From a virus, in the IMG/VR virus record IMGVR_UViG_3300046673_000306, positions 42,546 through 106,545 of that record: a DNA stretch of 64,000 bases. The stretch is one strand, 5' to 3'. The position numbers and the translations under genes are program-made. Of the stretch, positions 1 to 64,000 are shown one piece after another. Every line of letters starts with the position of its first letter. Position 1 is the first letter of the stretch. The notes under the pieces are model-generated. The model had not been told where the DNA came from. It did not search any database and worked only from the letters and a program-made list of their open reading frames with translations.

Positions 1-639
1 GCGGCCCTGCCCATCGAGACCCAGGGTCCCGGGGCATCGCCCCTGGTCAAGGTCGAGAACATGATCTTGGCCAAGCTCGACGCTGGGCCGTGGCCCTGGT
101 ACGACCGGGTCTCGACCGACATCCTGACCCAGATCGTGGAGCGCCTGAACGTCAGGGCCTGGGTCTGCGGCTGGGCCATGGACAAGGCCTGGTCCTGGGT
201 AGAGGCCTGGCGACCGCACCGCAACACCGGGACCGCGACCATGACCGAGACTTTCGATGGTCCCTCAAACGGGGAGGTGACGAGGAAGGCGGCGGAGCGC
301 TGGGGGATAAACGTCCGGGACGCGTTCGACGCCCTACACCTGGCGGCCCAGTACGAGGCCCTGCGGAGGTGGCTGATCCTGCCGGAGCCCAGGCCCGTGC
401 CGTTCACGGCCCACGTCAGCTACCTCGCGGGAAAGCTGCTGGTCGGGGAGGGAGATAGGGAATGGATCGTAAAAAAATGGGAAGAAAATTTTCCCTGGCG
501 CAGGCCCGAGGATGGGCCGCTGCACATCCAACGCTACTACCTGCCCCGGAACCAGCAGGAGATGCTGGAAAAGATCGAGCAGGATAAAAAAGGAAAGGCC
601 CCAACCTTTCGATTGGAGCCCCCCTTCGCTGGCCTCTAG
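1..639 (+). CDS. Hypothetical protein, 5'-truncated at window edge
   Basis: The reading frame is open from the first base of the window to a TAG at 637-639. It has an internal ATG at 61 without a clear ribosome-binding site, so the true start is probably upstream of the window. The visible part is about 212 residues, rich in Trp and charged residues, with no membrane segment or signal peptide. I do not recognise the family. It is convergent with the leftward accessory genes that follow, and a hairpin lies between them. The alternative is a 192-aa protein starting at 61. Confidence 0.6.
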   Translation, partial: AALPIETQGPGASPLVKVENMILAKLDAGPWPWYDRVSTDILTQIVERLNVRAWVCGWAMDKAWSWVEAWRPHRNTGTATMTETFDGPSNGEVTRKAAERWGINVRDAFDALHLAAQYEALRRWLILPEPRPVPFTAHVSYLAGKLLVGEGDREWIVKKWEENFPWRRPEDGPLHIQRYYLPRNQQEMLEKIEQDKKGKAPTFRLEPPFAGL

Positions 640-658
640 GTCGCAGGGAGCTACCCTC

Positions 659-681
659 GGGACTCAGGATGGGTGAGTCCC
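659..681. terminator. Hairpin between convergent genes, candidate terminator
   Basis: A perfect 8-bp stem (GGGACTCA / TGAGTCCC) with a 7-nt loop is followed by TATTGT on the plus strand. It sits between the end of the rightward gene (639) and the end of the leftward gene (706). The U-run is short, so termination strength is uncertain. Confidence 0.5.
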
Positions 682-705
682 TATTGTAGCATGACTTCCC
701 TCCGA

Positions 706-1017
706 TTACAACCGGCCCAGGCGCCGGTCCTGCTCCCTCTTGAACGCGAGTATCGACCGCAGGCCCTCCTCGTCCCAGAACCGGGGCCGCATCCGCTTGT
801 GGTCCTTGCCCTTGGCTCCCTGGGGCTTGCCCATGCGCCTGCCCTTGGGGAAGGCTGGGTCAGTCTTGTCCAGGCGAATGACGTAGCTCTGGCTCCAGCC
901 CACGATCCTGGCGACGTCGCCCGAGGAGTAGAGCTTTGTCTGCGGCTCCGGTTCCTCGGTCTTGGCGATCGCCTGCGCCAGGACCTGGCGGGAGACCGGC
1001 CTCACTTTGTTTTCCAT
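706..1017 (-). CDS. Small helix-turn-helix DNA-binding protein (MerR/AlpA-like)
   Basis: A 103-aa protein. Residues about 29-50 read as a helix-turn-helix of the MerR/excisionase type: a tyrosine-serine-serine lead, then GDVARIVGWSQSYVIRLDK. A basic wing-like stretch and an R-x-WDEEGLRSIL segment follow, as in small HTH_17 proteins. The ATG is preceded by GGAGG with a 4-nt spacer. It is the last gene of the leftward accessory operon. By family it probably binds DNA as a small regulator or excisionase-like factor. Control of the three promoters near 5 kb is a possible but unproven role. Confidence 0.6.
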   Translation of the reverse strand: MENKVRPVSRQVLAQAIAKTEEPEPQTKLYSSGDVARIVGWSQSYVIRLDKTDPAFPKGRRMGKPQGAKGKDHKRMRPRFWDEEGLRSILAFKREQDRRLGRL

Positions 1018-1029
1018 GGTACCTCCAGA

Positions 1030-1203
1030 TCAGGCTTCGATTTCTTCACGGTCCTGGACCATTAAGAACCCATCACAGCATTCGAGTCCGCAGGGACAGG
1101 CGGTCGCCCGCAGCCCAGCTTGTCGCATTTGAACCCTGGACAGCCTGCTCTTTTTAGAGAACTTGTCCAGGAATTGCTCCTTCGTCATCTTCGGCGACCA
1201 CAT
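1030..1203 (-). CDS. Small hypothetical protein
   Basis: 57 aa. The ATG at 1203 is chosen over an upstream GTG (1224) because AGGAGG lies about 9 nt before it. The N-terminal half is basic and helical. A cysteine cluster (C-P-C-G-L-E-C-C, near residues 40-47) could bind metal. The family is not recognised. It lies 12 nt from the HTH gene, in the same leftward operon. Confidence 0.6.
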   Translation of the reverse strand: MWSPKMTKEQFLDKFSKKSRLSRVQMRQAGLRATACPCGLECCDGFLMVQDREEIEA

Positions 1204-1230
1204 ATCACTGTCCCTCCTCGTCACCTATTA

Positions 1231-2007
1231 TCAGGATTTGCTCTCCGGACCCGGAAGCATCAGGACCGACTTGTGCTTGGCGATCGTCAGGGCGAGACGA
1301 TCCGGCGTCTTCGTGAAGTCCTGGATACGGCGGTTCAGCTCGGCCATAGCCATCATCAGGCCGTGGAAAAAGAGTGCGGCCTCGTCCGAGTATGGCATCT
1401 CCTTGGCGTCCTCGGGGAGGCTGAACGACACCCAGGAATTGAGGCGTTCTGCGGGGTTGTCGTGGCCGTGGTGGTCTCCGCCCTCCCCATAGTAGCTCTC
1501 GTAGGTGACCTCGGACTGGTCTCCCCAGGTCGTGGTGACCTTGAGGGAGGCCTCAGCCCCCACGGTGAGTGAGAAGCCTCCCTTCGATCGGTGGCTGGCG
1601 CAGTGTCCCCCGTAGGTCTTGTCTCCTATGCCATCCCTCCACTCGGCGCCGGGGTACCTAGCGTTGGGGAAGATGCGCCCTTCCTTATCCGTGGCGAAGG
1701 AGACGTGGGACTCGATGTTGTAGCGGATCACGGGGTCCTTAGTGACGGTCGGCTCCATGAAGGCCTCATGGGCCTTCTTCACGGCGTCCTCCAGCTCCTT
1801 GAAGGTCTCCATCCCAACCGTCTTAAAGAACCCCTCGCGGCACCGCCGCCGATTGTCGATTTTCCTCTCAGGGAAGGAGACCTTCAGCTTGTTTGGGACG
1901 TGGGCGTAGAAGGCTCCGGTGGCGCTGATCTCCACCGAGACCTTGAACTTGTCGACGGCCCCGGCGTCGTTCTTCGCGACGAACTCGACGTCCTTGAACT
2001 TGGGCAT
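1231..2007 (-). CDS. Hypothetical accessory protein
   Basis: A 258-aa soluble protein with no membrane segment. The ATG at 2007 is preceded by GGAG. The middle contains a glycine/histidine-rich stretch (GEGGDHHGHDN, about residues 175-185). The C-terminus is helical. No known domain was recognised. It is part of the leftward accessory operon, between two short genes. Confidence 0.75.
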   Translation of the reverse strand: MPKFKDVEFVAKNDAGAVDKFKVSVEISATGAFYAHVPNKLKVSFPERKIDNRRRCREGFFKTVGMETFKELEDAVKKAHEAFMEPTVTKDPVIRYNIESHVSFATDKEGRIFPNARYPGAEWRDGIGDKTYGGHCASHRSKGGFSLTVGAEASLKVTTTWGDQSEVTYESYYGEGGDHHGHDNPAERLNSWVSFSLPEDAKEMPYSDEAALFFHGLMMAMAELNRRIQDFTKTPDRLALTIAKHKSVLMLPGPESKS

Positions 2008-2010
2008 GGT

Positions 2011-2163
2011 CTACTCCGTCCTTTTTTCCTTGGCGATTAAAATATCCAATGGGTCCATCTGGTCTTTAGATAAGATTTTTTCAATTCTGCTCGTAATGAG
2101 TCTTGGTGCTCGGTACTCGGACCAGCCATCGATCCAGATGCCAAACTCTGGGTTCTCGAACAT
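2011..2163 (-). CDS. Small hypothetical protein
   Basis: 50 aa, starting with MFENPEFGIWIDGW. The ATG at 2161-2163 follows a weak AGTAGGA ribosome-binding site and lies 4 nt after the TAG of the upstream gene. It ends 3 nt before the next gene. A longer overlapping reading from 2310 would overlap the neighbouring gene and has an arginine-rich shadow-like N-terminus, so the short form is preferred. No known family. Confidence 0.55.
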   Translation of the reverse strand: MFENPEFGIWIDGWSEYRAPRLITSRIEKILSKDQMDPLDILIAKEKRTE

Positions 2164-2167
2164 GTTC

Positions 2168-2476
2168 CTACTCTTTCGACCACCCCGCCTGCACCAGCCT
2201 GATCCCCAGGTTGAGGACCCACATCGATGTTGGGCAGATCGTCCCGGGTTGCAGGCCATTGAGGTCGCGGACCATGGCCTCGGCCCAGCGCTCCTTCTGG
2301 TCGCGCTCATTGAGCCCCGCCCAGTGGCGCCACCCCTTCTTGTAGAGATCGATGATGAGGTCCTTCGCCCAGAAGGGCACCGTGCAGCCCTTGAAGCCCA
2401 TGTCGTGGCCCATCGCTTGGATGGCCTCCTGTAACTCCGCCCTGGTGGGCCCCGCCTTGATCTTGATGCGGTCCAT
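2168..2476 (-). CDS. Hypothetical accessory protein
   Basis: 102 aa, mostly helical and Trp-rich. The ATG is preceded by GGGAGG. It ends just before the 50-aa gene, fitting co-translation in the leftward operon. No domain recognised. Confidence 0.7.
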   Translation of the reverse strand: MDRIKIKAGPTRAELQEAIQAMGHDMGFKGCTVPFWAKDLIIDLYKKGWRHWAGLNERDQKERWAEAMVRDLNGLQPGTICPTSMWVLNLGIRLVQAGWSKE

Positions 2477-2496
2477 GGTCGCCTCCCTAGCGCCTC

Positions 2497-3072
2497 CTAC
2501 AACCCGGCCTCGCGCAGCGCCTTGCTGATCTCCTTGTTCTGCTCATCGGTGTAGCCCGTGAAGGTCTTCTGGTCTCGCTTCCATCCTCTGGACTTGACGA
2601 ACTCGTCCTTGAAGGCCTGGTACTTGGCCACGCGCTCGATGCGCTCCTGCTCGGCCCGCTGTTCAGCCGCGATCTCGGCGCAGACCTCGCGCTTGATCAT
2701 GAGGGGGTCGAGGCCCATGAACTTCATGAGGTGGTGGAGGGTCCCCAGGATCGTCCTGGCGTCGTCCTTGCCCACGAGGTTGTAGAGGTAGGCCTCGCTG
2801 AAGAAGGGCTGGTCCTCATCGCCCTTGCTGTAGCCGTCGGCGCTCTTGAACCCGCGCAGCGGCGGGGCCTCCAGCTTCAGGCGGAGGAGTTTCCTGAAGT
2901 AGGCCTTGGCGTCCTCGACCTCGGGGACGTACTCGGCGTGGGTGACGACGGCCTCCTTCGGGAGCGACCTCTCTACGCGCCGGGTGTCGTGGTTTAGGGC
3001 CGGATAGAACTCGCCGGGCTTCTCCCCCTCCATGGGGGGCAGCGGGACTTCGACGGTCAGTCTCATCTTCAT
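2497..3072 (-). CDS. Hypothetical accessory protein
   Basis: 191 aa. The start codon overlaps the stop of the upstream gene (ATGA), and AGAGGA lies about 9 nt upstream. The N-terminus is beta-like. The C-terminal half is highly charged and helical (about residues 125-190) and could form a coiled coil. No known family and no membrane segment. Confidence 0.7.
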   Translation of the reverse strand: MKMRLTVEVPLPPMEGEKPGEFYPALNHDTRRVERSLPKEAVVTHAEYVPEVEDAKAYFRKLLRLKLEAPPLRGFKSADGYSKGDEDQPFFSEAYLYNLVGKDDARTILGTLHHLMKFMGLDPLMIKREVCAEIAAEQRAEQERIERVAKYQAFKDEFVKSRGWKRDQKTFTGYTDEQNKEISKALREAGL

Positions 3073-3746
3073 GGTTTGGGTTCCTCTTTGTGCTCCAGCA
3101 GCCCCTGGGCGTGCTGGCGCAGCTGCTCCAGGCCGGTGCGGCGAACGGCGGCCTCGATGAAGCCGCTGACCTCAGCCTTGGACTCGGCCACGATCTCGTC
3201 GGCGCTGTCGTTGAACTGGTCCATGAGGAAGGTCATGTGACTCTTCATCTTCAGGGCGATCTCCGCCGTCAGATCGATGATCCTCTTCTTGTCGGCGGCG
3301 AGAAGGGACTTCTTCTTCATCAGGGTCTCGACCTCGGCGCCCATGGCGTCAAACTGCTTCTTCCACTTGGCCATGTCGGCGGCGAAGGTCTGCCTGATCT
3401 TCTCCGCGCGCATCGGGACGTTGGGTAGCGGCTCCACGGGCTTGCCCGCGAGAGCCCGGATCGTGCAGGGGGTCCCGGGACCGCTGTTCATGGTCGTGAT
3501 CATGGACGCGAACTGGGACTCGCTCATCATGACCTCGATGATGTGGTCGCGCTCGAAGTAGTGGTCATCGCCCAGATCGTGGACGACCTCGCACCGGCTG
3601 ATCTCCAGGCTGATCCCGCTGTGGTTGTCTACAGAGGACCCGAAAAGCCGGTAGGCGCCGCGAACCCTGGTTCCGCCAGCCGTCCAGCGGGCGATGCTGA
3701 TGAGGCCGTAGGCGGGGTGCGTCTCCGGCTTAGCGTTTGGGTCCAT
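3069..3746 (-). CDS. Conserved-looking phage protein of unknown function
   Basis: 225 aa. The N-terminal half is beta-rich with the pattern F/Y-E-R-D...IIEVMMSESQFA followed by MNSGPGTPCTI. This resembles a hypothetical family that I recall from unrelated tailed phages. The C-terminal half (about 120-215) is a long lysine/glutamate-rich helix, probably a coiled coil. A strong GGAGG lies 8 nt before the ATG. The start overlaps the upstream TAA. Function unknown. Confidence 0.72.
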   Translation of the reverse strand: MDPNAKPETHPAYGLISIARWTAGGTRVRGAYRLFGSSVDNHSGISLEISRCEVVHDLGDDHYFERDHIIEVMMSESQFASMITTMNSGPGTPCTIRALAGKPVEPLPNVPMRAEKIRQTFAADMAKWKKQFDAMGAEVETLMKKKSLLAADKKRIIDLTAEIALKMKSHMTFLMDQFNDSADEIVAESKAEVSGFIEAAVRRTGLEQLRQHAQGLLEHKEEPKP

Positions 3747-4093
3747 TACAGTGTCCTCCCATGAACTTTATCCCAACGTCTGACAACGGCAATCGCCCTC
3801 CGGGCCATTTCCTCACACGCGTCGTTGTCTGGACCAAGGTCCCGGCGCAGGGAGTCGACGACTAGGTCAGTGAGTGATTTTTTGATCCGCATTTTACTAT
3901 GAGCCTGGGCCCCCTCCGGATACTTCAGCAGTCCAAGACTCCTGAGGCACATCCGGCACGTGACCTTGCTCAGGTCTGTGGTCAGATACGGCGGGTTCAC
4001 CACGGATTGAAAACGATACTGCCACAGCCCACATGTGGGGACAAAGAGCTTAGGATTCGGGTGCTCGTATTTGAAGTGGATAGCATGGGTCAT
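3746..4093 (-). CDS. Hypothetical protein with CxxC motif
   Basis: 115 aa. The start at 4093 (MTHAIHF) is preferred to an upstream in-frame start at 4144 because GGAGG precedes it by 7 nt and it overlaps the upstream stop as ATGA. A Cys at about residue 20 and a C-R-M-C pair about 35 residues later could form a zinc site. The C-terminal half is helical. Family unknown. Confidence 0.65.
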   Translation of the reverse strand: MTHAIHFKYEHPNPKLFVPTCGLWQYRFQSVVNPPYLTTDLSKVTCRMCLRSLGLLKYPEGAQAHSKMRIKKSLTDLVVDSLRRDLGPDNDACEEMARRAIAVVRRWDKVHGRTL

Positions 4094-4389
4094 CGCCGCC
4101 TCCGTCCGTACTCCAGAATTTCTGGGCTGGCTTCCTTGATCCACTGATCGAGCGCGCGCTTGTTCGGGAATGTGCAGAAATTGGTGTGCACATAGTCGAT
4201 GCCGTTGAACCGCGAGGTCGTGGCCGATCCATTTAGGCGCATGATATCACGGATTAGGGAACCATCGGGGTCGGGCTGCACGACCTCGACCTGCCACTTC
4301 CTCTCGTAGTGGCGGGTCTTGCCCCAGAAGTCGACGCCGTTCTTGTTCGGTACGAGTTTGATCGCGGCGTGGCGGACGATGATTTTCAT
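4090..4389 (-). CDS. Hypothetical accessory protein
   Basis: A 99-aa basic protein ending in a run of arginines. Both ends are ATGA overlaps with its neighbours, a strong sign of a co-translated operon. No known domain. Confidence 0.68.
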   Translation of the reverse strand: MKIIVRHAAIKLVPNKNGVDFWGKTRHYERKWQVEVVQPDPDGSLIRDIMRLNGSATTSRFNGIDYVHTNFCTFPNKRALDQWIKEASPEILEYGRRRR

Positions 4390-4541
4390 GATCTCTCTTG
4401 GGCGTCCCTGGCGTCACGCTCTGCTCCAACCTCAGAGAAGTAGGGGCCGTGCCACGGCTCGGATTCGGTCGGAGATATCGGCCTCCAGAACCATCCTCTT
4501 TCATCGTTAAGGAATTCAGCCCAGGCCTCGATCTTTAGCAT
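4386..4541 (-). CDS. Small hypothetical protein
   Basis: 51 aa, beginning MLKIEAWAEFLNDERGWFW. It fills the gap between two larger genes exactly: its ATG overlaps the upstream stop as TGATG, and its TGA overlaps the downstream ATG as ATGA. This tight coupling is the main evidence that it is translated. An 85-aa reading in another frame (4,247-4,504) was rejected. No known family. Confidence 0.6.
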   Translation of the reverse strand: MLKIEAWAEFLNDERGWFWRPISPTESEPWHGPYFSEVGAERDARDAQERS

Positions 4542-4963
4542 CACACCCTCTCCCTAGCGATCGCCATGGCCAGCCCGTCTCTGGCCGGTCCCGTGATCCC
4601 GCACGCGTCCATGGTCACCAGGGCCTCGACGGCGGCCTGGAGCAGGGTCGGGACCTCTTGGCGAACGGTCGCGACGGCCACGGTCATGGGCGCGACGCCG
4701 GGCGCCTGGAGTTCTGGCAGGGCCCCGGGGACTGGGCGCCCAAGGTCGATGAAGTCGAAAACCTTCTCCACGTTCTGGAATTGGCAGCAGCCCTTGGTCC
4801 CGCGCTCGTCCAGGTACCAGACATAATTCCCGAATTGCGAGGCAGAGAAATTATATCTGTAGAATGAAGTCCCGCGCATGACCGGCGTCAGGCCCTGGGC
4901 GATCCGATCCTGGATCAGGCTCAGGGCCTCGTCGGCGCTCTCGATCTCGGGTTCCGTATTCAT
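4541..4963 (-). CDS. First gene of the leftward accessory operon, probably leaderless
   Basis: 140 aa from ATG 4961-4963. A TTGACA-N17-TACAAT promoter ends 6 nt before this ATG, so transcription should begin at the A of the start codon and no ribosome-binding site can be present. An upstream in-frame start (5041) would lie inside the promoter and is rejected. The protein has an acidic N-terminal helix, an aromatic middle and an Ala/Val-rich helical C-terminus. No family recognised. Confidence 0.68.
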   Translation of the reverse strand: MNTEPEIESADEALSLIQDRIAQGLTPVMRGTSFYRYNFSASQFGNYVWYLDERGTKGCCQFQNVEKVFDFIDLGRPVPGALPELQAPGVAPMTVAVATVRQEVPTLLQAAVEALVTMDACGITGPARDGLAMAIARERV

Positions 4964-4969
4964 AGTGGT

Positions 4970-4998
4970 ATTGTACCAGGTAATACTGATGCTGTCAA
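4970..4998 (-). promoter_or_regulatory. Leaderless sigma70-type promoter, leftward
   Basis: The -35 TTGACA is at 4993-4998 and the -10 TACAAT at 4970-4975, with a 17-nt spacer. The ATG begins 6 nt after the -10. The spacer contains TACCTGGTA, which is nearly palindromic, and an upstream GGGTC is shared with the two rightward promoters. Confidence 0.85.
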
Positions 4999-5057
4999 GA
5001 CCCGGGCCAGAATCTGGGCCCCGATCCGGTTGAGGTCCCATGTCCAGTTTTTGGGTC

Positions 5058-5086
5058 TTGACAAGATCAGTTCAACCTGGTACAAT
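5058..5086 (+). promoter_or_regulatory. Leaderless sigma70-type promoter, rightward 1
   Basis: The -35 TTGACA is at 5058-5063 and the -10 TACAAT at 5081-5086, with a 17-nt spacer. The ATG begins at 5093, exactly 6 nt after the -10. The spacer end ACCTGGTA matches the other two promoters. Confidence 0.87.
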
Positions 5087-5092
5087 ACTAAT

Positions 5093-5335
5093 ATGACTGA
5101 AACCAAGATCGACCTGGATCAGGACGAAGCCTACCTGATGAACGACGAGCTGTCCCGCCTCAGCGAGGACTACCATAGGGACGAGTCCGTCAAAGCAGCG
5201 GCCAAGGACTTACTGGCGGCCCTGAAGGGCCTCCTCTCGGACAAGTACTTGGCCGACCCGATCAACGCCGACAGAATGACCGCCGCCCGCCTCGCCGTGG
5301 ACAAGGCCGAGCCGTGGAGGAAACCGAGATCATGA
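5093..5335 (+). CDS. Small acidic protein, first rightward gene, probably leaderless
   Basis: 80 aa, helical and acidic at the N-terminus (MTETKIDLDQDEAYL). The ATG at 5093 is placed by the promoter, whose -10 ends at 5086. There is no room for a ribosome-binding site. A longer frame from 5030 would read through the promoter and is rejected. No family recognised. Its position right after an early-type promoter suggests an early gene. Confidence 0.68.
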   Translation: MTETKIDLDQDEAYLMNDELSRLSEDYHRDESVKAAAKDLLAALKGLLSDKYLADPINADRMTAARLAVDKAEPWRKPRS

Positions 5336-5348
5336 TTCCGTCTGGGTC

Positions 5349-5377
5349 TTGACAAGCTGAGTTCAACCTGGTATAAT
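5349..5377 (+). promoter_or_regulatory. Leaderless sigma70-type promoter, rightward 2
   Basis: The -35 TTGACA is at 5349-5354 and the -10 TATAAT (perfect consensus) at 5372-5377, with a 17-nt spacer. The next ATG is at 5384, again 6 nt away. It shares GGGTCTTGACAAG and AGTTCAACCTGGTA with the promoter at 5058. Confidence 0.88.
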
Positions 5378-5383
5378 ACTATC

Positions 5384-5506
5384 ATGACCATGAAACTGAT
5401 GACCAAGGAAATCCGAAACCGCATTCGCATGGGCCTGGGAATCGAGCGCGACCTGAGCTTCCGGCCCACGCCTCTGTCCAAGATCAAGTCCGGGGAGGTC
5501 AGATGA
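5384..5506 (+). CDS. Small basic protein, probably leaderless
   Basis: 40 aa, beginning MTMKLMTKEIRNRI. Its TGA overlaps the next ATG (ATGA), so translation of the larger downstream gene is likely coupled to it. It begins 6 nt after a TATAAT box. The N-terminus loosely recalls DUF2958 proteins, but the protein is far too short to assign. Function unknown. Confidence 0.6.
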   Translation: MTMKLMTKEIRNRIRMGLGIERDLSFRPTPLSKIKSGEVR

Positions 5507-6243
5507 ACATGGATGGCCAGCCGGTCCTGCCGGGCATGGAACCACTGCGCTACCAGATCGAGGACGCCGAGCACCGCCGGGACTACGTCCCGGTCCGGTG
5601 CGCGATCTGCGAGAAGGAGATGACGTACGACGAACACCAGAACGCGTCCTGCGGTGAGGAGGCCACCCAGTACGAAGGCGATCCGATCTGTGAGACCTGC
5701 TACTGCGAGGATGAGGCCGAGGCCACGTTAAGGGTCTTTGATGCGGATAACCCGGAAGGCGAGGGAGACTATGGAACCTCGATCTTCGAGATCGGGTCCT
5801 GCAAGAACATGACCGCTTGCGACGGCGACATCGGGACCTGGCGGACCAAGTGGGTGAGAACCGATGCCTGGCGCGGCTATATCGACCTGATCCCGCCCAA
5901 GGACTGGGCTCAGTTTCACTCCGACTGCTCGCTCATGGCCTCCGAGGACTCGGCGATGCTGGAAAAGTACGACGCCGCAGTACGCAAGGCCTTCATCGCG
6001 AAGGGCGTGCGGCTGATCCGGGCTGCGCTCAGGACCTCGAACTGCTGCTCCACTGGGGTCGATTACTTCGTCGAGAAGAAGTTCCTGAAGTGGGCGACTG
6101 CGGCGTCGCGCAAGCTCGCCGACGTCTTCCGGGACCCGGTCCGGTTCAATATGACGGCGATCACGGGCAAGGACCCGGCGAGCGCCGGGGTCGACGACTA
6201 CGTCGTGGCCGCGCTCGGGGCCAAGCTCCTGGGAGGGAAATAG
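5503..6243 (+). CDS. Hypothetical protein with cysteine-rich zinc-ribbon-like N-terminus
   Basis: 246 aa. Residues about 30-65 contain C-A-I-C, a further Cys, then C-E-T-C-Y-C, a spacing that suggests a zinc-binding module. The rest is mixed helix and strand with no recognised domain. GGGGAGG lies upstream and the start overlaps the preceding small gene as ATGA. It is probably an accessory DNA- or protein-binding factor, but this is inference from the cysteine cluster only. Confidence 0.72.
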   Translation: MNMDGQPVLPGMEPLRYQIEDAEHRRDYVPVRCAICEKEMTYDEHQNASCGEEATQYEGDPICETCYCEDEAEATLRVFDADNPEGEGDYGTSIFEIGSCKNMTACDGDIGTWRTKWVRTDAWRGYIDLIPPKDWAQFHSDCSLMASEDSAMLEKYDAAVRKAFIAKGVRLIRAALRTSNCCSTGVDYFVEKKFLKWATAASRKLADVFRDPVRFNMTAITGKDPASAGVDDYVVAALGAKLLGGK

Positions 6244-6244
6244 C

Positions 6245-6409
6245 GTGTTCAAGATAAAAATCGATACTGATTGCATCGCTGCCGATGACCGGGAGCAGGA
6301 AATCCACAGGATTCTCCAGCGCGTGGCCGTCAGGGTCTGCGCCGGAGAAACGTCTGGGAAGTGCATGGATATCAATGGAAATTCCATTGGGGACTGGGAA
6401 CTACAATGA
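6245..6409 (+). CDS. Small conserved-looking phage protein, GTG start
   Basis: 54 aa from GTG 6245, with GGGAGG about 8 nt upstream. Its TGA overlaps the next ATG as ATGA. It has a beta-strand start, a helix (EIHRILQRVAVRV) and a C-terminal DINGNSIGDWEL. The D-x-NGN-x-x-G-x-W/F ending resembles a short hypothetical protein that I recall from many phages. Function unknown. Confidence 0.62.
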   Translation: MFKIKIDTDCIAADDREQEIHRILQRVAVRVCAGETSGKCMDINGNSIGDWELQ

Positions 6410-6933
6410 GCGGAATCGCGAGCAAGCCGATCATTGTAACGTCCAAGGTTTACGCCAAGATCAAGGAGTGGGCAGACGCCGGTCGCGTCGTCAACCACTT
6501 CCTGTGCCAGGACCTCTCGTGCCTGACAACGTACTTCTCCCCGAACCCCGAGTGCTGCTGCCCCAACCACGCCTGGGCCTGCCCCGGGAAGATCGAGGCC
6601 GCAGACGTCAAGCTCGCGGACCTCAAGGTCGAGGCCGTGGTCGCTCAGCCCGTGGCCTTCAAGGACTTGGTGATCTACTGGAGAGAGTCGAACCAGATGT
6701 CGATCGTCCTGGAGATTCCCGGACACTGGCGCCCGATCAAGGCCGTGTCCTTCGGCTATATCGGCGGGATCATGGGCATGGACCGGGCCACCCGCGCCGA
6801 GATCAAGCGCGAGCACGGCCAGAAGAAGCCGACGAAGTGGCTCAAGGCCGCGCGTGAGGACGGGTCCCTGGAGGATATCCTGAACCGGTTCGGCTACACG
6901 CTGAACGCCGAGCCCAAGGTCCTGGAGGCCTGA
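6406..6933 (+). CDS. Hypothetical accessory protein
   Basis: 175 aa from ATG 6406 (MSGIASKP). The ATGA overlap with the upstream gene argues for this start rather than 6361. A cysteine cluster (FLCQDLSC, ECCCPNHAWACPG at about 33-61) could bind zinc. The C-terminal part is helical and basic. Family not recognised. Confidence 0.68.
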   Translation: MSGIASKPIIVTSKVYAKIKEWADAGRVVNHFLCQDLSCLTTYFSPNPECCCPNHAWACPGKIEAADVKLADLKVEAVVAQPVAFKDLVIYWRESNQMSIVLEIPGHWRPIKAVSFGYIGGIMGMDRATRAEIKREHGQKKPTKWLKAAREDGSLEDILNRFGYTLNAEPKVLEA

Positions 6934-6935
6934 CC

Positions 6936-7178
6936 ATGGAATTGTTCCGAGTCACGTCCGGGGCCTTCCTCGGGAGATGGATAATCGAGAAGTGGGGGTA
7001 TGCCCTGATCCTGGAGTGGTGGCGCAGAGCTGCCCCGGGGATCGGCGCCCACGGCTACGTCCATCCAATCGCCGACGGAGACTGGGCCGTGGACTTAACC
7101 GTAATGATGTGGCGCCGAGACCTGAGGAGCCAATTCGTCAATCACAACCCAGGCTTCAGGTACCGGCAGGGGGAATGA
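6936..7178 (+). CDS. Hypothetical accessory protein
   Basis: 80 aa, rich in Trp and Arg. GGAGG precedes the ATG by 7 nt. A weakly hydrophobic stretch at about 10-27 is interrupted by charges and is not a convincing membrane helix. It is tightly packed between neighbours in the rightward operon. Function unknown. Confidence 0.65.
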   Translation: MELFRVTSGAFLGRWIIEKWGYALILEWWRRAAPGIGAHGYVHPIADGDWAVDLTVMMWRRDLRSQFVNHNPGFRYRQGE

Positions 7179-7180
7179 TC

Positions 7181-7513
7181 ATGCCCAAGAACAAGTGGTA
7201 CTGCGTCAAGAAGGCCTTCTGGTTCACCTCGAAGAAGGCGGAGAAGAAGTACGACCGCATCGTCGAGGCCCTGTCCGAGGCCAACGAGGAGGCCGTCGTC
7301 TACCACGGCTACGAGATGGCCCTCGTGGGGATAGCCCACCGCTTTGGAATGGAGCCGGTCGCGGCGTACGACCGCTCGACGTGCATCGCCATCCTCATGG
7401 ACCGCGATGAGATGACCCACGAGGACGCCGAGGACTACTTCGGCTACAACACCCTAGGGACCGGAGTTGATAATGCCCCGATCTTCGTGGAGATGGCGGA
7501 AGACATACCGTGA
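7181..7513 (+). CDS. Hypothetical accessory protein
   Basis: 110 aa, starting MPKNKWYCVKK. The ATG at 7181 has GGGGGA 7-8 nt upstream. A second in-frame ATG at 7175 overlaps the previous stop and is the alternative. The N-terminus is basic. The C-terminal half is acidic with an E-D-A-E-D-Y-F helix. No domain recognised. Confidence 0.65.
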   Translation: MPKNKWYCVKKAFWFTSKKAEKKYDRIVEALSEANEEAVVYHGYEMALVGIAHRFGMEPVAAYDRSTCIAILMDRDEMTHEDAEDYFGYNTLGTGVDNAPIFVEMAEDIP

Positions 7514-7523
7514 GGAGGATATT

Positions 7524-8774
7524 ATGGTTATGAAGATTGTTGATTCCAGCGGCTCCTCTGGCAGGGGTTCATTCAGGGATGACCTCGTCAAGCTGATGAA
7601 GAAGCTGGAGCCGGGAGAAGGCGTCCAGGTCCCCCGGTCTGATCTACCGCGCAACTACGGCCAGCTTGTCGTCGACCTCATGCGCGATCCCCTTCCGTTC
7701 CCGTGGCACCTGAACGAGGAATCAGATGAGTCCGTCACCTTCTATAGGGACGCCGCCAAACCCAAGTTTGAGCCAGCTGCGAAGCCAGCTCATCAGGCTC
7801 CAGACAAGCTTCTGACTCCGCCAGCCCCAGAACCAAAGCCCGATTCTCCCGTTTACGACACCGACCGGGGCAGCATCAACAGGATCATCGAGGAGGTCAA
7901 GGTCAGGGGTGGGAGTTTCCCAGTCCCGAAGACGCTGTTCCGCGACGCGATCTCCCGATCCTTTTGTATGGGAGAACTGAGGCATCTAGGGTACAGGGTC
8001 GATAAGGGCATCAATTTCGACGTGATCATCGCTCCCGAACCTGTCCCGTGTCCGAAGGTCGAGAATGGTAAGAAGAACCAGGCCCCCAAGGATATTACCC
8101 ATCGTTCGCCCTTGGTCAAGGTCCCGATGCGGGAGCGCATCCTTACCTCTATCAAGAAAAATCCCGGCATAGCTCACAGCGCACTCAGGAAGAAATTCAC
8201 ACGGAGCACCGAGGAGGGCAAAAAGTTCGATAATGCTATTGGCGACCTGCTCGTGGAGAACTTAGTTGTCTCCACTTCAGTGAAATGGACAGGACCATAT
8301 GGTCTGAAGACGACCTATAGGATCGTTGGTGCCAAGGCAGCCGCGACCGAAGTCGCACCGGTCCACGGTCAACACCCGGCCAAGACAGTGGTTCTTGGAG
8401 TGGAGGCCGCACCCAAGCCTGTTCTTTCCCCGGCGCCGCCCGTGGTAACGCCCGCGCTGCCCAAGACGGAGCCCCAGCCGAAGCCCGAGCCGAAGCCCGA
8501 GCCGAAGCCCCAGCCGAAGCCCGAGGCCAAGCCCATCACCAGAGAAGAGGTCGCGGCTGTCCAGAAGATGATCAAGCCCGAGAAGTTCCCGACCGGGAAC
8601 AGGTGCTTCGCCTGCGTGGACGAGGACCATGTCCGGGTCTGCGGCGAGACCGCGTCCGTGACCTACAAGCAGGTCCGGCTCTGCCGCACCCACATGAACA
8701 GGCTGTTTTATGCCCGGAAGCTCTACGTCCGGACTTCGTTGAAGCACAATCCGATACTGCTCAAGAAGACATAG
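7524..8774 (+). CDS. Putative DNA-binding protein with winged-helix-like segment and C-terminal Cys cluster
   Basis: 416 aa. The ATG at 7524 has AGGAGG 5 nt upstream. An N-terminal domain is followed by a proline-rich linker. A segment at about 205-270 (MRERILTSIKKNPGIAHSAL, then NAIGDLLVENLVV) has the helix-helix-wing pattern of winged-helix DNA-binding proteins. After it come a Pro-Lys-Pro-Glu repeat (about 318-338) and a C-terminal cluster C-F-A-C...C...C-R-T-H (about 361-390) that probably binds zinc. It may bind DNA, but the assignment is by pattern only. Confidence 0.6.
   Translation: MVMKIVDSSGSSGRGSFRDDLVKLMKKLEPGEGVQVPRSDLPRNYGQLVVDLMRDPLPFPWHLNEESDESVTFYRDAAKPKFEPAAKPAHQAPDKLLTPPAPEPKPDSPVYDTDRGSINRIIEEVKVRGGSFPVPKTLFRDAISRSFCMGELRHLGYRVDKGINFDVIIAPEPVPCPKVENGKKNQAPKDITHRSPLVKVPMRERILTSIKKNPGIAHSALRKKFTRSTEEGKKFDNAIGDLLVENLVVSTSVKWTGPYGLKTTYRIVGAKAAATEVAPVHGQHPAKTVVLGVEAAPKPVLSPAPPVVTPALPKTEPQPKPEPKPEPKPQPKPEAKPITREEVAAVQKMIKPEKFPTGNRCFACVDEDHVRVCGETASVTYKQVRLCRTHMNRLFYARKLYVRTSLKHNPILLKKT
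8469..8534 (+). repeat. Short tandem repeat coding for a PKPE linker
   Basis: Imperfect 12-bp units of the form GAGCCGAAGCCC repeat about five times inside the gene at 7524 and encode a Pro-Lys-Pro-Glu/Gln linker. It is a flexible hinge rather than a mobile or CRISPR repeat. Confidence 0.75.
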
Positions 8775-8787
8775 GGAGGAGACCACA

Positions 8788-9378
8788 ATGACCGAGGAGA
8801 AGAAGGCCGAGATGTGGCTGAAGCGCCACACGTCTTACGACTGCGCGATCTGCGGCGTGGCCCACGAGCCCGCCCAGCGCCCGAAGGTGGAATATGGCAA
8901 GCTGACCAAGGCCCAGCGCCTGCTCTGGGACGTGGCCTCCACTTACGAGTACCACTCCCGCTTCGTGGTCGGGTCCGAGGAGGGTGAGGCCGTGAAGCGG
9001 ATCAAGGCCTGGCTGAAGCCCGGAGACACCGTCTACACCGTGCTCCGGCGCCGGTCGTCGTCCGGGACGTGTAGCCACATCTCGACCCTGGGGATAGAGG
9101 TCGAGGGCGGTAAGCCCCGGATCGTGGACTACACCTGGAACGTGGCCAAGATCGTGGGCTGGAAGATGGACCGCGACACCGGCGGGATCGTGATCAGCGG
9201 CGGCGGCATGGACATGGGCTTTCACCTGGTTTATACCCTGAGCCGGATCGTCTTCGCCAAGTTCCCGTGCATCGGCGGAGCCTGCCCGAGCAACGACCAC
9301 GTAAACGGCGACCGGAACCACGAGGTCGGCCACCTGCACAGCGATGGGGGCTACGCGCTGAAGCGCCAGTGGATGTAG
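8788..9378 (+). CDS. Conserved phage protein of unknown function, N-terminal CxxC
   Basis: 196 aa. GGAGGAG lies upstream of the ATG. It begins with a C-A-I-C pair. The core has the series KPGDTVYTVLRRRSSSG, then VDYTWNVAKIVGWK, then GGGMDMGFHLVYTLSR, and it ends CPSNDHVNGDR...HSDGGYAL. I recall this set of motifs from a widespread hypothetical protein of tailed phages. The role is unknown. The many His/Asp/Cys residues suggest a metal-binding fold. Confidence 0.72.
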   Translation: MTEEKKAEMWLKRHTSYDCAICGVAHEPAQRPKVEYGKLTKAQRLLWDVASTYEYHSRFVVGSEEGEAVKRIKAWLKPGDTVYTVLRRRSSSGTCSHISTLGIEVEGGKPRIVDYTWNVAKIVGWKMDRDTGGIVISGGGMDMGFHLVYTLSRIVFAKFPCIGGACPSNDHVNGDRNHEVGHLHSDGGYALKRQWM

Positions 9379-9388
9379 GAGGGGGACA

Positions 9389-9610
9389 ATGAAGCTACGC
9401 TATGTCAGGGCATCGGGGGTCAGAAGTTTCTTTAAGGAACGTGGCTTGCGTACATCGGCTGGGTTCCTAGAATCCCTAGATCGCGAGGTCTGCGAGATGC
9501 TGGTCAAGTACCAGGTCATGGCCAAGGCGGACCGGCGCAGGACTGTGCTGGCCTGCGATATTTCCCTTCCTGGGGTGATCGCTAAACTCAGTCGGGGGAT
9601 GCGCCGATAA
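9389..9610 (+). CDS. Putative bacterial-type single histone-fold protein
   Basis: A 73-aa basic protein with GGAGGGGG before its ATG. The order of elements fits the short bacterial histones of the Bdellovibrio type: helix 1 SGVRSFFKERG, the turn L-R-T-S, a long helix 2 (about residues 24-47), the loop K-A-D-R-R-R-T-V, then a short helix starting C-D-I. The 'G-hydrophobic-R-x-S...R-x-T-V-x-x-x-D-I' signature is the main evidence. It would dimerise and bind DNA, possibly the phage or host chromosome. It is the last gene of the rightward operon. An unrelated small helical protein is the alternative. Confidence 0.6.
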   Translation: MKLRYVRASGVRSFFKERGLRTSAGFLESLDREVCEMLVKYQVMAKADRRRTVLACDISLPGVIAKLSRGMRR

Positions 9611-9671
9611 TCGTCGATACAATATAAAATTGCCCCATTTCTGGACTTATTACCCCATTACCGACAGAATC

Positions 9672-10430
9672 TCAGGCTGCGGGGGCCCTGTCGGGCTCCC
9701 CGATCTGATCCTGGCAGTAGTTCCTGAAAATTCCAGCGAAAACGCCCCTGGATATCAGCTCCCGATACCAGGCCTTCCTCAGCAGGTCCGTGGACGCGGG
9801 GTCAAAGGCGCTCCCGCAGTCCAGGATCGCGACCGGGACCTTGAGACCGGCGTAGGCCTGCTCGTCCTCCATGAGACCGGCCACAGGCTTGGGCTTGCGC
9901 CGGGTCCGCTTCGAGACCTCTCGGATCACGCCGTCGGCCAGCTCCGCAGCACCTCCGACGCCGTTGTGCCTGATCTCCAGGCCGTCGTCCTCGACGTAGT
10001 TCGTGATGTTGATCGCGACCACGATATCGGCGCGGATGTGCCTGGCGAAGTTGATCCTGGCGTTCTGATCCTGCTCCAGGCACGTCTTCCCCTGCCCCCA
10101 GACGTCCTGCGACAGGTGCTCCTCCGTGGGGTTGGGCCTGAGGCTGGGCCTCATCCTGGCGTAGCGCAGGTAGTGGCTCGCGCTCTCGTGGAACAGCGGG
10201 TACTGGGACTTCCCGATCTCCGAGTGCGACCGCCTCATGCACCGGGTCGCGAAGATGTCGGCGCCGATGATCCTGAGGAGGTCGTAGACGGTGGAGGAAA
10301 TCTCTGACGTGATGATGTCTCCTGGAACCCCGACTACGGGCTTCCTTTGGTAGCGCCATTCGGCCTTGTCGTCCCGATAGAGCCCACCGAGGGGGTCGAG
10401 CAGGATTCTGCGTCCTCTGATGTCGTTCAT
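9672..10430 (-). CDS. Amidase_3-like protein lacking catalytic zinc ligands
   Basis: 252 aa from ATG 10430. It follows the N-acetylmuramoyl-L-alanine amidase (Amidase_3) plan: ILLDPLGG (family: LDPGHGG), a Glu in TSEISSTVYDLL (family zinc Glu), ADIVVAINITNY (family: AD-SIHxN), and VPVAILDCGSAFDP (family: VLVExGF). Two zinc His positions are missing and the last Glu is Asp. It sits in a lysis-like cassette. It may be an inactive wall-binding domain or a diverged enzyme. A longer frame to 10619 would overlap the neighbour and is rejected. Confidence 0.6.
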   Translation of the reverse strand: MNDIRGRRILLDPLGGLYRDDKAEWRYQRKPVVGVPGDIITSEISSTVYDLLRIIGADIFATRCMRRSHSEIGKSQYPLFHESASHYLRYARMRPSLRPNPTEEHLSQDVWGQGKTCLEQDQNARINFARHIRADIVVAINITNYVEDDGLEIRHNGVGGAAELADGVIREVSKRTRRKPKPVAGLMEDEQAYAGLKVPVAILDCGSAFDPASTDLLRKAWYRELISRGVFAGIFRNYCQDQIGEPDRAPAA

Positions 10431-10435
10431 CTTTG

Positions 10436-11170
10436 TCACCAATTCGTCCTGAGGATGATGCCGCCGCCCCAACCACCGGTCCATCCGGGGCCACCGCTGA
10501 CCCCAACCTCGGTGTTGTCCATGTGCATAAACTTCGGGGTGAAGTCGTCGACGTGTCGTGTGAGTTCCAGACCCGGGTAGAAGAGATTGGCCTGGACCAG
10601 CCCAGACCAGCGGTGCCAATAGTAGTATTTCCAGTCCAGGACTGGGCTGATCGGGAGGTCGAGGCCGCCGCCGCTGCTGACGCGGTAGTGGATCACGTGC
10701 CCGGGGCTGGTGACCAGGCCGAAGCCGAAGCGCGAGGTGAAGCCGTGATCCTGGACCGTGATCTGGGGCAGGGCCTCGGCCATCTGCGCGGTGGCGCTGC
10801 TGATCTGGGCCTCGATCTTGGCCGTATCCGACGAGGTCCTGGCGCCGTGGAGTTCGGCGAGGAGGGCCTGGTACTTGGCCTCCAGCTCAGACTGCTTCTT
10901 GACCACGATCTGGAGCCCGCCCTCGCTGGGGACGTACTGGGTCTGGACCACGGTCTTGCCCTGGGCGTCGCGCACGAGCTGGACCAGTTGGTTCTGCTTC
11001 AGCATGTACTTGGCGAGGACGTCCGGGGGTAGGCCCTGCTGCGCGAGCCTCATCGTGTCCTGGACCGCCACCTCCTTGTCGTGAAGGTGGATGAAGAAGA
11101 CGGCGACGCATACGGCTAGGGCCAGGGCTATGTGTTCGATACGCCGGACCCAGAGTTGTATCTCATCCAT
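10436..11170 (-). CDS. Membrane-anchored coiled-coil protein, spanin-like candidate
   Basis: 244 aa. Residues about 13-29 form one hydrophobic helix (HIALALAVCVAVFFIHL), followed by a periplasmic-type helical region (about 60-135, charged and coiled-coil-like). The C-terminal half is glycine- and aromatic-rich, beta-type, and ends GGIILRTNW. It lies between the amidase-like gene and a two-helix membrane protein. The layout resembles an inner-membrane-anchored protein reaching the outer membrane, as spanins do, but no lipobox or known spanin motif is visible. A virion or adhesion role is also possible. Confidence 0.5.
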   Translation of the reverse strand: MDEIQLWVRRIEHIALALAVCVAVFFIHLHDKEVAVQDTMRLAQQGLPPDVLAKYMLKQNQLVQLVRDAQGKTVVQTQYVPSEGGLQIVVKKQSELEAKYQALLAELHGARTSSDTAKIEAQISSATAQMAEALPQITVQDHGFTSRFGFGLVTSPGHVIHYRVSSGGGLDLPISPVLDWKYYYWHRWSGLVQANLFYPGLELTRHVDDFTPKFMHMDNTEVGVSGGPGWTGGWGGGIILRTNW

Positions 11171-11585
11171 TGTCGTCGCCTCCCGCCGCCGGGGTGTCCG
11201 AGTCCGGAGCCGTGTCGTCCTTCGGGGATTCTAAGGCAACCACGGGGTTGTCGGCGTCTCCTACCGGGGCCTGGGCTTGATCACCCGCCCACCCTGAGGT
11301 CCCCGGGATTGGGAACGCGTTCGCCGAATGCTTGTCCATCTGTCCGCTCCACACGTAGTGGACGAACACCCACCCCGCGAGGCTGCCAGTGGTCGTGATC
11401 GCGGTCGTGATGCAGTCGTGGCCGTAGTGAACTACGCCGTAGACGATGATCCACGTGTAGAGCGCTAGGAACAAATAGTTCCAGAGCGCCCTGAGCGATC
11501 CCAGGTCGTGGATGAACTTCTGCACCAGGTTTATCCTAGTGAATTTCTTCGCCTTCTTGGCGAGGAAGTTGAATATCTTCTTCAT
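11163..11585 (-). CDS. Membrane protein, holin candidate
   Basis: 140 aa. A basic N-terminus (KKIFNFLAKKAKKF) is followed by two hydrophobic segments (about 34-52 and 60-79), then an acidic, disordered C-terminus. The size, two membrane helices and position next to cell-wall enzymes fit a holin. No family motif was recognised. The start overlaps neither neighbour but lies close, and the end overlaps the start of the next gene by 8 nt. Confidence 0.5.
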   Translation of the reverse strand: MKKIFNFLAKKAKKFTRINLVQKFIHDLGSLRALWNYLFLALYTWIIVYGVVHYGHDCITTAITTTGSLAGWVFVHYVWSGQMDKHSANAFPIPGTSGWAGDQAQAPVGDADNPVVALESPKDDTAPDSDTPAAGGDDNG

Positions 11586-11601
11586 TTTGCCTCCCAGGTC
11601 T

Positions 11602-12252
11602 TCAGACCTTTCCGATCATCGTATAGACCCCGTTCTGCATCCTCAGGACCTGACCACACCGCTTCGGGTCCCGGTAGGGTGCCCCGAGGCTCAGGTGTAG
11701 CCAGAAAACGCGGCCATACGATCTCTGCGCAGTCTCGACGATCAACTGCCCGAACAAGAATTTTTTGAGGCGACCGAACTTCCACAGCTTCTGGAATGCG
11801 TCCTCGACTCCTGCGGCTGTGTCTGCCGATCCGTCTTCATGGACGTCGGCGGCCTCGCATAGCATGTGCTGGGAATGCGTCGCCGATCCCGGGGTAACGC
11901 CATTGAGTTCGGGACAGCGGTAGCCGCTGTTGGCCACCAGCCTCTTACCGATCAGGTCCTCGGCGCGGCACAGCAGGGTGTCGACCGCCAGGAGCTTGTC
12001 GATCTGCTCCGGGGTCAGCATCCGGTTCTTGGCCTGGAGCGCGGCGTTGCTGGTCACGGTCAGCTGGTACAGCGTGCGCCGCATCAGCTTCCGGTCCGGG
12101 GCCACGATCGCTGGCCTCGGCGCGGGCGCCAGCGCCGGGATCGCCGGGGGCCTGGCCCTGGGCATCGCGCCCTGGGGGATGTAGCCCTCTCCCGAGGTCC
12201 CGGTTAGGACCCGGAAGATTCCAATGAGTAGTTCCACGAGTTTAGCCCACAT
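11602..12252 (-). CDS. M15-family peptidase (endolysin-type)
   Basis: 216 aa from ATG 12252, with GAGGAGG 4 nt upstream. It has an N-terminal hydrophobic segment (about 5-17), a proline-rich linker (30-52), then a peptidase M15 domain: SGYRCPELN (109-117), HSQH...AADV with zinc ligands His129 and Asp137, and FWLHLSLG with His186. These are the three metal ligands of D-Ala-D-Ala-type and L-Ala-D-Glu-type M15 peptidases. It should cut peptidoglycan peptides during lysis. The N-terminal anchor suggests a signal-anchor-release or membrane-tethered form. Confidence 0.82.
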   Translation of the reverse strand: MWAKLVELLIGIFRVLTGTSGEGYIPQGAMPRARPPAIPALAPAPRPAIVAPDRKLMRRTLYQLTVTSNAALQAKNRMLTPEQIDKLLAVDTLLCRAEDLIGKRLVANSGYRCPELNGVTPGSATHSQHMLCEAADVHEDGSADTAAGVEDAFQKLWKFGRLKKFLFGQLIVETAQRSYGRVFWLHLSLGAPYRDPKRCGQVLRMQNGVYTMIGKV

Positions 12253-12287
12253 AGCGCCTCCTCTCGTCTCGGACGAAGCGGACTCGC

Positions 12288-12473
12288 CTACGCCAGCGTC
12301 CCGAAGTAGCCGACGTTTCCGCTGTACGTCTTCCCGGCAGGGACCGACTCGTCGCACAGGGTGGTGGCCACGGTACCGTCGGAGTTGAGCACCTGTATGA
12401 CGATGCGCTGCCCCGGAGTCAACCCCGAGACCTCGAACGCTTTTGTGGTTTGGCTCAATGTCATGTCAGTCAT
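12288..12473 (-). CDS. Small beta protein, paralogue of the gene at 13212
   Basis: 61 aa, with AAGGAG before the ATG. It has the pattern L-T-P-G-Q-x-hydrophobic...V-x-N-S-D-G-T-V-A-T-T-L...PAGKT and aligns over its length with the 62-aa protein at 13212-13400. No signal peptide. It probably forms a small beta-sandwich or virion decoration. Function unknown. It lies between the two M15-type genes, so it is part of a duplicated block. Confidence 0.65.
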   Translation of the reverse strand: MTDMTLSQTTKAFEVSGLTPGQRIVIQVLNSDGTVATTLCDESVPAGKTYSGNVGYFGTLA

Positions 12474-12485
12474 TTTTATTCTCCT

Positions 12486-13028
12486 TTAAGTTCTGATGAT
12501 TGGGGTGTAGGCGCGGCATGGCTGGATGTTATTGTGAGACCCGTCGCCTCCGGTGCTGCTAGAATCCTGCGACCCATAATTGGTGTTATAATTCGAGCCC
12601 CCACCTTGGTTCGGAGTATACGCGTTCAGCGCGTAGGTGGAGTGGGTGTGCGCTGGCATCTCTGCGATGGTTAGAGTATGGAGTTCTTCCCCGTATGCTC
12701 CATAGAGGGTCTTCGCCGTCAGCCCTCCGGCTATTGACGGTTCAGTTCCTAGCCCCCGGTCGAAATCGACGGCCTCGCATTTCGGGTGCTGTGAAGTCGA
12801 ACTGTGGCCGGGCAAGACCCCGTTGAGGGCGTCGCACCGGTACGCGCTATGGACGCGCATGGGGCCGACGAGCGGACGAGCTCCGCCTTCGAGCCACCCG
12901 GCAAGCATGGTGAGCTTTCCGACTTGGTCGTCGGTAACGTCGCGGTTCGCGTCCTGGAGCTTGGCGTTGTCCGTGCGCGTCATCTCATAGAGAGAGAAGT
13001 GCGTGGACAGGGATTGGTCGTCACGCAT
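12486..13028 (-). CDS. Chimera of truncated M15 peptidase and tail-collar/fibre tip
   Basis: 180 aa. Residues 1-90 are an M15-type domain: LSTHFSLYEM, HSAYRCDALN, and STSQH...AVDFD with zinc ligands His81 and Asp88. The domain then stops, and residues about 111-180 match the C-terminal tip of phage collar-type fibres: G-E-E-L-H-T-L-T-I-A-E-M-P-A-H-T-H, then SSSTGGDGSHNNIQPCRAYTPIIR. The third M15 ligand (W-x-H) is absent. It is probably the product of a recombination event. It may be a virion-associated wall-binding protein or a decaying gene. Confidence 0.7.
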   Translation of the reverse strand: MRDDQSLSTHFSLYEMTRTDNAKLQDANRDVTDDQVGKLTMLAGWLEGGARPLVGPMRVHSAYRCDALNGVLPGHSSTSQHPKCEAVDFDRGLGTEPSIAGGLTAKTLYGAYGEELHTLTIAEMPAHTHSTYALNAYTPNQGGGSNYNTNYGSQDSSSTGGDGSHNNIQPCRAYTPIIRT

Positions 13029-13215
13029 TGCGCTTCCTCCTCTTCTTCTTGTAGTGGTCCTTACCTCGGCCTATCGCCTTGCGGCAATGGTCTCGGACTT
13101 CGGTCATGACCTTGACCAAGAGCTCCCGGATGTCGGCCAGGGCGCGGACGACTTCCATTGCGGAGCCGCCCACCACCACCAGGAGCTTGATGGTTTCTAT
13201 GAGCAGGTGAATCAA
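13021..13215 (-). CDS. Small membrane protein with basic tail, TTG start
   Basis: 64 aa. A TTG at 13215 overlaps the stop of the upstream gene (TTGA) and has GGGAGA 5 nt before it. A later ATG at Met20 of this reading is the alternative. It has a hydrophobic segment at about 3-19 (HLLIETIKLLVVVGG), a helix, and a very basic C-terminus (KKKRRKRN). The size and layout are compatible with a holin or antiholin in the lysis cassette. No family motif. Confidence 0.5.
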   Translation of the reverse strand: MIHLLIETIKLLVVVGGSAMEVVRALADIRELLVKVMTEVRDHCRKAIGRGKDHYKKKRRKRNA

Positions 13216-13400
13216 CCGAGTCTCCCACCGTAGTTGAGGCTGGCGGTCAGGGTCTTGCCTCCTGCCGGGTCGCATTGGTCGTTGATTAGAGTCAAAGCGA
13301 CGCTCCCGTCGGCGTTCTTGACGACGGCGTAGAGCGACTGGCCCGGGGCCAGGGTGAAATCGACGTTTTCAGCGACGGATTTTGGGACGATGATGGCCAT
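13212..13400 (-). CDS. Small beta protein, paralogue of the gene at 12288
   Basis: 62 aa. It has L-A-P-G-Q-S-L-Y-A-V-V-K-N-A-D-G-S-V-A-L-T-L followed by DPAGGKT, closely parallel to the 61-aa protein at 12288. GGAGG lies upstream of the ATG. It directly follows the large fibre gene at 13409 in the leftward direction. Function unknown. The two copies flank the chimeric M15 gene, which points to an old tandem duplication. Confidence 0.65.
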   Translation of the reverse strand: MAIIVPKSVAENVDFTLAPGQSLYAVVKNADGSVALTLINDQCDPAGGKTLTASLNYGGRLG

Positions 13401-13408
13401 GAGACCTC

Positions 13409-16400
13409 CTATTGATACCTGATGATGAACATGACGTTGGCGTTCTTCGGGCGGGACTCTTGGTTCCCACCAGTCGGGCTGTCGATGATGTTACCCGTGT
13501 TAGCGGCCTGCGGGTACGGCCAGTATGCTCCCGCGCCGCCGCTCAGATTTCCGGAGGCGGGATTCATCGGGTGGAGATGACCTCGGTCCACGTCCATCTC
13601 GTAGGAGCCCACAGTGTTGCCGCTCCGGCCGCCAGGCAGACGGTTGAAGCGAGATGCGGCATCGGGGTCGGTGAGAGAGTCGGTAGAGTCGTGGCTCCAA
13701 CCTCTAGGGAAGCACCCGCGCATGTCCGGGAGGTTGAAGTGGGTCCCGTCCGGGGTGCCCCACCGGTCTCCGATGACCGCGTAGAGGTCGGGATACGAGA
13801 CCGTGAGCAGGCTCGTCCCGTCGCACTCCATCCATCCCGCAGGCGCGTTCGGCCCGCAGAACATGGTCATCGAGCCGACCGGGACCGAGGCGAGGGTCGT
13901 CCACGCTGCGGAGGACGGGCTGGTGGCCACCGGTACCTGGCCGACCGTCGGGGTCCCGGTCACGGGTATCGACAACGACCTAAGGAAGGGCCTGACGTCC
14001 TTGATATTCCCCTGGGTCACGATCGGAGATGATCCGTTGTTGTAGACGCAGACGACCTCGGCCAGGACCAGACCCGGCGTCGGGTATGGCGGAGGCGTCG
14101 ACGGAGTCAAGAGCGAGTATCCGGCAGAATTCTCGGGTACGGTGTTTAGGTTCCCGGAATCATCCAGATAAACCAGGCCCACGTAGCTGTTGGCGGCCAG
14201 GGCCAGAGGCACGGACGGGAGAGCGATGCTGCCTCCAGAGCACTGGACCTTGTTCGCACCGTCACTAGCAACGAAGTAGGGACCAGTTGCGACGTTCAGG
14301 TTGATATCCGGTGTCGCCGAGGCGTATGGCCGCAGCTGGTCGAGGCCGACCTCGGAGATGAAACCGTTGGTGCTCATGGCCGCGTTCATCCCGATCTCGA
14401 TCTGCTGAAGCGCTCCCTGGACGGTAGTGGACGTTATCTGGAAGTTGTTGGGGTTGCTCCCGGTGACCGGTTGGATTCCGACTAGGGACGCGCCTTCATC
14501 AGGCCCGACTGCCGCCAGCGTGGTATAGCTCACGAACCCGCTCTCCAGAGCCACTAGGGAGATGTTCGGGCTGTACATGGCCACCGTGGTCGCAGCCGGT
14601 GACGGGGTATTGATCCCGTAGCTCAGCTGAGACCCGACCACGCCGTTTATAAAGTAGGATGGGAGCAGGGTCTTCGGCGCCTGGAAGAAGCAGCCCGTTA
14701 CCGTGGGGTTGCTGGCGATCGGGGTCGGCAGCGTTACTCCGTCGAGGATGTTGATCGCCGCAGATGCCGAGCCCGGACCCATAATGAATGTGGTGTCGAT
14801 GATCAGGGGATTGGATATATTCGTTATGTCGATGATATCGACTGCCGCCGGTGTCCCGGAGGTGCAGTCCGCCGAGCTGAAGGTGCAGTTTGAGATCACT
14901 GGGTTCGATCCGTTCGCGACCACGGCGTTGTTCCCGTTGTTGGTGCACGAAGTGATGCTGCAAAGGGCACCCGACTTCACTACTAGACCCAGGCTCGCGG
15001 CGTTATTGCCAACGGGGGTGTCTGCGGCGTCACCGGTTCCGCCTAGGATCAGGCAGGCCGTGAACGTGGCGTTCACCGAGAGTCCGGTCATGACCACGGT
15101 CGTCACCGTGCAGTCGGAGAAGGCGGAGGTTGATGTCCCGGAGATGAACATGCAAGCCCCGACCACGACGTCGGTCCAGGTCAAGGACGTGCCCGAGACC
15201 ACGATCTGGTTGATCGTCGAGGTGATGTCGCTGCTGGTCAGGGTATTCACCGAACCGCTGAGGCTAACGCAGTCCGTGGCCGTCCCCGCCACTGGGCTAG
15301 ACAAGGACGTGATCGGGGCGATGTTAAAGTCCATGTCCACGGCAGTGAACGACTCGCTGCTATACAGGGCCCGATCATTGGATGTCACCGAGCACCCGCT
15401 GGCGATCATCGTCCCGTTGTTGACCACGGCTCCGATCCCGGGGTTCGGGCCCGTGCTGAAGGCGGTTACTTCGGTGTCGGTAATGGTCACGGTCGCGGTC
15501 GTGTTCACGACGCCCGCCGCCGAGGTCGCCCCGACCCAGTTCCCGCACCAGATATAGGAATCTTGGATCGTGAGCGTCGACCCGATATTGGCCAGGACCC
15601 CGACGGTTCCGAGGGCGCCAACAGGAGCCGTGGCCTGGCTCTCGCCGTATATCTTTTGGCCGATCAGGCAGTTGCTGATCGTAGCCGACAGGACCGACGC
15701 CCCGACGCTGACGATGACGTCGTTCCCGGTTAGGCCGACGCCGATATCCAGGCCTAGATTCGAGACCGTGACATTGTTAGCCGAGATCGTGAGCGCGTTG
15801 AAGTTCCCGCCAACGATGGGCGCGACCCTGATCGTGGTCGTCGTCGGATCAAGGCCCGTTAGCGTGACGTAGGGATTGACCATCGTTATCGGGAACTCGC
15901 TGACGTAGGTCCCGGGCTCGACCAGGACCACGTACTGGTTCGCGTATCCTACGGCGGTCGGCCCAGACATCGGTATGCTGTTTAGGGCCTCCTGGACGCT
16001 GGTGAACTGGCCCCCGGTCTGAGACACGGTAATGAGGTTGTTTGGGGAGAAGTTCTTGGACAGGGCCGCGATCGGCCTCACGTCAATCACGTCTGAGGCG
16101 TTGATCGCGGTCTGGGCCGTGTATCGGTTCACCATCGCTAAGGGGAAGGTCCAGGACCCGGTCGGGACCGCAGGGGCCAAGGGGTTGTTGACGTTGACGG
16201 ATTGCGCTATGTTGATGGAGTACTGTACCTGCTCGCGGTAGGCGCCTGGGCCAAGGGTCGGGTCCTCGATATTGGGGTACTGGGTCGCGGTGACGTCCGC
16301 TATCGAGACCGTGAGGTAGATCAAGTCTGTCCTGGGTGCGGTCGGGACACCGACAGGCATGTTGTAGATGAACTGCGGGGGCGCGCCTATGGCCTGGTGC

Positions 16401-16669
16401 AGGCCATCGGGGAGGATTAGCCGCTGGCCCTGGGTGTAGATCGCGCCCAGGGTGATGTTCACGGCATTGTCCAGGCCGCTGGCGACGACGAGGAAGCCCT
16501 CGCCCAGGGCTCCGTCAGTGATCAGGTTCTCGATGAACCGCTGCCTCTCGTTGTTCTGGATGTCCTGGAGTTCGACCATCTCGAAGTCGGCGGGGTGAGT
16601 CCCCTCCTGGAAGACCACGGTCTCGAAGCGGTTGGCTTCGTCGAAGGTTCTCTTGCTCAGCTCTGGCAT
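13409..16669 (-). CDS. Large tail fibre with beta-helix and C-terminal collar domain
   Basis: 1086 aa. The N-terminal about 220 residues begin with a conserved structural start (KRTFDEANRFETVVFQEG) that I associate with virion attachment domains. Residues about 225-700 are a right-handed beta-helix (repeated V-T-I-S-N-C, V-T-V-S-N-L type rungs). The C-terminus is a phage tail collar domain: PVGSMTMFCGPNAPAGWMEC, YPDLYAVIGDRWG, LPDMRGCFPRGW. It is probably a receptor-binding or host-polysaccharide-binding fibre. AAGGAG lies 8 nt before the ATG. Confidence 0.82.
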   Translation of the reverse strand: MPELSKRTFDEANRFETVVFQEGTHPADFEMVELQDIQNNERQRFIENLITDGALGEGFLVVASGLDNAVNITLGAIYTQGQRLILPDGLHQAIGAPPQFIYNMPVGVPTAPRTDLIYLTVSIADVTATQYPNIEDPTLGPGAYREQVQYSINIAQSVNVNNPLAPAVPTGSWTFPLAMVNRYTAQTAINASDVIDVRPIAALSKNFSPNNLITVSQTGGQFTSVQEALNSIPMSGPTAVGYANQYVVLVEPGTYVSEFPITMVNPYVTLTGLDPTTTTIRVAPIVGGNFNALTISANNVTVSNLGLDIGVGLTGNDVIVSVGASVLSATISNCLIGQKIYGESQATAPVGALGTVGVLANIGSTLTIQDSYIWCGNWVGATSAAGVVNTTATVTITDTEVTAFSTGPNPGIGAVVNNGTMIASGCSVTSNDRALYSSESFTAVDMDFNIAPITSLSSPVAGTATDCVSLSGSVNTLTSSDITSTINQIVVSGTSLTWTDVVVGACMFISGTSTSAFSDCTVTTVVMTGLSVNATFTACLILGGTGDAADTPVGNNAASLGLVVKSGALCSITSCTNNGNNAVVANGSNPVISNCTFSSADCTSGTPAAVDIIDITNISNPLIIDTTFIMGPGSASAAINILDGVTLPTPIASNPTVTGCFFQAPKTLLPSYFINGVVGSQLSYGINTPSPAATTVAMYSPNISLVALESGFVSYTTLAAVGPDEGASLVGIQPVTGSNPNNFQITSTTVQGALQQIEIGMNAAMSTNGFISEVGLDQLRPYASATPDINLNVATGPYFVASDGANKVQCSGGSIALPSVPLALAANSYVGLVYLDDSGNLNTVPENSAGYSLLTPSTPPPYPTPGLVLAEVVCVYNNGSSPIVTQGNIKDVRPFLRSLSIPVTGTPTVGQVPVATSPSSAAWTTLASVPVGSMTMFCGPNAPAGWMECDGTSLLTVSYPDLYAVIGDRWGTPDGTHFNLPDMRGCFPRGWSHDSTDSLTDPDAASRFNRLPGGRSGNTVGSYEMDVDRGHLHPMNPASGNLSGGAGAYWPYPQAANTGNIIDSPTGGNQESRPKNANVMFIIRYQ

Positions 16670-16682
16670 GGTAATGGCTCCT

Positions 16683-17828
16683 TTAGAACGCTATTGCCCA
16701 GCGAATGAAAACGCCCTGGCCCGTGGTTATGTTCGTGAACGTCGGCACGCCCCAGGCCAGTATTTTCGTGCCCGCGTTCCCTATGATGGCGATCTCCCTG
16801 ATGGTGTCGTTTATCCCGAGGTTGAACTGGGCCCGGACCAGAAGGTTCGGGTTCGGCTGATCGGAGACGTCGAGCAGGTTCGGTTGCAGGAGTTCGAGCG
16901 CAACCGGTCCATTGATGGCGCGGTCGCCCAGGAACGATACCTGGGACGGGGAGACCCTGCCAAGCTCGTGGAACATCCGCGTGGGGTTGTAGAAGGTCCT
17001 GGCCCCGATGTCGCACTCCACGTACCCGATGTACACGATCGTCCCGTTCGGAGGCGTCGGCGGCGTCGTCTTTCCCAGCGATGGCATGTTCTGGACCTCG
17101 CCGATGCCGTAGGCTCCGGACATGGTCCCGGTGTCTATGAGGAACAGATGGTTGAAGCAGTCCTGCTGCAAGCAGTTCGGCCCCGTGGCGCTGTTCCCGA
17201 AGCTCAGGGCCAAGTCGTGGGAGGTGTTGGCGACCTCGATGAAGTAGAAGGTGTTAGGGAACCCATTCGGACCGAAATTGTACACGGGGAAGTCGTTGTG
17301 GAGGATGACCGGGTCTATCCCGGTCATCTCGAAGTTGTTCCCGAGGCGGGGGTTGGTCCCGAACGAGGAGTAGGCGCCCCCGACGCCGGAGCCGACCGCG
17401 ACGTGTGATATCCCGGCGAGGGCGCTCTCCGGGGTCTGGCCCATGTCAAACAGGGTCAAAGACGTGGTGTTCCCAATGAGGCCCAGATCATACGTTGGGT
17501 TCCCGGATACGGTGCGGTAGACGTTGTAGCTCAGGGCCCCGGCCACCGCTGACCATGAGATCGAGTTGTAGTTTGCTGACCCTAGGCCAGCGTTGCCCGT
17601 CGCCGTCGTCGCGATAGAGAACGGCAGGCCTTGGCCGTAGGCGGTAACGGACTTTATCACATATGCCCACGTCGAGGAACCGGCGGCTCCGACGTTGGCC
17701 ACCGCCGATGACCCCGGAGCCGGGATCGAGAAGTCTGTAAGCTGCTGCTCGGCGGTACCGGCCATGAGCTGGGAGATCAGGGTCCTTCCGTCTCTGCTCA
17801 TCTGTTGCTGCGTGCTGAGTCCGCTCAT
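16683..17828 (-). CDS. Tail fibre or baseplate protein with N-terminal FN3-like domain
   Basis: 381 aa from ATG 17828, preceded by AGGGG. A frame to 17891 overlaps the upstream gene and is rejected. Residues about 50-132 form an FN3-like domain (TWAYVIKSV...NYNSISWSAVAGALSYNVYR) strikingly similar to a domain in the tail sheath. The C-terminal half ends DTIREIAIIGNAGTKILAW, a pattern seen in phage fibre N-terminal or baseplate-attached proteins. It probably links fibre and baseplate. Confidence 0.62.
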   Translation of the reverse strand: MSGLSTQQQMSRDGRTLISQLMAGTAEQQLTDFSIPAPGSSAVANVGAAGSSTWAYVIKSVTAYGQGLPFSIATTATGNAGLGSANYNSISWSAVAGALSYNVYRTVSGNPTYDLGLIGNTTSLTLFDMGQTPESALAGISHVAVGSGVGGAYSSFGTNPRLGNNFEMTGIDPVILHNDFPVYNFGPNGFPNTFYFIEVANTSHDLALSFGNSATGPNCLQQDCFNHLFLIDTGTMSGAYGIGEVQNMPSLGKTTPPTPPNGTIVYIGYVECDIGARTFYNPTRMFHELGRVSPSQVSFLGDRAINGPVALELLQPNLLDVSDQPNPNLLVRAQFNLGINDTIREIAIIGNAGTKILAWGVPTFTNITTGQGVFIRWAIAF

Positions 17829-17838
17829 GATATTTCCC

Positions 17839-20800
17839 CTATATTCCTGCGTTGAATCGGAAGAGTTTGGCCGTGTCCAGCGAGCGCCCATAGAAGAAGA
17901 CCCCGCCGTCGAAGGCCAGGCCCTGCACCCGCTCGTTCACGACGTAGGTCTTGGTCAAGACCAGGGTCTGACCCAGGGTGATCGGCGGATTCGGGATCGA
18001 GAAGACATGGACCGTGGTCGAGGTCCCGTTATACAGGGCCGTGGCCACCAGCGAGCCGCCCCCAAGTTCGATCGAGATCGAGCCCGTGGCGAGGTTGATG
18101 AGGTCTCCTGGGTGCCCCACCGGGTCCTCAGTCACCGTGGGAGGCACGTACACCGACGGCAGGGGTATGCTCCCGACCACGGCCCCGATCGGCAGGGGGT
18201 TGTAGCCCAGGTACCCGGCGCTGGCGCTGGGCGGGACGAGGCTCATGTCCACCAGCCAGATTTTCCCGGCCAGGTCCACGATCAGGACCTTGGAGACGGC
18301 GTCCGAGACGAAGTCCAGGACGTAGTTCTGGATGTTGAATATCTCCACTGCCTGATTCGTGCTGCGCTGGACCTGGAACAGCGTAGTGTTGTAGGACGTG
18401 GTCGAGCCTGAGCTGTCGGTCTGGAGGACCATGCACAGGCCGTTGCCTCCAGCAGCCTCGATGCGCAGGGGCTGCGCTGAGGCTCCGACCTCTCCCAGGA
18501 AGGGGAGGGATATGAAGGGCTCAATCGGGTGCGTGATCGCCAGGGTCCTGTCCCAGTTCTGGAACTCGGTCGGGGCCGAGTCCCAGGGTGCGATGCCGCT
18601 GACCCCCGCGCCTTCCTGGGTCGCGAAGGTCCAGCCATCGTAGATTCCCAGGCCAAGCGCGCCCCAGGACTGCGAGTTTCCGGAGAACCCCGCACCTTGA
18701 CCCGCGATCCCGACGTCGAACAGGCCGCTGTCGTTGCTGGCCCCAGACCAGGCCAGGGTACTGATGGGGGCGACCACGCGCGCCAGGGTCACCGCGTCTA
18801 TGAGGTACATGGAGTCCCCGGCCCCGGCGGCGACCACCCTCGTCAGGTCCCCGCTCTGGATCGACGCGGTCCCGGCGTAGTCCGAGGAGGACGCGAGGAG
18901 GATCGGCTCGTAGCCCACGGGGTTGTTCGTGACCTTGACGATGCCGTTAGCGCACCCCGCGAACACGCCGTTTCCGTTCTCGGTCAGGGCATCCCTAGAG
19001 CCGAAGGTCCTGACGACGTTGACCATGCCCAGGGGCATGAAAACGGCGTCGTACAGGGTCTGATGCACCGTCACCGAGTTCGGGCCCGACTCGATCGCGG
19101 AGAACATCGACGCCGAGTAGCTGAGGACGTCGCCGATGTTCCCGGGGGCGACCAGGGCGTTGTCGACGTACGTCATGGGGGAGGCCGAGGCCGGTATCGT
19201 GGCGATGGCGCTCATGGCCGAGCCATTGACGCTGCGGCTGATCAAGACTTGATCGCCAGCGGCGTAGGCGTACCCCGCCGGGGGCGTGATCGTGAGCGTG
19301 ACCTGGGTTCTGTTCGTCTGCGACGTAGTGATAACGGGCGCGCCCATTCGGCAGGTGAAGACGGCGATGTTTGATTGCGGAGAGGTGTTGTCCGCGTCCA
19401 CGGCGTAGACCCAGTACTGCACGGTGTCGCCCATGTTCATCGGGTATGTGTCCCGGTAGCTCCTCAGCGCCGGGTTCGCGTCGTTGCAGACCAGGATCGG
19501 GGCCTCGTACGAGGTGGGGGACCCGGTCACGAACTTCTGGCGCCAGACCTCGAAGCCGGTGGCCAGGGTATTGGCGTCGGACCAGGTCACTAGGTTCTGG
19601 GTCGACAGGGGCCTAGTCACCGCGACCCCGGTGGGGGCGGACAAGGCCAGGTCGGTCGAGACCGTTAGGGAATAGGCCCCGAGGTTCTTGGGCACCGCGA
19701 CGTCGCTGAGTATGAGGTAGGCCTGCTTGATCTCCCTGACCCTGAACGAGACTAGGGCCCCGGGGGCGCCGTTGACGGCGACCGTGACCGTCGTCTGCCC
19801 AGGGGGCACGCGCGCGACCTCCACGAACGTGCCGTTGTTCGAGAACGCGGTCTCGATCGCGGTGTAGTCCATGTAGAGGTTGTTCGTGGTCCAGGTCAGG
19901 GTCGCCATGTTATCCGGAGTCCCCACGACCTGGAGGTCCTGCGGGGGGTCGAACGGGGTCGTGACGATGATCGGGATTGAGGCCGGACCCTGCTCCTGGT
20001 TGTCGAAGTTCTGGACGGAGTAGGCGTAGACCGCCCCGGAGATGATCGGGGCGTCGTCGACGAACTCCGTGACCGAGGCCGCGACGCTGGCGATAAGGGT
20101 CAGCGGGGCTCCGTCCATGGACTTGTAGACCAGGGTCCCGCGCACGAACGGGCTTATGTTCTGCCAGGACACGTTGATGACCCCGGCCCCGGTGATCGCC
20201 ACTGAGACGTTGTCTGGCGCAACCAGCTCCTGGACGATGATGATCTGGATAGAGTTCGACCAGGGGCTGACCGCCGTCGCGTTATCGGCCCGAACCCGGT
20301 ACGAGACGAAGGTCCCTACAGGGTAGTCGAAGACGTCGGTGAAGGAAGTGGTCCCCCCCGGGACCGTGATCAGGGGTCCGATCACGGGCAAGAACGCGGG
20401 AGCCTCCATGATCGTGCGCTGGATCGAGTACGATGTCTCCAGGTCCTCGTTGATGACCAGGTTCGTGTCGGTCCAGGTCAGGATCGCGCCGATGTCTGCG
20501 GCGGGGACCACGGAGACGAGGACGGGCGCGTTCAGGGGCGCTGTGACGCTGAATGCCGCTGACGTCGGCCCCGCGAAGTCCTGGTTGAAGGCCTCGACCT
20601 TGAAGGTGTATATCTGTCCAGGCACTATGACCACGGAGTAGACGTAGGTCAGCGTCCCCGGGGCAACGACGGCGACCTGGTCGAAGACCGTGGTGCTGCC
20701 GACGTCCAGGTACACGCGGACCCCCTTCTCGTCGGACACTGCCGGGTAGTTGGGGTCGGTCCAGACCAAGGTGATCTGGGTCCCTCCTCCGATGGTCGCG

Positions 20801-21765
20801 GAGGTGATGACCGGGGCCGCCATAGTCTGCGGCACGACCACGCTCTGGGCTGCGGAGAATGGTCCGACGTCGCCCGTGGACGGCGACACCGCCCTGACCC
20901 TGTAGGTGTAGGTCCCCGGGACCATGCCCAGGTACCCGAAGGCGTCGTCGTAGGCCCCGGTTGGGGCTGGCCCAGCGGCCATGGTCATCGAGGACAGGAG
21001 CAGGAACGGTCCGGCTCCGACGCTCCTCCAGACTTCGACCTGGTCACCGGCGCCGTAGGTGTTGGGGTCGGTCCAGGCCAGGGCAATGAGCCCGACCTTG
21101 ATCGCGGGGATGGCCAGCGGCGGGGAGATCGTGAAGTCCGGGGTGTAGATCGGGACCGCCAGGGTCTGCGCCGAGAACGAGGATGGGACGGTGATGGAGG
21201 ACGGGGCGCTGAGCGTCGTGGTCTGGTACTTGTTCGTGACCTGGACTTCGTAGGAGTAGGTGTGTCCGGGGGGAGGCGCGGAGGCCGCGATGGTCGCCCC
21301 CGGCAGTATGGTCATCCCGGGGGTTCCCGCCGTGACCGTGACGGCCCCGGAATCGGTGGCCGCCGCCGTATCCAGAGACATGATCACGGGAGTGGGTGAG
21401 GCGAGGACCCCGGCGGGGATCACTGCGTCGGAAAATGCGTAGGAGATTCCCGAGAAAGTGTACCCCTCTTCGGTCCCGGCTCCGGCGGACACGGTGTAGA
21501 AGTACTGGGTCAGGGACGACTCCACGGCTCCGGTATCGATCCTGTGACCATCGTTGCCGTTATCCGGGTTTCCATCCACGTAGTATTTCAGGAAGTAGGA
21601 GTACCGAGTCAGGTCCGCCCCGGAATTGGGGTCGCTGAGACCCAGGATCAGGGACGTCCCCGAGGCGGAAATCCCGGTGATCGACACCGGTTGGAGGGGG
21701 ACGAAGGTATCGACCTCGAACAGCTCGAAGAAGTTGCCGCTGCGTACGGGTCTGATGACGCTCAT
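17839..21765 (-). CDS. Multi-FN3 tail/baseplate protein with C-terminal propeller-like region
   Basis: 1308 aa from ATG 21765, which overlaps the upstream stop as ATGA and has GGAGA before it. About eight fibronectin-type-III-like domains follow one another, recognised by repeated x-A-P-x-V...L-T-W-T-D...Y-x-V-x-R...YRVRA patterns. The last about 400 residues are Gly/Ser/aromatic-rich repeats that look like a beta-propeller (GCANGIVKVTNNP, LAFDGGVFFYGRSL). It probably forms a long adhesive or surface-exposed tail element. The exact role is unknown. Confidence 0.68.
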   Translation of the reverse strand: MSVIRPVRSGNFFELFEVDTFVPLQPVSITGISASGTSLILGLSDPNSGADLTRYSYFLKYYVDGNPDNGNDGHRIDTGAVESSLTQYFYTVSAGAGTEEGYTFSGISYAFSDAVIPAGVLASPTPVIMSLDTAAATDSGAVTVTAGTPGMTILPGATIAASAPPPGHTYSYEVQVTNKYQTTTLSAPSSITVPSSFSAQTLAVPIYTPDFTISPPLAIPAIKVGLIALAWTDPNTYGAGDQVEVWRSVGAGPFLLLSSMTMAAGPAPTGAYDDAFGYLGMVPGTYTYRVRAVSPSTGDVGPFSAAQSVVVPQTMAAPVITSATIGGGTQITLVWTDPNYPAVSDEKGVRVYLDVGSTTVFDQVAVVAPGTLTYVYSVVIVPGQIYTFKVEAFNQDFAGPTSAAFSVTAPLNAPVLVSVVPAADIGAILTWTDTNLVINEDLETSYSIQRTIMEAPAFLPVIGPLITVPGGTTSFTDVFDYPVGTFVSYRVRADNATAVSPWSNSIQIIIVQELVAPDNVSVAITGAGVINVSWQNISPFVRGTLVYKSMDGAPLTLIASVAASVTEFVDDAPIISGAVYAYSVQNFDNQEQGPASIPIIVTTPFDPPQDLQVVGTPDNMATLTWTTNNLYMDYTAIETAFSNNGTFVEVARVPPGQTTVTVAVNGAPGALVSFRVREIKQAYLILSDVAVPKNLGAYSLTVSTDLALSAPTGVAVTRPLSTQNLVTWSDANTLATGFEVWRQKFVTGSPTSYEAPILVCNDANPALRSYRDTYPMNMGDTVQYWVYAVDADNTSPQSNIAVFTCRMGAPVITTSQTNRTQVTLTITPPAGYAYAAGDQVLISRSVNGSAMSAIATIPASASPMTYVDNALVAPGNIGDVLSYSASMFSAIESGPNSVTVHQTLYDAVFMPLGMVNVVRTFGSRDALTENGNGVFAGCANGIVKVTNNPVGYEPILLASSSDYAGTASIQSGDLTRVVAAGAGDSMYLIDAVTLARVVAPISTLAWSGASNDSGLFDVGIAGQGAGFSGNSQSWGALGLGIYDGWTFATQEGAGVSGIAPWDSAPTEFQNWDRTLAITHPIEPFISLPFLGEVGASAQPLRIEAAGGNGLCMVLQTDSSGSTTSYNTTLFQVQRSTNQAVEIFNIQNYVLDFVSDAVSKVLIVDLAGKIWLVDMSLVPPSASAGYLGYNPLPIGAVVGSIPLPSVYVPPTVTEDPVGHPGDLINLATGSISIELGGGSLVATALYNGTSTTVHVFSIPNPPITLGQTLVLTKTYVVNERVQGLAFDGGVFFYGRSLDTAKLFRFNAGI

Positions 21766-22391
21766 GGGCCAGGTATCTCCTGCTGGGATATGAGGGCGAT
21801 GAACTGGTGCGCGGGCGTGACGAAGGCCAGGGCAGGCGGGACGAAGGTGAGCATCCTTATATCCGCAGTATTGGCGACGCTCACGACCTGGACCTGGGTC
21901 CCGAACGGGTCGAATCCAAGGCTCCTGAGGAGCACGCCCGGCATCCACTCGGCCAAGGGGTTGTTCCAGGTATTGTTGGGCAGGGGGCTGTTCAGGATAA
22001 AGAACTGGGTCGGGTCCGGGGGCACGCCGGGGCCGATGAACCTGGCCGCGTCATTGAAGTAGTCCCGGATCACGACCGTGGCCGATGGTGCGTAGGCGTG
22101 AACCATGTCGATCAGGCACTGCTTGAACGGGGCCTCCAGGCGGGACTTGATAGTGCCTAGGAGGATGTTCCGGTACTGCTCCGTGGTGAAGCTGGGATCG
22201 AACGCCACCTGTAGGAGCGTGCCCCAGTTCGGTTGCAGGGTGTCGGGCCTGGCCGTGGCGATGTTCCGGTCGGAATTGACGCTGTTGATCTCGGCGTCCG
22301 CCGCGTTCATCTGGTCAGCCTGGAGCCAGATCGTGAGCAGGATGTTCGACGAGGTCAGCGACACCGGTACGAAGTTTATTGGGGTTGGCAT
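21762..22391 (-). CDS. Baseplate-associated protein, tail-protein-I position
   Basis: 209 aa. It lies directly after the J-like protein and a small Ig-like protein, the place where tail protein I (P2 gpI/Mu gp48 type) usually sits. Sequence hints are weak: helical N-terminal half with EQYRNILLGTIKSRLEAPFK, and a beta-rich C-terminus. The assignment rests mainly on gene order. It overlaps the next gene as ATGA. Confidence 0.5.
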   Translation of the reverse strand: MPTPINFVPVSLTSSNILLTIWLQADQMNAADAEINSVNSDRNIATARPDTLQPNWGTLLQVAFDPSFTTEQYRNILLGTIKSRLEAPFKQCLIDMVHAYAPSATVVIRDYFNDAARFIGPGVPPDPTQFFILNSPLPNNTWNNPLAEWMPGVLLRSLGFDPFGTQVQVVSVANTADIRMLTFVPPALAFVTPAHQFIALISQQEIPGP

Positions 22392-22394
22392 GTT

Positions 22395-22751
22395 CTAGGG
22401 CACGTAGTACTGGGCCCGGATCAGGCTCGGGCCGGGGTTGAGCACGATCGTGGTGGACCAGCCCCCGGTCGCATCCGCGACGATGCTCGTGGTCGGAGAC
22501 TGGTTGATGTTGTTGACGAGGACGATGATCGTGGACCCTGGGGTGGCCGTGCCCCTTACCGCTACGGACTCGATCTCCGGGACCGTGAAATCCGTCGAGG
22601 AGTTGTAGACGTAGTATGGGATAAGCTGGGCCATGGCCACGAAGAACTTGTTCGAGGCCTCAGGGAGGACCACGATCATGTCGATGATCGGCGTCGGCCC
22701 CACGGGGACCTCGATGCTTACCTGCGACGGCAGAGACTGGACTATCGGCAT
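22395..22751 (-). CDS. Small Ig-like domain baseplate protein
   Basis: 118 aa. Residues about 55-118 match a bacterial Ig-like pattern (V-x-G-T-A-T-P-G-S-T-I-x-V, then ATGGWSTTIVL). The N-terminus is strand-rich. It is located between the J-like protein and the gpI-position gene. It is probably a minor baseplate or fibre-attachment protein. Confidence 0.6.
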   Translation of the reverse strand: MPIVQSLPSQVSIEVPVGPTPIIDMIVVLPEASNKFFVAMAQLIPYYVYNSSTDFTVPEIESVAVRGTATPGSTIIVLVNNINQSPTTSIVADATGGWSTTIVLNPGPSLIRAQYYVP

Positions 22752-22758
22752 AGGTTTC

Positions 22759-24384
22759 TCAGCTCGCGATGTAGATCGTTATATCCCCGGCCAGCGGATA
22801 CTGATCCCGGCCCAGGACGATGGTCGAGGCCGTGGCCTGGCCCCTGATCGCCAGCAGCGCCAGGGGCTCGGTATCGTTGACCCCCGCGACGCTGTCGATC
22901 AGATCGAAGCTGGTGCTGTACTTGATTGTGGCCCCGAGCGTCAACCCCCCGATGTACTCGGCGATGTTCGATTGAATCTGGGCCACGGTCGCGACGGGAT
23001 CGGCGCCGGGCACGAGCGTGATCGTATCCGTTACGTCGATGAAGACCTCGATCGCGGACCTGGGCAACAAATTCCTGGCCGGGACCGCGTTCATGTTCTG
23101 GTTCATGAAGAAGTCGAGGGCGTTCTGCAACACGCCGTTGTACTGGTAGGTCACGGTCAGGACGTCGCCACCGCTGACCCCGGAGATCACGACCAGAGAA
23201 TCGGTGGAACTCGTGCTCTCGGAGACGTCGCTGACGTCCTTGGCCAGCAAATACTGGGTCGGGGGCAGGGTCACGGATGTCGTGGTGTCGTAGACGCTTG
23301 TGATCGAGAGCACGGGCTGTAGGCTGAGGACCATCGGGGTTCCGACTAAGGTCGGGACCGTGATGGTGTCGACCTGAGTCAGACCTATGTTTGCCTCGGC
23401 CTGGATGTAGAGGTCGACGTAGCCTCCCGCGCCCTCGGCCCTGGTCAGCAGAGGGTCACCGGCGCCGACGACCAGGGCATCAATTACGTTTGGAAGCGTC
23501 AGGGCCAGGCGCCGGATGCCACGGAAGGTCACGGCGTCATTGGCCAAGAACGTGGCCTGTATCCTGGCCGCGAAGTCGGCGGCGGACTCGGAGTCGGTTC
23601 CGCCCGTGGTCGCGTTCTGGTTATAGACCGTGGACACGCCCGTGATCGTTGACCCCAGGAGCGTGATCGTCCCGGGGCCGACATTGCCCGCCGCGCCCGC
23701 GACCTGGGCCTGGATCGGGATCGTGACGCTGGATTGCCCCGGGTAAATGGTCCCGCTCTCGGTCGTGATGAAACCCAGTGACGTCTGGGCCGTGGTCGAG
23801 AGCGTGGACACCACCTCTCCCAGGGGCACGACGATCGGAATCGTCGTGATCTGAGGCGCACTGAACGTAGCGAACCCGGTGCTGAACGTTGGCCCGCCAG
23901 GGGTCAGATTGAAGTTGGCGCCGTAGTCGGCGAGTTCGGTGCCCTGAAACTCGTCGACGTTGGAGAGGGAGTAGATGTCGGCCACGCGTTGGATCGAGGA
24001 GTAGAGGTTGGCCAGGCTCGTGCTCGGGAGGTCGCAGAACAGGTTCATGGTCACGGACCCGTCCTGGGTCGAGGCCAGAGGCTGGAGCGCCCCGAGGTTG
24101 GTCTGCATCTCGGTCCTGACCGTGACGAAGTCCTTGAACGACGAGTCCCCCTGGAAGGTGTAGGTCGCGTAGTAGGCAACGCCGGTGGCGGGCTGCTTGC
24201 CCGGCAGCGACCAGTCCACGCCTCCGCTTGTCAGCTGATAGTCGACGCCAAGGGTGAAGTCGGCCTCGGACGCGGAGTACCCGACGTTGACTAGGGATAG
24301 GGCGGTGAAGGCCAGGGCGTCGATCCCCCCGGGATCGCCCTTGAACACCCGCTCTGTTATCTGGTTAATAAGAGGGATTGCCAT
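22759..24384 (-). CDS. Baseplate J-like protein (wedge)
   Basis: 541 aa. It carries the hallmark of baseplate J-like proteins (P2 gpJ, Mu gp47, T4 gp6 core): G-G-T-D-S-E-S-A-A-D-F-A-A-R-I near residue 275, followed by G-I-R-R-L-A-L and V-I-D-A-L-V-V. Beta-rich flanks include a GNVGPGTITLL segment. AAGGA precedes the ATG. With the gp25-like and spike genes immediately upstream it forms the classic contractile baseplate order. Confidence 0.85.
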   Translation of the reverse strand: MAIPLINQITERVFKGDPGGIDALAFTALSLVNVGYSASEADFTLGVDYQLTSGGVDWSLPGKQPATGVAYYATYTFQGDSSFKDFVTVRTEMQTNLGALQPLASTQDGSVTMNLFCDLPSTSLANLYSSIQRVADIYSLSNVDEFQGTELADYGANFNLTPGGPTFSTGFATFSAPQITTIPIVVPLGEVVSTLSTTAQTSLGFITTESGTIYPGQSSVTIPIQAQVAGAAGNVGPGTITLLGSTITGVSTVYNQNATTGGTDSESAADFAARIQATFLANDAVTFRGIRRLALTLPNVIDALVVGAGDPLLTRAEGAGGYVDLYIQAEANIGLTQVDTITVPTLVGTPMVLSLQPVLSITSVYDTTTSVTLPPTQYLLAKDVSDVSESTSSTDSLVVISGVSGGDVLTVTYQYNGVLQNALDFFMNQNMNAVPARNLLPRSAIEVFIDVTDTITLVPGADPVATVAQIQSNIAEYIGGLTLGATIKYSTSFDLIDSVAGVNDTEPLALLAIRGQATASTIVLGRDQYPLAGDITIYIAS

Positions 24385-24396
24385 GGTTTTTCCTTG

Positions 24397-24831
24397 CTAT
24401 TGGGTTTGCCCTTGACCTGCGAGCTGCTGGGCGAAGACCAGGCGCTCCCCGGCCTGGCTCACGATCGCGATCTGGACCTCGATGCCGGTGTTCGAGGTCG
24501 GGATCACGGCGATGGCGTCGACGTGGTCGATCAGCTCCGAGTAGGTCATGGTCTGGATCGTGGTCTGGGTCGCTTGCAGGGATTGGAGCAGGGACAAGGC
24601 CTGCGAGCAGGTGTTGGCCACGATCCCCTGCACCGTCGAGAAATCCATGGGTTTGCCCATCAGGCCTCTCAGCTTCGTCCCGTACTGGACGTTCCCGGGG
24701 TCGGAGCCGAGTGGGGTCAGCATGATCTTTGACACGTCCTGGGCCAGCTTCGCCGTGTTCTGGACGATCATGGGGTTGCCGTCAGAGCCGAAGGAGATGT
24801 CGCCGTTGAGGAGCTGGAGGTCGTAGCTCAT
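24397..24831 (-). CDS. gp25-like baseplate wedge protein
   Basis: 144 aa. It has the expected gp25/W-family features: short size, YDLQLLNGDISFGSDGNP start, Q-D-V-S-K-I-M-L-T-P-L-G-S-D-P helix-turn (family: L-x-T-x-x-G-x-x), and C-terminal ELIDHVDAIAVI. Its start overlaps the spike gene stop as ATGA. It acts in the wedge that holds the sheath-initiating ring. Confidence 0.8.
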   Translation of the reverse strand: MSYDLQLLNGDISFGSDGNPMIVQNTAKLAQDVSKIMLTPLGSDPGNVQYGTKLRGLMGKPMDFSTVQGIVANTCSQALSLLQSLQATQTTIQTMTYSELIDHVDAIAVIPTSNTGIEVQIAIVSQAGERLVFAQQLAGQGQTQ

Positions 24832-26348
24832 GCGAGTACCGTTATGTTTCCTGTGGTTATTTTTGAAGTCAAGGACGACGGCGCCAGATTCACCGCCGCC
24901 GCCGCCGCCGCAATCGATCCGGACAGGGCGCCGGGGGGAAGCACAGACGGGGCTTCAGATATGAATAAATTCAGGAACGCGGTTAGGGCCTGGACGAAGG
25001 GCCAAAATTTTGGGTCCGATGCCACATCGGACACCACGGTGTCATTGATTCTGGAAATACCTTGTCCGGTATATCCCATTGACGCAGGTATTGTTGGGGG
25101 GCCTGCCCAGCTGTTCAACACGATCTGGTTCCCGGACAGGTTCAGGGTTCCGGTGGCGGCGGCGATGCTAATGTGGCCTTTGAGTGCTATTAACTCGTAG
25201 TCCCCGGTCGCGAGCGTGGTGCTGATGTCTCCGGTGATCTCCACCGTGGAGTCCCCGTAGACGTTCCGGAACTCGTTTCCATATAGGATCATCTGATCCG
25301 GAACCGATCCAGTCGCGGTCCCGATCTGAGTGACTCTCCCGTTGCCCAGGGGATCGCCACTGATAAACACCGTCGCCGACGCGGCCTCGTATGAATCGGA
25401 ATTGTCTATGCTCAGGTACCTGTCGGACATGCTTAGATTCGCGGGCCCGGTCAGCGTCTCATTCAGGCTATACGAATTTAGATTTATGCTGTTGTCGGCG
25501 TTGATCGTTCGGTCCTGGGAGCCCTCGACCAGGGACTGATTCGTGTCGAAGCTCTTGTTCTGAGTCATCTCCGTCACGGCGTTATCGGCCTTGACCATGT
25601 AATTCTGGCACTGGACCGAGAACGTGCCATTTGATTCAAAACTGACGTCCCCGGCGTTGGCGAATGTGACCTCTCCGGTCTTCCCATTTATGTAGAGCTG
25701 GAACAAGCTGGTCTTATCTCCCGCAGACTGATCCATGAGGTTGTCGGCCATGTAGCTGAGTTCAGCCTGGTTGGTCATGTACAGAGTCGATCCCAAAAGT
25801 TGCTTGTTGATCGAGGCCGGGAGCGGCAACTGCGTGACTGGGTCCATCAGGAAAGCCGGAGCATGGCAGTTCGGGCATTGCTCGATCAATGTCGTGGCGT
25901 TGATATTCGCTTCCCAGGCGGTCAACAAGGACGTTACGCCGCAGGTAAGGCACTTGGCGGAATCCCCGCGAACTCGAATATATACCTCTCCCTCTTGCAG
26001 GTCCTCAGGCATACCATAGACCTGCTTGTACATCTGGTAGTATGAGTCCGGGGCCATGGTGTTAAGGGGATAGTAGCCGAGGACCAGGGGCATCTGCATC
26101 GGTCTGATCCCGACCACGACATGTGTCCCCACCGTGGGAACGGCGAATATCCCTCCGCCGGGGTAGGCCATGGGCATAGGGATCGGGACCGTGGTCCTCG
26201 TGCTGGTCTTATCCAAGATGTTCAGGCTGCACATCATATTCACGGTGTCAACGCTCGTGATCTGGGCGAGCCTCAGGTACTTCACTTCCTCGACCGCCTG
26301 CCGGTTGCCCTGGTTAAAGAATAGGTCAGATAAATTATTTTTGATCAT
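24828..26348 (-). CDS. Baseplate spike (gpV/gp45-like) with inserted zinc-ribbon
   Basis: 506 aa. Residues about 20-95 look like the OB-fold of spike proteins (VPIPMPMAYPGGGIFAVPTVGTHVVVG). Between them and the beta-helical needle is an insertion with C133-L-T-C136 and C158-P-N-C161, a likely zinc ribbon. The C-terminal half has regular short strands (DVSFESNGTFSV, ITGDISTTLATGDYELIALKGHI), as in membrane-piercing needles. Start coupled to the hub stop (TGA-T-ATG). Confidence 0.75.
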   Translation of the reverse strand: MIKNNLSDLFFNQGNRQAVEEVKYLRLAQITSVDTVNMMCSLNILDKTSTRTTVPIPMPMAYPGGGIFAVPTVGTHVVVGIRPMQMPLVLGYYPLNTMAPDSYYQMYKQVYGMPEDLQEGEVYIRVRGDSAKCLTCGVTSLLTAWEANINATTLIEQCPNCHAPAFLMDPVTQLPLPASINKQLLGSTLYMTNQAELSYMADNLMDQSAGDKTSLFQLYINGKTGEVTFANAGDVSFESNGTFSVQCQNYMVKADNAVTEMTQNKSFDTNQSLVEGSQDRTINADNSINLNSYSLNETLTGPANLSMSDRYLSIDNSDSYEAASATVFISGDPLGNGRVTQIGTATGSVPDQMILYGNEFRNVYGDSTVEITGDISTTLATGDYELIALKGHISIAAATGTLNLSGNQIVLNSWAGPPTIPASMGYTGQGISRINDTVVSDVASDPKFWPFVQALTAFLNLFISEAPSVLPPGALSGSIAAAAAAVNLAPSSLTSKITTGNITVLA

Positions 26349-26349
26349 A

Positions 26350-29300
26350 TCAGCACTTTGGATCGATGTATGCGATCGCCAGTCCCATTATGTAATACTG
26401 CTGCGTCAGCTGGTTGGACGGGGTCACGGTCAGGCTTAGATTTTTCTGCACGGAGCCTGAGGAGTTGGTCGCGATGATCGTAAAATTAATGGTGTTGGTC
26501 TGCCCGCTCATGACCGTGCTCGTCGTAATTGCTGCACTCGGACCGACTGGGGCGGAGTACGTTGTTGTGGTGGGTACAGACCTCGCCGCTGGGGCAGAAC
26601 TTGAGGTCAGGACACCGGATATTTCTCCTGTATATTTATTTATCGATAATCCCTCGGGGAGACCGAGAGCGTTATATGAGGTGGGGTTGTTCAGAGCCAC
26701 GATCGCGTACGTGAACGGGACCCCAACTTTTGCAGACGCCGACAGTTGACTGGTTATGACAGGAGCGGGCAACCGGGAGGAACCTGGAGCGGCAGAAGAC
26801 GGAGCCGCTCCCAAAAAAGAGCTTAGCATAGAGGTAAAAGATGGTGGCACCGAGGCCGGAGGCGCGGATGGGGTAGATATGCTGACGTGGTTCCTGTCTA
26901 TCGCACTGGGCAGGAATGAGTTAGTGTTGATCCAGATCGTGGGGACGCCCTTTATCGTATTCCCCAGAAATTCTGGGAGGTCGGCAATGATTGCTTGGGC
27001 CGCTACGACTTCCAGGGCGTGGCCCAGGCTGTAGGGGGACTGGGCTACATAGATATATGCCGCGATCGGGAATTTGAACGATATTATTGGCGTAGTGTCG
27101 ATCCCGGCCTGCTGCAATGGCGCGAGGAAGGCGGAGGCCCCAGTTTTTTGCAGGATGTCCCCGGTTGGGAACGTCTCCCTGAGTACGAACTTTATCTTTG
27201 AACTCCCTAGATAGGCCTTGAATGCCAGTACCTCGGGGTTCGCGATCAGGGCCGCAAGCTCTTGTTCGGCGGAATTTATTTCCTTCCCTATGAAATTATT
27301 CAACTTAGTTAAGTAAGCCGCGACCAGCTCCGGGCCTTTGTTTTTTACATCTTTGAGGAAATTCCATATCTTACCCGGGGCGTTCTCGATGTCGGTCACG
27401 GCATTATTATACGCTGTTACCACCGAAGACCAGGCTTGAGATCGGGCCGCTACGATTCTGGGCTTTGACTGCTTCGGGTTCTTCTTCTTGCTTTGCTTGT
27501 TGCAGAGTGCGGATCGGATCACCGAGGTCGAGAGCACTGCTGAAATCTTGGTTATGAACGTTCTCGTGGCTGAGGCCTTCACCGGTTGACAGGTGAATCC
27601 GAACTGACTTGAGGTACCGGGGTTTAACGCTGCGGGATTTCCCGTCGCGATGAAGTTCAACTTGGCGCTGGCAACGCTCACGAAATTAGTGGCGTTCACC
27701 GCCGCGTTCCCCTGGCCGTAAAAGTTACACATGCTGGTGTACGTTTCGTCCGTCTGTGGTCCGGACGTCCCATATCCCACGCTACCGCTGGGAAGCGCGT
27801 CTGTCCAATGCCGACCATGGGTGAGCCCTAGGGTTGTGGTAAAATCCTTGCCCTGCGTGTAGCTGTGGTTAATGGTTGATATGTAGTAGACGAGCATCTG
27901 CTGCAACGACGTGAGAGTGCTGTTCGGGGTCGTGGTCGAGGGTGCCGTCGACGTAGACGTGGCCGTCGAGACCGTGGAGTTGGCGGGCAAGGACACTCCT
28001 GGAGCCGAGGTCGCAAACGGGTTTAGGCTCACCGATTGCAGGGCGCCCCCCAGGTTTCCGACAAAGGCTACGGTGTTGCACAGCCTCAGCTCGGGAGTCC
28101 CGTTTATGGTCACGGTCGCCGACTTCAGCTCGGCGTTGCGTCGGTTCAGGAGCGCGCGACAGTAACTGGCGCGGCCCTGATCGACATTATACTGGTCACC
28201 TTGGTTGGCCTGGCTCGGACCAACCTGCCCAGACGGGGGCGGGGTCGTGCCACTGAAAATTGGCGATGATTTTTTCTGGTACCTGACCGCGTACCTCTGG
28301 AGGACTGGGGTTGAAGTCTGGACAAAGGACCTGCCCTGGATAATAGGATCGATCGTGCTACCGTTTGCGAAGAAGCTCGGTTGCGTGTCGAGTTCCATCA
28401 CGGTTACCACCGCCTTCTCGTCCACGGAGTGAGCTTCGGAAATAATGTCGATGTCCTCGATGTAGTACTGGGGGGCGAACGGGTTCAGATAGTAGAGCGG
28501 CGGATGATAGTTGAGGACCCCCATGTTGTCGGCGTACCACTCGAATTCTTGGACCTCGGCGATCTGGGCGCAGACCTCCCATTTTGTTAGTTCATCCGTC
28601 TCCCACATCCTGAACGCGTCCCGGAGCTGAGTCGCGTACGGTGGCCAGTTATTGGCCAGATCATTGAAGATGTTGACCTTGATGTCCTTAAAATCCCAGG
28701 CCAAGTTCACGACCTGGTTCCCGATGCTCACGGTTGATGTAGTTGTGCTCTTAGTCGCCGCCGCATTGGTCGCGGTCGATGTCGCGGCGGTGGACGCGGT
28801 TGGAGTCGTCCCGGGGATGGCAAGTACTGGCGCTGGAGTAGTCGCTTGATTGGACAAAGCGGTCGCGGAAGCCGAAGTCGATGTCGCGGTCATGACCGTG
28901 GCTGGCATGTATCCGGGGCCGCTTTGAACATTGACCGTCGTAGCCACGAACGTGGCGTTGGACATTCCCAGGATGGAGCCCGTCTGACCCTGGATTACGC
29001 TCTGCACCATTTCGCCGCCGGTAAGATTATTGGGCTGGTTCTCGGCGGCGATCAGGCTGCTTCCAAAGACCGTGGTCTGTAGGCCGAGGCTGTTCAGGGT
29101 CGTATCCAACTGGGGGTCGATGTTTATCCTGGCGAGGCGCACCATCCTCCCGACATCCTCGCCATCGACCTTTACGGCCACGGTGCTGCCTGAGTAGGAA
29201 ACGCTAGTTTTAGTCACGAATCCGGTGAAAATGGGGTAGTAATCGGTGGGGAAGTTAGCGCTCACAGAGTAGCGCCTCCTGGCCCAAATCTGAATCATGT

Positions 29301-30438
29301 CGAAGGGCGCGATCGTGGTTTCCCGCATGTTCGCGGTTAAGATGCTCAGGGTCCGAGCCGGGATCGCCGACCCGCGCGTGGTCGTTGATCCGCTAGACAC
29401 CTGCTTCTCAAGGTTCGCCATGTTAAAGACGTCATTGACCTGGAGCCCGAAGAAGAGGTCTGGAACCTGACCGTTGGCTGCCAGGGGCAAGTGGAAGGTA
29501 ACGGACCCGGTGCCGGGCTGTCCCTTCCTGTTCATCGAGGTCTGCATCGAGTAGGGGCCGAGCAGGCAGTCGAGCAGGATCGGATCGTAGAAGGGTTGGA
29601 GCGCTGAGGACTTTTTCAGGACCGAGAGGTTGCTCTTGGCGTCGTTCAGCTGAGTGTTCAGGATCGCAATCTGTTGCTGGAGGTCTATTGCGAGTCCGAG
29701 TTTGTCGGTGGAAACCCCGACCAGATTTTGGAGGGCATTCAAGTTGGTGATCAAATTGCTGAGCAGCGTCCCCGTGGTCTGCTGTCCGGGGATTGCCGAG
29801 GTCCCGATGCTATTAATAAAGGCACTGGCGACGTTGTTCTTGATCAGAGTCGTGAGCGCATCCTCTATGGCTGTACATGTGTTCTGGATGTCGGCCATCG
29901 GCAATGGTATGGTGTTTGATATTGAAGTCACGTTGTTTAAGGTCGTCTGGAAATTTGAAGAGGCCTGGGAAAGAGGGGACGGTGCAGTCGGGCTACTCGG
30001 AATCGAGTTGAAATTATTTATGTTCGTAACCAACTTCGGGTAGAATGCGAGGTCGGTCTGGAGCTGGTTCTGCTGCGCCGTGCTGAGGCTGAACTCGGAG
30101 GGGTTTATTGATAGGCCAGCCAACTCATTTTTGAAACTGGTTAACTGGGCGCTCAGGCTCGCCACGTTCGCGATTGCCTTTGCGAGGTTGTCCTCGAATT
30201 CGGTGGCCACGGACCTAGCCTTGATCGTGACCTGCTTATTAAACTGCGTTGGCTGATACGATGCAAAGGCCTGTTTTATCTGCTTATCCGAGGGCATCGT
30301 CACGTCCTGGGAATAGGCCGAACCCGTGATCTGGCTCGGGGCGAGCGTAACGCCAGGAACATAGGTCAGCTCTCCGGGGACCAGGAGCCTCCGGAAGAAG
30401 ACCTTGATGTCCGGTTGCGGCGTGATCACGTTCGGCAT
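26350..30438 (-). CDS. Large baseplate hub protein with coiled-coil and He_PIG-type domain
   Basis: 1362 aa. Residues about 75-280 are helical and heptad-like. Residues about 290-460 resemble hub proteins of the gp27/gpD type (SMNRKGQPGTGSVTFHLPL, MIQIWARRRY, IFTGFVTKTSVSYSGSTV). A Thr/Ser/Ala linker follows, then a long mixed region, and a C-terminal putative Ig domain (LPEGLSINKYTGEISG). It is much longer than typical hubs (about 400 aa), so domains have been added. It lies between spike and tube-associated genes. There is no good ribosome-binding site, so translation is probably coupled. Confidence 0.68.
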   Translation of the reverse strand: MPNVITPQPDIKVFFRRLLVPGELTYVPGVTLAPSQITGSAYSQDVTMPSDKQIKQAFASYQPTQFNKQVTIKARSVATEFEDNLAKAIANVASLSAQLTSFKNELAGLSINPSEFSLSTAQQNQLQTDLAFYPKLVTNINNFNSIPSSPTAPSPLSQASSNFQTTLNNVTSISNTIPLPMADIQNTCTAIEDALTTLIKNNVASAFINSIGTSAIPGQQTTGTLLSNLITNLNALQNLVGVSTDKLGLAIDLQQQIAILNTQLNDAKSNLSVLKKSSALQPFYDPILLDCLLGPYSMQTSMNRKGQPGTGSVTFHLPLAANGQVPDLFFGLQVNDVFNMANLEKQVSSGSTTTRGSAIPARTLSILTANMRETTIAPFDMIQIWARRRYSVSANFPTDYYPIFTGFVTKTSVSYSGSTVAVKVDGEDVGRMVRLARINIDPQLDTTLNSLGLQTTVFGSSLIAAENQPNNLTGGEMVQSVIQGQTGSILGMSNATFVATTVNVQSGPGYMPATVMTATSTSASATALSNQATTPAPVLAIPGTTPTASTAATSTATNAAATKSTTTSTVSIGNQVVNLAWDFKDIKVNIFNDLANNWPPYATQLRDAFRMWETDELTKWEVCAQIAEVQEFEWYADNMGVLNYHPPLYYLNPFAPQYYIEDIDIISEAHSVDEKAVVTVMELDTQPSFFANGSTIDPIIQGRSFVQTSTPVLQRYAVRYQKKSSPIFSGTTPPPSGQVGPSQANQGDQYNVDQGRASYCRALLNRRNAELKSATVTINGTPELRLCNTVAFVGNLGGALQSVSLNPFATSAPGVSLPANSTVSTATSTSTAPSTTTPNSTLTSLQQMLVYYISTINHSYTQGKDFTTTLGLTHGRHWTDALPSGSVGYGTSGPQTDETYTSMCNFYGQGNAAVNATNFVSVASAKLNFIATGNPAALNPGTSSQFGFTCQPVKASATRTFITKISAVLSTSVIRSALCNKQSKKKNPKQSKPRIVAARSQAWSSVVTAYNNAVTDIENAPGKIWNFLKDVKNKGPELVAAYLTKLNNFIGKEINSAEQELAALIANPEVLAFKAYLGSSKIKFVLRETFPTGDILQKTGASAFLAPLQQAGIDTTPIISFKFPIAAYIYVAQSPYSLGHALEVVAAQAIIADLPEFLGNTIKGVPTIWINTNSFLPSAIDRNHVSISTPSAPPASVPPSFTSMLSSFLGAAPSSAAPGSSRLPAPVITSQLSASAKVGVPFTYAIVALNNPTSYNALGLPEGLSINKYTGEISGVLTSSSAPAARSVPTTTTYSAPVGPSAAITTSTVMSGQTNTINFTIIATNSSGSVQKNLSLTVTPSNQLTQQYYIMGLAIAYIDPKC

Positions 30439-30439
30439 A

Positions 30440-31180
30440 TTAGAAGAGCTGGACCCCCCAGCCGCTGCCGTACTGAACGGGAGACGCTGCGATCGCGCTT
30501 ATGTTAGTTTTATTGATGTTGCCGAGCTTGTTCATGTTGATGAGATTCGCTGCCGTCGTCGCGATGTTGCTGCTGAGGACAGAAGTCACGTTCTTGGTCA
30601 CGGTAAACGTGAAGCTATAGGTAAACTGGTACGGGACGTCGGCGCTAAGGCTATAGGAAAAATCGTTGAAGTACCCGTTCAGGACCTGACTCTCGTATAG
30701 CATGGAAAGGATCGGGTTACCGAGGAATGGCTGGGCATCGTTGAATCGGCTCTGGTAGCACTGGCGCTTGAGCAGCTCGAACGCGGCCAGAGGTTGCTTG
30801 CTGACCTGGAAGTAGGCGGTGGCCGCCGTCACGGTTATGATCTCAAGGTCGTGGCCCCAAAACTGGACGACGAAGCCGCCGCGCGTTGGTTTCTTGTCCA
30901 GGAGTACGTTCTTCTTTACCTCTATCGTCTTCGGGTTCAGGTAGAGTTGGACCACGGGGTTCTGGACCTGCCCCAGCAAGAAGTCTGCGGAGTTGAAATT
31001 TGCGGTCAGGCTGCTGAAGTTCTTCAGCTGGCTGGCGCTGGGGACGGCGGCCTTCAGGAAATTGGTGGCATTCTGCCCGACCTGGGCCGTCAAGCCGTTG
31101 GCTCCTAGGGTCGCGACCACGAGGTCGGTGAACGCCATCTTCGTCACGTGGAGGCTGGATGCTGTCGGGATTATGGCCAT
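30440..31180 (-). CDS. Hub-associated tail protein
   Basis: 246 aa. It has a strand-rich core with QLYLNPKTIEVKKNVLLDKK followed by FVVQFWGHDLEIITV and a C-terminal Y-Q-F-T-Y-S-F-T-F-T-V. This pattern I associate with proteins between tape measure and hub in contractile tails (LysM-adjacent or T4 gp53-like position). No LysM motif is visible. It probably joins the tube end to the hub. Confidence 0.55.
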   Translation of the reverse strand: MAIIPTASSLHVTKMAFTDLVVATLGANGLTAQVGQNATNFLKAAVPSASQLKNFSSLTANFNSADFLLGQVQNPVVQLYLNPKTIEVKKNVLLDKKPTRGGFVVQFWGHDLEIITVTAATAYFQVSKQPLAAFELLKRQCYQSRFNDAQPFLGNPILSMLYESQVLNGYFNDFSYSLSADVPYQFTYSFTFTVTKNVTSVLSSNIATTAANLINMNKLGNINKTNISAIAASPVQYGSGWGVQLF

Positions 31181-31182
31181 AT

Positions 31183-33114
31183 CTATACCGAGTAGATGGC
31201 TCTGCTGGCTTGTTCTGTTATTTTATCTGCCAGCTCGGAACACGCTAGTTTTATGTCGTCGCCTATTTCCCGACGACTCGCACCCACCGTGACATGAGCT
31301 TGAACATGTATGGTGGTGGTCGACGATCCGGCTTCTTCCTTGATATACCCAACAGGAGAGCGTGGCATTGGTTTTCTGGTACCGAATTTCTTATCCGGAT
31401 TCGGATCACTGGTAAATATCATCGGTTCCCAACTTCCTTCCGGATGTTCTTTCCTTTCTTTTTGTTCGCGGGCCGCTTCATTCCATCCGTTCTTGAATCC
31501 CTCTCCGAAAGAAGTGGTACCGATACCTGTGTTGGGAACCATTTTCTTTGGATTTTCAGCAAAATCCCCTGCTTTTTTCATGGCCGATACTAACCCTTCC
31601 CTACCAAGTATCCCAAGTTCCCTATCTATTTCCAGTATCCTATCCGATAATTTCCTGGCAGAATCAGCAGCTTTTTCACCAGCTGTTGAAAGATTTTTTA
31701 GTGCGACTGTGGAAGCATCGCGCTGCTTATCCATGGTGTCGGCTACGGATTCTTTTCTGGTTAGATCGAGTTTTTCTGGATGCTCAAATTGCTTCTGATA
31801 TTCTTCCGGGCTTGCCAGAGGGGAGCCCGAGAAAAGGTCATAGAGTTTTTGGAATACCAGCAGTTGATTTTGCCCGCCCATTTCCTTGGCCATGGTCTGG
31901 GCTAATCCGGCAGCCCCCCCAGATGCTTCGTAGGCCGATTTCCCACGATCGCTCATCATTGTGTGCAGAATCTCGTCCATGGACATGCCTTGACGCAGGC
32001 CCATCTTGGCGGCCATGTCCGGAGAATGTTGCATTATCATCGTGGCGCGCTCGATCATTTTGTCAAAGCCACCGGCTTCCGTCGAGTATCCTGCTGCAAG
32101 TTGCTGAGCAGTCACCGTGCCACGCTGAAGTTGCTTAGCGAATGTTGACGTCAATGCCGACGCCTCATCTGCCGATCCCCCAAGGGTCTTTATGGAATCT
32201 GATACGGAATCGAACTCCTTTGAGAATACAGTGATCCCGACACCGGCCTTGTGCGCTCCGGTCACGAACGACGCATAGGCGCTATCCATGGCTGGTCCAG
32301 ATAGCTGGAATTGAGTTCCGAGTCTCGACACTATCTCAGTGCTTCTGCCTAGTTCTAATCCATTGGCAGAGTGCATCAGGGCTGCCAATCCAACAGAATG
32401 GGCAAGAGCATCGGTCGCCGCCTGACCGCGAGACATGCTTGACGTTGTGGCCCCAACAGCTATTCCGGCCTCAGAGAAAGATTGAGCCATCTTTGCCGCT
32501 TGTTCCTGTTCTATGTTGAGCTGGGTTCCAGCTGATATCATGCTATCAGCCATCGTCTTAAACCCAAGTCCGGTTTCTTCGGCGGAGCCGCCCATTGCCA
32601 GAACAGATTCCCCGGCTGCTCTTTGAGCCATAGTCGCGTCATCAGCTGCCCTGACCTGGGCGGTCAAGGCATTAGCGGCTGCGGCAGCTATTGTCGCAAG
32701 GGGCGCCATCTCAGGAACTAATGCGCTGATGGTTGTCGCCAGACCATTCGCCACATTATCTATAGCGTTTCCCAAATTCCTGGTTAAGGCTGTTCCTGTT
32801 GTTACCGTGACCGCATTGATCACCGACGAGATTGTGTTCAGAGCCGACTCGGTGGCAGAGACTGCTGTTGCCAGTTGCCGCAGCTTCTTGTCTGACTCCT
32901 CCCTAGTTTTCCTCTCGGCATCGGTAGCATGGAGCATCTTCCCTAGGGACTCCGAGACCTTGTCCATGGCATCGGCAGCCCGGCCCATCGCGTCCGAGGC
33001 CTTCCCCGTATTCTCGGAAGCGCTCTCCACGGATTTGATGTAGTCTTCCAGTTTTGGGTTCGAGGGCATCAGCGACCCCGGCCCCGGCATATTCGGCACT
33101 TCCGGATCAGCCAC
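31183..33114 (-). CDS. Tail tape-measure protein, GTG start
   Basis: 643 aa from GTG 33114, with GAGG 6 nt upstream. It overlaps the chaperone extension by 8 nt. It is Ala/Ser/Met-rich, helical and coiled-coil-like (residues 25-100), with hydrophobic helices near 120-150, as in tape measures. It lies directly after the frameshifted chaperone. At about 0.15 nm per residue the length would predict a tail near 95 nm (inference). Base composition is visibly less GC-rich than in its neighbours. Confidence 0.75.
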   Translation of the reverse strand: MADPEVPNMPGPGSLMPSNPKLEDYIKSVESASENTGKASDAMGRAADAMDKVSESLGKMLHATDAERKTREESDKKLRQLATAVSATESALNTISSVINAVTVTTGTALTRNLGNAIDNVANGLATTISALVPEMAPLATIAAAAANALTAQVRAADDATMAQRAAGESVLAMGGSAEETGLGFKTMADSMISAGTQLNIEQEQAAKMAQSFSEAGIAVGATTSSMSRGQAATDALAHSVGLAALMHSANGLELGRSTEIVSRLGTQFQLSGPAMDSAYASFVTGAHKAGVGITVFSKEFDSVSDSIKTLGGSADEASALTSTFAKQLQRGTVTAQQLAAGYSTEAGGFDKMIERATMIMQHSPDMAAKMGLRQGMSMDEILHTMMSDRGKSAYEASGGAAGLAQTMAKEMGGQNQLLVFQKLYDLFSGSPLASPEEYQKQFEHPEKLDLTRKESVADTMDKQRDASTVALKNLSTAGEKAADSARKLSDRILEIDRELGILGREGLVSAMKKAGDFAENPKKMVPNTGIGTTSFGEGFKNGWNEAAREQKERKEHPEGSWEPMIFTSDPNPDKKFGTRKPMPRSPVGYIKEEAGSSTTTIHVQAHVTVGASRREIGDDIKLACSELADKITEQASRAIYSV

Positions 33115-33526
33115 GTTCAGCCTCCTCTGCCCACTTCTTCCTCAGCTTCGCCAGGGCCACAGGGCCCTCGGCGTCGACCTTTCTTCCGTTCGTGATCAGC
33201 TCCTGTACCCGGCGCTCATGATCGAAGTCCACTATCTTTTTTACCTTCACCTGCGTGCTGCCCGCAGCCGTCTTCGACATCGACGAGGTCTCCGTCACCG
33301 GCTTCTCCGGGGTCGGGTCATCGTCGCTACCGCCCCCGCACATGATCCTGGAGATGGCCTCTACGACTTGCCTGGCCTTCTCCCACTCCCGGTGATCCTC
33401 CATGATAGCGCACCGGATGTACATGCGTCTCTGCCACTGCGGCAGCCGGTAGAACTGGTCGAAACCTCCGAGACCCAGCGCCCCGACTACTTTCCAGCAC
33501 CAGTAGAGGTAGTCGGGGTCGGTGCG
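33107..33526 (-). CDS. Tail-assembly chaperone, -1 frameshift extension (GT-type)
   Basis: About 139 residues read in the -1 frame after the slippery site at 33,526-33,532. No start codon with a ribosome-binding site is present. An internal ATG at 33,424 would give 105 aa but lacks one. The extension begins R-T-D-P-D-Y-L-Y-W-C-W-K-V-V-G and continues F-Y-R-L-P-Q-W, an aromatic pattern typical of such chaperones. It should be made only as a fusion of about 262 aa with the gene at 33,487. Confidence 0.75.
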   Translation of the reverse strand, partial: RTDPDYLYWCWKVVGALGLGGFDQFYRLPQWQRRMYIRCAIMEDHREWEKARQVVEAISRIMCGGGSDDDPTPEKPVTETSSMSKTAAGSTQVKVKKIVDFDHERRVQELITNGRKVDAEGPVALAKLRKKWAEEAERG

Positions 33527-33894
33527 TTTTTTTCGAGCGCCGCGACGGCCTGGTCCCTCTTGGCCTCCAACTTAACCAATTCCTCGTATACCCGGTTGAT
33601 CACCGGTGGGTGCCACTTATAGATCAGCTTCCTGGCCTTGCCCAGCTCCGTCAGGTTCTGGGACTTCTCCTCTTCCGTCACGGAAAAAGGCACGCCGTCG
33701 ATCGTGCTGATCGCGCGTGCCAATTTCTCGATCTTGAGGACGTGCTCTTTGGCCTTGTCCGCGAAGGGCGTGGCAGCGGCATGGGCCATGACCTCCGCGT
33801 CCGAGTCCAGCGTCTGCATCGCGAACTTGTGCCCGAGTACGGTCGGCGCGTCCTTGACGCTTCCGATTGCGGCCAATTCTTCTGCGGGAATCAT
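33487..33894 (-). CDS. Tail-assembly chaperone (G-type, zero frame)
   Basis: 135 aa, helical and charged, located between tail tube and tape measure as expected for the lambda gpG-type chaperone. AAGGAGGG precedes the ATG. Thirteen codons before its stop is A-AAA-AAC in the correct frame for -1 slippage. It would coat the tape measure during tail assembly and not stay in the virion. Confidence 0.78.
   Translation of the reverse strand: MIPAEELAAIGSVKDAPTVLGHKFAMQTLDSDAEVMAHAAATPFADKAKEHVLKIEKLARAISTIDGVPFSVTEEEKSQNLTELGKARKLIYKWHPPVINRVYEELVKLEAKRDQAVAALEKNAPTPTTSTGAGK
33526..33532 (-). promoter_or_regulatory. Programmed -1 ribosomal frameshift site
   Basis: On the minus strand the heptamer A-AAA-AAC is read in frame as GAA AAA AAC. 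It fits the X-XXY-YYZ rule, and the -1 frame is open to 33,107. The zero-frame product stops 39 nt later. Confidence 0.8.
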
Positions 33895-33956
33895 TAGATT
33901 TCCCTCCTTATTCTGTCGTAACTAGCCCTTTTAGGCTCCCGGCAACCGCCCACTGT

Positions 33957-34559
33957 TTAGTAGGCGATCTGATTCTGGGTCACGGTCACCTTCGACTGCG
34001 CCGTCGACGTGTTCTGCGCGCTGATGTCCATGGTCTCGACGACCAGGAGGTCCCCCGTGGCCTTGATCGGCCTGGTGTAGCGCGTGATCCAGCAGTTGTT
34101 GTAGGTCGTGATCTGCTGCGCGGTGGGGTCGACCGGGCTCTGCTCGTAGACCTTGGCCGTGAAGCCGATGGGCATGTGCGCCAGGTCGAAGATGCTGTCC
34201 ATGGTCGTGCCCTGGGCCTGTAGCCATGTCGTCAGGGCCGTCACGGTCTGAGCCATGGTCAGGCCCGCTGCGGCGCTGATCCCGGCCAGGTTCCCGCTGT
34301 CGATCGCTAGCGCCACGATATTGATCATCGTCGCGCCGTAGATCGCGATGTGCTCCAGGGCCAGGGTCACCGGCTTCGGCTGCCCCGGCGCCATCTCCAC
34401 GACGCCGACGCTCCCGATCTCGTAGATCGGGGTCACTTCTCGGGACTGAGTCTCGGTTGCTTGCCTGGCGTAGCCGATCGTGAACTGGCCGATGGCCAGC
34501 TGCACGTTCGGGCTGAGGACTGCGTTCGTTATTGCGTGGTTTCCGGTCACGTCTGCCAT
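33957..34559 (-). CDS. Tail tube protein
   Basis: 200 aa, directly downstream of the sheath. Strong GAGGAGG before the ATG fits a highly expressed major protein. The sequence is beta-rich and ends in a long strand-like stretch (LLVVETMDISAQNTSTAQSK). The position between sheath and chaperone is the classic one for the inner tube. No definitive motif was recognised. Confidence 0.72.
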   Translation of the reverse strand: MADVTGNHAITNAVLSPNVQLAIGQFTIGYARQATETQSREVTPIYEIGSVGVVEMAPGQPKPVTLALEHIAIYGATMINIVALAIDSGNLAGISAAAGLTMAQTVTALTTWLQAQGTTMDSIFDLAHMPIGFTAKVYEQSPVDPTAQQITTYNNCWITRYTRPIKATGDLLVVETMDISAQNTSTAQSKVTVTQNQIAY

Positions 34560-34588
34560 GGTACTCCTCCTCTCTCAAAGATGACGGC

Positions 34589-36295
34589 TTAGGCCAGGCT
34601 CAGGTCGATCGTGAAGTTGATGAGGATGTCCAGGACCTCGCCAGCGGGCTTGTACGAGAACGACACCGTGTACTTGGTGATCGATCCCGGGTTCAGGAAC
34701 GCGGACGACGGAGCAAAGGCCAAGATATCGCCGGAGGCGATCCTGGTCGTCAGGTACAAGTCCGTGATGTCCTCGATCTCGGACGGGACCGTGGGGCTGC
34801 CGCGTTGGCCCAGGACCTGGCGCCGCAGCTCGTTGCGCAGACCCGAGATCATGTCGTCCCTAGTCTCCACCGTGGGGATGCTCTTCTCGATGTCGCTGGA
34901 GATGTCGACGGTGACGTCGTTGGCCGTGGTTACGACCCCGCTGAAGCTCTCCAGGACCATGCCGCCGTTGTCGTCCATGGTGTCCATCTGCACGGGGTTG
35001 AACACGGTCACGAAGTCGTCGAAGACGGGGATGATCACGTTGAGTTCGGTCAGCGACACCTGCTGCGTGCTCCGGTACGCCGCGAGGGCAACGGCCACGT
35101 ACGAGCCGTCGAGCGTGAGTTCCAACGCCGCGTTGTTGGACACGATCGACAGCTGCGGGTCGTAGTTGCAGGCGATGGTCAAGCGGCAGTTGTTGATGGC
35201 GTTGAAGCCCTGAAGCGCGGAGATCAGGGAGTTGTACGTGGAGTTGTTCTTGAGACCGGCGTAGCACCGGCGCTCGGACAGGAACTGCGGGTCCGCCATC
35301 TGGATGCAGTGCGCGAAGCACGCGGCGATCACGGGGTTCACGGACCCGTCCGCGAGGTTCCCGATCAGGGGCACGATGTAGTAGGGCTTGATCCCGGCCA
35401 CCGGCTGCTGGAGCTTGAGCAGCGCCGCCTGGAAGTCGGCCAGGGTCGGGGCGCCGGGGGTCGCGGGCGTGATCTGGCACAAGATCAACTGGCTGGCGCC
35501 GATCCCGGGGTCCATCGCGATCTGGGCGGCCATGGACAGCTGCGAGGCTGGGTCCAAGGTCCCGGGGCTGATCACGGACGTGATGGGTCCGTACTGGGAT
35601 ATGATCGGACCGAGGTTTCCTCCGGAGAAGTACATCGGGACGTAGTCGGAGGCGACCTTGGCATAGGTGTAGGTTGTCCAATACACGGCATCCGCCGCCG
35701 GTCCGTGACCCGCGATCCAGACGATGCCGGTGGGCCCCAGGACGTAGTCAGTGCCCAGGGCGTAGTCGGTCGTGGTCTGGAAGTTGCCGACGCGGGTGAT
35801 CACCAGCGGGGGGTGAGCCAGGGTATCGGTGCTGCCGACGGGCACGGGGTCCGTCGCCACGATCCCGGTGTCGCTGAAGGTCAGGCCCGTTACTTGACCG
35901 ATCAGGCCGAGGCCGAGGGTCGCGGGGGAGTCGCCCTCGACCGTGCGGTAGACGTTGTAGCCGATGGCGCCGGGGATCGCGGTCCAGGACAGGGCATTGT
36001 AGTTCGTTTTGCTGAGCACGGCGTTGCCCGAGGACGTGGTCGCGCCTGCGGAGGCCACGCTCTCTCCGCCGGGGTTGGCGGCGGTGATGACGTAGGTCCA
36101 GGTCGCGGTTCCGGCAGTGCCCATGACCGTCAGGGTCTGAGACGCGGGGGGCAGGAGTCCGAAGCGAGTGTCCTCCTCCGTGACCGTGAACGTGGTCGAC
36201 CCCTCTCCGATGATGGCCAGGACCCTCTGGGAAGCCGAGGTCGGGGCTCCGGTCGGGGACGGCGTGTACTGACTCGTGACTCTAGGCAATGCCAT
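34589..36295 (-). CDS. Contractile tail sheath with inserted FN3-like domain
   Basis: 568 aa, with a strong AGGAGG. The C-terminal half carries sheath features: VFDDFVTVFNPVQMD, then SSDIEKSIPTVETRDDMISG, and a final strand-rich domain (KYTVSFSYKPAGEVLDI) of the kind that weaves neighbouring subunits. Residues about 60-145 are an FN3-like insert (NYNALSWTAIPGAIGYNVYR). The insert is probably displayed on the sheath surface. Length is normal for sheaths. Confidence 0.85.
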   Translation of the reverse strand: MALPRVTSQYTPSPTGAPTSASQRVLAIIGEGSTTFTVTEEDTRFGLLPPASQTLTVMGTAGTATWTYVITAANPGGESVASAGATTSSGNAVLSKTNYNALSWTAIPGAIGYNVYRTVEGDSPATLGLGLIGQVTGLTFSDTGIVATDPVPVGSTDTLAHPPLVITRVGNFQTTTDYALGTDYVLGPTGIVWIAGHGPAADAVYWTTYTYAKVASDYVPMYFSGGNLGPIISQYGPITSVISPGTLDPASQLSMAAQIAMDPGIGASQLILCQITPATPGAPTLADFQAALLKLQQPVAGIKPYYIVPLIGNLADGSVNPVIAACFAHCIQMADPQFLSERRCYAGLKNNSTYNSLISALQGFNAINNCRLTIACNYDPQLSIVSNNAALELTLDGSYVAVALAAYRSTQQVSLTELNVIIPVFDDFVTVFNPVQMDTMDDNGGMVLESFSGVVTTANDVTVDISSDIEKSIPTVETRDDMISGLRNELRRQVLGQRGSPTVPSEIEDITDLYLTTRIASGDILAFAPSSAFLNPGSITKYTVSFSYKPAGEVLDILINFTIDLSLA

Positions 36296-37136
36296 GGTAA
36301 TCCTCCTGTGGTTTTTTGATCAGTGAATGCTCAGCCTTCCCCGATACGGATATCTCTGAAACGGTTTCCAGGTACTGGGCGGCTGCCGCCCACTCAATGG
36401 CGACGGAGACGCTGAGCTTGGACTGGTAGATTTGGTCGGCCCCGTACGGGGCCTGGGCGAATCCGGCGTGGGCGACGTCCAGGACTATGACCCCGTGCTT
36501 GCGCAGCTCCCGCTTCTTCTCGATCCACATTATGGCCATGGCCCGATCCGTGAGCAGGTCCCGGGCCTGCGTGTTCCGGGCCGAGGCCGTGACCTCCATG
36601 GTCATGTCGTAGAAGCCGCCGAAGACCATACCCGTGGGATGATGCGGGGAGGAGGCCCGGAAATTCTTGGCCGGGAACTCCTCGGGGCCGATCCTAGTCC
36701 CGAGCAGGGTCACGAAGTGGATGACCTTCCCCTCCGCCCTCTTCTCCTCGACTTTGAGCGAAAACTTGGGCCTCGGCTCCATCGCGGAGTGGTCACCGGC
36801 GTAGCCGAGGACTATGTCGTCTCCCGGGGTCGTGATCAGGGGCAGGTCGAAGACCCTCCTCGTGGCCGTGCCCCCGGGCTCCTCGACCAGGGCCAGCCCG
36901 AAGTAGTTTCCCATGGCGTCCCCGATGCCCATGCGCCGGAACTTGCCCGGCTTCCCGGTGACGGTCAGGCACGGGAAGTCCCGGACCTGATAGCCCCAGG
37001 CGTCGAGGACGATCGACTCCTCTGACCGCGACGGGCCCGTCTTGTCGGGCTGGAACAGGGCGTCGGAGGACAGGGCCCGGCGCAGGGTCGAGATCACGAT
37101 CCTGGTCGCCGCGAAGGAGAGGTGGATTTCAGCCAT
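36282..37136 (-). CDS. Neck/tail-completion structural protein
   Basis: 284 aa, between the neck protein at 37138 and the sheath. It begins AEIHLSFAATRIVISTLRRAL. The C-terminal half (about 165-265) has mixed strands and helices. The position fits a tail terminator or completion protein that caps the tube and sheath. No motif confirms it. It overlaps the sheath gene start by 14 nt. Confidence 0.55.
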   Translation of the reverse strand: MAEIHLSFAATRIVISTLRRALSSDALFQPDKTGPSRSEESIVLDAWGYQVRDFPCLTVTGKPGKFRRMGIGDAMGNYFGLALVEEPGGTATRRVFDLPLITTPGDDIVLGYAGDHSAMEPRPKFSLKVEEKRAEGKVIHFVTLLGTRIGPEEFPAKNFRASSPHHPTGMVFGGFYDMTMEVTASARNTQARDLLTDRAMAIMWIEKKRELRKHGVIVLDVAHAGFAQAPYGADQIYQSKLSVSVAIEWAAAAQYLETVSEISVSGKAEHSLIKKPQEDYHGIA

Positions 37137-37137
37137 G

Positions 37138-38595
37138 TTAGCCCAGGAAATCCTTGGGATTGACGAATATCGTGCCGTTTACGTTCTGAGGGTCGGTGAC
37201 TAGCCCCGATTCCTTTCCCTGCAAGACGCGGAGCCTGTTGAGGTCACCGGCTTGGACGTCCAGGGGCGCGCCCAGGTCGAAGATCGACTCCACGCCGTAA
37301 ATGGGGTGGGTTTGATCCATGAGTTCGACGTTGGCCTCTTGGATGATCATGACGCCCTGGACCCGGTACGGGGATACCGAACCTATCTGGTACCGGAGCG
37401 TGGCGTTGATGGCGGCCTCGTAGCTGACGTAATAGGTCGAGGACTTCTGGGGTCGGCGGCCCTCCGGGAGCCAGAGGATGCCGCTTCCGACGATGGTCGC
37501 GATGAAGCCCGAGGCCGGGAACTTGTCTTGGTCCGATATCCCGGAGCCGTAGCCGCCGTCTAAGGTCACGATGAAGAACCCGGCGTCGGCCATAGTCCCC
37601 TTCCGGAGGGTGGCGGTCACGCGCTTGCGCTTGGCCGCCTGGCAGAAGACGCTGACGGTCAGGCCCGGGGCGAAGCCAGCGTCAGCGTAGAGCGTGACCT
37701 TGGGCTGCGTCACCCCCAGGAGGTTGTCGTGCGCCGGTGGGTCCAGGGGCGCGACCTTGCCCAGGACACGGAGGACCCGGGAATCCGGGTCCGGGGGCGG
37801 GGTCAGGGCGTCGGCGACCGCGAGTTCGCCGCCGGTCAGGATGTAGTCGACGCCGTCGACGAAGTCCTCACCACCGCCGACCTGGGGAGGCACGTCGTAG
37901 CCGTTGTCCGGCGTCGAGATCGGGGCGGGGTTGGGGACGGATAGGGTGGAGCCGTCACGGGTCCTACTGATCTTGAGGACCTTCCGCGCGTTCAGCTTCA
38001 ATAGGGGATCGACGTTGGGGTCCAGGGCGCCCCGGATCACGGGCTCGGCCTGGAACCTGACGCAGTCCGTGACCGGGGCCCGGGATAGGGAGACGACGAA
38101 GTCCCGGTCCCGAAGCGGGAAGTTTGGCATCAGCGTCAGCATCGGCTTCTGCTCAAGGGTGATCCCCAGCTCCGTCAGCTTCCTGGCCATGGGGTTGGGG
38201 CCGATGGTTCCTACGCTGCGGCCCATGAAGTCGTAGCCGCCCACGAACCTTGTGTTCCAGCAGATGCGGCAGCCGTCCTGGGCCTGATTCGTGACGGGGT
38301 CGACGCAGGCGCAGGTCTCGCCGAAGCGCTTCTGGCGGTAGATCAGCAGGTCCTCACCCACGGCCTTGAGCGCCAGCACCCGCGTGTTCAGGGCCTGATT
38401 CACGACCAAGTCCATGGCCATGATCTGGTCAGGCTGATCCTGGTAGGGCCCCAGGGGGTCGGGGAACGCCGACGCCGGGTCCACGGCCCCGGGGACGGGC
38501 GGGCGCCAGCCGGACTCGGGGGGAGCGACCGGGCTGAAGGCCTGGTCCGCAGGACCCCCGACGCTGCCGAACGGCTTCTCGAATTTTCCGTTCAT
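37138..38595 (-). CDS. Head-tail connector/neck protein with Cys cluster
   Basis: 485 aa. The N-terminal 60 residues are proline-rich. Near residues 90-115 is a cysteine cluster (C-A-C...C-R-I-C-W-N-T-R-F-V-G-G-Y) that I recall from virion connector proteins of large myoviruses. The remainder is beta-rich with Ig-like spacing. The cysteines probably bind zinc. Position next to the sheath supports a neck role. Confidence 0.58.
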   Translation of the reverse strand: MNGKFEKPFGSVGGPADQAFSPVAPPESGWRPPVPGAVDPASAFPDPLGPYQDQPDQIMAMDLVVNQALNTRVLALKAVGEDLLIYRQKRFGETCACVDPVTNQAQDGCRICWNTRFVGGYDFMGRSVGTIGPNPMARKLTELGITLEQKPMLTLMPNFPLRDRDFVVSLSRAPVTDCVRFQAEPVIRGALDPNVDPLLKLNARKVLKISRTRDGSTLSVPNPAPISTPDNGYDVPPQVGGGEDFVDGVDYILTGGELAVADALTPPPDPDSRVLRVLGKVAPLDPPAHDNLLGVTQPKVTLYADAGFAPGLTVSVFCQAAKRKRVTATLRKGTMADAGFFIVTLDGGYGSGISDQDKFPASGFIATIVGSGILWLPEGRRPQKSSTYYVSYEAAINATLRYQIGSVSPYRVQGVMIIQEANVELMDQTHPIYGVESIFDLGAPLDVQAGDLNRLRVLQGKESGLVTDPQNVNGTIFVNPKDFLG

Positions 38596-38599
38596 CTTC

Positions 38600-39931
38600 C
38601 TATCGAATCCTCATTTGTCTTGGCGCGTATACCCTTATACGGAAAGAGAGCGGGCTCGTGAGGATTCCCTCGCCGTGGACGAAGCGCATCGTGCAGTAGA
38701 GCTTGATGGATTTGAGTTCTGTGGCGAAGGCCGACTCCTCGGCCTGGACCATGTTGTTGTAGAGCATGGTCCGGTTGATGCTGATCGTGGTCCCGCCAGC
38801 CCCGAGGTTGAACTCCTTAGCGGCCTCAAGCGCGGCCTGAGACCTCAGAGCGGCCAGGCGCGCGGCCACGAGGATGTAGTTGAAGAAATCCTTCGGTGCA
38901 GTCTCAAGGTTGAAGTCCGTGACCATGGGTATGGCGTTGACGCGGCTGAGACCCATGCTGATCGCCAGCCAGAGGTCGTCGTCGGACCAGCGCCTGACCC
39001 TGGGGTCCGGGGGGTTGTCCTTGAGCAGGGCCCGGAGGTTGACGATGTACCTCTCCGCCTGCGGCGAGAAGTTGCAGATGGACTCGGAGGGGGCGCTGCA
39101 CCGGCCCGACCTGTCCATGGACGTGACGAAGTAAGTGTAGTAGTCGGGGAAGAACTCGACGCCGCCGCCGACAGAGTCGTCGCAGAACTCCAGGCGCTCG
39201 CAGGCCCTGACGCAGCCGATCCTGTGCTCGTTGCGCCAGACCTCGTAGAGCACGATCTCGGGTATGGCCGCGACCGCGCTCCACGTCAGCTTGATCCGGT
39301 GCTTGTTCCGGTCCAGGGGGTTGGAGGTGTAGACGGCTTGGAGCGCCGTGGGCGGAGGCACCGGCTTCTCGGGCTCGCACTCGCGGCGATCGCCGCAGGG
39401 GCTGGGCTCGCCGTCGCAGCGGTGATACTCGCCGTCACGGTACCTGAAGAGGGCGTTGTCGTGGTCCCGCCACCACCAGGTCCAGTCATAGAGGTAGCAC
39501 CAGCGGTGCCGGTAGGGGTCGTACCACCAGAAGCAGTCGTTGTAGTAGACCGTCCAGGTATAGACGTCGCGGAAGTAGAACCCCCAGCGGTGGTACGATC
39601 CATCGAAATGGTGGCAGAGTTCGTGCTCGGACCAGTGCCGCCAGTGGTAGCCCCGGTCGTTGATGTCCCAGGATATGTCCTCGGCCCTGATCCTATCCTC
39701 GACCTCGCGGTCCATCATGGGCCTGAGCCGGATTTCCTCAGGAGCGATCAGCCTGTGGTCGTCGCGCTCGATGGGCTTCTGGCAGATGGGCCTGCCCTGG
39801 GGTCCCGTCGCGGGGTACTGGATGCTGCCGGGAGAGCCGTGCTCGACCATGCGGTCGCCGACAGGCCTGCGGCGCCAGTGCTCCTGGCGCGGGTGCTGGT
39901 CCTGGTGGGGGTCGGGGATAGGATCGCCCAC
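38600..39931 (-). CDS. Neck-region structural protein with Trp/Tyr/His-rich module and FN3 domain, GTG start
   Basis: 443 aa from GTG 39931, which follows directly after the TAA of a 27-codon frame. Residues about 88-172 are extraordinarily rich in Trp, Tyr, His and Phe, with about a dozen Trp. An FN3-like domain follows (about 190-285: PPPTALQAV, IKLTWSAV). A helical C-terminal domain comes last (about 290-440; W-S-D-D-D-L-W-L-A-I-S-M-G-L) and looks like the conserved neck part. The role of the aromatic module is unknown. Confidence 0.6.
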   Translation of the reverse strand: MGDPIPDPHQDQHPRQEHWRRRPVGDRMVEHGSPGSIQYPATGPQGRPICQKPIERDDHRLIAPEEIRLRPMMDREVEDRIRAEDISWDINDRGYHWRHWSEHELCHHFDGSYHRWGFYFRDVYTWTVYYNDCFWWYDPYRHRWCYLYDWTWWWRDHDNALFRYRDGEYHRCDGEPSPCGDRRECEPEKPVPPPTALQAVYTSNPLDRNKHRIKLTWSAVAAIPEIVLYEVWRNEHRIGCVRACERLEFCDDSVGGGVEFFPDYYTYFVTSMDRSGRCSAPSESICNFSPQAERYIVNLRALLKDNPPDPRVRRWSDDDLWLAISMGLSRVNAIPMVTDFNLETAPKDFFNYILVAARLAALRSQAALEAAKEFNLGAGGTTISINRTMLYNNMVQAEESAFATELKSIKLYCTMRFVHGEGILTSPLSFRIRVYAPRQMRIR

Positions 39932-40015
39932 TTAGCTGACCCCCATGATCGTCGGCGCTGAGATCGGGGCTGCCGAGCGCGTGAACGTACCGACGGTCAC
40001 TGATTGGTTGGCCAT
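39932..40015 (-). CDS. Tiny open frame between fibre and neck genes
   Basis: 27 aa (MANQSVTVGTFTRSAAPISA...). It exactly fills the gap: a GGCGGT lies upstream of its ATG, and its TAA is directly followed by the GTG of the next gene. It may be a real mini-protein or a leader that couples translation. The evidence is spacing only. Confidence 0.4.
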   Translation of the reverse strand: MANQSVTVGTFTRSAAPISAPTIMGVS

Positions 40016-40021
40016 ATCACA

Positions 40022-43000
40022 CTACCGCCAAACTGAAACACGGACAACTGCACCTGCACCTTGAGCCGAGGTCCAAGTCACGTCCAGGAAGTCGCTGATC
40101 TGATTGGCGAATCCCACGATGATCGTCGGGACTGCCCCCGGAACCTTGTACGCCACGGTCATTATGGTATCTGAAGTCAAAAGACCCGCTAACGACATGG
40201 TTTCGGTCGCGGTAGCACCGGTACCCGGTGCACTATCGATGACTACGATTCCCTTCGGTACCGTAGGCTCCCATTGGGAATCGGTGGCACTATAAGTTAA
40301 AACCTGGCCATCGGTTGGGGTGGCCTCTGTTACTGGGGTGTTTCGGATACCTGCGACTGTGGGATTAGGTAATGTCCCTGAGAGGTCTCCGCCAAGAGCG
40401 GACGACCCACCAAATAATAGCGAGCCTCCTACATTGATACTACCGTTCACGTCAAGAGGATGTGCCGGAGATGATGTGTTTATGCCGACCTGGCCCGTAG
40501 AGTTGACAAAGATCGACGATGCTGGCGCCGCATGGTCCAGGTGGAACACAGCTGCACCGTTAAATCCATTACTGCCGGTAAGAGACTTTAGTTCAAAAGC
40601 TCCACCGGTATTTCTGGCCACAACCTGCCACCTAGTAGTCGCCAAGGTGTATGGGGTAAGGGTCAAGGAGCCGTCTAGGATTTGCCCATATGTTGCGTTA
40701 CCGCTAGAGCTGATACTAGCTCCATTAACGGCATCGACCTGAAACACGAGGCCCACGGAATGGCCGTAATGCCCGAGCTGAACTGTGAACACACCGCAGC
40801 CACCAGTGCCTGGGATGGTCTCTACACCACCGTTGGCTACGCCGAGCTTAAGGCTCGCCGCGACATCCAGGCCAGAGAGGCCAGTAGTCACGACCAGGGA
40901 AGCATTGTACTTATTGAAGGCGTCTCCGGGAGTGGTAAGCGTATATATTGTGTTCGTAAAACTCGCCGTGAACGATGCGTAAGAATGCGAGTACGCACCC
41001 CCCGTGGGGTGCGTCGAAGGAACTGGCGCTGTCTGAGCATGACTTGGGTCACCACTCACCGCAACGCCAACCAAAATCGCGGCGGCGGGGTATGACAAAA
41101 CTGCCACCATGACCTGCGCTGCCGTCGAGACCCCCGATGCTATCTGGACATGTATGGCCGCCGAGGATACTGTCACGACCTCTGAACCTGCGGTGCCGCC
41201 GGTTTGGTAAGAGATTGCGATGGCACGTCCCGCAAGCCCAGTCGAAATAGAAGTATACGTGAGGTCCTGTATGACTACGCTCGATACACTATCCACGGAA
41301 GCCGGAGTAGAGGCGCGCACGGCGCTCTGGATGGCTGCTGCAATATTGGCCCCACCGGTTATAGCAGATGAACCCAGGTTAATGGTCAATGGGGATTCCC
41401 CATTGATAGTCATCGTCAACGTGGAGTTCGCCGCCACCGAAGTCGCGGCTCCAGATCCCCCTACGGACTGCCACCCAAAGATAGATCCCGTCCAGAGAGA
41501 CAAACCGCCACCAGTCGCCCCTGCTGACCCAGAAAGAATATTAACAGACCCGCCATTATAATCGGAGTCGCCTGCGAGCGCGTATATAGCACCGCCCCCA
41601 AGCGAGCCGCTAGTCCCATAAGCTCTGCCGCCAATAAGTATAATTCCATCCCCAGCACTGCCTGGAGCCACTGCTCCAGAGGGGCCCATTATTTCAACCG
41701 GAGACAAGTACCCACTGGCATTTATAGACGGCACAAGGATAGCGCCTGGTGAATTTAATGGATTGCTGGATTTGAGATTAACCCCTGAGATGGCCGCACC
41801 ATATCCAGGTCCAAAAATAGTTGGCAGAAACGCCGGACCCACTGGAGACCAATTGAAGATTGGCATTGAATTGTTCGTGTCGCTAGAGAAGGTCTCACCC
41901 TGAATAGCGTGAACGGAAGTCACCGAAGGATTCGGGTATTCCCCGGATAAATCACCGCCTGCATAGCCGGTTGGGGTGGCCTCTGTGATTGGGGCCGGTA
42001 GATTAGTTGGCTCCCATTGGGAATCGGTGGCACTATAAGTTAAAACCTGGCCATCGGTTGGGGTGGCCTCTGTTACTGGGGTGTTTCGGATACCTGCGAC
42101 TGTGGGATTAGGTAATGTCCCTGAGAGGTCTCCGCCAAGAGCGGACGACCCACCAAATAATAGCGAGCCTCCTACATTGATACTACCGTTCACGTCAAGA
42201 GGATGTGCCGGAGATGATGTGTTTATGCCGACCTGCTCGGAGGAATTGACGAATAGTGCTGGTGGGACTCCAAAACCGGAACCGGAACCAGCTTTATATA
42301 ACCCGAAAGAACCATCGGAATCCGAATGTTCAAGAACCCACATTCCTGATCTATTGGCGGCATGAAGAAACACTCTTGCGTTAGGATTCTGACCCGAATT
42401 CGAACCTCCGAATATATTTAGACCATCCCCATCCCAATAACCGATCGTAGATGTCCCCGGACTACCGCTCCCTGCGATGAAGTGAAATCCACCAGTGCCT
42501 CCCACGCCTCCGAAATACTCTTGCCCACCATTATCAATTCCTAATTGCAGAGCTGCCGCCACGTCTGGACTAGACAAACCAGTGCTGACCACGAGACTGG
42601 CTTGCATGTGGGTTAGAACATCCCCTGGGGCCACCATCTGGTACGCGCCTCCAGAAAATTGACACTGGAATCCAGAATACGAGATTTGATTCGTGGGAGT
42701 CGCGGCAGTCAAGGCCTGAACCTTGGCTTGGATATCAGCCGCAATCGCAATCCCCGTGCTATTGGCGGCCAGGACAATAGTCTGCGCAGCTTCACCATCG
42801 ATAGACATGGTCAATGTCGCGCCCGCAGAGACCGAGGTTGCGGGGCTATCGCCGCTATCGGATTCCCATCCGAGCACATTGCCTGAGAAGAAAGTCATGC
42901 CGCCGCCTGAGGTGCCTCCACTGATACCAGCCGCGATGTTCATCCCGCCGCCGCTGAAGTCAGGGGAACCAGCAGAAATGAAAGCGTTGCCCCCGGATTG

Positions 43001-43639
43001 AGTGAAGTTCGTTCCGAAGACAGGCGCCCCCGAAATCCATGCCCCGCCGCTTAATCCGAGAGCACTAGGATTGTTTTGACCCATGGAAGGAGCCATCACC
43101 GCCGGATACGAGTATCCATCGGCATCCACGTCGGGGGCCAGGAAACCGCCTGCAAAGTATCCCTTTGGATTGGGCGACAAGAGCGTGGCCCCGTACATAG
43201 CCGCGCCACTGGCGGGGAATGGCGGCGCCGGGAATGATGCGGCGGTTATAACCGGAGTCGCATCCGACGACACCGACTCGCCATTCGGCATGAGCACGGA
43301 CTGCGCAACGACGGCCTGCCATGTCGCGGTCGTGGCTGACGTCGCAATCAGGGCCTGCCCCGGGGCCGGTGGCGCGGCTGCGCTTACGACGACCGGGGAA
43401 CCAGTAGTGGCCAAGCTCGTAGCTGCCCCACCTCCCCCGCTACCCGGGGCCCAGGACGTCCCGTTAAAGACCAGGGCCTGCCCCGTAGTCGGTGCCGTTG
43501 GCGACAGCGGGGTACCGGCCAGCATCAGCGCCGCAGTGTCGATCGCGGTGAAGTTGGCGTTGATCTTGGCCCCAAACAGGTCGTAGGCGCTGATCGGGGG
43601 CAGGTCTAGGTTCAGGTTCGGGGTGAATGTATCGGGCAT
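40022..43639 (-). CDS. Large tail fibre/tailspike with duplicated beta modules
   Basis: 1205 aa. The N-terminus (PDTFTPNLNLDLPPISAYD) and early NANFTAIDTAALML look like a virion-attachment helix used by many fibres. The body is Gly/Ser/Ala-rich beta structure in two tandem modules that share VGINTSSPAHPLDVNGSINV and the following stretch. The second copy is encoded by a perfect DNA repeat. GGAG precedes the ATG. It probably forms a trimeric host-binding fibre. Base composition is lower in GC than that of neighbours. Confidence 0.72.
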   Translation of the reverse strand: MPDTFTPNLNLDLPPISAYDLFGAKINANFTAIDTAALMLAGTPLSPTAPTTGQALVFNGTSWAPGSGGGGAATSLATTGSPVVVSAAAPPAPGQALIATSATTATWQAVVAQSVLMPNGESVSSDATPVITAASFPAPPFPASGAAMYGATLLSPNPKGYFAGGFLAPDVDADGYSYPAVMAPSMGQNNPSALGLSGGAWISGAPVFGTNFTQSGGNAFISAGSPDFSGGGMNIAAGISGGTSGGGMTFFSGNVLGWESDSGDSPATSVSAGATLTMSIDGEAAQTIVLAANSTGIAIAADIQAKVQALTAATPTNQISYSGFQCQFSGGAYQMVAPGDVLTHMQASLVVSTGLSSPDVAAALQLGIDNGGQEYFGGVGGTGGFHFIAGSGSPGTSTIGYWDGDGLNIFGGSNSGQNPNARVFLHAANRSGMWVLEHSDSDGSFGLYKAGSGSGFGVPPALFVNSSEQVGINTSSPAHPLDVNGSINVGGSLLFGGSSALGGDLSGTLPNPTVAGIRNTPVTEATPTDGQVLTYSATDSQWEPTNLPAPITEATPTGYAGGDLSGEYPNPSVTSVHAIQGETFSSDTNNSMPIFNWSPVGPAFLPTIFGPGYGAAISGVNLKSSNPLNSPGAILVPSINASGYLSPVEIMGPSGAVAPGSAGDGIILIGGRAYGTSGSLGGGAIYALAGDSDYNGGSVNILSGSAGATGGGLSLWTGSIFGWQSVGGSGAATSVAANSTLTMTINGESPLTINLGSSAITGGANIAAAIQSAVRASTPASVDSVSSVVIQDLTYTSISTGLAGRAIAISYQTGGTAGSEVVTVSSAAIHVQIASGVSTAAQVMVAVLSYPAAAILVGVAVSGDPSHAQTAPVPSTHPTGGAYSHSYASFTASFTNTIYTLTTPGDAFNKYNASLVVTTGLSGLDVAASLKLGVANGGVETIPGTGGCGVFTVQLGHYGHSVGLVFQVDAVNGASISSSGNATYGQILDGSLTLTPYTLATTRWQVVARNTGGAFELKSLTGSNGFNGAAVFHLDHAAPASSIFVNSTGQVGINTSSPAHPLDVNGSINVGGSLLFGGSSALGGDLSGTLPNPTVAGIRNTPVTEATPTDGQVLTYSATDSQWEPTVPKGIVVIDSAPGTGATATETMSLAGLLTSDTIMTVAYKVPGAVPTIIVGFANQISDFLDVTWTSAQGAGAVVRVSVWR
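40266..40492. repeat. 227-bp perfect direct repeat, copy 1
   Basis: By direct comparison this stretch is identical to 42,009-42,235 (offset 1,743 bp). Both lie in frame inside the fibre gene and encode the same module, which begins at the V-G-I-N-T-S-S-P motif. Confidence 0.93.
42009..42235. repeat. 227-bp perfect direct repeat, copy 2
   Basis: Identical to 40,266-40,492. The flanks diverge at once (GCCCGTAG versus CTCGGAGG on one side), which marks a sharp boundary. Confidence 0.93.
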
Positions 43640-43642
43640 AGA

Positions 43643-43996
43643 TCAGACTCCGTAGGGGACCTCGGCGTTGGCTGGTGGGGCTGCGGCCTCGCCGTATGGA
43701 CGCGCGCCGTAGTCCGTGCACTCGACGGCGACCAGGGTATAGTAGACGTCCTGCCCGAAGATGGGGTCGTCGACGTCGACGTCGGTGTAGGACGTGGCCC
43801 TCGGGCCCAGGTCAAACTCACTGGCGATCATGGGCCCGGGGGCGCTGACAACCGGGCTCCGAAAGAGCCGGTACCCGATCACGTGGTGGCCTGCGGCGTC
43901 GGCGGGCGCGTACGGGGACCAGGATAGCAGGACGCTATTGCGGTTGGGCAGTAGCGTCGCGCTCAGTCCCGGGGGAGCGATCAGTTCATAGGCCAT
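43643..43996 (-). CDS. Single FN3-domain structural protein
   Basis: 117 aa, essentially one fibronectin-type-III fold: APPGLSATL, SVLLSWSPY, VIGYRLFRSP, YTDVDVDD, VYYTLVAVE in order. It lies between two fibre or decoration genes. It probably decorates or bridges virion parts, as FN3 modules do in many phages. Confidence 0.72.
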   Translation of the reverse strand: MAYELIAPPGLSATLLPNRNSVLLSWSPYAPADAAGHHVIGYRLFRSPVVSAPGPMIASEFDLGPRATSYTDVDVDDPIFGQDVYYTLVAVECTDYGARPYGEAAAPPANAEVPYGV

Positions 43997-43999
43997 GTC

Positions 44000-45394
44000 T
44001 CAGCTGCTCAACACATTGAGAATGTTGGTGACCGAGGTCACGTCCTGATGCCGGTAGACCCCGATGTCCGGGTAGCCGACCGGGGTGGTCTGGCCGGGCA
44101 TGACGCTAGGGAACCCGGCGTTCTTCAGTTCCAGGCCCCCGACGGCGGCGGAGTTCAGGGAGAAGTCGTTGCCTCCGGGGTTGTTGAAGGGGGACGCTGA
44201 CATCGCGATGCTGTTGGGTCCGGTGTTCAGGTTATTGGTATCCCCCAGGGTATTGCTGTAGTACCCGTTGTAATTGATGGATGCGGAAACGGGGTGAGCC
44301 TGGGCCGTCACGACGTTGATCCCGTACCCGCTGCTGTTGCTGATGATGTTGTTAACGATTATGTTGGTTGAGATAGAGACGGTGGCTGACAACCTGATCC
44401 CATCCCTTCCGCTCCCGTAGATCGTGTTCCCGACGATGGTGGCGACCCCGAGGTTGGTGGCATAAATGATTCCGTCGGAGGAGGCTCCGGTGCAGTTCGT
44501 GATCAGGCAGTCTATGACCTGATTCTGCGCGTTAGTGCCGCCTAGGTATATCCCGACGCAGGTGTTGTCGTGGACCCAGCACCCCATGATGCAGTTGTTT
44601 CCTCCGGAGTTGCTGGAAATCCCGACTATGGTGCAGCCCATGACCTCGGTGTTGTAGACGTAGCCGGTGTTGGTGGTGACGATCCCGGACGCGAACCCTG
44701 TGACCTTGCAATTCGATATCTGGGTACCGTCCGAGCCCACGGAGATTCCGATGACGCCGCCCGAGGTGCTGCTGAAGATAAGGTTCTGCAAGCACCAGCC
44801 GGTGGCCGCCGAAAACGTGATCCCGTTTATGGCGTTGGACCCGGTCGAGATCAGGGGCCGATTCGAGCCCGTAGGGATCGTGCTGTGGTTGGTGACATAG
44901 CCTATGAGGCTGTTCTGGTAGTTACCGGCGGTCACCGAGGGGGCCAGCGCTGAGGTTATGTTGTAGGTACCGGACGCGACGTAGATGGTCTGATCGGGAA
45001 CAGTCATGGCGGCTATCCCCTGGGCTATGGTCAGGAACCCGCCGCCCATCCTCCCGGTCATGCCCGTGGCCCCGGTGGTGCAGCAGATGGCGTTCACGCT
45101 CCATGTATTGACGGACGTGTTGACGGTCGTGACCTCGTATCTCCCGGGGGTAAAGCCAGTGCCGCCCGTGATATTGACGATGTTCCCGACGTCGGTTGCG
45201 GCCACGGTGTAGCCCGTGACCGTGAAGGATGAGCCTGTCTTGTAGGTGGCGGTGATGGTCGAGCCGTCAAAGACGACTTGGGCGGCATTCTGCTGGCTGT
45301 GGTCAGTGCCCCCGGCACCGACGGTGTATCCGCCACCGTTGGAGTCGCTGCCCCCGGTCCTGACCTCCCACGCCACCGCGCTGGTGAGTGCCAT
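44000..45394 (-). CDS. Right-handed beta-helix virion protein
   Basis: 464 aa. It starts ALTSAVAWEVRTGGSDSNGGG, an opening typical of phage parallel beta-helix proteins. From about 140 on it has regular rungs with I-x-N-C, V-x-G-x-x, G-I-x-x-x (pectate-lyase-like repeats) to about 400. It could be a fibre or polysaccharide-binding or degrading spike. No catalytic residues could be assigned. Confidence 0.72.
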   Translation of the reverse strand: MALTSAVAWEVRTGGSDSNGGGYTVGAGGTDHSQQNAAQVVFDGSTITATYKTGSSFTVTGYTVAATDVGNIVNITGGTGFTPGRYEVTTVNTSVNTWSVNAICCTTGATGMTGRMGGGFLTIAQGIAAMTVPDQTIYVASGTYNITSALAPSVTAGNYQNSLIGYVTNHSTIPTGSNRPLISTGSNAINGITFSAATGWCLQNLIFSSTSGGVIGISVGSDGTQISNCKVTGFASGIVTTNTGYVYNTEVMGCTIVGISSNSGGNNCIMGCWVHDNTCVGIYLGGTNAQNQVIDCLITNCTGASSDGIIYATNLGVATIVGNTIYGSGRDGIRLSATVSISTNIIVNNIISNSSGYGINVVTAQAHPVSASINYNGYYSNTLGDTNNLNTGPNSIAMSASPFNNPGGNDFSLNSAAVGGLELKNAGFPSVMPGQTTPVGYPDIGVYRHQDVTSVTNILNVLSS

Positions 45395-45395
45395 C

Positions 45396-45563
45396 TCAGT
45401 TCACCGGTTGGAAGAATTGGGGATTTCCGGTCACGAAGTTGCAGGCGACGTAGACGCCGAGATTGCTCATGTCCTGGAACGGGGCGACGCCGTCTCCCTG
45501 CAACGCGTCTCCGACGGATACCCCGTCCTGGCCCGGGTCGGCGATGACCTTGTACTGGATCAT
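45396..45563 (-). CDS. Small hypothetical virion-operon protein
   Basis: 55 aa, beginning MIQYKVIADPGQDGVSV. GGAGG lies 8 nt before the ATG, which overlaps the upstream stop as TGATG. The stop is 1 nt from the next ATG. No family recognised. A longer overlapping frame to 46,205 is rejected because it runs through the upstream gene. Confidence 0.62.
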   Translation of the reverse strand: MIQYKVIADPGQDGVSVGDALQGDGVAPFQDMSNLGVYVACNFVTGNPQFFQPVN

Positions 45564-46924
45564 CAGATGGCCTCCTCTGAGTAGGCGACGCTCTGGTTCG
45601 GGGTCGCGACACCGTAGATCGCGCCCGTGCAGTAGAGGGCGAGTGGGTACCCAGCCAGGCCCTGTAGGAGCTGGCCCGTGGTCGTGGTGACGGCGCTGCC
45701 CCCGATGAAGACATTGGTGGTCCCGAGGTTGGTGATGACGATGCGCTTGCGGCTGGTGTTCGCGGCGATGATAAGCGTCGGCGTGTTCCCGACCGAGACC
45801 TGGTTCGTGTTCAGAGTCGAGGCCCGCTGCGTCGTCACGACCGCAGCCGGGTCCGTCGCCGCCGCTGGCGTGCTCGCGGGCTTGATGACCATGGTCTGGA
45901 CCGCCAGCGGGTTCGAGGTGTCGCATAACCTCAGGGGGTTGGCGATGTAGAAGAGCGTGGGGTTGCTCGAGACCAGGCAGGATACGGTCGCGGTCCCGGT
46001 TATGGCGGCGATGGCCCTGACCCGGATATAGGACTTGCCCCCGACATTGGCCGCACCGAAGATGTTGGCCGTGAACGAGGACGCGAATATCGCGGTCCCA
46101 CCGACGTGGAGGGATCGGGTGACCCAGGTCGTGCCATCCCCTGAGACTTCCACTTGCAGGGTCCCGGTCCAGGTCCCCGTGATCTCCAATTGAGTGGTTT
46201 CGCACGAGGGCATCGCGAATGTGGCCGCGCTCCCCGCAGTTGGGGTCCCGGAGTACCAGGTCTGGCCGTCCGCGACTACGGTCGAGGTCGACCCCGTGTC
46301 CTGGACCGTTATAGTCTGCGAAGCCAGGGCGACGTCGGCCTGGGTATTCGCTGTCACCGTCCCCGAGACCGGCTGACTGGCCGGGAAATTAGAGACTGCC
46401 ACGGTCCCAGACACGGGCAGTGCCGTCTGATTAGAGGCAATAACCACGGGCAGGGACGCGGCCATCGCGGCCTGGCCCAGGGCTATGGGAGCGCCACCGA
46501 CCTCTGCCAGGTTCTCGCTGACGTCGAACGAGCCTCCGGCGATCGTGACCGGGATCGCGGCCTGCGTCGCGCTGACGGTCACGACCTGGGCGTTCACGGC
46601 GCCCACGGGGATGATCGATCCCAGGGTTCCGCTCGCCCCGTCCTTCAGGGTGACGGCCCCGACCGAGATCGAGCCGCTGAATGTGGCGTCGACCGAGAGC
46701 TGACCGTCGACCCAGTTTACGGGCTTGAACTGGCTGCTCAGGGGGTCGTAGGCGAAGACCTGCACGTGCTTGGGGTTGTCTGAGCCCTCAGGCAGGGGCA
46801 GGGGCACGTTGGGGGTGTTCACATTGGACGGGGCCGTCGGGGTGAACTGCGTCGGCACCTGTTTGGGAACGCCGTCGTAGTCCCCGGGTGCGAAGAACGG
46901 TGCTGGCAGCGAATCCGTAGGCAT
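45563..46924 (-). CDS. Structural protein, beta-rich
   Basis: 453 aa from ATG 46924, with GGGGG upstream. A start at 47038 is rejected because it overlaps the upstream gene with low-complexity sequence. Middle repeats of V-S-G-T-V-x-V/A-x-x-x (about 180-225) look like short beta repeats. Then comes a domain with LEITGTWTGTLQVEVSGDGT, as in carbohydrate-binding or virion surface proteins. The C-terminus has KRIVITNLGTTNVFIGGSAV, a pattern found in many phage decoration proteins. Probably virion-exposed. Confidence 0.65.
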   Translation of the reverse strand: MPTDSLPAPFFAPGDYDGVPKQVPTQFTPTAPSNVNTPNVPLPLPEGSDNPKHVQVFAYDPLSSQFKPVNWVDGQLSVDATFSGSISVGAVTLKDGASGTLGSIIPVGAVNAQVVTVSATQAAIPVTIAGGSFDVSENLAEVGGAPIALGQAAMAASLPVVIASNQTALPVSGTVAVSNFPASQPVSGTVTANTQADVALASQTITVQDTGSTSTVVADGQTWYSGTPTAGSAATFAMPSCETTQLEITGTWTGTLQVEVSGDGTTWVTRSLHVGGTAIFASSFTANIFGAANVGGKSYIRVRAIAAITGTATVSCLVSSNPTLFYIANPLRLCDTSNPLAVQTMVIKPASTPAAATDPAAVVTTQRASTLNTNQVSVGNTPTLIIAANTSRKRIVITNLGTTNVFIGGSAVTTTTGQLLQGLAGYPLALYCTGAIYGVATPNQSVAYSEEAI

Positions 46925-46943
46925 GTGAACACCCCCTATGCGT

Positions 46944-47540
46944 CTATTCGATGATCCCGGACTCGACTCCGGCCCTGCGGACGATCCCGGCCCCGACTGT
47001 GGCTGTGGCCGTGGCCGCCTCAGGCGCGCCGTTGACACTGCCGCTGCGGATCAGCTCCGTCGGCTTCGCCGAGGTCTCCTCGGAACCAGGGATCAGCTCC
47101 CCGGAGTCCGTGCGGTTTCCCAGGAGGATGTCGGCGCGGAGCTTGGCCGCCTTCGCGATCTCCGGGTCCTTGTTGGCCATCCAGTCTTCCAGAGCGCTCA
47201 TGCTCGATGAGTCGCTGATGTCGCGGATCAGGTTCTGCCTGATCCGGTCCTGCATCTCGGCCTGGGTCGGCATACCGGTGTTCACCGGCGCCGGGCCCTT
47301 GGCCGCTCCTTCCCCGATGTCCAGGAGATGGCCCGTCCTGATCAGGGACGCGATCTCGTGCGCAGCGTCCACGACCTGGGATTTGCGGAAAGCCGTCCTC
47401 AAATCCAGAACCTGCCCGGGTCCTATCTCGATGCCGTTGAGCATCGACAGAACGATCTTCGAGTTCCTCGTCGCGTTCTTGATCACCGTATAGACCCGGC
47501 CCTCGTTGTCCCAACCGTCCGATCCCGCTGATGTCGGCAT
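46944..47540 (-). CDS. Hypothetical virion-operon protein
   Basis: 198 aa. The second of two close ATGs (47540) is chosen because AGGAGG is 8 nt from it but only 2 nt from the first (47546). The N-terminal part has VYTVIKNATRNSKIVLSML and a P-G-Q-V-L-D-L turn. The middle is helical and acidic. It lies between capsid and decoration genes. Function unknown; possibly a head-tail or capsid accessory protein. Confidence 0.65.
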   Translation of the reverse strand: MPTSAGSDGWDNEGRVYTVIKNATRNSKIVLSMLNGIEIGPGQVLDLRTAFRKSQVVDAAHEIASLIRTGHLLDIGEGAAKGPAPVNTGMPTQAEMQDRIRQNLIRDISDSSSMSALEDWMANKDPEIAKAAKLRADILLGNRTDSGELIPGSEETSAKPTELIRSGSVNGAPEAATATATVGAGIVRRAGVESGIIE

Positions 47541-47626
47541 GTTCATGCCCTCCTTGAATTTTTTTGTTGTAAGTTGACTTTCGCCGGGGTGTCTCCCCTA
47601 TCCACTGCCTCACGTTTGCGGACTTT

Positions 47627-47654
47627 GCCCGGGGCCCCTCGCGGGGCCCCGGGC
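47627..47654. other. Perfect 12-bp GC hairpin after the capsid gene
   Basis: GCCCGGGGCCCC / GGGGCCCCGGGC with a 4-nt TCGC loop lies 17 nt downstream of the major capsid gene stop in the leftward direction. No U-run follows on the leftward transcript. On the plus strand TTTT follows. It could stabilise or delimit the capsid mRNA 3' end. Confidence 0.7.
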
Positions 47655-47671
47655 TTTTCAACCGCCCTCGT

Positions 47672-48553
47672 TTAGAACGGAACGAAGGTGGGTTTGCCCG
47701 TGACGTTGATCCGGGAGCAGGCGCGGGGGTTGACCACCGCGATTCCCAGTTCCTCGTACACGACCCAGCCCAGGCGCAGGCGCTCGGGCTTGTCCGCAGG
47801 GATGACGTTGACGTCCTGGCGGATCGGGATCACGCCCGTGAACTCGGGCTCGGCGATGACCCAGATGGTCCCGCGCGGCACGATCTTGGAGACCAGGATA
47901 TCCAGGGTCCAGAGGTGGCCGACGAGGCCGGTCTGGAGGACTTCCCGCTGGGTCACGGGATCGAACTGATCCCGCCCGAACTTCATGAGGTCGGAGTACT
48001 CGGAGAAGTTCATGACGAACTTCCCGGGCACGAGGTCCCATTTCCCGATCTCAGCGAGGCCGCTGACCAGAGCGTCTCGGGTCAACTGGTTGGCCACGGT
48101 CGTCTCGGGGTTCAGCAGGTTGCTGGACCGATCGATGGCGTTGAAGACGTTCCGGTCTTCCTCGGCCATCAGATCGAGCTTCGCGCGCTGCTGGGCGCGG
48201 TCGATCAGGTTGTAGCGGCGCTCCTTGACCTGACTGAACCGCACCTGGGGGTAAGACACGATCTCCCAGGTCCCGACGGTGATGCGCTCGCCCTCCACGA
48301 TCGAGTCCGGCGCGGAGCCGCGCTTGGAGACCACGATCACGGGGATTTTCACGTCCTTGTCGTAAACCGGCAAGGCGCCCTGAGGCAGGGGGTCCACGAC
48401 GAGGAGCTTCCGTCCGATGCCTTGATAGTCCAAGGACAAGCGGATCGGGTTGGCCATGCTGCTGGCCAGCGCCATGCGACCGGCTTCGGTCTTCAGCGCT
48501 TCCTCGATCAGGAACTCCTTCTGCTCGGGGGTCATCGTTGCTTGTGCGTTCAT
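47672..48553 (-). CDS. Major capsid protein (HK97-fold type)
   Basis: 293 aa from ATG 48553, with GGAGGAGG 5 nt upstream, the strongest site in the region. Features of HK97-like capsid proteins: helical N-terminal arm, E-loop region with KIPVIVVSKRGSAPDSIVEG, spine helix (DLMAEEDRNVFNAIDR), P-domain with LVSGLAEIGKWDL, and late strands GTIWVIAEPEFTGVIPI. Flanked by a probable decoration protein. Length suits a capsid protein without a large delta domain. Confidence 0.82.
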   Translation of the reverse strand: MNAQATMTPEQKEFLIEEALKTEAGRMALASSMANPIRLSLDYQGIGRKLLVVDPLPQGALPVYDKDVKIPVIVVSKRGSAPDSIVEGERITVGTWEIVSYPQVRFSQVKERRYNLIDRAQQRAKLDLMAEEDRNVFNAIDRSSNLLNPETTVANQLTRDALVSGLAEIGKWDLVPGKFVMNFSEYSDLMKFGRDQFDPVTQREVLQTGLVGHLWTLDILVSKIVPRGTIWVIAEPEFTGVIPIRQDVNVIPADKPERLRLGWVVYEELGIAVVNPRACSRINVTGKPTFVPF

Positions 48554-48627
48554 GCTGACCTCCTCCTTCGATGCGCGGGCCACTGGCCGTCCGGGCCCGT
48601 CGCGGTGCGACGTCTGCGTCTGCGGCG

Positions 48628-48659
48628 TGAGACTCGTCTCAGGTCAGCTCTAGCTGACC
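48628..48659 (-). other. Tandem hairpins at the end of the decoration gene
   Basis: Two adjacent inverted repeats: TGAGAC/GTCTCA (48,628-48,641) and GGTCAGCT/AGCTGACC (48,642-48,659). The second contains the TAG stop codon of the decoration gene. There is no U-run, so an RNA-stability or processing role is more likely than termination. Confidence 0.6.
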
Positions 48660-49207
48660 TGCCAGTGGAATCCCAGGAGCACGCCGTTGGCCAGGTCCGG
48701 GACCTGGAAGACGTGCCCGACCCTCTTCCCCGTGCTGGTGATCGGGGGTCCGGCGCTGTAGCCTGCGGCCTTGGTCAGGTCGATGGTCAGCAGACCCCGC
48801 ACCGGATCGGCGACGCCGGAGCCAGCCACGACGTAGAGGTCCATGCCCACGAGGTACGGAGCGTTGGCCGGAGTCAGGTCGAACTGGTCCGTGAAGTAGT
48901 CCCCGAAGAAGGCGTAGTACGTCACCTTCCCGGACTTCAGCGTGTCGATGAAGGAATCCGCGAAGATTCCCTCGGGCTGCGTGCCATCGGAGATGGTCAC
49001 AGCCAAAGTCCCGTCGGTCTCGGCCACGAGCTGGGCGATCTTGCCCGCCGCGAAGCCGAGTTCCTGCTCGCCGTAGGGCTTCTGCAAGCCCAGGGCCGAG
49101 GCCCCGAGCAGCTCGGCGGTCACGCCGCCGAACGCAGCTTCCACTCCGGAGAACAGCTTCTTGTCACCGATCGGAACGCCCTCGTACATCCCTTGCGTTC
49201 TGAGCAT
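48650..49207 (-). CDS. Probable capsid decoration/stabilisation protein
   Basis: 185 aa, with AAGGAGG before the ATG. Directly upstream of the major capsid gene, the usual place for a decoration protein or small capsid cement. The sequence is beta-rich with G-I-F-A-D-S-F, Y-Y-A-F-F-G-D-Y-F and C-terminal G-V-L-L-G-F-H-W-Q-V. No unique motif, so position and expression signals carry the call. Confidence 0.65.
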   Translation of the reverse strand: MLRTQGMYEGVPIGDKKLFSGVEAAFGGVTAELLGASALGLQKPYGEQELGFAAGKIAQLVAETDGTLAVTISDGTQPEGIFADSFIDTLKSGKVTYYAFFGDYFTDQFDLTPANAPYLVGMDLYVVAGSGVADPVRGLLTIDLTKAAGYSAGPPITSTGKRVGHVFQVPDLANGVLLGFHWQVS

Positions 49208-49276
49208 TTCCGTTCCTCCTTACTCAGGCGTTGCCGCGCACTGTGCCGTCGGCGGCTTCCGCCCTATATCTCTCGC

Positions 49277-52231
49277 TTACGCCTCTGCCTTGGGAGTCGG
49301 CGGCACGCGCCACAGCGATCCCAGCTGCTCCTGCAACCCGCCGGTGCTGACGCTGCTGGCGGGGAGCACGGTCGCGGTCTTGAGGCCGCCACCGGCGGCG
49401 GCCATGCGGATCAGGTCCCGGGCCGTGGTCTTGCCCGCCTCCTTCTTCTCGCCGTCCTTGCCCTCCTCCTTCTTGTCCTCGGGCTTGGGCGCCGCAACCT
49501 TGTTCATGTTCTGCACGATCTCCGCCGTGGCCGAGAACGAGGTCTCGTCCCCGACCATGAGCTTGTCGATGAACGAGGCCTTCTTGTCCTCGTTGAGCAG
49601 GCCCTTGTCGATGGCGACGTCGGCCAGGGCCAGGGCCCTGGTCGCCTTCGCCCGCATCTCCATGTCCTTCTGGAGCGCGTCGCTGCGGTGCTCCTGGGCG
49701 GCCACGGTCTTCTTGAGCGCGGCCAACTCCTTGGCCATCGCCTGCCGCTGCTCGTACTGCTTCACCAGCTCCCGGGCGAACTCGGCGCTGCCGTAGGCCT
49801 TGGTGTAGAAGGCCAGTAGGTCCTTGCCCTCCAGACCGGGGTTGTCCGCCGGTCCCGAGGTCAGGGCCTTCTCCGGGGCAGCGGGGCGCGAGGTCTGGTA
49901 CTCGTTGAAGGCGCCGGAGGAACCGGCAGCCTGCCGGACCATGGGCGAGACCCCGAGGAGCCTCGCGGTCTTGGCCAGGCCCTCGTACTTGACCGAGGCC
50001 AGCAGCTTCTTGCCGTAATCCCGGGTCGCGAACCAGGCGAAGGCTTCCGCCTGCTTCTGGGCGGTCTTTACCGGGTACGCGTCCGCAGCGCAGAGCTTGA
50101 GCACGGTCTCGCCGTTGCGCAGGACCTCCCAGTAGGAGGCCAGGACGTCGGCCTTGGCGGAGTCGGCCTTGGACGCGACCTTGAGGAACTGGGCCTTCCA
50201 CTCGGAGCCCTTGCGGAGTTCGTTGATCTGGGCGCGCCGAGTCCCGGCGTCGAGCTTGGTGTTGCTCGCGATCATCTCCACGGCCTCGTCCTCGGCCCCG
50301 AAGTCCATCGGGCCCTTGGCCCCGGGCAGACCCTCTCCAACCTCGGGCTTGGACGGGCCCTTCTTGTCCTCGGCTTCGGCCCCGCCCTCGGCCTTCTCCT
50401 CCGCCTTCTCGCCCTTCTCCTTCTTCTTCGCGAGTTCGGGGTGGCCCATCTCCTTGAGGAGCTTGATGATGGTCTGCTCCATGTCTTCGACGGTCTCGCC
50501 CAGGGCCTCAAGGAGGTCCAGGGTCTGATCGGCGGCGCCGGTGCCGTGGGGCTTGTCCTTGGACGACTTCACCTCCTCGTGGGAGTCCTCGGCCATCTCA
50601 TTGATGTCGGGGAGGACGGCGGCGATGACGGCGAGGCGGTCCAGGGTATTGGCCATGGCCTCGGCGAAGGGCAGGCCCGTGCGGACGCCGGAGGCCTTGG
50701 CCAGCTCCTTCTCCCCCTTCTCGATCTGGGAGTTGAGGTTGTTCAGCTTCTCCTCGGAGCCCTTGTCCTCGGAGGTGATGCCTTTTAGCGCGGTCTTCCA
50801 CTCGTTGACCTGCTTCCGGAGTTCGTCCCGGCCCTCGGCCTTCTGGAGCTTGCCCTCGTAGCCGGTGTCGGCGGCGGTCTTGACGGGACCGTACGCGGCC
50901 CAGAGGCGGCTCATCATCGGGCTGAACGGGTGCGTATCGTTCTTACGCTGGGCGTGCTCGGTGCTGATCTCGCCCTTGGTCTTCCCCGCCGCGCCCGCGA
51001 AGTCCATGTCGCTGGCCTCGTCCTTGTTGTAGTGGCGGCGCTTCAGGTGCAGCCGCAGCGCGACGTCGTCGGAGGCGATGACGTCCTGGAGCGCGGCGAC
51101 GCGGGTGATGAGTTCGCGCTTCATCAGCGCGAGCGTCGGCAGCTTCTCCTGGAGTTCCTTGTTGATGGGGCGGTCCGTCGCGGGCTCCTTCTCGAAGCGG
51201 CGCTCGTCGGCCTTGTTCTTCTTCCAGTAGGACTCGGCCTCCTCGTCGCGGTTGTCCTCGTCGCGCTTGTAGCGCTGCTTGTTCTCGGGCATCGGCGCCA
51301 CGGGCCGGTCCTTCTTCTCGGCGGTGACGGCGGCGGCCTTCTCCGTGCCGCCGTCGCCCATGGAGGCTGCGCCTTCCTTGGGGTCCTGGGCCGCGCCGTC
51401 ACCGGCGGGGTCGATCAGGGCGCCCTCGACTTTGGCGCGCCGGGACATCTCGGCCTTGATCGCGGCGACCACGTCCCTGCGCGAGGTCCTGCCGGAGAGG
51501 GACGCGCCCTTCTCGGCGCCGCCGTCGCCCAGGGTCTTGGCCGACTGCTGGGGGTTCTTGGCCGGGTCTCCGGAGACCTTGCCCTGGCCGCCGTCCTCGG
51601 TCTTGCCCGCACCGGGGTGCTCGCCGACTTCGGTCGCGGCCTTCCTGATCTTCTCGGCTCCGGAGAGCACGGCCTGGGCCCGGGCCACGATCTGGTCGAC
51701 CTCGGCGCTGGCGTGCAGGGACTTGTAGGGGTCGGTGGTCCCGACCTGGGACTCGACCTGGGTCTCGACCGCCTTCTCGATGGCGGGGTGCTGCTTGCTG
51801 CTCAGCATCTCGGCCTGGGTCTTCTCGACGCTGCCCAGGGCTCCATCATTGGACTTGTCCTGGGAGACTTCCTGGCCGGGGAGGCCCTCGACGGCGGCGG
51901 TCACGGCCCCGGCGATCGTCGCGGGGATCGCGGAGTCCCCGTTGTGGGGGTCGTTGGCGCGGGCCAGCGCCATGAGATCGGTTGCGGGCACGTCCTGCCG
52001 GGCCGCAGCGGCGGCCATCGCCTTCACGTCCACGAGCTTCCCGTCCCGGACTTCTCCGGGAGCGTTCGAGGCCTGGCTTCGCGTCACTTTCATGGTGTTG
52101 TCCCCCACAGTATTTTCTTGGCCGCTGGCTGCGGTCGCATCGGGGTTGCCCCCAAATTTGGCCTGGATGATCTTGTTGAGCATCCCGGACTTTTCGGCGA
52201 TGACCTGGTGCAGCGGCTTCTCGTCCTTCAT
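49277..52231 (-). CDS. Large charged scaffold-like/internal head protein
   Basis: 984 aa from ATG 52231, with GGAGG 5 nt upstream. Extremely rich in Lys, Glu, Asp and Ala with many helical segments and no membrane or enzyme motif. It lies between the protease block and the decoration/capsid genes, where scaffolds are encoded. It is longer than most scaffolds, so it may also be an internal core or minor capsid protein. An intrinsic terminator precedes its ribosome-binding site. A TTG at 52246 is the alternative start. Confidence 0.58.
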   Translation of the reverse strand: MKDEKPLHQVIAEKSGMLNKIIQAKFGGNPDATAASGQENTVGDNTMKVTRSQASNAPGEVRDGKLVDVKAMAAAAARQDVPATDLMALARANDPHNGDSAIPATIAGAVTAAVEGLPGQEVSQDKSNDGALGSVEKTQAEMLSSKQHPAIEKAVETQVESQVGTTDPYKSLHASAEVDQIVARAQAVLSGAEKIRKAATEVGEHPGAGKTEDGGQGKVSGDPAKNPQQSAKTLGDGGAEKGASLSGRTSRRDVVAAIKAEMSRRAKVEGALIDPAGDGAAQDPKEGAASMGDGGTEKAAAVTAEKKDRPVAPMPENKQRYKRDEDNRDEEAESYWKKNKADERRFEKEPATDRPINKELQEKLPTLALMKRELITRVAALQDVIASDDVALRLHLKRRHYNKDEASDMDFAGAAGKTKGEISTEHAQRKNDTHPFSPMMSRLWAAYGPVKTAADTGYEGKLQKAEGRDELRKQVNEWKTALKGITSEDKGSEEKLNNLNSQIEKGEKELAKASGVRTGLPFAEAMANTLDRLAVIAAVLPDINEMAEDSHEEVKSSKDKPHGTGAADQTLDLLEALGETVEDMEQTIIKLLKEMGHPELAKKKEKGEKAEEKAEGGAEAEDKKGPSKPEVGEGLPGAKGPMDFGAEDEAVEMIASNTKLDAGTRRAQINELRKGSEWKAQFLKVASKADSAKADVLASYWEVLRNGETVLKLCAADAYPVKTAQKQAEAFAWFATRDYGKKLLASVKYEGLAKTARLLGVSPMVRQAAGSSGAFNEYQTSRPAAPEKALTSGPADNPGLEGKDLLAFYTKAYGSAEFARELVKQYEQRQAMAKELAALKKTVAAQEHRSDALQKDMEMRAKATRALALADVAIDKGLLNEDKKASFIDKLMVGDETSFSATAEIVQNMNKVAAPKPEDKKEEGKDGEKKEAGKTTARDLIRMAAAGGGLKTATVLPASSVSTGGLQEQLGSLWRVPPTPKAEA

Positions 52232-52240
52232 CTGCTCCTC

Positions 52241-52281
52241 CCTCAAAACAAAAAGCCAGCAACCTTGCGTGGTTGCTGGCT
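52241..52281 (-). terminator. Intrinsic terminator abutting the scaffold-like gene
   Basis: On the minus strand AGCCAGCAACC and GGTTGCTGGCT form a perfect 11-bp stem with a 6-nt loop, followed by TTTTTGTTTTG. The T-run ends directly next to the GAGGGAGG ribosome-binding site of the gene starting at 52231. Confidence 0.88.
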
Positions 52282-52297
52282 TGCTGGCTTGCTGGCT
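52272..52297. repeat. Tandem 8-bp repeats beside the terminator
   Basis: Three copies of GCTGGCTT-type octamers adjoin the terminator stem. On the leftward RNA each AAGCCAGC can pair with the same GCTGGCTT arm, giving alternative hairpins. Next to them is a small GACC/GGTC hairpin with a GAAA tetraloop. Confidence 0.75.
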
Positions 52298-52373
52298 TGA
52301 CCTTTCGGTCTCGCGCGCTCGCTGACTCGCTCGCGGGCGCCCTTGCCTAAGGGGCTACGACGGCGGTGTCATC

Positions 52374-52535
52374 TTACATAGCTTTGTTCAGGTATAGACC
52401 GCTGGTCTTCGGCGCAAAATTCATGGTGTAGACCTTGGACTCCCCGTTGGGGAGCCGCAGCGTTATCGTCTTCGGCAGATCGTAGATGTTGAGCACGATC
52501 TCGGTATTTTGGTCCTTGGCCACTTCCTCTGCCAT
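52374..52535 (-). CDS. Small hypothetical head-operon protein
   Basis: 53 aa, beginning MAEEVAKDQNTEIVLNIYDL. GAGGA lies about 12 nt before the ATG. It has a strand pattern IVLNIYDLPKTITLRLPNGE. It sits between the intein-bearing protease gene and the terminator. No family recognised. Confidence 0.6.
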   Translation of the reverse strand: MAEEVAKDQNTEIVLNIYDLPKTITLRLPNGESKVYTMNFAPKTSGLYLNKAM

Positions 52536-52564
52536 ATTATGTATCAAGTCCTCAATTTAGTCAA
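52536..52564 (-). promoter_or_regulatory. Candidate promoter before the small gene at 52374
   Basis: TTGACT (52,559-52,564) and CATAAT (52,536-52,541) with a 17-nt spacer on the minus strand. The -10 touches the ATG, so the transcript would start inside the small gene. One mismatch in each box. Possibly coincidental. Confidence 0.35.
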
Positions 52565-52565
52565 G

Positions 52566-54701
52566 CTACGCCAGGATGGCCTGCGCGATCCCCATGTCCA
52601 GGAGGTTGCTCACCTTCTGCCAGTCGCAGAGGCAGTTCTTGTTCAGCTCGGACTCGGCCTCGGCCAATATCTCGGCCATGCGCGCCTGGCCCTTGACCTT
52701 GCGCAGCGCCGCGATCTTCTCCAGGTGCTTGGCCTTGGTGTCGGCGCCGACGGTGACCCACGACTCCTCGATGAACTCGACGCCGCGATTGTCCTCGGCG
52801 GCGAGCACGTTCTTCCACCCGGTCTCGGGGCCGCTGTACTGCTGCCCCTTCCAGTTCTTGACATGGGGGCAGTACTCGGCCTCGTTGTGGGCGACGTTCG
52901 CGCAGATCGTGCAGATGGAGTAGGCGACGCGGCAGTTGTGGACGGCCATGCCGTTGGCCACGAAGGACTCGTCGCCTTCCACTTGAAGGTCGACGACTGG
53001 TCCGTAGTACTTGACGATCTCTTTGGACTTGATCGGTGTCCAGATGCACCCGTCCTGGATGAATTTGTTGTGGTGCGGCCTCTTGGGCTCCACTATGGAA
53101 ACCTTAGAGACCGAAGAGAGCTTCTGGGAATAGGTGCATCCCACGGCGACCTGGAACTCCACGGTGTCCTTCCTCACGACGGAGTTCTTGGAGGGCTTGT
53201 GCTTCAAGACCTGGATGTTCGCGATGATCCCGCAGCGCGCGAAGATGGACTGGGCCTGACGCGCTAGGACCTCGGAGGAGGTTGAGTAATAGACCATCCC
53301 CGTCTTGGTCTGGAAGCCGTCGCCATTGATCATGGCTCCGAGCATCTCCATCTGGACGGAGGGGTCCCAGAGGGTGACCTCGTTGGACAGTGACTTGGTC
53401 TTGGCGCCCCGGCCCGCATGGTCCGTGAAGACCTTGGGCCAAACGCGATCGTGGACCTCCAGGTAGAGGCCGTTCCGTTCCTCGCAGACTCTGGCGTGGG
53501 CCTCTTTGCCCATGACCTTCTTGCAGAGGTTGGCGATCTCCTCGGCGATCTTCCCCTCATTGATGTTGAGGGCGAACCCCACCCCGGACATCTTCCCGTC
53601 CTGGGTGATGATCCAGCCCTCGGAGATGTAGTAGCCCAGGAGGCGCGCGAAATCCTTGTTGGAGAAGGTGCTGGGCTTCACCTCGGTGGGGAAGGGGATG
53701 CCCACGTAGTCGCCCACCTTTATGTCTGCGGCAGAGACGAAATTCGGGGAAACTTCGCGGGGCTCCAAGAGAGCGGTCCTATTCCTTTGGCGCTCGTACC
53801 CCGATTCCTCCATCCGCTTCAAGTGGCGCTGGTGGCTCATGCGGGAGCGCCACATGTTCTGCTCTTTCCTTCTCTGGGCCGAGATGGACCAGATGGGGTG
53901 GTCCCCCGTGAAGACCGTGGCGGTGAGGCCCTCGGCCTTGATCGAGACGACGGTGCCCTCGATCTGGGAGACCTGCACCGCCTTGACGATCTTGGGGCGA
54001 CCGCAGTGGGTGACGACCTCGACCCCGGGGATCATGTGCCCGGCCATCACGGTCTCCCCGGAGGCCAAGAGAACGAGGGATTCGGGGTGGACGGCGCCCA
54101 TCGATACGTCTGTGATGTATCCGCTGTCGATGCCCCGGACCAGCATCGGGTCCTTGGTCCGGTCCACGGCGAGCAGGAGTTCGACGCCCTTAACCCGATG
54201 GTTCGGTACCGCGTCGAGGATGATGCCGACGGCGTCAGCGACCTTGGAGTTGTTGTGGTCCTTATAGTTGCCTTTCCCGACGAAGGTCTGGTACACGCTC
54301 TTCCCCACCATACTGCCCTCTCGGATCAGGCGCAGGAGTTCGGGCTCGTTGGCGTCGTCCTTGGAGCCCCAGCGGAAGAGGTCGCCGTTCGTGTTCGGCC
54401 AGTCCCCGTGCAGGCCCATGACCCGGTAGAAGCTGAACTCGGGGTTCATCGGGGCCACGCGCTGGACGTTGATCGCCTTCTTGTAGTCGTCGAGCAGGGC
54501 CGCGTACTTCTGCGGGGCCTCGGCGATCTTCAGACCGAAAGCGGTGCGCTCCACGAAGTGGTGCTCGCACCGGGGCCGGACAACGCCCGCCGTCCGGAAG
54601 AGGGCGCACTCGGGGCAGGAGCCGTCGGCGCGCTCCACGACCTTGCCGCCGAAGGACGCGTACTTCAGCCAACCGCCGCTGGGGAGCGCGATCTGGTTCA
54701 T
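52566..54701 (-). CDS. Putative prohead protease interrupted by an Ala1 intein
   Basis: 711 aa from ATG 54701 (GAGGAAA upstream). Spliced length would be about 324. The extein has the order expected of phage prohead proteases: an N-terminal CxxC (C29/C32), H149 in K-D-H-N-N, VELLLAVDRTKDPML, then IDSGYITDVSMG with Ser200 as the likely nucleophile. Its C-part has C-T-I-C...C-P-H-V, a zinc-like cluster. The intein (52,935-54,095) inserts two residues after the putative catalytic Ser. It would cut scaffold and capsid precursors. Confidence 0.7.
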   Translation of the reverse strand: MNQIALPSGGWLKYASFGGKVVERADGSCPECALFRTAGVVRPRCEHHFVERTAFGLKIAEAPQKYAALLDDYKKAINVQRVAPMNPEFSFYRVMGLHGDWPNTNGDLFRWGSKDDANEPELLRLIREGSMVGKSVYQTFVGKGNYKDHNNSKVADAVGIILDAVPNHRVKGVELLLAVDRTKDPMLVRGIDSGYITDVSMGAVHPESLVLLASGETVMAGHMIPGVEVVTHCGRPKIVKAVQVSQIEGTVVSIKAEGLTATVFTGDHPIWSISAQRRKEQNMWRSRMSHQRHLKRMEESGYERQRNRTALLEPREVSPNFVSAADIKVGDYVGIPFPTEVKPSTFSNKDFARLLGYYISEGWIITQDGKMSGVGFALNINEGKIAEEIANLCKKVMGKEAHARVCEERNGLYLEVHDRVWPKVFTDHAGRGAKTKSLSNEVTLWDPSVQMEMLGAMINGDGFQTKTGMVYYSTSSEVLARQAQSIFARCGIIANIQVLKHKPSKNSVVRKDTVEFQVAVGCTYSQKLSSVSKVSIVEPKRPHHNKFIQDGCIWTPIKSKEIVKYYGPVVDLQVEGDESFVANGMAVHNCRVAYSICTICANVAHNEAEYCPHVKNWKGQQYSGPETGWKNVLAAEDNRGVEFIEESWVTVGADTKAKHLEKIAALRKVKGQARMAEILAEAESELNKNCLCDWQKVSNLLDMGIAQAILA
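52935..54095 (-). mobile_element. Intein 1 (387 aa, LAGLIDADG, begins with Ala)
   Basis: Block A reads AVHPESLVLLASGETV, where most inteins have Cys or Ser first. Block B is TGDH (His268 of the precursor). LAGLIDADG motifs are LLGYYISEG and MLGAMINGDG. Block F is VVDLQVEGDESF. It ends AVHN followed by Cys+1. Boundaries follow from VSMG|A and HN|C, with extein rejoining as V-S-M-G-C-R-V. Confidence 0.85.
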
Positions 54702-54928
54702 AGGGGTTTCCTCTCGTTGGTGCTGCTGGGATTTATGATCATCCCGCACTTCGGGCAGAAGACGGTGCCGTCGGCGCTGGCCTGGGCCAGGACGCGGCAG
54801 TTCGGGCACGAGACGTTCAGTTCTGGGATCATAGGCTGGGCCTTGGACTTGGGGTCGACCCAGCCCGCCGCCGGATCGAAGCCCAGTACCTTTGACTCCT
54901 TCGGTGCTCCTTGCTTGATCATGCTCAT
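54698..54928 (-). CDS. Small zinc-ribbon protein
   Basis: 76 aa with C-P-N-C (about 42-45) and C-P-K-C-G (about 58-62), a classic two-pair zinc ribbon. The stop overlaps the protease start as ATGA. It lies between the MuF-like and protease genes and may be a small assembly factor. No strong ribosome-binding site. Confidence 0.65.
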   Translation of the reverse strand: MSMIKQGAPKESKVLGFDPAAGWVDPKSKAQPMIPELNVSCPNCRVLAQASADGTVFCPKCGMIINPSSTNERKPL

Positions 54929-54929
54929 A

Positions 54930-56693
54930 TCATTGCAGACCGTGGCGCTTAACCCACTCCTCGTGGGGCACGAACTCGCCGGTGTCCTGGTCCAGGAGCC
55001 AGGGGCTGGTCTCTCCCTCCATGAAGGTCTTGAGCGGGACGAACTCGTTGCGCTTCGGGTCCCACTTCCACTCGATGTCCGTCCACTGGTTCTCCTGCTC
55101 GGGCAGGCCCAGGCCGGGGCGCTGGCCCTCCGGGACGTCTCCGAGGTCCACCGGCGCCTCGGTCAGGCCGGGGTCGATGTCGCCGGGGGCGACCGTGACC
55201 TTCTCCGAGAAGTCCAGCATCTCCTCGGTCCGGTTGATCCGGAAGAGGCGGCACTCGCAGTTGTGCACCGCGATCCTGTTGGCGATGTAACTCTGCGACC
55301 CCGCGACGGAGATATTGTGGACCATGCCAGAATACGGAACCCTGCCCACTGACCTAAGCATTGAGACCACGCTGTTGGCCGCGACCAGGACTCTGGAGTT
55401 GGTGTGCGGGGGCTTACCGACCCGGTCCCACGACCACCTGTTGAAGTGGATCAGATAGTGGGGGAACTTTTTAGTTGATCCGGCCAAGCGATCCTGAGGT
55501 CCGGTGGGGGTCATGGTCTCGTTCATTAACACCGGGACGTGCAGGCGATCCAGCATCACGTACAGTTGGTTCGCCAACTGCTTGGAGTGAGTGGTGATGT
55601 ATATCCTCTGGGTCCTCCCGAGATATTTGTCCGAGAAATTCCGGTTGGATATGTGCCCGTCTCCCCGAATGAAGGCGTTGAGAAAAATTCTCTGTTTATC
55701 GATGGGCCACCTCATGGCCTCGGGTGCCATCTTCTTTTCACGCGCGCCGAGCCCGCCCAGTCCCATGAATATCTTGGTCCATTTTTTAGATGACCAGTAG
55801 ACCACCGTGGCGTGCCCGTTCTTCCTGATCGAGAGATGGCTATCTTGCTCCAGGCGGGAACACAGAGCCCCTATCCTATTCGCGAAATCCATCTCATGCT
55901 GGCCTATGGTGAAGATCAGGGCTATCCTCTCTCCGGTGCCCCTGTTGAGCCTCGTGCAACCCTCGGCCATCCAGTACCCAAATAGTTCCACCTGCTCGTC
56001 CGTTAGATCGCACCCAGAATTTCCTGACACCGTTGGGAAATAGACCTTGTCGGATACACCCCTTTTTCTCCGAACGCCTGCTTCGAGGTCATCGGCTGGG
56101 ACAAAATCCCAATCCGAGAACACAGTCCCGCCGGAATTAGCGTACTTCAAGTGGCCCTTCTGAGCGTAGACGCGATGGTTCGGTGTCAGCAATAGTTCCT
56201 TTCCGTCCCACGACAATAGGCTGACCAGGTCGCCCACGTATTTCCTCTTCGTCGTCCCCGTCACGAGGTGGGCCTCTCCGTCATGCCCAAGGACCGCGTC
56301 CCCTTTCCTGATGCTCTCTATCAAGCGAACAGAACCATCCGACATCATGATCTCCGTCCCCGGGGGCAAACAGTTGACGTGGCTCATCGTGTACTTCGGC
56401 GCGTTGTGCGTCATGTTCTGGAGCAGCCAGTCGATCTTGAAGCGCTGGCCGTCCAGGGCGAAGCACACGGGACAGACGCTACCCATCTCCTGCCAGAGCT
56501 TCTCATTCTGCCAGGGCTCGAAGCCGTAGCGCCACTCCACCTCGCGGAAACCGGCCTTGAGGAAGTCCTGGAGCACGAACGCGCTCATGTCGTCGCGGGC
56601 GGTCGCCAGCTTCCGGACCAGCACGGACTCGGGGAGCGCGAGCCGGATCGGCGCGCGCTCGACTGCCCTGTGCGGGTAGATGATCGGGTTCAC
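54930..56693 (-). CDS. MuF-like minor head protein interrupted by an intein, GTG start
   Basis: 587 aa from GTG 56693, which overlaps the upstream stop (GTGA). Spliced length about 216. The extein has the Mu gpF/SPP1 gp7-type core: C-P-V-C-F-A-L-D-G-Q-R-F (about 74-85) and, after splicing, M-S-H-V-N-C-E-C-R-L (family: H-P-N-C-R-C). The C-terminus is acidic and Pro-rich. The intein sits inside this last motif. Follows the portal, as minor head proteins usually do. Confidence 0.75.
   Translation of the reverse strand: MNPIIYPHRAVERAPIRLALPESVLVRKLATARDDMSAFVLQDFLKAGFREVEWRYGFEPWQNEKLWQEMGSVCPVCFALDGQRFKIDWLLQNMTHNAPKYTMSHVNCLPPGTEIMMSDGSVRLIESIRKGDAVLGHDGEAHLVTGTTKRKYVGDLVSLLSWDGKELLLTPNHRVYAQKGHLKYANSGGTVFSDWDFVPADDLEAGVRRKRGVSDKVYFPTVSGNSGCDLTDEQVELFGYWMAEGCTRLNRGTGERIALIFTIGQHEMDFANRIGALCSRLEQDSHLSIRKNGHATVVYWSSKKWTKIFMGLGGLGAREKKMAPEAMRWPIDKQRIFLNAFIRGDGHISNRNFSDKYLGRTQRIYITTHSKQLANQLYVMLDRLHVPVLMNETMTPTGPQDRLAGSTKKFPHYLIHFNRWSWDRVGKPPHTNSRVLVAANSVVSMLRSVGRVPYSGMVHNISVAGSQSYIANRIAVHNCECRLFRINRTEEMLDFSEKVTVAPGDIDPGLTEAPVDLGDVPEGQRPGLGLPEQENQWTDIEWKWDPKRNEFVPLKTFMEGETSPWLLDQDTGEFVPHEEWVKRHGLQ
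55260..56372 (-). mobile_element. Intein 2 (371 aa, LAGLIDADG)
   Basis: Starts at Cys108 (CLPPGTEIMMSDGSVRLIES, block A). Block B is TPNH (His173). LAGLIDADG motifs are LFGYWMAEG (237-245) and FLNAFIRGDG. Block F is GMVHNISVAGSQSY. It ends AVHN followed by Cys+1. All splicing residues are present. Confidence 0.92.
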
Positions 56694-57130
56694 TTGGCTG
56701 GGGGTTCCTGCTGCGGGGGCTGCTCCTGCCCGCCCTTGACCCCGGAGAGGTAGTCCATCAGGGCCTTGCCGTCCAGAATCTTCTCCACGTCCCAGGCCGC
56801 CGGGTCCTGGAGCACGCGGTTGATCAGGTCCTCGAACCAGGTCCGCATCCTGCGGTCAACCTCTGCGGCGTCGACCTGGGACCCGCGCTGGCTCAGGTAG
56901 TTGACCAGGGCCTGATACCGCTGTCCTGCGGCGTGGTCCGCCGGGGCCTTGGCGGTCTTGGCCTTGGCCATGCGGCCCAAGGACGCCATCTGGAGCTTGC
57001 GGTAGTCGAGGTCGGGGAGGTGGGTCTTCTCCGACATGAGGCCGGGGCGCAGGGCCACGTCCTCTGGGGAGCCGGTGCGCACGTCCTTGCGGTCTCCCGC
57101 GCCACGGTAGTTCTTGGGGTCGAAGCTCAT
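56690..57130 (-). CDS. Hypothetical head protein between portal and MuF-like genes
   Basis: 146 aa. GGAGG lies 4 nt before the ATG, which overlaps the portal stop as ATGA. The N-terminal half is basic and unstructured. A helical middle (about 70-125) and a Gln/Pro-rich tail follow. No family recognised. Possibly a portal-associated or internal head protein. Confidence 0.65.
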   Translation of the reverse strand: MSFDPKNYRGAGDRKDVRTGSPEDVALRPGLMSEKTHLPDLDYRKLQMASLGRMAKAKTAKAPADHAAGQRYQALVNYLSQRGSQVDAAEVDRRMRTWFEDLINRVLQDPAAWDVEKILDGKALMDYLSGVKGGQEQPPQQEPPAK

Positions 57131-60060
57131 GCCGCCTCCGGGAGTCCCTGACCGGCGCCCGCGCCAGGTATGGTCTCCGCCGCAGGCATGGGCGTGCCCG
57201 GGGTCGGGACCGTGGCCGCAGTCTCGCCCTCGCCGGGGACCGGTCCCTCACCGCCGCCGCTGTCCCCGCCGCCGCCGCCACCCATGGGCGGAGGGGCCCC
57301 GGCGCCGCCCGCCCCGGGCTTGCCTCCGGGCTTCATCCCCTGCATCGCGGCCTTCTTCTCCTCGGCCCTCTCCCGCTCGATCTGGCGCTTCTCCTTGCGG
57401 TAGTCCAGGCCCAAGTACGTGTAGAAGGTTTGCTTCGAGATCAGGCCGGTTTTGGCCATCTCCTTCATCAGGCCCTTCATCTGGACGTCGTCCTTGAGCT
57501 TCATGAACTCGAACTCGATGTCGGGGACGATGTACTCGTCCTCCCCGAGTTCGTTGCGGCGCCGGAAGTCCTGGGCGATGGCCACGGGCCGGAAGATCGT
57601 GTCCTTGATCCAGCGCGCCAGCATCTCCTGGCAGCGCATGTAGCGGTTGATCAGGACCTGGAGGCCGATCGACCCGGCGGCAAAGTTCGGGCCGGTGCCG
57701 CCGATCATGGCCTCGGAGCCCATGAGCGCGGCCATGATCTCCTCCCTGATCCACTTCGACTCCTGGTCGAAGGGGTGAATCTTCCCGGCGCTGGACACGT
57801 ACTCGACCGAGATCGCGTGGTGGTAGACGAACCAGGCGCTCAGGTCCTGGCTCAGCTCGTCGAAGGCCTCGCGCACCTGCGTCACGGCCTGCGGGTTCGC
57901 GGGCATGGTGTCAGTGCCGACCTTCACGAGCTTGATCGGGGTGATGTGGCGCTCGTACACCGCCTGCTGGACCCGGCGCACCAGGTCCTTGAAGATCAGG
58001 GGCTTGAAGGCCCGGAACATGATCGGGGTCCCCACGCTCTCGTACGGGCTCATCTTGTAGGCGAGGTGGCTGACCCGGAACTTGTTCAGGGGTATCTTCT
58101 CGCCGCGCGCGACGAGGTTGACCAGCTGCCCGTTCTCGATCTTGGCCAGGGCCTCGTAGAGTTCCTTGGGCTGGCGGCTGGCGACGATCCGCTTGAGGTT
58201 GTCGTCGGGGTCGAGCTTGAGGATCGGCTCACCGACCAGGGATGACTTCTCGACCTCGACGAAGTCGGGGTTGAGGAGGTTGAAGCCTGTCCAGATGCCA
58301 CGGTCGTCGTCCCACTCCCCGAAGGGGAAGACGTTGCCCAGCTTCCACCACTCGTGGCTGACGTCGCCGATAAGGTTGAGGCCCTTGATCACGTCGAAGA
58401 ACAGAATCTCGAAGAAGAGTTTCACCTTCTCGTCGTCGCAGACCAGGTGGGCTCCGGTCATCGGGAGGTCCGAATTGTGGACCACGATCGGGGCGCAGAA
58501 CGATCCGTCTTCGGTAGTTATGTCGTAGACGGTTCCGGAGAACTTTTTCTTCCGGACATCCCTGACCTTGACCAGGAATCCTCCGGGGGCCTCATGATAC
58601 GTCTTCCTAGGGGATCGAGCAGACTCATGCGCGATTCCGTAGACCTTGGGGAGCACCTCGGTCTTGGATGCGCGCATGTAATAGATAGGCTTTCTCTTCT
58701 GCCCGTCTTTCCTGGAGGTGATGGTCTTAATGGAGAACAGAAAACCCAGCCGCGCGGCCAGGACCTCCATTTGGTAGGCGAGAGTCCGCGACACCGTGTT
58801 GGACTTAACGCAGAATTCATCGGCCATGCAGCCGTCCCCATTGAGGTATCCGATCAAAAATTTCCTCATCCAGGACGATTCCCCATCCATGATCCACTGA
58901 GGCACTCGCTTGTTCTGTGCCCCGAGTCCAAATTCCGAGCAGAACCACTTGGACAGGAGACGCGAACAGACATAGACCTTCGCGCCGTGGGTCTCCTTGG
59001 TGATCATGACCTTCGGCTCCATCTTAAAAACCTTTCGGATCAATTCCGAGACCCTGGCGATATTATTGGGCTCGTGGGTACCTAGGCAGAAATAAATCGC
59101 GCCACCGTCGGAGTAGCCCTCGGCGGCCCACCACCCTCCCAACTCGCAGAGATCGTCATCGGCGATCACCTTACGAGGTATCCTGGACCCTGATTTTATA
59201 GACAAGATCGTGTCGCCCTGGACCTCCATCAGGCTCACCTTGTGAGACCTATCGGTTTGAGGGAAACCTACCCCTGTCTGATTGCGTATGGTCATGTCAT
59301 ATTTGACCGAGCGCTCCCGAATAAACTTGGAGAGGTCGAACTCCACCGCCTTATTGGTAGGAATTCGCTTGGGGAAGAACAGATAGTCTCCGGGCCTGAC
59401 ATCCTCGGCCCTAACCCAGGATGGTCCCCCGTCCGGCATCCATCTCCCGCAGTCGTTCCTGATCTTGCCGCACTTGTCCAAACGCGGCATGTGGTCCATA
59501 TAGCGACCGTGCACGACCCATAGCCCTTCGTTGTGGGTGACCTTCAACTCAGGTAGACAGAATGGCTTCACGGTGTAGAGAGTCCCGTCGTAGTGGTGGG
59601 ACTCCGCGTGCTTGACAACCTTGGCCCTGCCGTCCAAACCAGGTACCGAATCGCCCTCTTTCACGTCCTCAATGTTCACGACGTCGTTCATCGTATACAC
59701 TGCGGAACCGGCGGCGAAGCAGTGCATATCTATCACGGTCCCGACATAGCCATCCGTTTTATAAAAATGTCTCGCCCACTGGTCAATTTCCCGTGTCTTC
59801 GTCGGAAGCTGTAGGTTCAGCGCCTCGAACAGAGGGTGGTAGAACGACGGCGCCTGCCGGTGTAGGCCCGGCCTCATGTTCCCGAACTGCGACGCCATCT
59901 TCTTCATGCGCGCGCGGGGAATGTCCACGAGGGCGCTGCCGGTCAGCCCCGGGCTCACCGCGTTCTTGATCATCTTGAACTCGGCGTCCAAGTTGGACGT
60001 GACGAGACCCGACCCTTCAGGGGCGGGCACGCTCGCGGTCTTGTCGTTGGCGTCAGCCAT
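57127..60060 (-). CDS. Portal protein interrupted by an intein
   Basis: 977 aa; spliced length about 561. The extein fits a portal: N-terminal FYHPLFEALNLQLPTKTREI, D-G-Y-V-G-T-V-I-D-M-H at the splice site, wing/stem strands (LGNVFPFGEWDDD, DPDDNLKRI), clip-type helices MSPYESVGTPIMFRAFKPL and RRVQQAVYERHITPIKLV, and a Gly/Pro-rich tail. The intein (58,474-59,721) interrupts at H113|C114. It forms the DNA gate of the head. Confidence 0.82.
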   Translation of the reverse strand: MADANDKTASVPAPEGSGLVTSNLDAEFKMIKNAVSPGLTGSALVDIPRARMKKMASQFGNMRPGLHRQAPSFYHPLFEALNLQLPTKTREIDQWARHFYKTDGYVGTVIDMHCFAAGSAVYTMNDVVNIEDVKEGDSVPGLDGRAKVVKHAESHHYDGTLYTVKPFCLPELKVTHNEGLWVVHGRYMDHMPRLDKCGKIRNDCGRWMPDGGPSWVRAEDVRPGDYLFFPKRIPTNKAVEFDLSKFIRERSVKYDMTIRNQTGVGFPQTDRSHKVSLMEVQGDTILSIKSGSRIPRKVIADDDLCELGGWWAAEGYSDGGAIYFCLGTHEPNNIARVSELIRKVFKMEPKVMITKETHGAKVYVCSRLLSKWFCSEFGLGAQNKRVPQWIMDGESSWMRKFLIGYLNGDGCMADEFCVKSNTVSRTLAYQMEVLAARLGFLFSIKTITSRKDGQKRKPIYYMRASKTEVLPKVYGIAHESARSPRKTYHEAPGGFLVKVRDVRKKKFSGTVYDITTEDGSFCAPIVVHNSDLPMTGAHLVCDDEKVKLFFEILFFDVIKGLNLIGDVSHEWWKLGNVFPFGEWDDDRGIWTGFNLLNPDFVEVEKSSLVGEPILKLDPDDNLKRIVASRQPKELYEALAKIENGQLVNLVARGEKIPLNKFRVSHLAYKMSPYESVGTPIMFRAFKPLIFKDLVRRVQQAVYERHITPIKLVKVGTDTMPANPQAVTQVREAFDELSQDLSAWFVYHHAISVEYVSSAGKIHPFDQESKWIREEIMAALMGSEAMIGGTGPNFAAGSIGLQVLINRYMRCQEMLARWIKDTIFRPVAIAQDFRRRNELGEDEYIVPDIEFEFMKLKDDVQMKGLMKEMAKTGLISKQTFYTYLGLDYRKEKRQIERERAEEKKAAMQGMKPGGKPGAGGAGAPPPMGGGGGGDSGGGEGPVPGEGETAATVPTPGTPMPAAETIPGAGAGQGLPEAA
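58474..59721 (-). mobile_element. Intein 3 (416 aa, LAGLIDADG) in the portal
   Basis: Starts at Cys114 (CFAAGSAVYTMNDVVNIEDV). LAGLIDADG motifs are LGGWWAAEG and FLIGYLNGDG. Block F is GTVYDITTEDGSF. It ends VVHN followed by Ser+1. Block B reads T-H-N-E, so the usual TxxH His is Glu178, a notable departure. Confidence 0.9.
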
Positions 60061-60069
60061 AGAGATATT

Positions 60070-60354
60070 TTACCTCGCCTGCATGTCGTAAAAACTCTGC
60101 TGTATCGCGTCTCCGGGGTTCCCCGTCGTGGTCTGCCCCTCTTCCTGGGGGTCCCCCTCCTTCACCGCGTTAGGCATCGTCTCCTCTACCAGCGTTCGAC
60201 GTCTCTTCCGGTTCGCGAGCATGATCGAGGATGGGGACCCGGTGTCAGGCTGATTCTCCGTCCCGTACCCCTTCTCGACGTTGCGGTAGCCCGCCGGGCC
60301 CTCGAAGAACTCGGGCTCTTGACCTTCGAGGCCCTGCGGAGGGCGGAAGCGCAC
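60070..60354 (-). CDS. Small protein or +1-frame extension of the upstream gene
   Basis: 94 aa if it starts at GTG 60354, which has no ribosome-binding site. The same frame is open and protein-like up to about 60,516 without any ATG, GTG or TTG. It ends just before the portal gene. It contains GLEGQEPEFFEGPAGYRN and an acidic C-terminus. It may be translated by +1 slippage from the gene at 60503 (GGGGG at 60,512-60,516) or use a rare start. An upstream sequencing error is also possible. Confidence 0.5.
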   Translation of the reverse strand: MRFRPPQGLEGQEPEFFEGPAGYRNVEKGYGTENQPDTGSPSSIMLANRKRRRTLVEETMPNAVKEGDPQEEGQTTTGNPGDAIQQSFYDMQAR

Positions 60355-60502
60355 GCGCTGGCGCGGGCGGATAGGTCCACGAAGGCCCGGACCATCCTTC
60401 TGGTTCTTCTGATCGAGCGGTTGATCGACTTCAACAAGGTTGAGATTCTCCGGACCCTGGCCGCCAATTCCGGAGTCCGGGCCCCGGACATCGGCGACGT
60501 GG

Positions 60503-62650
60503 TCAAAGCGACCCCCTGGAAGTGAGGGTTCCGACCACGCCAGCGCTCGCCTGGGGCATCCCGTTGACGCTGGTGACCGCGACGTCCGCCCCTCCGGGGG
60601 GCACGTCCATGGTCGCCACCTGCTTCCCCGGCCCGGGGCCGACGATGCGCTTGACGCGCTCCTCCGGGGTCTCGGGAGTGCAAGGGGTGTCCAGGGCGTG
60701 CTCCTGGCCGCACTTATGGCAGACCGAGAACGCCTCGCCAGCCCCCAGCTCGGGGCTGTCCGACGGCCACATCGCGTCTGCCAGGCAGAGGCTGCCGCTG
60801 AGACTGGCCTCGGTCTTCGCCGGGATATTCGCGTGCTGCTTGTCCTGCTCCTCCTGCTGCGTCTTCTTCCGCTCTTCCCGGTCCTCGCGCCGCTTCTGCT
60901 TGCGCTCCTTGTCCTTGTCCACGCGCTCGTGTAGGGCCTCGATCGCGTCGTGGAGCTGCTTGATCTTGACCGGGTCCTTCTCCGAGTCGAGCTGGTGCCG
61001 AAGTTCCTTGATCTTCGCGCGCTCGCCCTTGGCCTCCTGGGACAGTCCGTCCACGGGGTAGGCGATGATGAGGTTTCCGTCCTTCGAGGGTCTCGCCATC
61101 GTGATCCCGGTCAGGCTCTCGATCTCGGAGGTGACAGCGCGCGCCATCGTCCCCATCTGGCTGGCGATCAGGGGGTGGCGGAAGGCTTCGATGAAGGAGT
61201 GGCCCAAGGCCATAGCCGACACTTGGTATGGCACAAATTTATCGCACGGACAAGTGCCATATTTCAGACTCGGGTCCTGATATGCGCATGATCCCTCAGG
61301 CCCTGCTATATATGGAACTCTGTCTCTGCGAGCCTTCTCGGTATGCCACCCCAGATCATGACCACATTCTCTGCACAGGTTCTTGTCTCCGAACTCCGCC
61401 ACGATCTCGCGCGCGATCGACTGCGCCCGATCCGGCTGTGCCTGGCGCAGGGTCAGCGTGTCTCTGACCGAGAGCCGGACGTGCTCGGACTCGCCCTCGT
61501 ACTGGGGCGCCCAGATCACCATCTGCTGGGCCTTGGGCCACCAGTGGTTGGCGATGCCGCCGAGCTTGGCGTGCTCGCAGCCCCTGCACTTGTCGCGGTA
61601 GGTCTCGTGCGTGACGTCGGACTCGAACCAGACGCAGTCCCGGCACTTGTTGATGTCCTTGTAGATCGAGTTGCCGGGCTCGGAGTCGCCGGGGTCGCCG
61701 GAGGCGGCGGTCTTCACCGTCCCGTCCAGACCGGCCTCGGCGCCCTTCGCCGCCGCCTGCTCCTCCGACTCCTCGCGCATGGCCTCCGGGGTGTCCGGAC
61801 CCGGAAGCTCCGTGGTCGGGGGCATCCCGTCCCCGGGCATCCCCGGGGTCATCATCGTGTTGACGTTGAGGTCGGCGATGATCTCGTTGAGCATGGACTC
61901 GATCAGGAGCATCTTCGTGTGGACGCAGCGCATGTCGTCGTAGGCCTCGTCCATGGCCTTGCGGACCATGGCCGGGATGTGCCCCGCGATCGCCGACGCC
62001 GGGCTCGGGGTCTCCTCCGAGGGCGGCATCTCCGGGAGGCCGCCGTCCATGAGTTCGATCTCGGGCATGGCCGGGGACGAGGCGGGCTCGACCGCCCCCT
62101 TCTTCCCGAGGTAGTTGGCGGCGTCGTTGATCAGGAGGAAGGCGTTGGAGATGGCCTCGGCCTGGGCCACGGACATGTCCGAGGCCTTATCCCTCAGCTG
62201 CGTCACGGCACCGATCACGGCGTCGGCCTTGGCCGTGATCTCGCCGCAGAGGTCCGCGACCTTCTGGTCGCCTCCGCAGGCGCCGACCGAGCCCTTGACG
62301 CCCTCGGCCTGGTCCGCGATCCGGCTGAGGAAGTCCACGGCCTTGACGCGCTCGGCCTGGCTCAGCTGGGCCTCGGCGCGGCGGTGCATGTCGATGATGC
62401 GGTCGAACACGGACTCGGCCAGGTGCTGCGGCGCCGAGACCTTGGTCAGTCCCGCGACCTTGACCATGCCCTGCCGGATCGGGGCCTTGCCCTGAGTCTG
62501 GATGCCGTCGGAGAGGCGCTGGACCCGGAGGTCATCGGCGGAGGCCTGCTTGAGATTCGGAGCCCGGAGCCCCAGCTTGTTGGCGAGGGTATGCCAGAAG
62601 CTGCTGGCCTTGTCGTCGCGGCCTTCGGGGTTTTGGTAGGGGGTGATCAT
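60503..62650 (-). CDS. Large head-operon protein with three zinc-like modules
   Basis: 715 aa from ATG 62650 (GAGGAG upstream). The first 230 residues are helical and coiled-coil-like (QLSQAERVKAVDFLSRI). Three Cys/His clusters follow: C-R-D-C...C-R-G-C-E-H, C-R-E-C-G...C...C-P-C, and C-H-K-C-G...C near the C-terminus, with a long charged helix between the last two. No enzyme motif. Upstream of portal; possibly an internal head or portal-associated protein. An upstream start (62704) overlaps the previous gene. Confidence 0.6.
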   Translation of the reverse strand: MITPYQNPEGRDDKASSFWHTLANKLGLRAPNLKQASADDLRVQRLSDGIQTQGKAPIRQGMVKVAGLTKVSAPQHLAESVFDRIIDMHRRAEAQLSQAERVKAVDFLSRIADQAEGVKGSVGACGGDQKVADLCGEITAKADAVIGAVTQLRDKASDMSVAQAEAISNAFLLINDAANYLGKKGAVEPASSPAMPEIELMDGGLPEMPPSEETPSPASAIAGHIPAMVRKAMDEAYDDMRCVHTKMLLIESMLNEIIADLNVNTMMTPGMPGDGMPPTTELPGPDTPEAMREESEEQAAAKGAEAGLDGTVKTAASGDPGDSEPGNSIYKDINKCRDCVWFESDVTHETYRDKCRGCEHAKLGGIANHWWPKAQQMVIWAPQYEGESEHVRLSVRDTLTLRQAQPDRAQSIAREIVAEFGDKNLCRECGHDLGWHTEKARRDRVPYIAGPEGSCAYQDPSLKYGTCPCDKFVPYQVSAMALGHSFIEAFRHPLIASQMGTMARAVTSEIESLTGITMARPSKDGNLIIAYPVDGLSQEAKGERAKIKELRHQLDSEKDPVKIKQLHDAIEALHERVDKDKERKQKRREDREERKKTQQEEQDKQHANIPAKTEASLSGSLCLADAMWPSDSPELGAGEAFSVCHKCGQEHALDTPCTPETPEERVKRIVGPGPGKQVATMDVPPGGADVAVTSVNGMPQASAGVVGTLTSRGSL

Positions 62651-62664
62651 CTTGGTTCTCCTCT

Positions 62665-63978
62665 CTATGGAACGTATATCGGGTCGCCCTGGTCTCCGCC
62701 GCACATCATCTGGCTGTCCTTGGGCACGTTTCCGCCGACGTAGCTCACGTCCGTCTTCGAGACGTCGACCTGGTCCTTGTTATAGTCGTCGATAGTGAGC
62801 CAGTCCTTCCTCGGGTGCGGCGACTTCCGGGTCTGGCCGAGGGGGGGCACCGACTGCCCCGGGAAGTGCTGGGGCTCCGAGGTCGGGACGGCGGCCAGAG
62901 CCATGAACTTGACCCCGGCAGTGACCGTGGGCTCGGGACCGCCGCGCACGGTGCGGACGGCGTTCTCCAGGGCGTCGAAGCCCATGGTGAAGAAGCGGTG
63001 GATGGAGGCGACGCTGTCCAGGCCGTGGGCGTGGACCAGGCGTATGAAGGTGTCGTACACGGACTCGTCGTTAACCGGGAGACCGATCTTGCCCAGGACC
63101 GCGCGGAGGACGCGGGCGACGCCGAGGTCCCAGAACGCGCGGTCGACCACGCCCTCGACCCCGCTGGCTCCGGCGCTGACACTGGCCCGGTACTTCAGCT
63201 TCTGGAACAGGGGCGCCGCCTCCTCTTGCTCTTCGTGGATGGCCTCGTACTCGTCCAGCACTTCCTGACCGAAGACGACGATCTTGTCCTTGCCCGTGTT
63301 CTTGCCCACGACCAGGGCGAAGTGGGCCTCGATGGGCCGCTTGCCGATTCCGACCGTAGCGCTGTGCCCCGTCTTGTCCCTATATATTCTACGGATTCCC
63401 TCGATCGTGTCAATGTCCAGGGGCAGGGTGAAGAGCATGTTGTCGCCGCCATCGAAGATCAGGCGACCGCCGTGCTCCTTGACCACGTCCCCGATCTCGT
63501 CGTGGGCGTCGTGGATCGAGCGCGAGATCGCGGATGCGGCCTCGGGGTCGTCGGTGAGCAGCGTCTCCTCGACCAGGCTCCCGATGTTGTCGCCGTCGAT
63601 GCCGACGAAGACCTGGGGCTCGGAGTCGTCGGAGAGTTCGGGCCCGGAATCGTCGTCGTCCGCCGCCGCGTCCTTGTCCATGCCCGGAGCCTGGCCGTAG
63701 TTCTTGTCATACCACTCCCGGGTGTGGATGGGACTGCGCTCGCTCACGCCGGTGGTGCGCTGGAGGGACTTATCGACGATGTACTGCGAGACCAGGTTCT
63801 GCATGGTCTCAGTCAACGTCTCCTTCGTGTCTTGCTCGCTTACGTAGCCCGCGATCCTCTCCGTGAGCCAGTAGGTGGCGACCCCGATTTCGCGCTTGGT
63901 GAGGTTGAGGCCGCTGCGGACCAGGAGGCTCTGGACCTGGGTCTTCAGCTGGTTCCAGGAGACCTCGGTCTTGAACAT
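62665..63978 (-). CDS. Predicted nucleotide cyclase-type palm-domain protein (mCpol/GGDEF/Cas10-like)
   Basis: 437 aa; AGGGA precedes the ATG. Residues about 122-236 have the order of the mCpol (minimal CRISPR polymerase) palm: F-V-G-I-D-G-D-N-I-G (Asp128, Asp130), a long helix (about 144-169), R-L-I-F-D-G-G-D-N-M-L (GGDN at 177-180), then SATVGIGKRPIEAHFALVVGKNTGKDK. These are the metal-binding strand, the GGD hairpin and the G-x-G...GK end of nucleotide cyclases and Cas10. The first 115 residues are helical and acidic. The C-terminal 180 residues are helical, unknown. It could make cyclic or linear oligonucleotides. A dead structural relative is possible. Confidence 0.68.
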   Translation of the reverse strand: MFKTEVSWNQLKTQVQSLLVRSGLNLTKREIGVATYWLTERIAGYVSEQDTKETLTETMQNLVSQYIVDKSLQRTTGVSERSPIHTREWYDKNYGQAPGMDKDAAADDDDSGPELSDDSEPQVFVGIDGDNIGSLVEETLLTDDPEAASAISRSIHDAHDEIGDVVKEHGGRLIFDGGDNMLFTLPLDIDTIEGIRRIYRDKTGHSATVGIGKRPIEAHFALVVGKNTGKDKIVVFGQEVLDEYEAIHEEQEEAAPLFQKLKYRASVSAGASGVEGVVDRAFWDLGVARVLRAVLGKIGLPVNDESVYDTFIRLVHAHGLDSVASIHRFFTMGFDALENAVRTVRGGPEPTVTAGVKFMALAAVPTSEPQHFPGQSVPPLGQTRKSPHPRKDWLTIDDYNKDQVDVSKTDVSYVGGNVPKDSQMMCGGDQGDPIYVP

Positions 63979-64000
63979 GGGTTCGTCCCTGGACTCGTCG

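Follow-up and report, generated by a model that had tools for sequence, protein, structure and literature searches.

Three consensus promoters lie at the junction of two divergent accessory operons of the large uncultured phage studied here, and each of them ends exactly 6 nt before an ATG. If transcription starts on the A of that ATG, the resulting mRNAs would begin with AUG. The locus raises the questions of whether the ATG at the predicted +1 is a start codon and whether the promoters answer to a common regulator. Most of the phage mRNAs so far described as leaderless come, to our knowledge, from individual genes in temperate phages. The window, by which we mean the whole 64,000-nucleotide stretch that was analyzed, runs from base 42546 to base 106545 of a viral record of 106,545 bases; the remaining 42.5 kb were also searched.

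Three extended -10 promoters lie 6 nt upstream of ATG codons

The window contains three TTGACA-17-TAYAAT promoters, at 4998(-) (P-left), 5058(+) (P1), and 5349(+) (P2), and exact matches to TTGACA-N17-TANAAT occur nowhere else in the 64 kb. The first-pass annotation had described one leftward and two rightward promoters of this form with 6 nt to an ATG, and our analysis confirmed both their positions and their layout (Table 1). In all three, GGGTC directly precedes the -35 hexamer, the spacer is 17 nt long, TGG extends the -10 element, and the distance from -10 to ATG is exactly 6 nt. Compared with the sigma-70 extended -10 pattern (TTGACA, 16-18 bp, TATAAT, TGn), they have 11 to 12 of the 12 consensus bases, a spacer of 17, and TGG; P2 matches at 12/12. 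The composite motif was found three times in the window versus 0 times in 100 dinucleotide shuffles.

Inspection of the sequence upstream of the P-left, P1, and P2 ATGs revealed no Shine-Dalgarno (SD) site. A sharp contrast with strong SD sites on the other genes, as drawn earlier, has to be softened. SD sites are real and common elsewhere in this DNA but are not universal, with an SD-preceded start near the conserved N terminus in 25 of 41 conserved open reading frames (ORFs) by a crude test.

Table 1. Promoter elements and genes of the two divergent operons (window coordinates)
Feature	Position	Strand	Description
MerR-like helix-turn-helix protein	706..1017	(-)	103 aa; far end of leftward block; candidate regulator
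Leftward-operon conserved gene	2497..3072	(-)	60-62% identity in G003 and G005
Leftward-operon conserved gene	3069..3746	(-)	46-47% identity in G003 and G005
First leftward-operon gene (P-left)	4541..4963	(-)	140 aa; predicted leaderless
P-left discriminator	4964..4969	(-)	6 nt, ACCACT; predicted +1 = A at 4963
P-left	4970..5003	(-)	GGGTC 5003-4999; -35 TTGACA 4998-4993; extended -10 TGG-TACAAT 4978-4970 (-10 TACAAT 4975-4970); ATG at 4963
P1	5053..5086	(+)	GGGTC 5053-5057; -35 TTGACA 5058-5063; extended -10 TGG-TACAAT 5078-5086 (-10 TACAAT 5081-5086); ATG at 5093
P1 ORF	5093..5335	(+)	80 aa; ATG = predicted +1 of P1; no SD upstream
P2	5344..5377	(+)	GGGTC 5344-5348; -35 TTGACA 5349-5354; extended -10 TGG-TATAAT 5369-5377 (-10 TATAAT 5372-5377); ATG at 5384
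P2 ORF	5384..5506	(+)	40 aa; ATG = predicted +1 of P2
246-aa ORF	5503..6243	(+)	GGGGAGGT (SD) upstream; overlaps P2 ORF
Rightward-operon conserved small gene	9389..9610	(+)	In G005, first gene behind rightward 5'-AUG promoter

The protein encoded directly behind P-left had no match in Pfam, PHROG, or NCBIfam and none with an E value of <0.001 among PDB folds, and no relative of it was found in named phages. On the rightward side, no homologue of the P1 ORF was found in contigs G001, G002, G003, and G005, and none was found for the P2 ORF, which likewise lacks an SD site upstream. The stop codon of the P2 ORF overlaps the start of the next gene by 4 nt (ATGA), which suggests that the two are translationally coupled.

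The promoter cassette recurs in the record and in two diverged phages

The first-pass annotation had named the absence of further copies, combined with start sites elsewhere, as evidence against its reading. Outside the window, the record has two further strong copies with an ATG at 6 nt, one at 20168(+) and the other at 33186(+) (record coordinates), as well as a weaker copy, at 26388(+), with its ATG at 5 nt. One other GGGTC-TTGACA promoter outside the window, at record position 9220(-) (L007 9220-9080(-)), breaks the +1-ATG rule. Downstream of it lies a leader of about 100 nt with strong structure (z -4.4), whose arms could form a pseudoknot and for which Rfam has no match. T8 and then an HNH-like gene follow the leader; at the equivalent locus of G003, the HNH-like gene was not seen.

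We found no DNA relatives of this phage among named phages. Contig G004 (3300046697_000351, 72 kb) is essentially 100% identical and represents the same phage. Two diverged syntenic contigs, G003 (3300038829_000269, 139 kb) and G005 (3300022173_000339, 62 kb), were located via the phage's own proteins. G003 shares about 70-80% nucleotide identity where it can be aligned, and most proteins of the two contigs are roughly 35-65% identical to those of the window. G003 has one cassette (L114:7332, GGGTC-TTGACA-16-TATAAT-AACGGT-ATG; spacer of 16, ATG at 6), heading the inverted leftward operon. G005 has a divergent back-to-back pair, one promoter at L141:15901(-) and the other at 15929(+), each 6 nt from its ATG; this pair sits between the same two operons, which are divergent as in the window. 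Kept across the three phages are GGGTC (GGGCC in one case), the -35, the extended -10, and the +1 ATG. The spacer sequence ACCTGG is not kept between phages; G003 and G005-left share GTTAGTCTGT.

Several other features emerged from these comparisons. Relative to the window's phage and G005, G003 has the whole leftward operon in inverted orientation (L114 7366-16098 versus window 706-4963). Unlike most other proteins, which have diverged far more, the major head protein (window 47672-48583(-)) has 94-95% identity to its G003 and G005 counterparts; its closest named relative is Bacillus phage G gp27, at 61%, a match that does not settle the host. The gene at window 62665-63978(-), kept in G003 at 46-49% identity, is related to polymerase-like domains of CRISPR/defence systems: its 437-aa product carries the mCpol domain (minimal CRISPR polymerase; PF18182, E 1e-20). 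Three window proteins, encoded at 54930-56693(-), 57127-60060(-), and 52566-54809(-), are much longer than their G003 counterparts. The first of these has Hint and LAGLIDADG matches (intein), and the insert in the second, the portal protein, suggests another intein. The G005 rightward early block contains a tRNA gene (L141 16855-16926), and the window contains none; no Rfam matches were found in the window.

The ATG at +1 as a probable start codon

An ATG stands at the predicted +1, 6 nt from the -10, in all eight strong copies of this phage group (8/8); these copies are related by descent, so the count does not amount to eight independent events and cannot be converted to a probability. For comparison, we took 80 control promoters that fit TCTTGACA-N14-TGGTAYAAT in arbitrary viral contigs. 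An ATG stood 6 nt away in five of them; other offsets gave a mean of 1.9/80, and none of the five ATGs began an ORF of at least 50 aa. The control set is more AT-rich (mean GC 0.41), a bias that if anything favors chance ATGs. A general enrichment of +1 ATGs behind consensus promoters across viral contigs was thus not seen. In this phage group, the +1 ATG was kept while the spacers diverged, which is best explained by selection.

Homology indicates where two of the genes start. Homologues of the P-left gene are present in G003 (L114:7966-8391) and G005 (L141:15242-15667), where they lie inside the operon with a GTG start overlapping the preceding stop. The start of the P-left protein, MNTEPEIESADEAL, aligns with these operon-internal GTG starts (MIDAPIQTADEAL in G003 and MTTQITTAAQAL in G005), which fall within 1-2 codons of the P-left ATG. 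Because the homologue starts in both phages coincide with it, we read the P-left +1 ATG as a start codon. The first gene behind the G005-left promoter likewise has a counterpart in G003, with protein starts of MNNDLGILLLDIGGLN and MDIGTLLLDIGGLN, respectively (the latter read from the DNA at L114:7791). It is thus well supported that the +1 ATG is the true start of these two genes, with the transcription start itself predicted from the 6-nt distance. Use of the +1 ATG as a leaderless start is likely for the 80-aa and 40-aa ORFs behind P1 and P2. The sequence of the cassette, its copy number, its conservation in two diverged phages, and the coincidence of the +1 ATG with homologue starts can be read directly from the DNA.

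At three of the eight strong copies, an SD-led start follows about 23-33 nt after the +1 ATG. In the 20168 and 33186 copies of the record, a second ATG, led by an SD site, lies 10-11 codons beyond the +1 ATG and in the same frame (AAAGGGAAGAGGAAA-ATG and GGAGGAGCT-ATG). At G005-right, an 11-codon ORF begins at the +1 ATG and, in another reading frame, overlaps the SD-led start of the conserved small gene. These three copies have the 5'-uAUG layout in sequence, that is, a 5'-terminal AUG with an internal SD-led start. A 5' AUG is sufficient for 70S loading, and in E. coli, 5'-uAUGs upstream of SD starts bind 70S ribosomes, with 30S subunits found at the SD start (PMC4965119). The proposal that the first accessory genes on both sides are translated from leaderless mRNA is therefore well supported for the P-left gene but is not general, since an SD-led start follows the +1 ATG at three copies. 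What is general is the 5'-terminal AUG.

These SD-led starts would also be expected if the +1 ATG were no start codon at all and were instead an initially transcribed sequence preferred by RNA polymerase, with translation beginning at the downstream SD sites. We consider this very unlikely. The P-left and G005-left genes have no downstream SD start, and homology puts their starts at the +1 ATG. Moreover, sigma-70 start preference accounts for a purine at +1 but not for TG at +2 and +3, and the control promoters only rarely have an ATG at that place.

Spacer similarity and a candidate regulator

The first-pass annotation had further proposed that the three promoters share a TACC-T-GGTA near-palindrome and are coregulated by one factor that reads the spacer. 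The near-palindrome is present in P-left, but P1 and P2 read CAACC-T-GGTA. As its TGG is the extended -10 element and its TA is the start of the -10, a candidate operator would be reduced to ACC and positions further left. Across the five strong copies of this phage, the 14-nt spacer (TGG left out) has a mean pairwise identity of 0.59 and the 6-nt discriminator has one of 0.68 (permutation P of about 1e-4 each), versus 0.30, not significant, for the 30-nt upstream and downstream flanks. Thus, spacer and discriminator are alike beyond chance, as coregulation would predict, but no inverted repeat common to the five copies was found, and the spacer differs between phages. Similarity of spacer and discriminator in the absence of similarity in the flanks fits an operator, and it equally fits the copying of a cassette of ~45 bp.

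Duplication of such a cassette within the phage lineage, with a spacer that has no function beyond spacing, is quite possible. It would account for the identity of the P1 and P2 spacers at 15 of 17 bases, for the end of the similarity at the cassette edges, and for the different spacers of different phages, although recent copying usually carries more flank, and the persistence of GGGTC, the extended -10, and the +1 ATG across diverged spacers argues that the cassette itself is under selection. Alternatively, the spacer could be an operator for one phage regulator that, bound between the -35 and -10 at every copy, turns the early promoters off. This idea is compatible with the cassette serving to make 5'-terminal AUG mRNAs and brings in a regulator besides; the most plausible one is the MerR-like product of 706-1017, with shut-off once enough of this last-gene product is made. 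MerR-type regulators bind between -35 and -10. All three phages have the gene for this protein at the far end of that gene block (G005 L141:8505-8858; G003 L114:15799-16098), and the model of the protein matches the MerR-type domains of HiNmlR, RacA, and SoxR with a Foldseek probability of 0.99-1.0, but with E values of 0.05-0.14; Pfam gave no match for the window protein and a MerR hit below the cutoff in the G005 homologue only. Its MerR-like model and its conserved place make it a plausible regulator candidate. The only notable inverted repeat, perfect and 9 bp long, covers the -10 of the G003 promoter (shuffle P of 0.005) and would suit an operator, whereas the five copies of this phage have no repeat in common and the near-palindrome is confined to P-left. 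As the spacer also changes between phages and the cassette could merely have been copied, we regard the operator as doubtful.

Similar cassettes in other, unrelated phages

Ten other viral contigs were searched whole, each chosen because it held a match, so that the results show recurrence and not frequency. In two of these, G007 (3300000115_000218) and G008 (3300045738_001581), the TTGACA-17-TATAAT-6-ATG promoter is repeated 13 times (L283 13435-19850) and 14 times (L284 6639-757), respectively, within about 6 kb. The cassettes are near-identical, with discriminators that are mostly ACACAC or ATACAC and an ATG at exactly 6 nt; there is roughly one per small ORF, and most lead straight into that ORF. 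The G007 terminase is related to those of T4-like phages. A scan of genome contigs for the cassette gave six matches in unrelated, mostly AT-richer metagenome-assembled genomes (Clostridia, Ruminococcus, Patescibacteria, and Aminicenantes), among which there was no phage relative or host clue.

Discussion

We think it probable that the three promoters are strong sigma-70-type promoters that drive two divergent accessory operons and start on the A of the ATG, giving mRNAs with a 5'-terminal AUG. Host RNA polymerase would most likely read them early in infection, P-left driving the leftward operon, P1 driving the rightward operon, and P2 acting as an internal restart. The mRNAs would be taken directly by 70S ribosomes. 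For the P-left gene, and probably also for the 80-aa and 40-aa ORFs, the 5' AUG would be the start codon of a leaderless message. At 20168, 33186, and G005-right, the 5'-uAUG may load ribosomes or may give rise to an N-terminally extended protein or a short peptide. Where transcription starts, that host sigma-70 is used, that this happens early, and that 70S ribosomes load directly are inferences; such loading has precedents in lambda cI and in the E. coli 5'-uAUG mRNAs. The predicted +1 could be off by a base or two, and short leaders also occur.

Counterparts of this layout are known. The PY54 cI and cro mRNAs were shown to be leaderless by rapid amplification of cDNA ends (RACE) (PMC4488713), and lambda cI is leaderless as well (PMC9031893). 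In those cases, as here, a phage promoter is placed so that the mRNA begins at the AUG start codon; they are, however, switch genes of temperate phages with defined operators, whereas the cassette described here is repeated, serves accessory operons of a large phage, and has no known repressor. The copies at 20168, 33186, and G005-right resemble the E. coli mRNAs in which a 5'-terminal AUG is followed by an SD-led start, but the E. coli 5'-uAUGs are scattered among host genes (PMC4965119), and those found here sit on a conserved phage promoter cassette. Leaderless genes of Deinococcus-Thermus and Actinobacteria also have a -10 about 12 bp before the ATG and no SD site (PMC12340547, PMC3160421). 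Those of D. radiodurans mostly lack a classical -35 (PMC12340547), in contrast to the near-perfect -35, 17-bp spacer, and extended -10 of the phage promoters. Cluster K mycobacteriophages have short conserved cassettes, SAS and ESAS, that are likewise repeated just upstream of start codons. Inverted repeats are part of the ESAS, which at one gene also contains a promoter; the SAS extends a ribosome-binding site, which the cassettes here do not have (PMC11373665). The G007 and G008 arrays repeat a cassette of the same form, but these belong to other phages, have about one promoter per small gene, and have mostly ACACAC as the discriminator in place of ACTATT. The cassette is thus a variation on known phage leaderless mRNAs and 5'-uAUG mRNAs, and the mechanism itself is not new.

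A more far-reaching reading is that unrelated phage groups have settled on a strong host-type promoter with a 5' AUG as their standard for early accessory expression, that the +1 AUG loads ribosomes even where it precedes an SD start, and that the MerR-like protein at the operon end silences all copies of this lineage through the spacer. Taken as a whole, this is unlikely.

In sum, accessory operons that are probably expressed early sit behind a conserved promoter cassette whose transcripts are expected to begin with AUG, and at least one gene in the window looks truly leaderless. The repeated, conserved combination of consensus promoter and 5' AUG suggests a dedicated design for early expression without a need for SD recognition, which could possibly help when initiation factors or the ribosome pool run short or are being manipulated. 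The cassette also provides a simple sequence signature for locating early accessory genes, and it gives the correct start codons of small early genes that gene finders may misplace. The layout suggests that phages have a so far little-described route for making their first proteins.

Follow-up and report, generated by a model that had tools for sequence, protein, structure and literature searches.

An mCpol-type cyclase palm encoded in the head operon of an uncultured phage-G-like virus

A gene for an mCpol-type nucleotide cyclase in a phage head operon raises the question of whether a cyclic nucleotide of the phage's own making is brought into the cell. mCpol is the cyclase of Panoptes, a bacterial anti-phage guard described in 2025 (PMC12657218, PMC12657230), and in these papers the effectors of Panoptes are held off by the mCpol product and freed once phage sponges remove it. 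Among the papers searched, these two deal with mCpol; their passages on its distribution concern the genomes of bacteria and archaea and mention no mCpol encoded by a phage. The DNA analysed here (the window) is a stretch of 64,000 nt corresponding to positions 42546-106545 of the IMG/VR record IMGVR_UViG_3300046673_000306 (G000, 106545 b), in which a sequence-only reading had predicted such a cyclase, encoded by an ORF at 62665-63978 on the minus strand. The ORF is present and carries the expected motifs in the expected order (G-I-D128-G-D-N-I-G, F-D-G-G-D179-N, and VGIGKRPIEAHFALVVGK, within residues 122-236). The right edge of the window is the end of record G000, and the mCpol gene (62665..63999, minus strand) is therefore truncated at its 5' end; because the homologues in L002 (98% identical) and L004 (49% identical, syntenic) extend about 35 residues further at the N-terminus (MDENYRTRISHQPDWLIDGLVKSAVFADESRDEPMFK...), the ATG at 63978 probably lies inside a longer gene. 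The gene encodes, all on the minus strand, a helical N-terminal region (63610..63999) that is absent from the relative L016, the palm domain (63271..63609), a post-palm helical region that includes a conserved QKLKYRAS (62866..63270), and a conserved C-terminal tail, FPGQS..SPH.R.DW..YN...VD..KTD..GG..G.PI (62668..62865), which is predicted to be disordered and is modelled with low confidence (low pLDDT).

The palm domain and its catalytic site

Residues 124-236 of the window protein are a true mCpol domain. The palm matched the Pfam mCpol profile PF18182 far beyond chance (E=9.6e-21, residues 124-236, 74.7 bits against a cut-off of 26.4), and the Cas10 palm2 profile PF22335 was also matched (8.1e-10). 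The NCBIfam mCpol model NF033576 (cut-off 40) was passed by both the L002 copy (51.4) and the L004 copy (64.1), and the chains of OptS, the Panoptes mCpol, in PDB (9MNR, 9NWN) were matched from sequence alone at 1.1e-6 (phmmer). AlphaFold2 was run on the L002 copy with a four-sequence alignment, giving pLDDT values of about 58-83 by block in the palm; the C-terminal tail and residues 1-35 stay below 50. The predicted fold superposes on solved OptS (Foldseek 8.5e-6, TM 0.79-0.80 by target, rmsd 2.5), and in the model IDGDN ends the first palm strand and GGDN forms the turn of the next beta hairpin, so that the model passes the check that the sequence-only reading had set for these two segments. 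A structure search of BFVD gave a single significant match, an uncharacterised protein of an uncultured phage, and no PHROGs family matched the window protein. Assignment to Cas10 was rejected on a TIGR02577 score of 18.2 against a cut-off of 79.4 (L002 copy), with palm 2 as the sole matched part and no match in the window protein to the HD, palm 1 or zinc domains of Cas10. A GGDEF diguanylate cyclase was also rejected, PF00990 not being among the matches of the window protein, and no GGDEF was found in record G000 or in the close relatives of the window. Profile, structure and tree thus agree on an mCpol-type palm in a phage head operon, i.e., mCpol rather than Cas10 or GGDEF. The enzyme is related to the component of CRISPR immunity from which cyclic-nucleotide alarm signals arise.

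In the tree, phage palms stand apart from Cas10 (split 100/99), and the viral mCpol palms form a single branch (95/93, with L016 left out). Since the tree contains only seven non-phage mCpol rows, a single phage origin of the viral mCpols is suggested, not proven.

Asp6 and Asp57 were shown to be critical in OptS (PMC12657218), and both of these metal-binding residues are intact in the window protein as D128 (codon 63595..63597, minus strand) and D179 (codon 63442..63444, minus strand). Among 17 aligned viral mCpol palms, which include the near-identical pair L189/L193, 15 keep both catalytic Asp residues across deep divergence, and a GK..GK motif is kept in most. The palm is the best-conserved long region between L002 and L004 (60%), and its pN/pS between the window and L002 is 0.08, a figure based on few changes. 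From the conserved residues the window cyclase is predicted to be active, and the viral mCpols are probably active in most of the phages that carry them. The base-selecting Ser30 of OptS (PMC12657230) is conserved as S152 in the window protein, and this conservation makes an adenine-containing product the first guess. The product may nevertheless not be c-di-AMP, because the position of OptS N34 is occupied by His in the window protein and three viral palms have Glu or Asp at the position of S30. An exchange of residue 30 altered the product mix of OptS, as described in the Panoptes literature, and for that reason the product of the window enzyme is not readable from its sequence.

The head operon and the viral relatives

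The phage of the window is a myovirus with a head operon of the phage-G kind, and the location of the cyclase gene in that operon, claimed from the letters alone, holds. Downstream of mCpol and on the same (minus) strand are a CxxC-containing protein of 715 aa (733-aa ORF; 60503..62650) that is conserved in syntenic relatives, the portal protein (57127..60060, phrog_16240, 4.9e-37), a head-operon protein that is the second conserved gene after the portal (54930..56693), the head maturation protease (52566..54701, phrog_18299, 1.9e-11) and the major capsid protein (MCP; 47672..48553, phrog_2522, 1.1e-80; 61% identical to phage G gp27), with tail sheath and baseplate genes further on. The portal, in its L004 copy, is 36% identical to that of Bacillus phage G. 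The portal, the 54930..56693 gene and the protease gene each contain an intein with a LAGLIDADG domain, and the L004 copies are intein-free. The part upstream of mCpol that is missing from the window can be seen in L002 and L004, where a zinc-ribbon ORF directly precedes mCpol and a paralogue of the MCP lies further upstream; this paralogue (331 aa; L002:26-1087, G003 77534-78529) scores 1.9e-6 with NF042927, below the cut-off, and is possibly a vertex protein. The system was also compared with Panoptes and was rejected as a member of it: no OptE/2TM-beta effector adjoins the gene, its neighbours are head genes, and no defence profile was matched in the five ORFs neighbouring mCpol.

The order zinc ORF, mCpol, 715/733-aa ORF and portal recurs in L002/L003, L004 and L184 (IMG/VR), all of which keep both Asp residues. 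Further viral mCpols came from scans with wider alignments, and at least 12 other uncultured viruses have related mCpols among their particle genes. In eight contigs mCpol stands before the tail terminator and sheath genes; a shared virion structural gene precedes it in seven of the eight, and in two of these so does a head protease. L185 has mCpol upstream of the sheath gene, the mCpol of L193 adjoins a baseplate gene (L189 has a near-identical palm), and in L174/L180 it lies beside a zinc-ribbon ORF, in a neighbourhood in which profiles identified no virion gene. In L173/L181 the mCpol protein is encoded between an MCP-family gene and the tail sheath, in a head-tail cluster, as a protein of 1992 aa (L173:3682-9660) with ligase, mCpol, canonical GGDEF, primase-polymerase, sigma-like and LigD 3'-phosphoesterase domains. 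In form it resembles the 'polyvalent' proteins that are predicted to be injected, whose GGDEF domains were previously proposed (PMC5512222) to disturb host nucleotide signals; the window protein, with its one enzymatic domain, does not have this multi-domain form. A GGDEF protein (PF00990, 7.6e-18) is also encoded in L100 (2737-3441) between a scaffold-like gene and an MCP gene whose product is 49% identical to that of the window. No close relative was found by tblastn with the window, L016, clade-B and L174 palms among 50,697 isolated-phage records, and the genome-contig scan with the window palm gave no match. Neither phage G nor any of 48 other records with a related MCP, many of which are fragments, had an mCpol over the cut-off, so mCpol is not general in the phage-G-type head family.

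Two relatives have an altered catalytic site. In L016 the zinc ORF is followed by mCpol and orf733, and the portal lies 2.2 kb beyond; the mCpol protein of L016 lacks the N-terminal 120 residues, and its palm keeps the first Asp and has Thr in place of D57. Identity is down to 26-29% in the L016 palm and is 44-55% in the tail (about 55% to L002), and the fold is kept (TM 0.76 to OptS). The other is an isolate, Myxococcus phage Mx1, whose mCpol-like palm (WNM70340.1, L203:11964-13370 = OR576727.2 33963-35369) matches the phage mCpol profile at E 1.8e-15 with both catalytic Asp residues lost, at a place syntenic to clade B; it surfaced only via its tail sheath and a profile, not by tblastn.

A [hydrophobic]-K-x-A pattern recurs at the N-termini of head-operon proteins in the phage group of the window and in phage G (e.g., GGWLKYASFGG in 52566-54701 and FKMIKNAVSP in 57127-60060). 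K-x-A-[AS] was found near the N-termini of 7/21 phage G head proteins and 2/56 controls (Fisher 0.001), and K-[EKTV]-A-[QSGAW] occurs six times in the 1992-aa protein against 0.5 expected, mostly between domains; both patterns were chosen after inspection. In L002 and L004 a K-x-A falls within the extra N-terminal stretch, and in the 1992-aa protein one directly precedes the mCpol domain; the window protein has a weak version, LVKSAV instead of KxA[AS]. The motif is a possible maturation-protease site, kept as a lead only because the pattern was defined after the sequences had been looked at.

Possible roles of the cyclase

We tentatively favour, at somewhat less than even confidence, a catalytically competent virion-module cyclase of a phage-only branch that is packaged, injected and acts on host nucleotide-sensing defence. 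The cyclase would be made late, together with the head proteins, dock on the head via the conserved tail and/or the N-terminal region, and enter the next host cell along with the DNA, where the palm (a dimer in OptS) would make a cyclic dinucleotide; this may serve as a decoy for the host's nucleotide-sensing defence or keep a nucleotide-restrained effector quiet. We infer the packaging from the gene position and the post hoc motif, and both product and host target are put forward as conjecture. Conservation of the catalytic site over a range of viral palms favours an enzyme, and its loss in two lineages in which the place of the gene (and in L016 the tail) is kept points also to a non-catalytic tie to the particle; a virion-associated cyclase is the simplest account of both. 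Since the mCpol product holds Panoptes effectors off, a phage-borne mCpol could hypothetically do the same. The wider proposal that several tailed-phage lineages inject a particle-borne mCpol, whose nucleotide, made before phage expression, silences Panoptes-type suicide effectors or the receptors of CBASS or type III systems, we regard as doubtful.

Of the roles put forward by the sequence-only reading, decoy or counter-defence and carriage in the virion stay conjectural but are favoured by the repeated presence of mCpol among virion genes, and the third, adaptation of the fold as a structural part, survives in part. It is unlikely for the viral family at large, in which the two Asp residues are nearly always kept, and likely, as a purely structural role, for L016 and Mx1, which keep the fold without catalysis. 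For the window protein itself, such exaptation would make it a minor protein of the head or neck that uses the palm as a folding module, in which the docking tail matters and catalysis is vestigial. L016, with gene, fold and tail retained around a diverged palm that has lost D57, and Mx1, without either Asp at a syntenic place, speak for it; vestigial sites would not be expected to be kept as widely as the Asp pair and GK..GK are across several gene arrangements, nor the palm to be the best-conserved long region, and we hold it to be rather unlikely. The same conserved site would also fit a late cyclase that stays unpackaged and whose nucleotide blocks activation of Panoptes-type or other guarded effectors after the phage has degraded or bound cyclic nucleotides, or tunes host signalling during assembly. 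Since Panoptes effectors are held off by mCpol product until phage sponges remove it (PMC12657218, PMC12657230), a product made by the phage could hold them off; we think this scheme unlikely, as it leaves unexplained the position among virion genes and the tail shared with a catalytically altered copy.

A signal of the c-di-GMP/c-di-AMP type that alters how the newly infected cell grows, moves or displays receptors, rather than counter-defence, could be read from the canonical GGDEF fused to mCpol in L173 and the separate GGDEF protein in L100. The absence of GGDEF from the record of the window and from close relatives argues against such a signal, as does the membership in defence systems of the mCpols studied to date, and it seems improbable here. 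Least probable is a phage-borne guard of the Panoptes kind that would exclude superinfecting phages, with the cyclase paired to a toxic effector encoded by one of its neighbours and so far unrecognised: Panoptes mCpol does make a nucleotide that inhibits its partner effector (PMC12657218), but the five neighbours match no defence profile and are structural and conserved as such. Recurrence of related enzymes in particle-gene clusters suggests that phages use a defence-type cyclase themselves. A phage-only mCpol branch that retains its active site and is encoded among the virion genes of several phage groups is new and reverses the usual roles, and under the wider proposal held doubtful above, the injected mCpol would be a defence enzyme turned antidote.

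Comparison with known systems

The window protein and OptS of Panoptes (PDB 9MNR, 9PD0, 9NWN) share the palm fold (TM as above for the L002 copy), both catalytic Asp residues, the base-selecting Ser and a GK-rich region after the fourth strand. Unlike OptS, the window protein is encoded in a phage head operon, comprises 440+ aa, including a tail and additional N-terminal and helical regions, carries GGDN instead of AADG, has no OptE partner and is 22% identical. With the second palm of Cas10 (Csm1/Cmr2 of type III CRISPR) it shares the superfamily and the DGD and GGD motifs, whereas it is without the HD, palm 1 and zinc domains, scores under the Cas10 cut-off and belongs to a separate branch. 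The polyvalent GGDEF phage proteins (PMC5512222) have cyclase domains for which injection together with the phage DNA is proposed, and L173 is of the same multi-domain type; the window protein differs in its single enzymatic domain, an mCpol, no mCpol being reported in the passages drawn on here. The head operon of Bacillus phage G is like that of the window in MCP, portal and the order portal-protease-MCP, but the phage G record is without mCpol. WNM70340.1 of Mx1 likewise has an mCpol-like palm and, unlike the window protein, has lost both Asp residues and lies in another head module. Mx1 and the catalytically altered relatives make it possible to compare, as found in nature, a fold used as an enzyme with the same fold used structurally.
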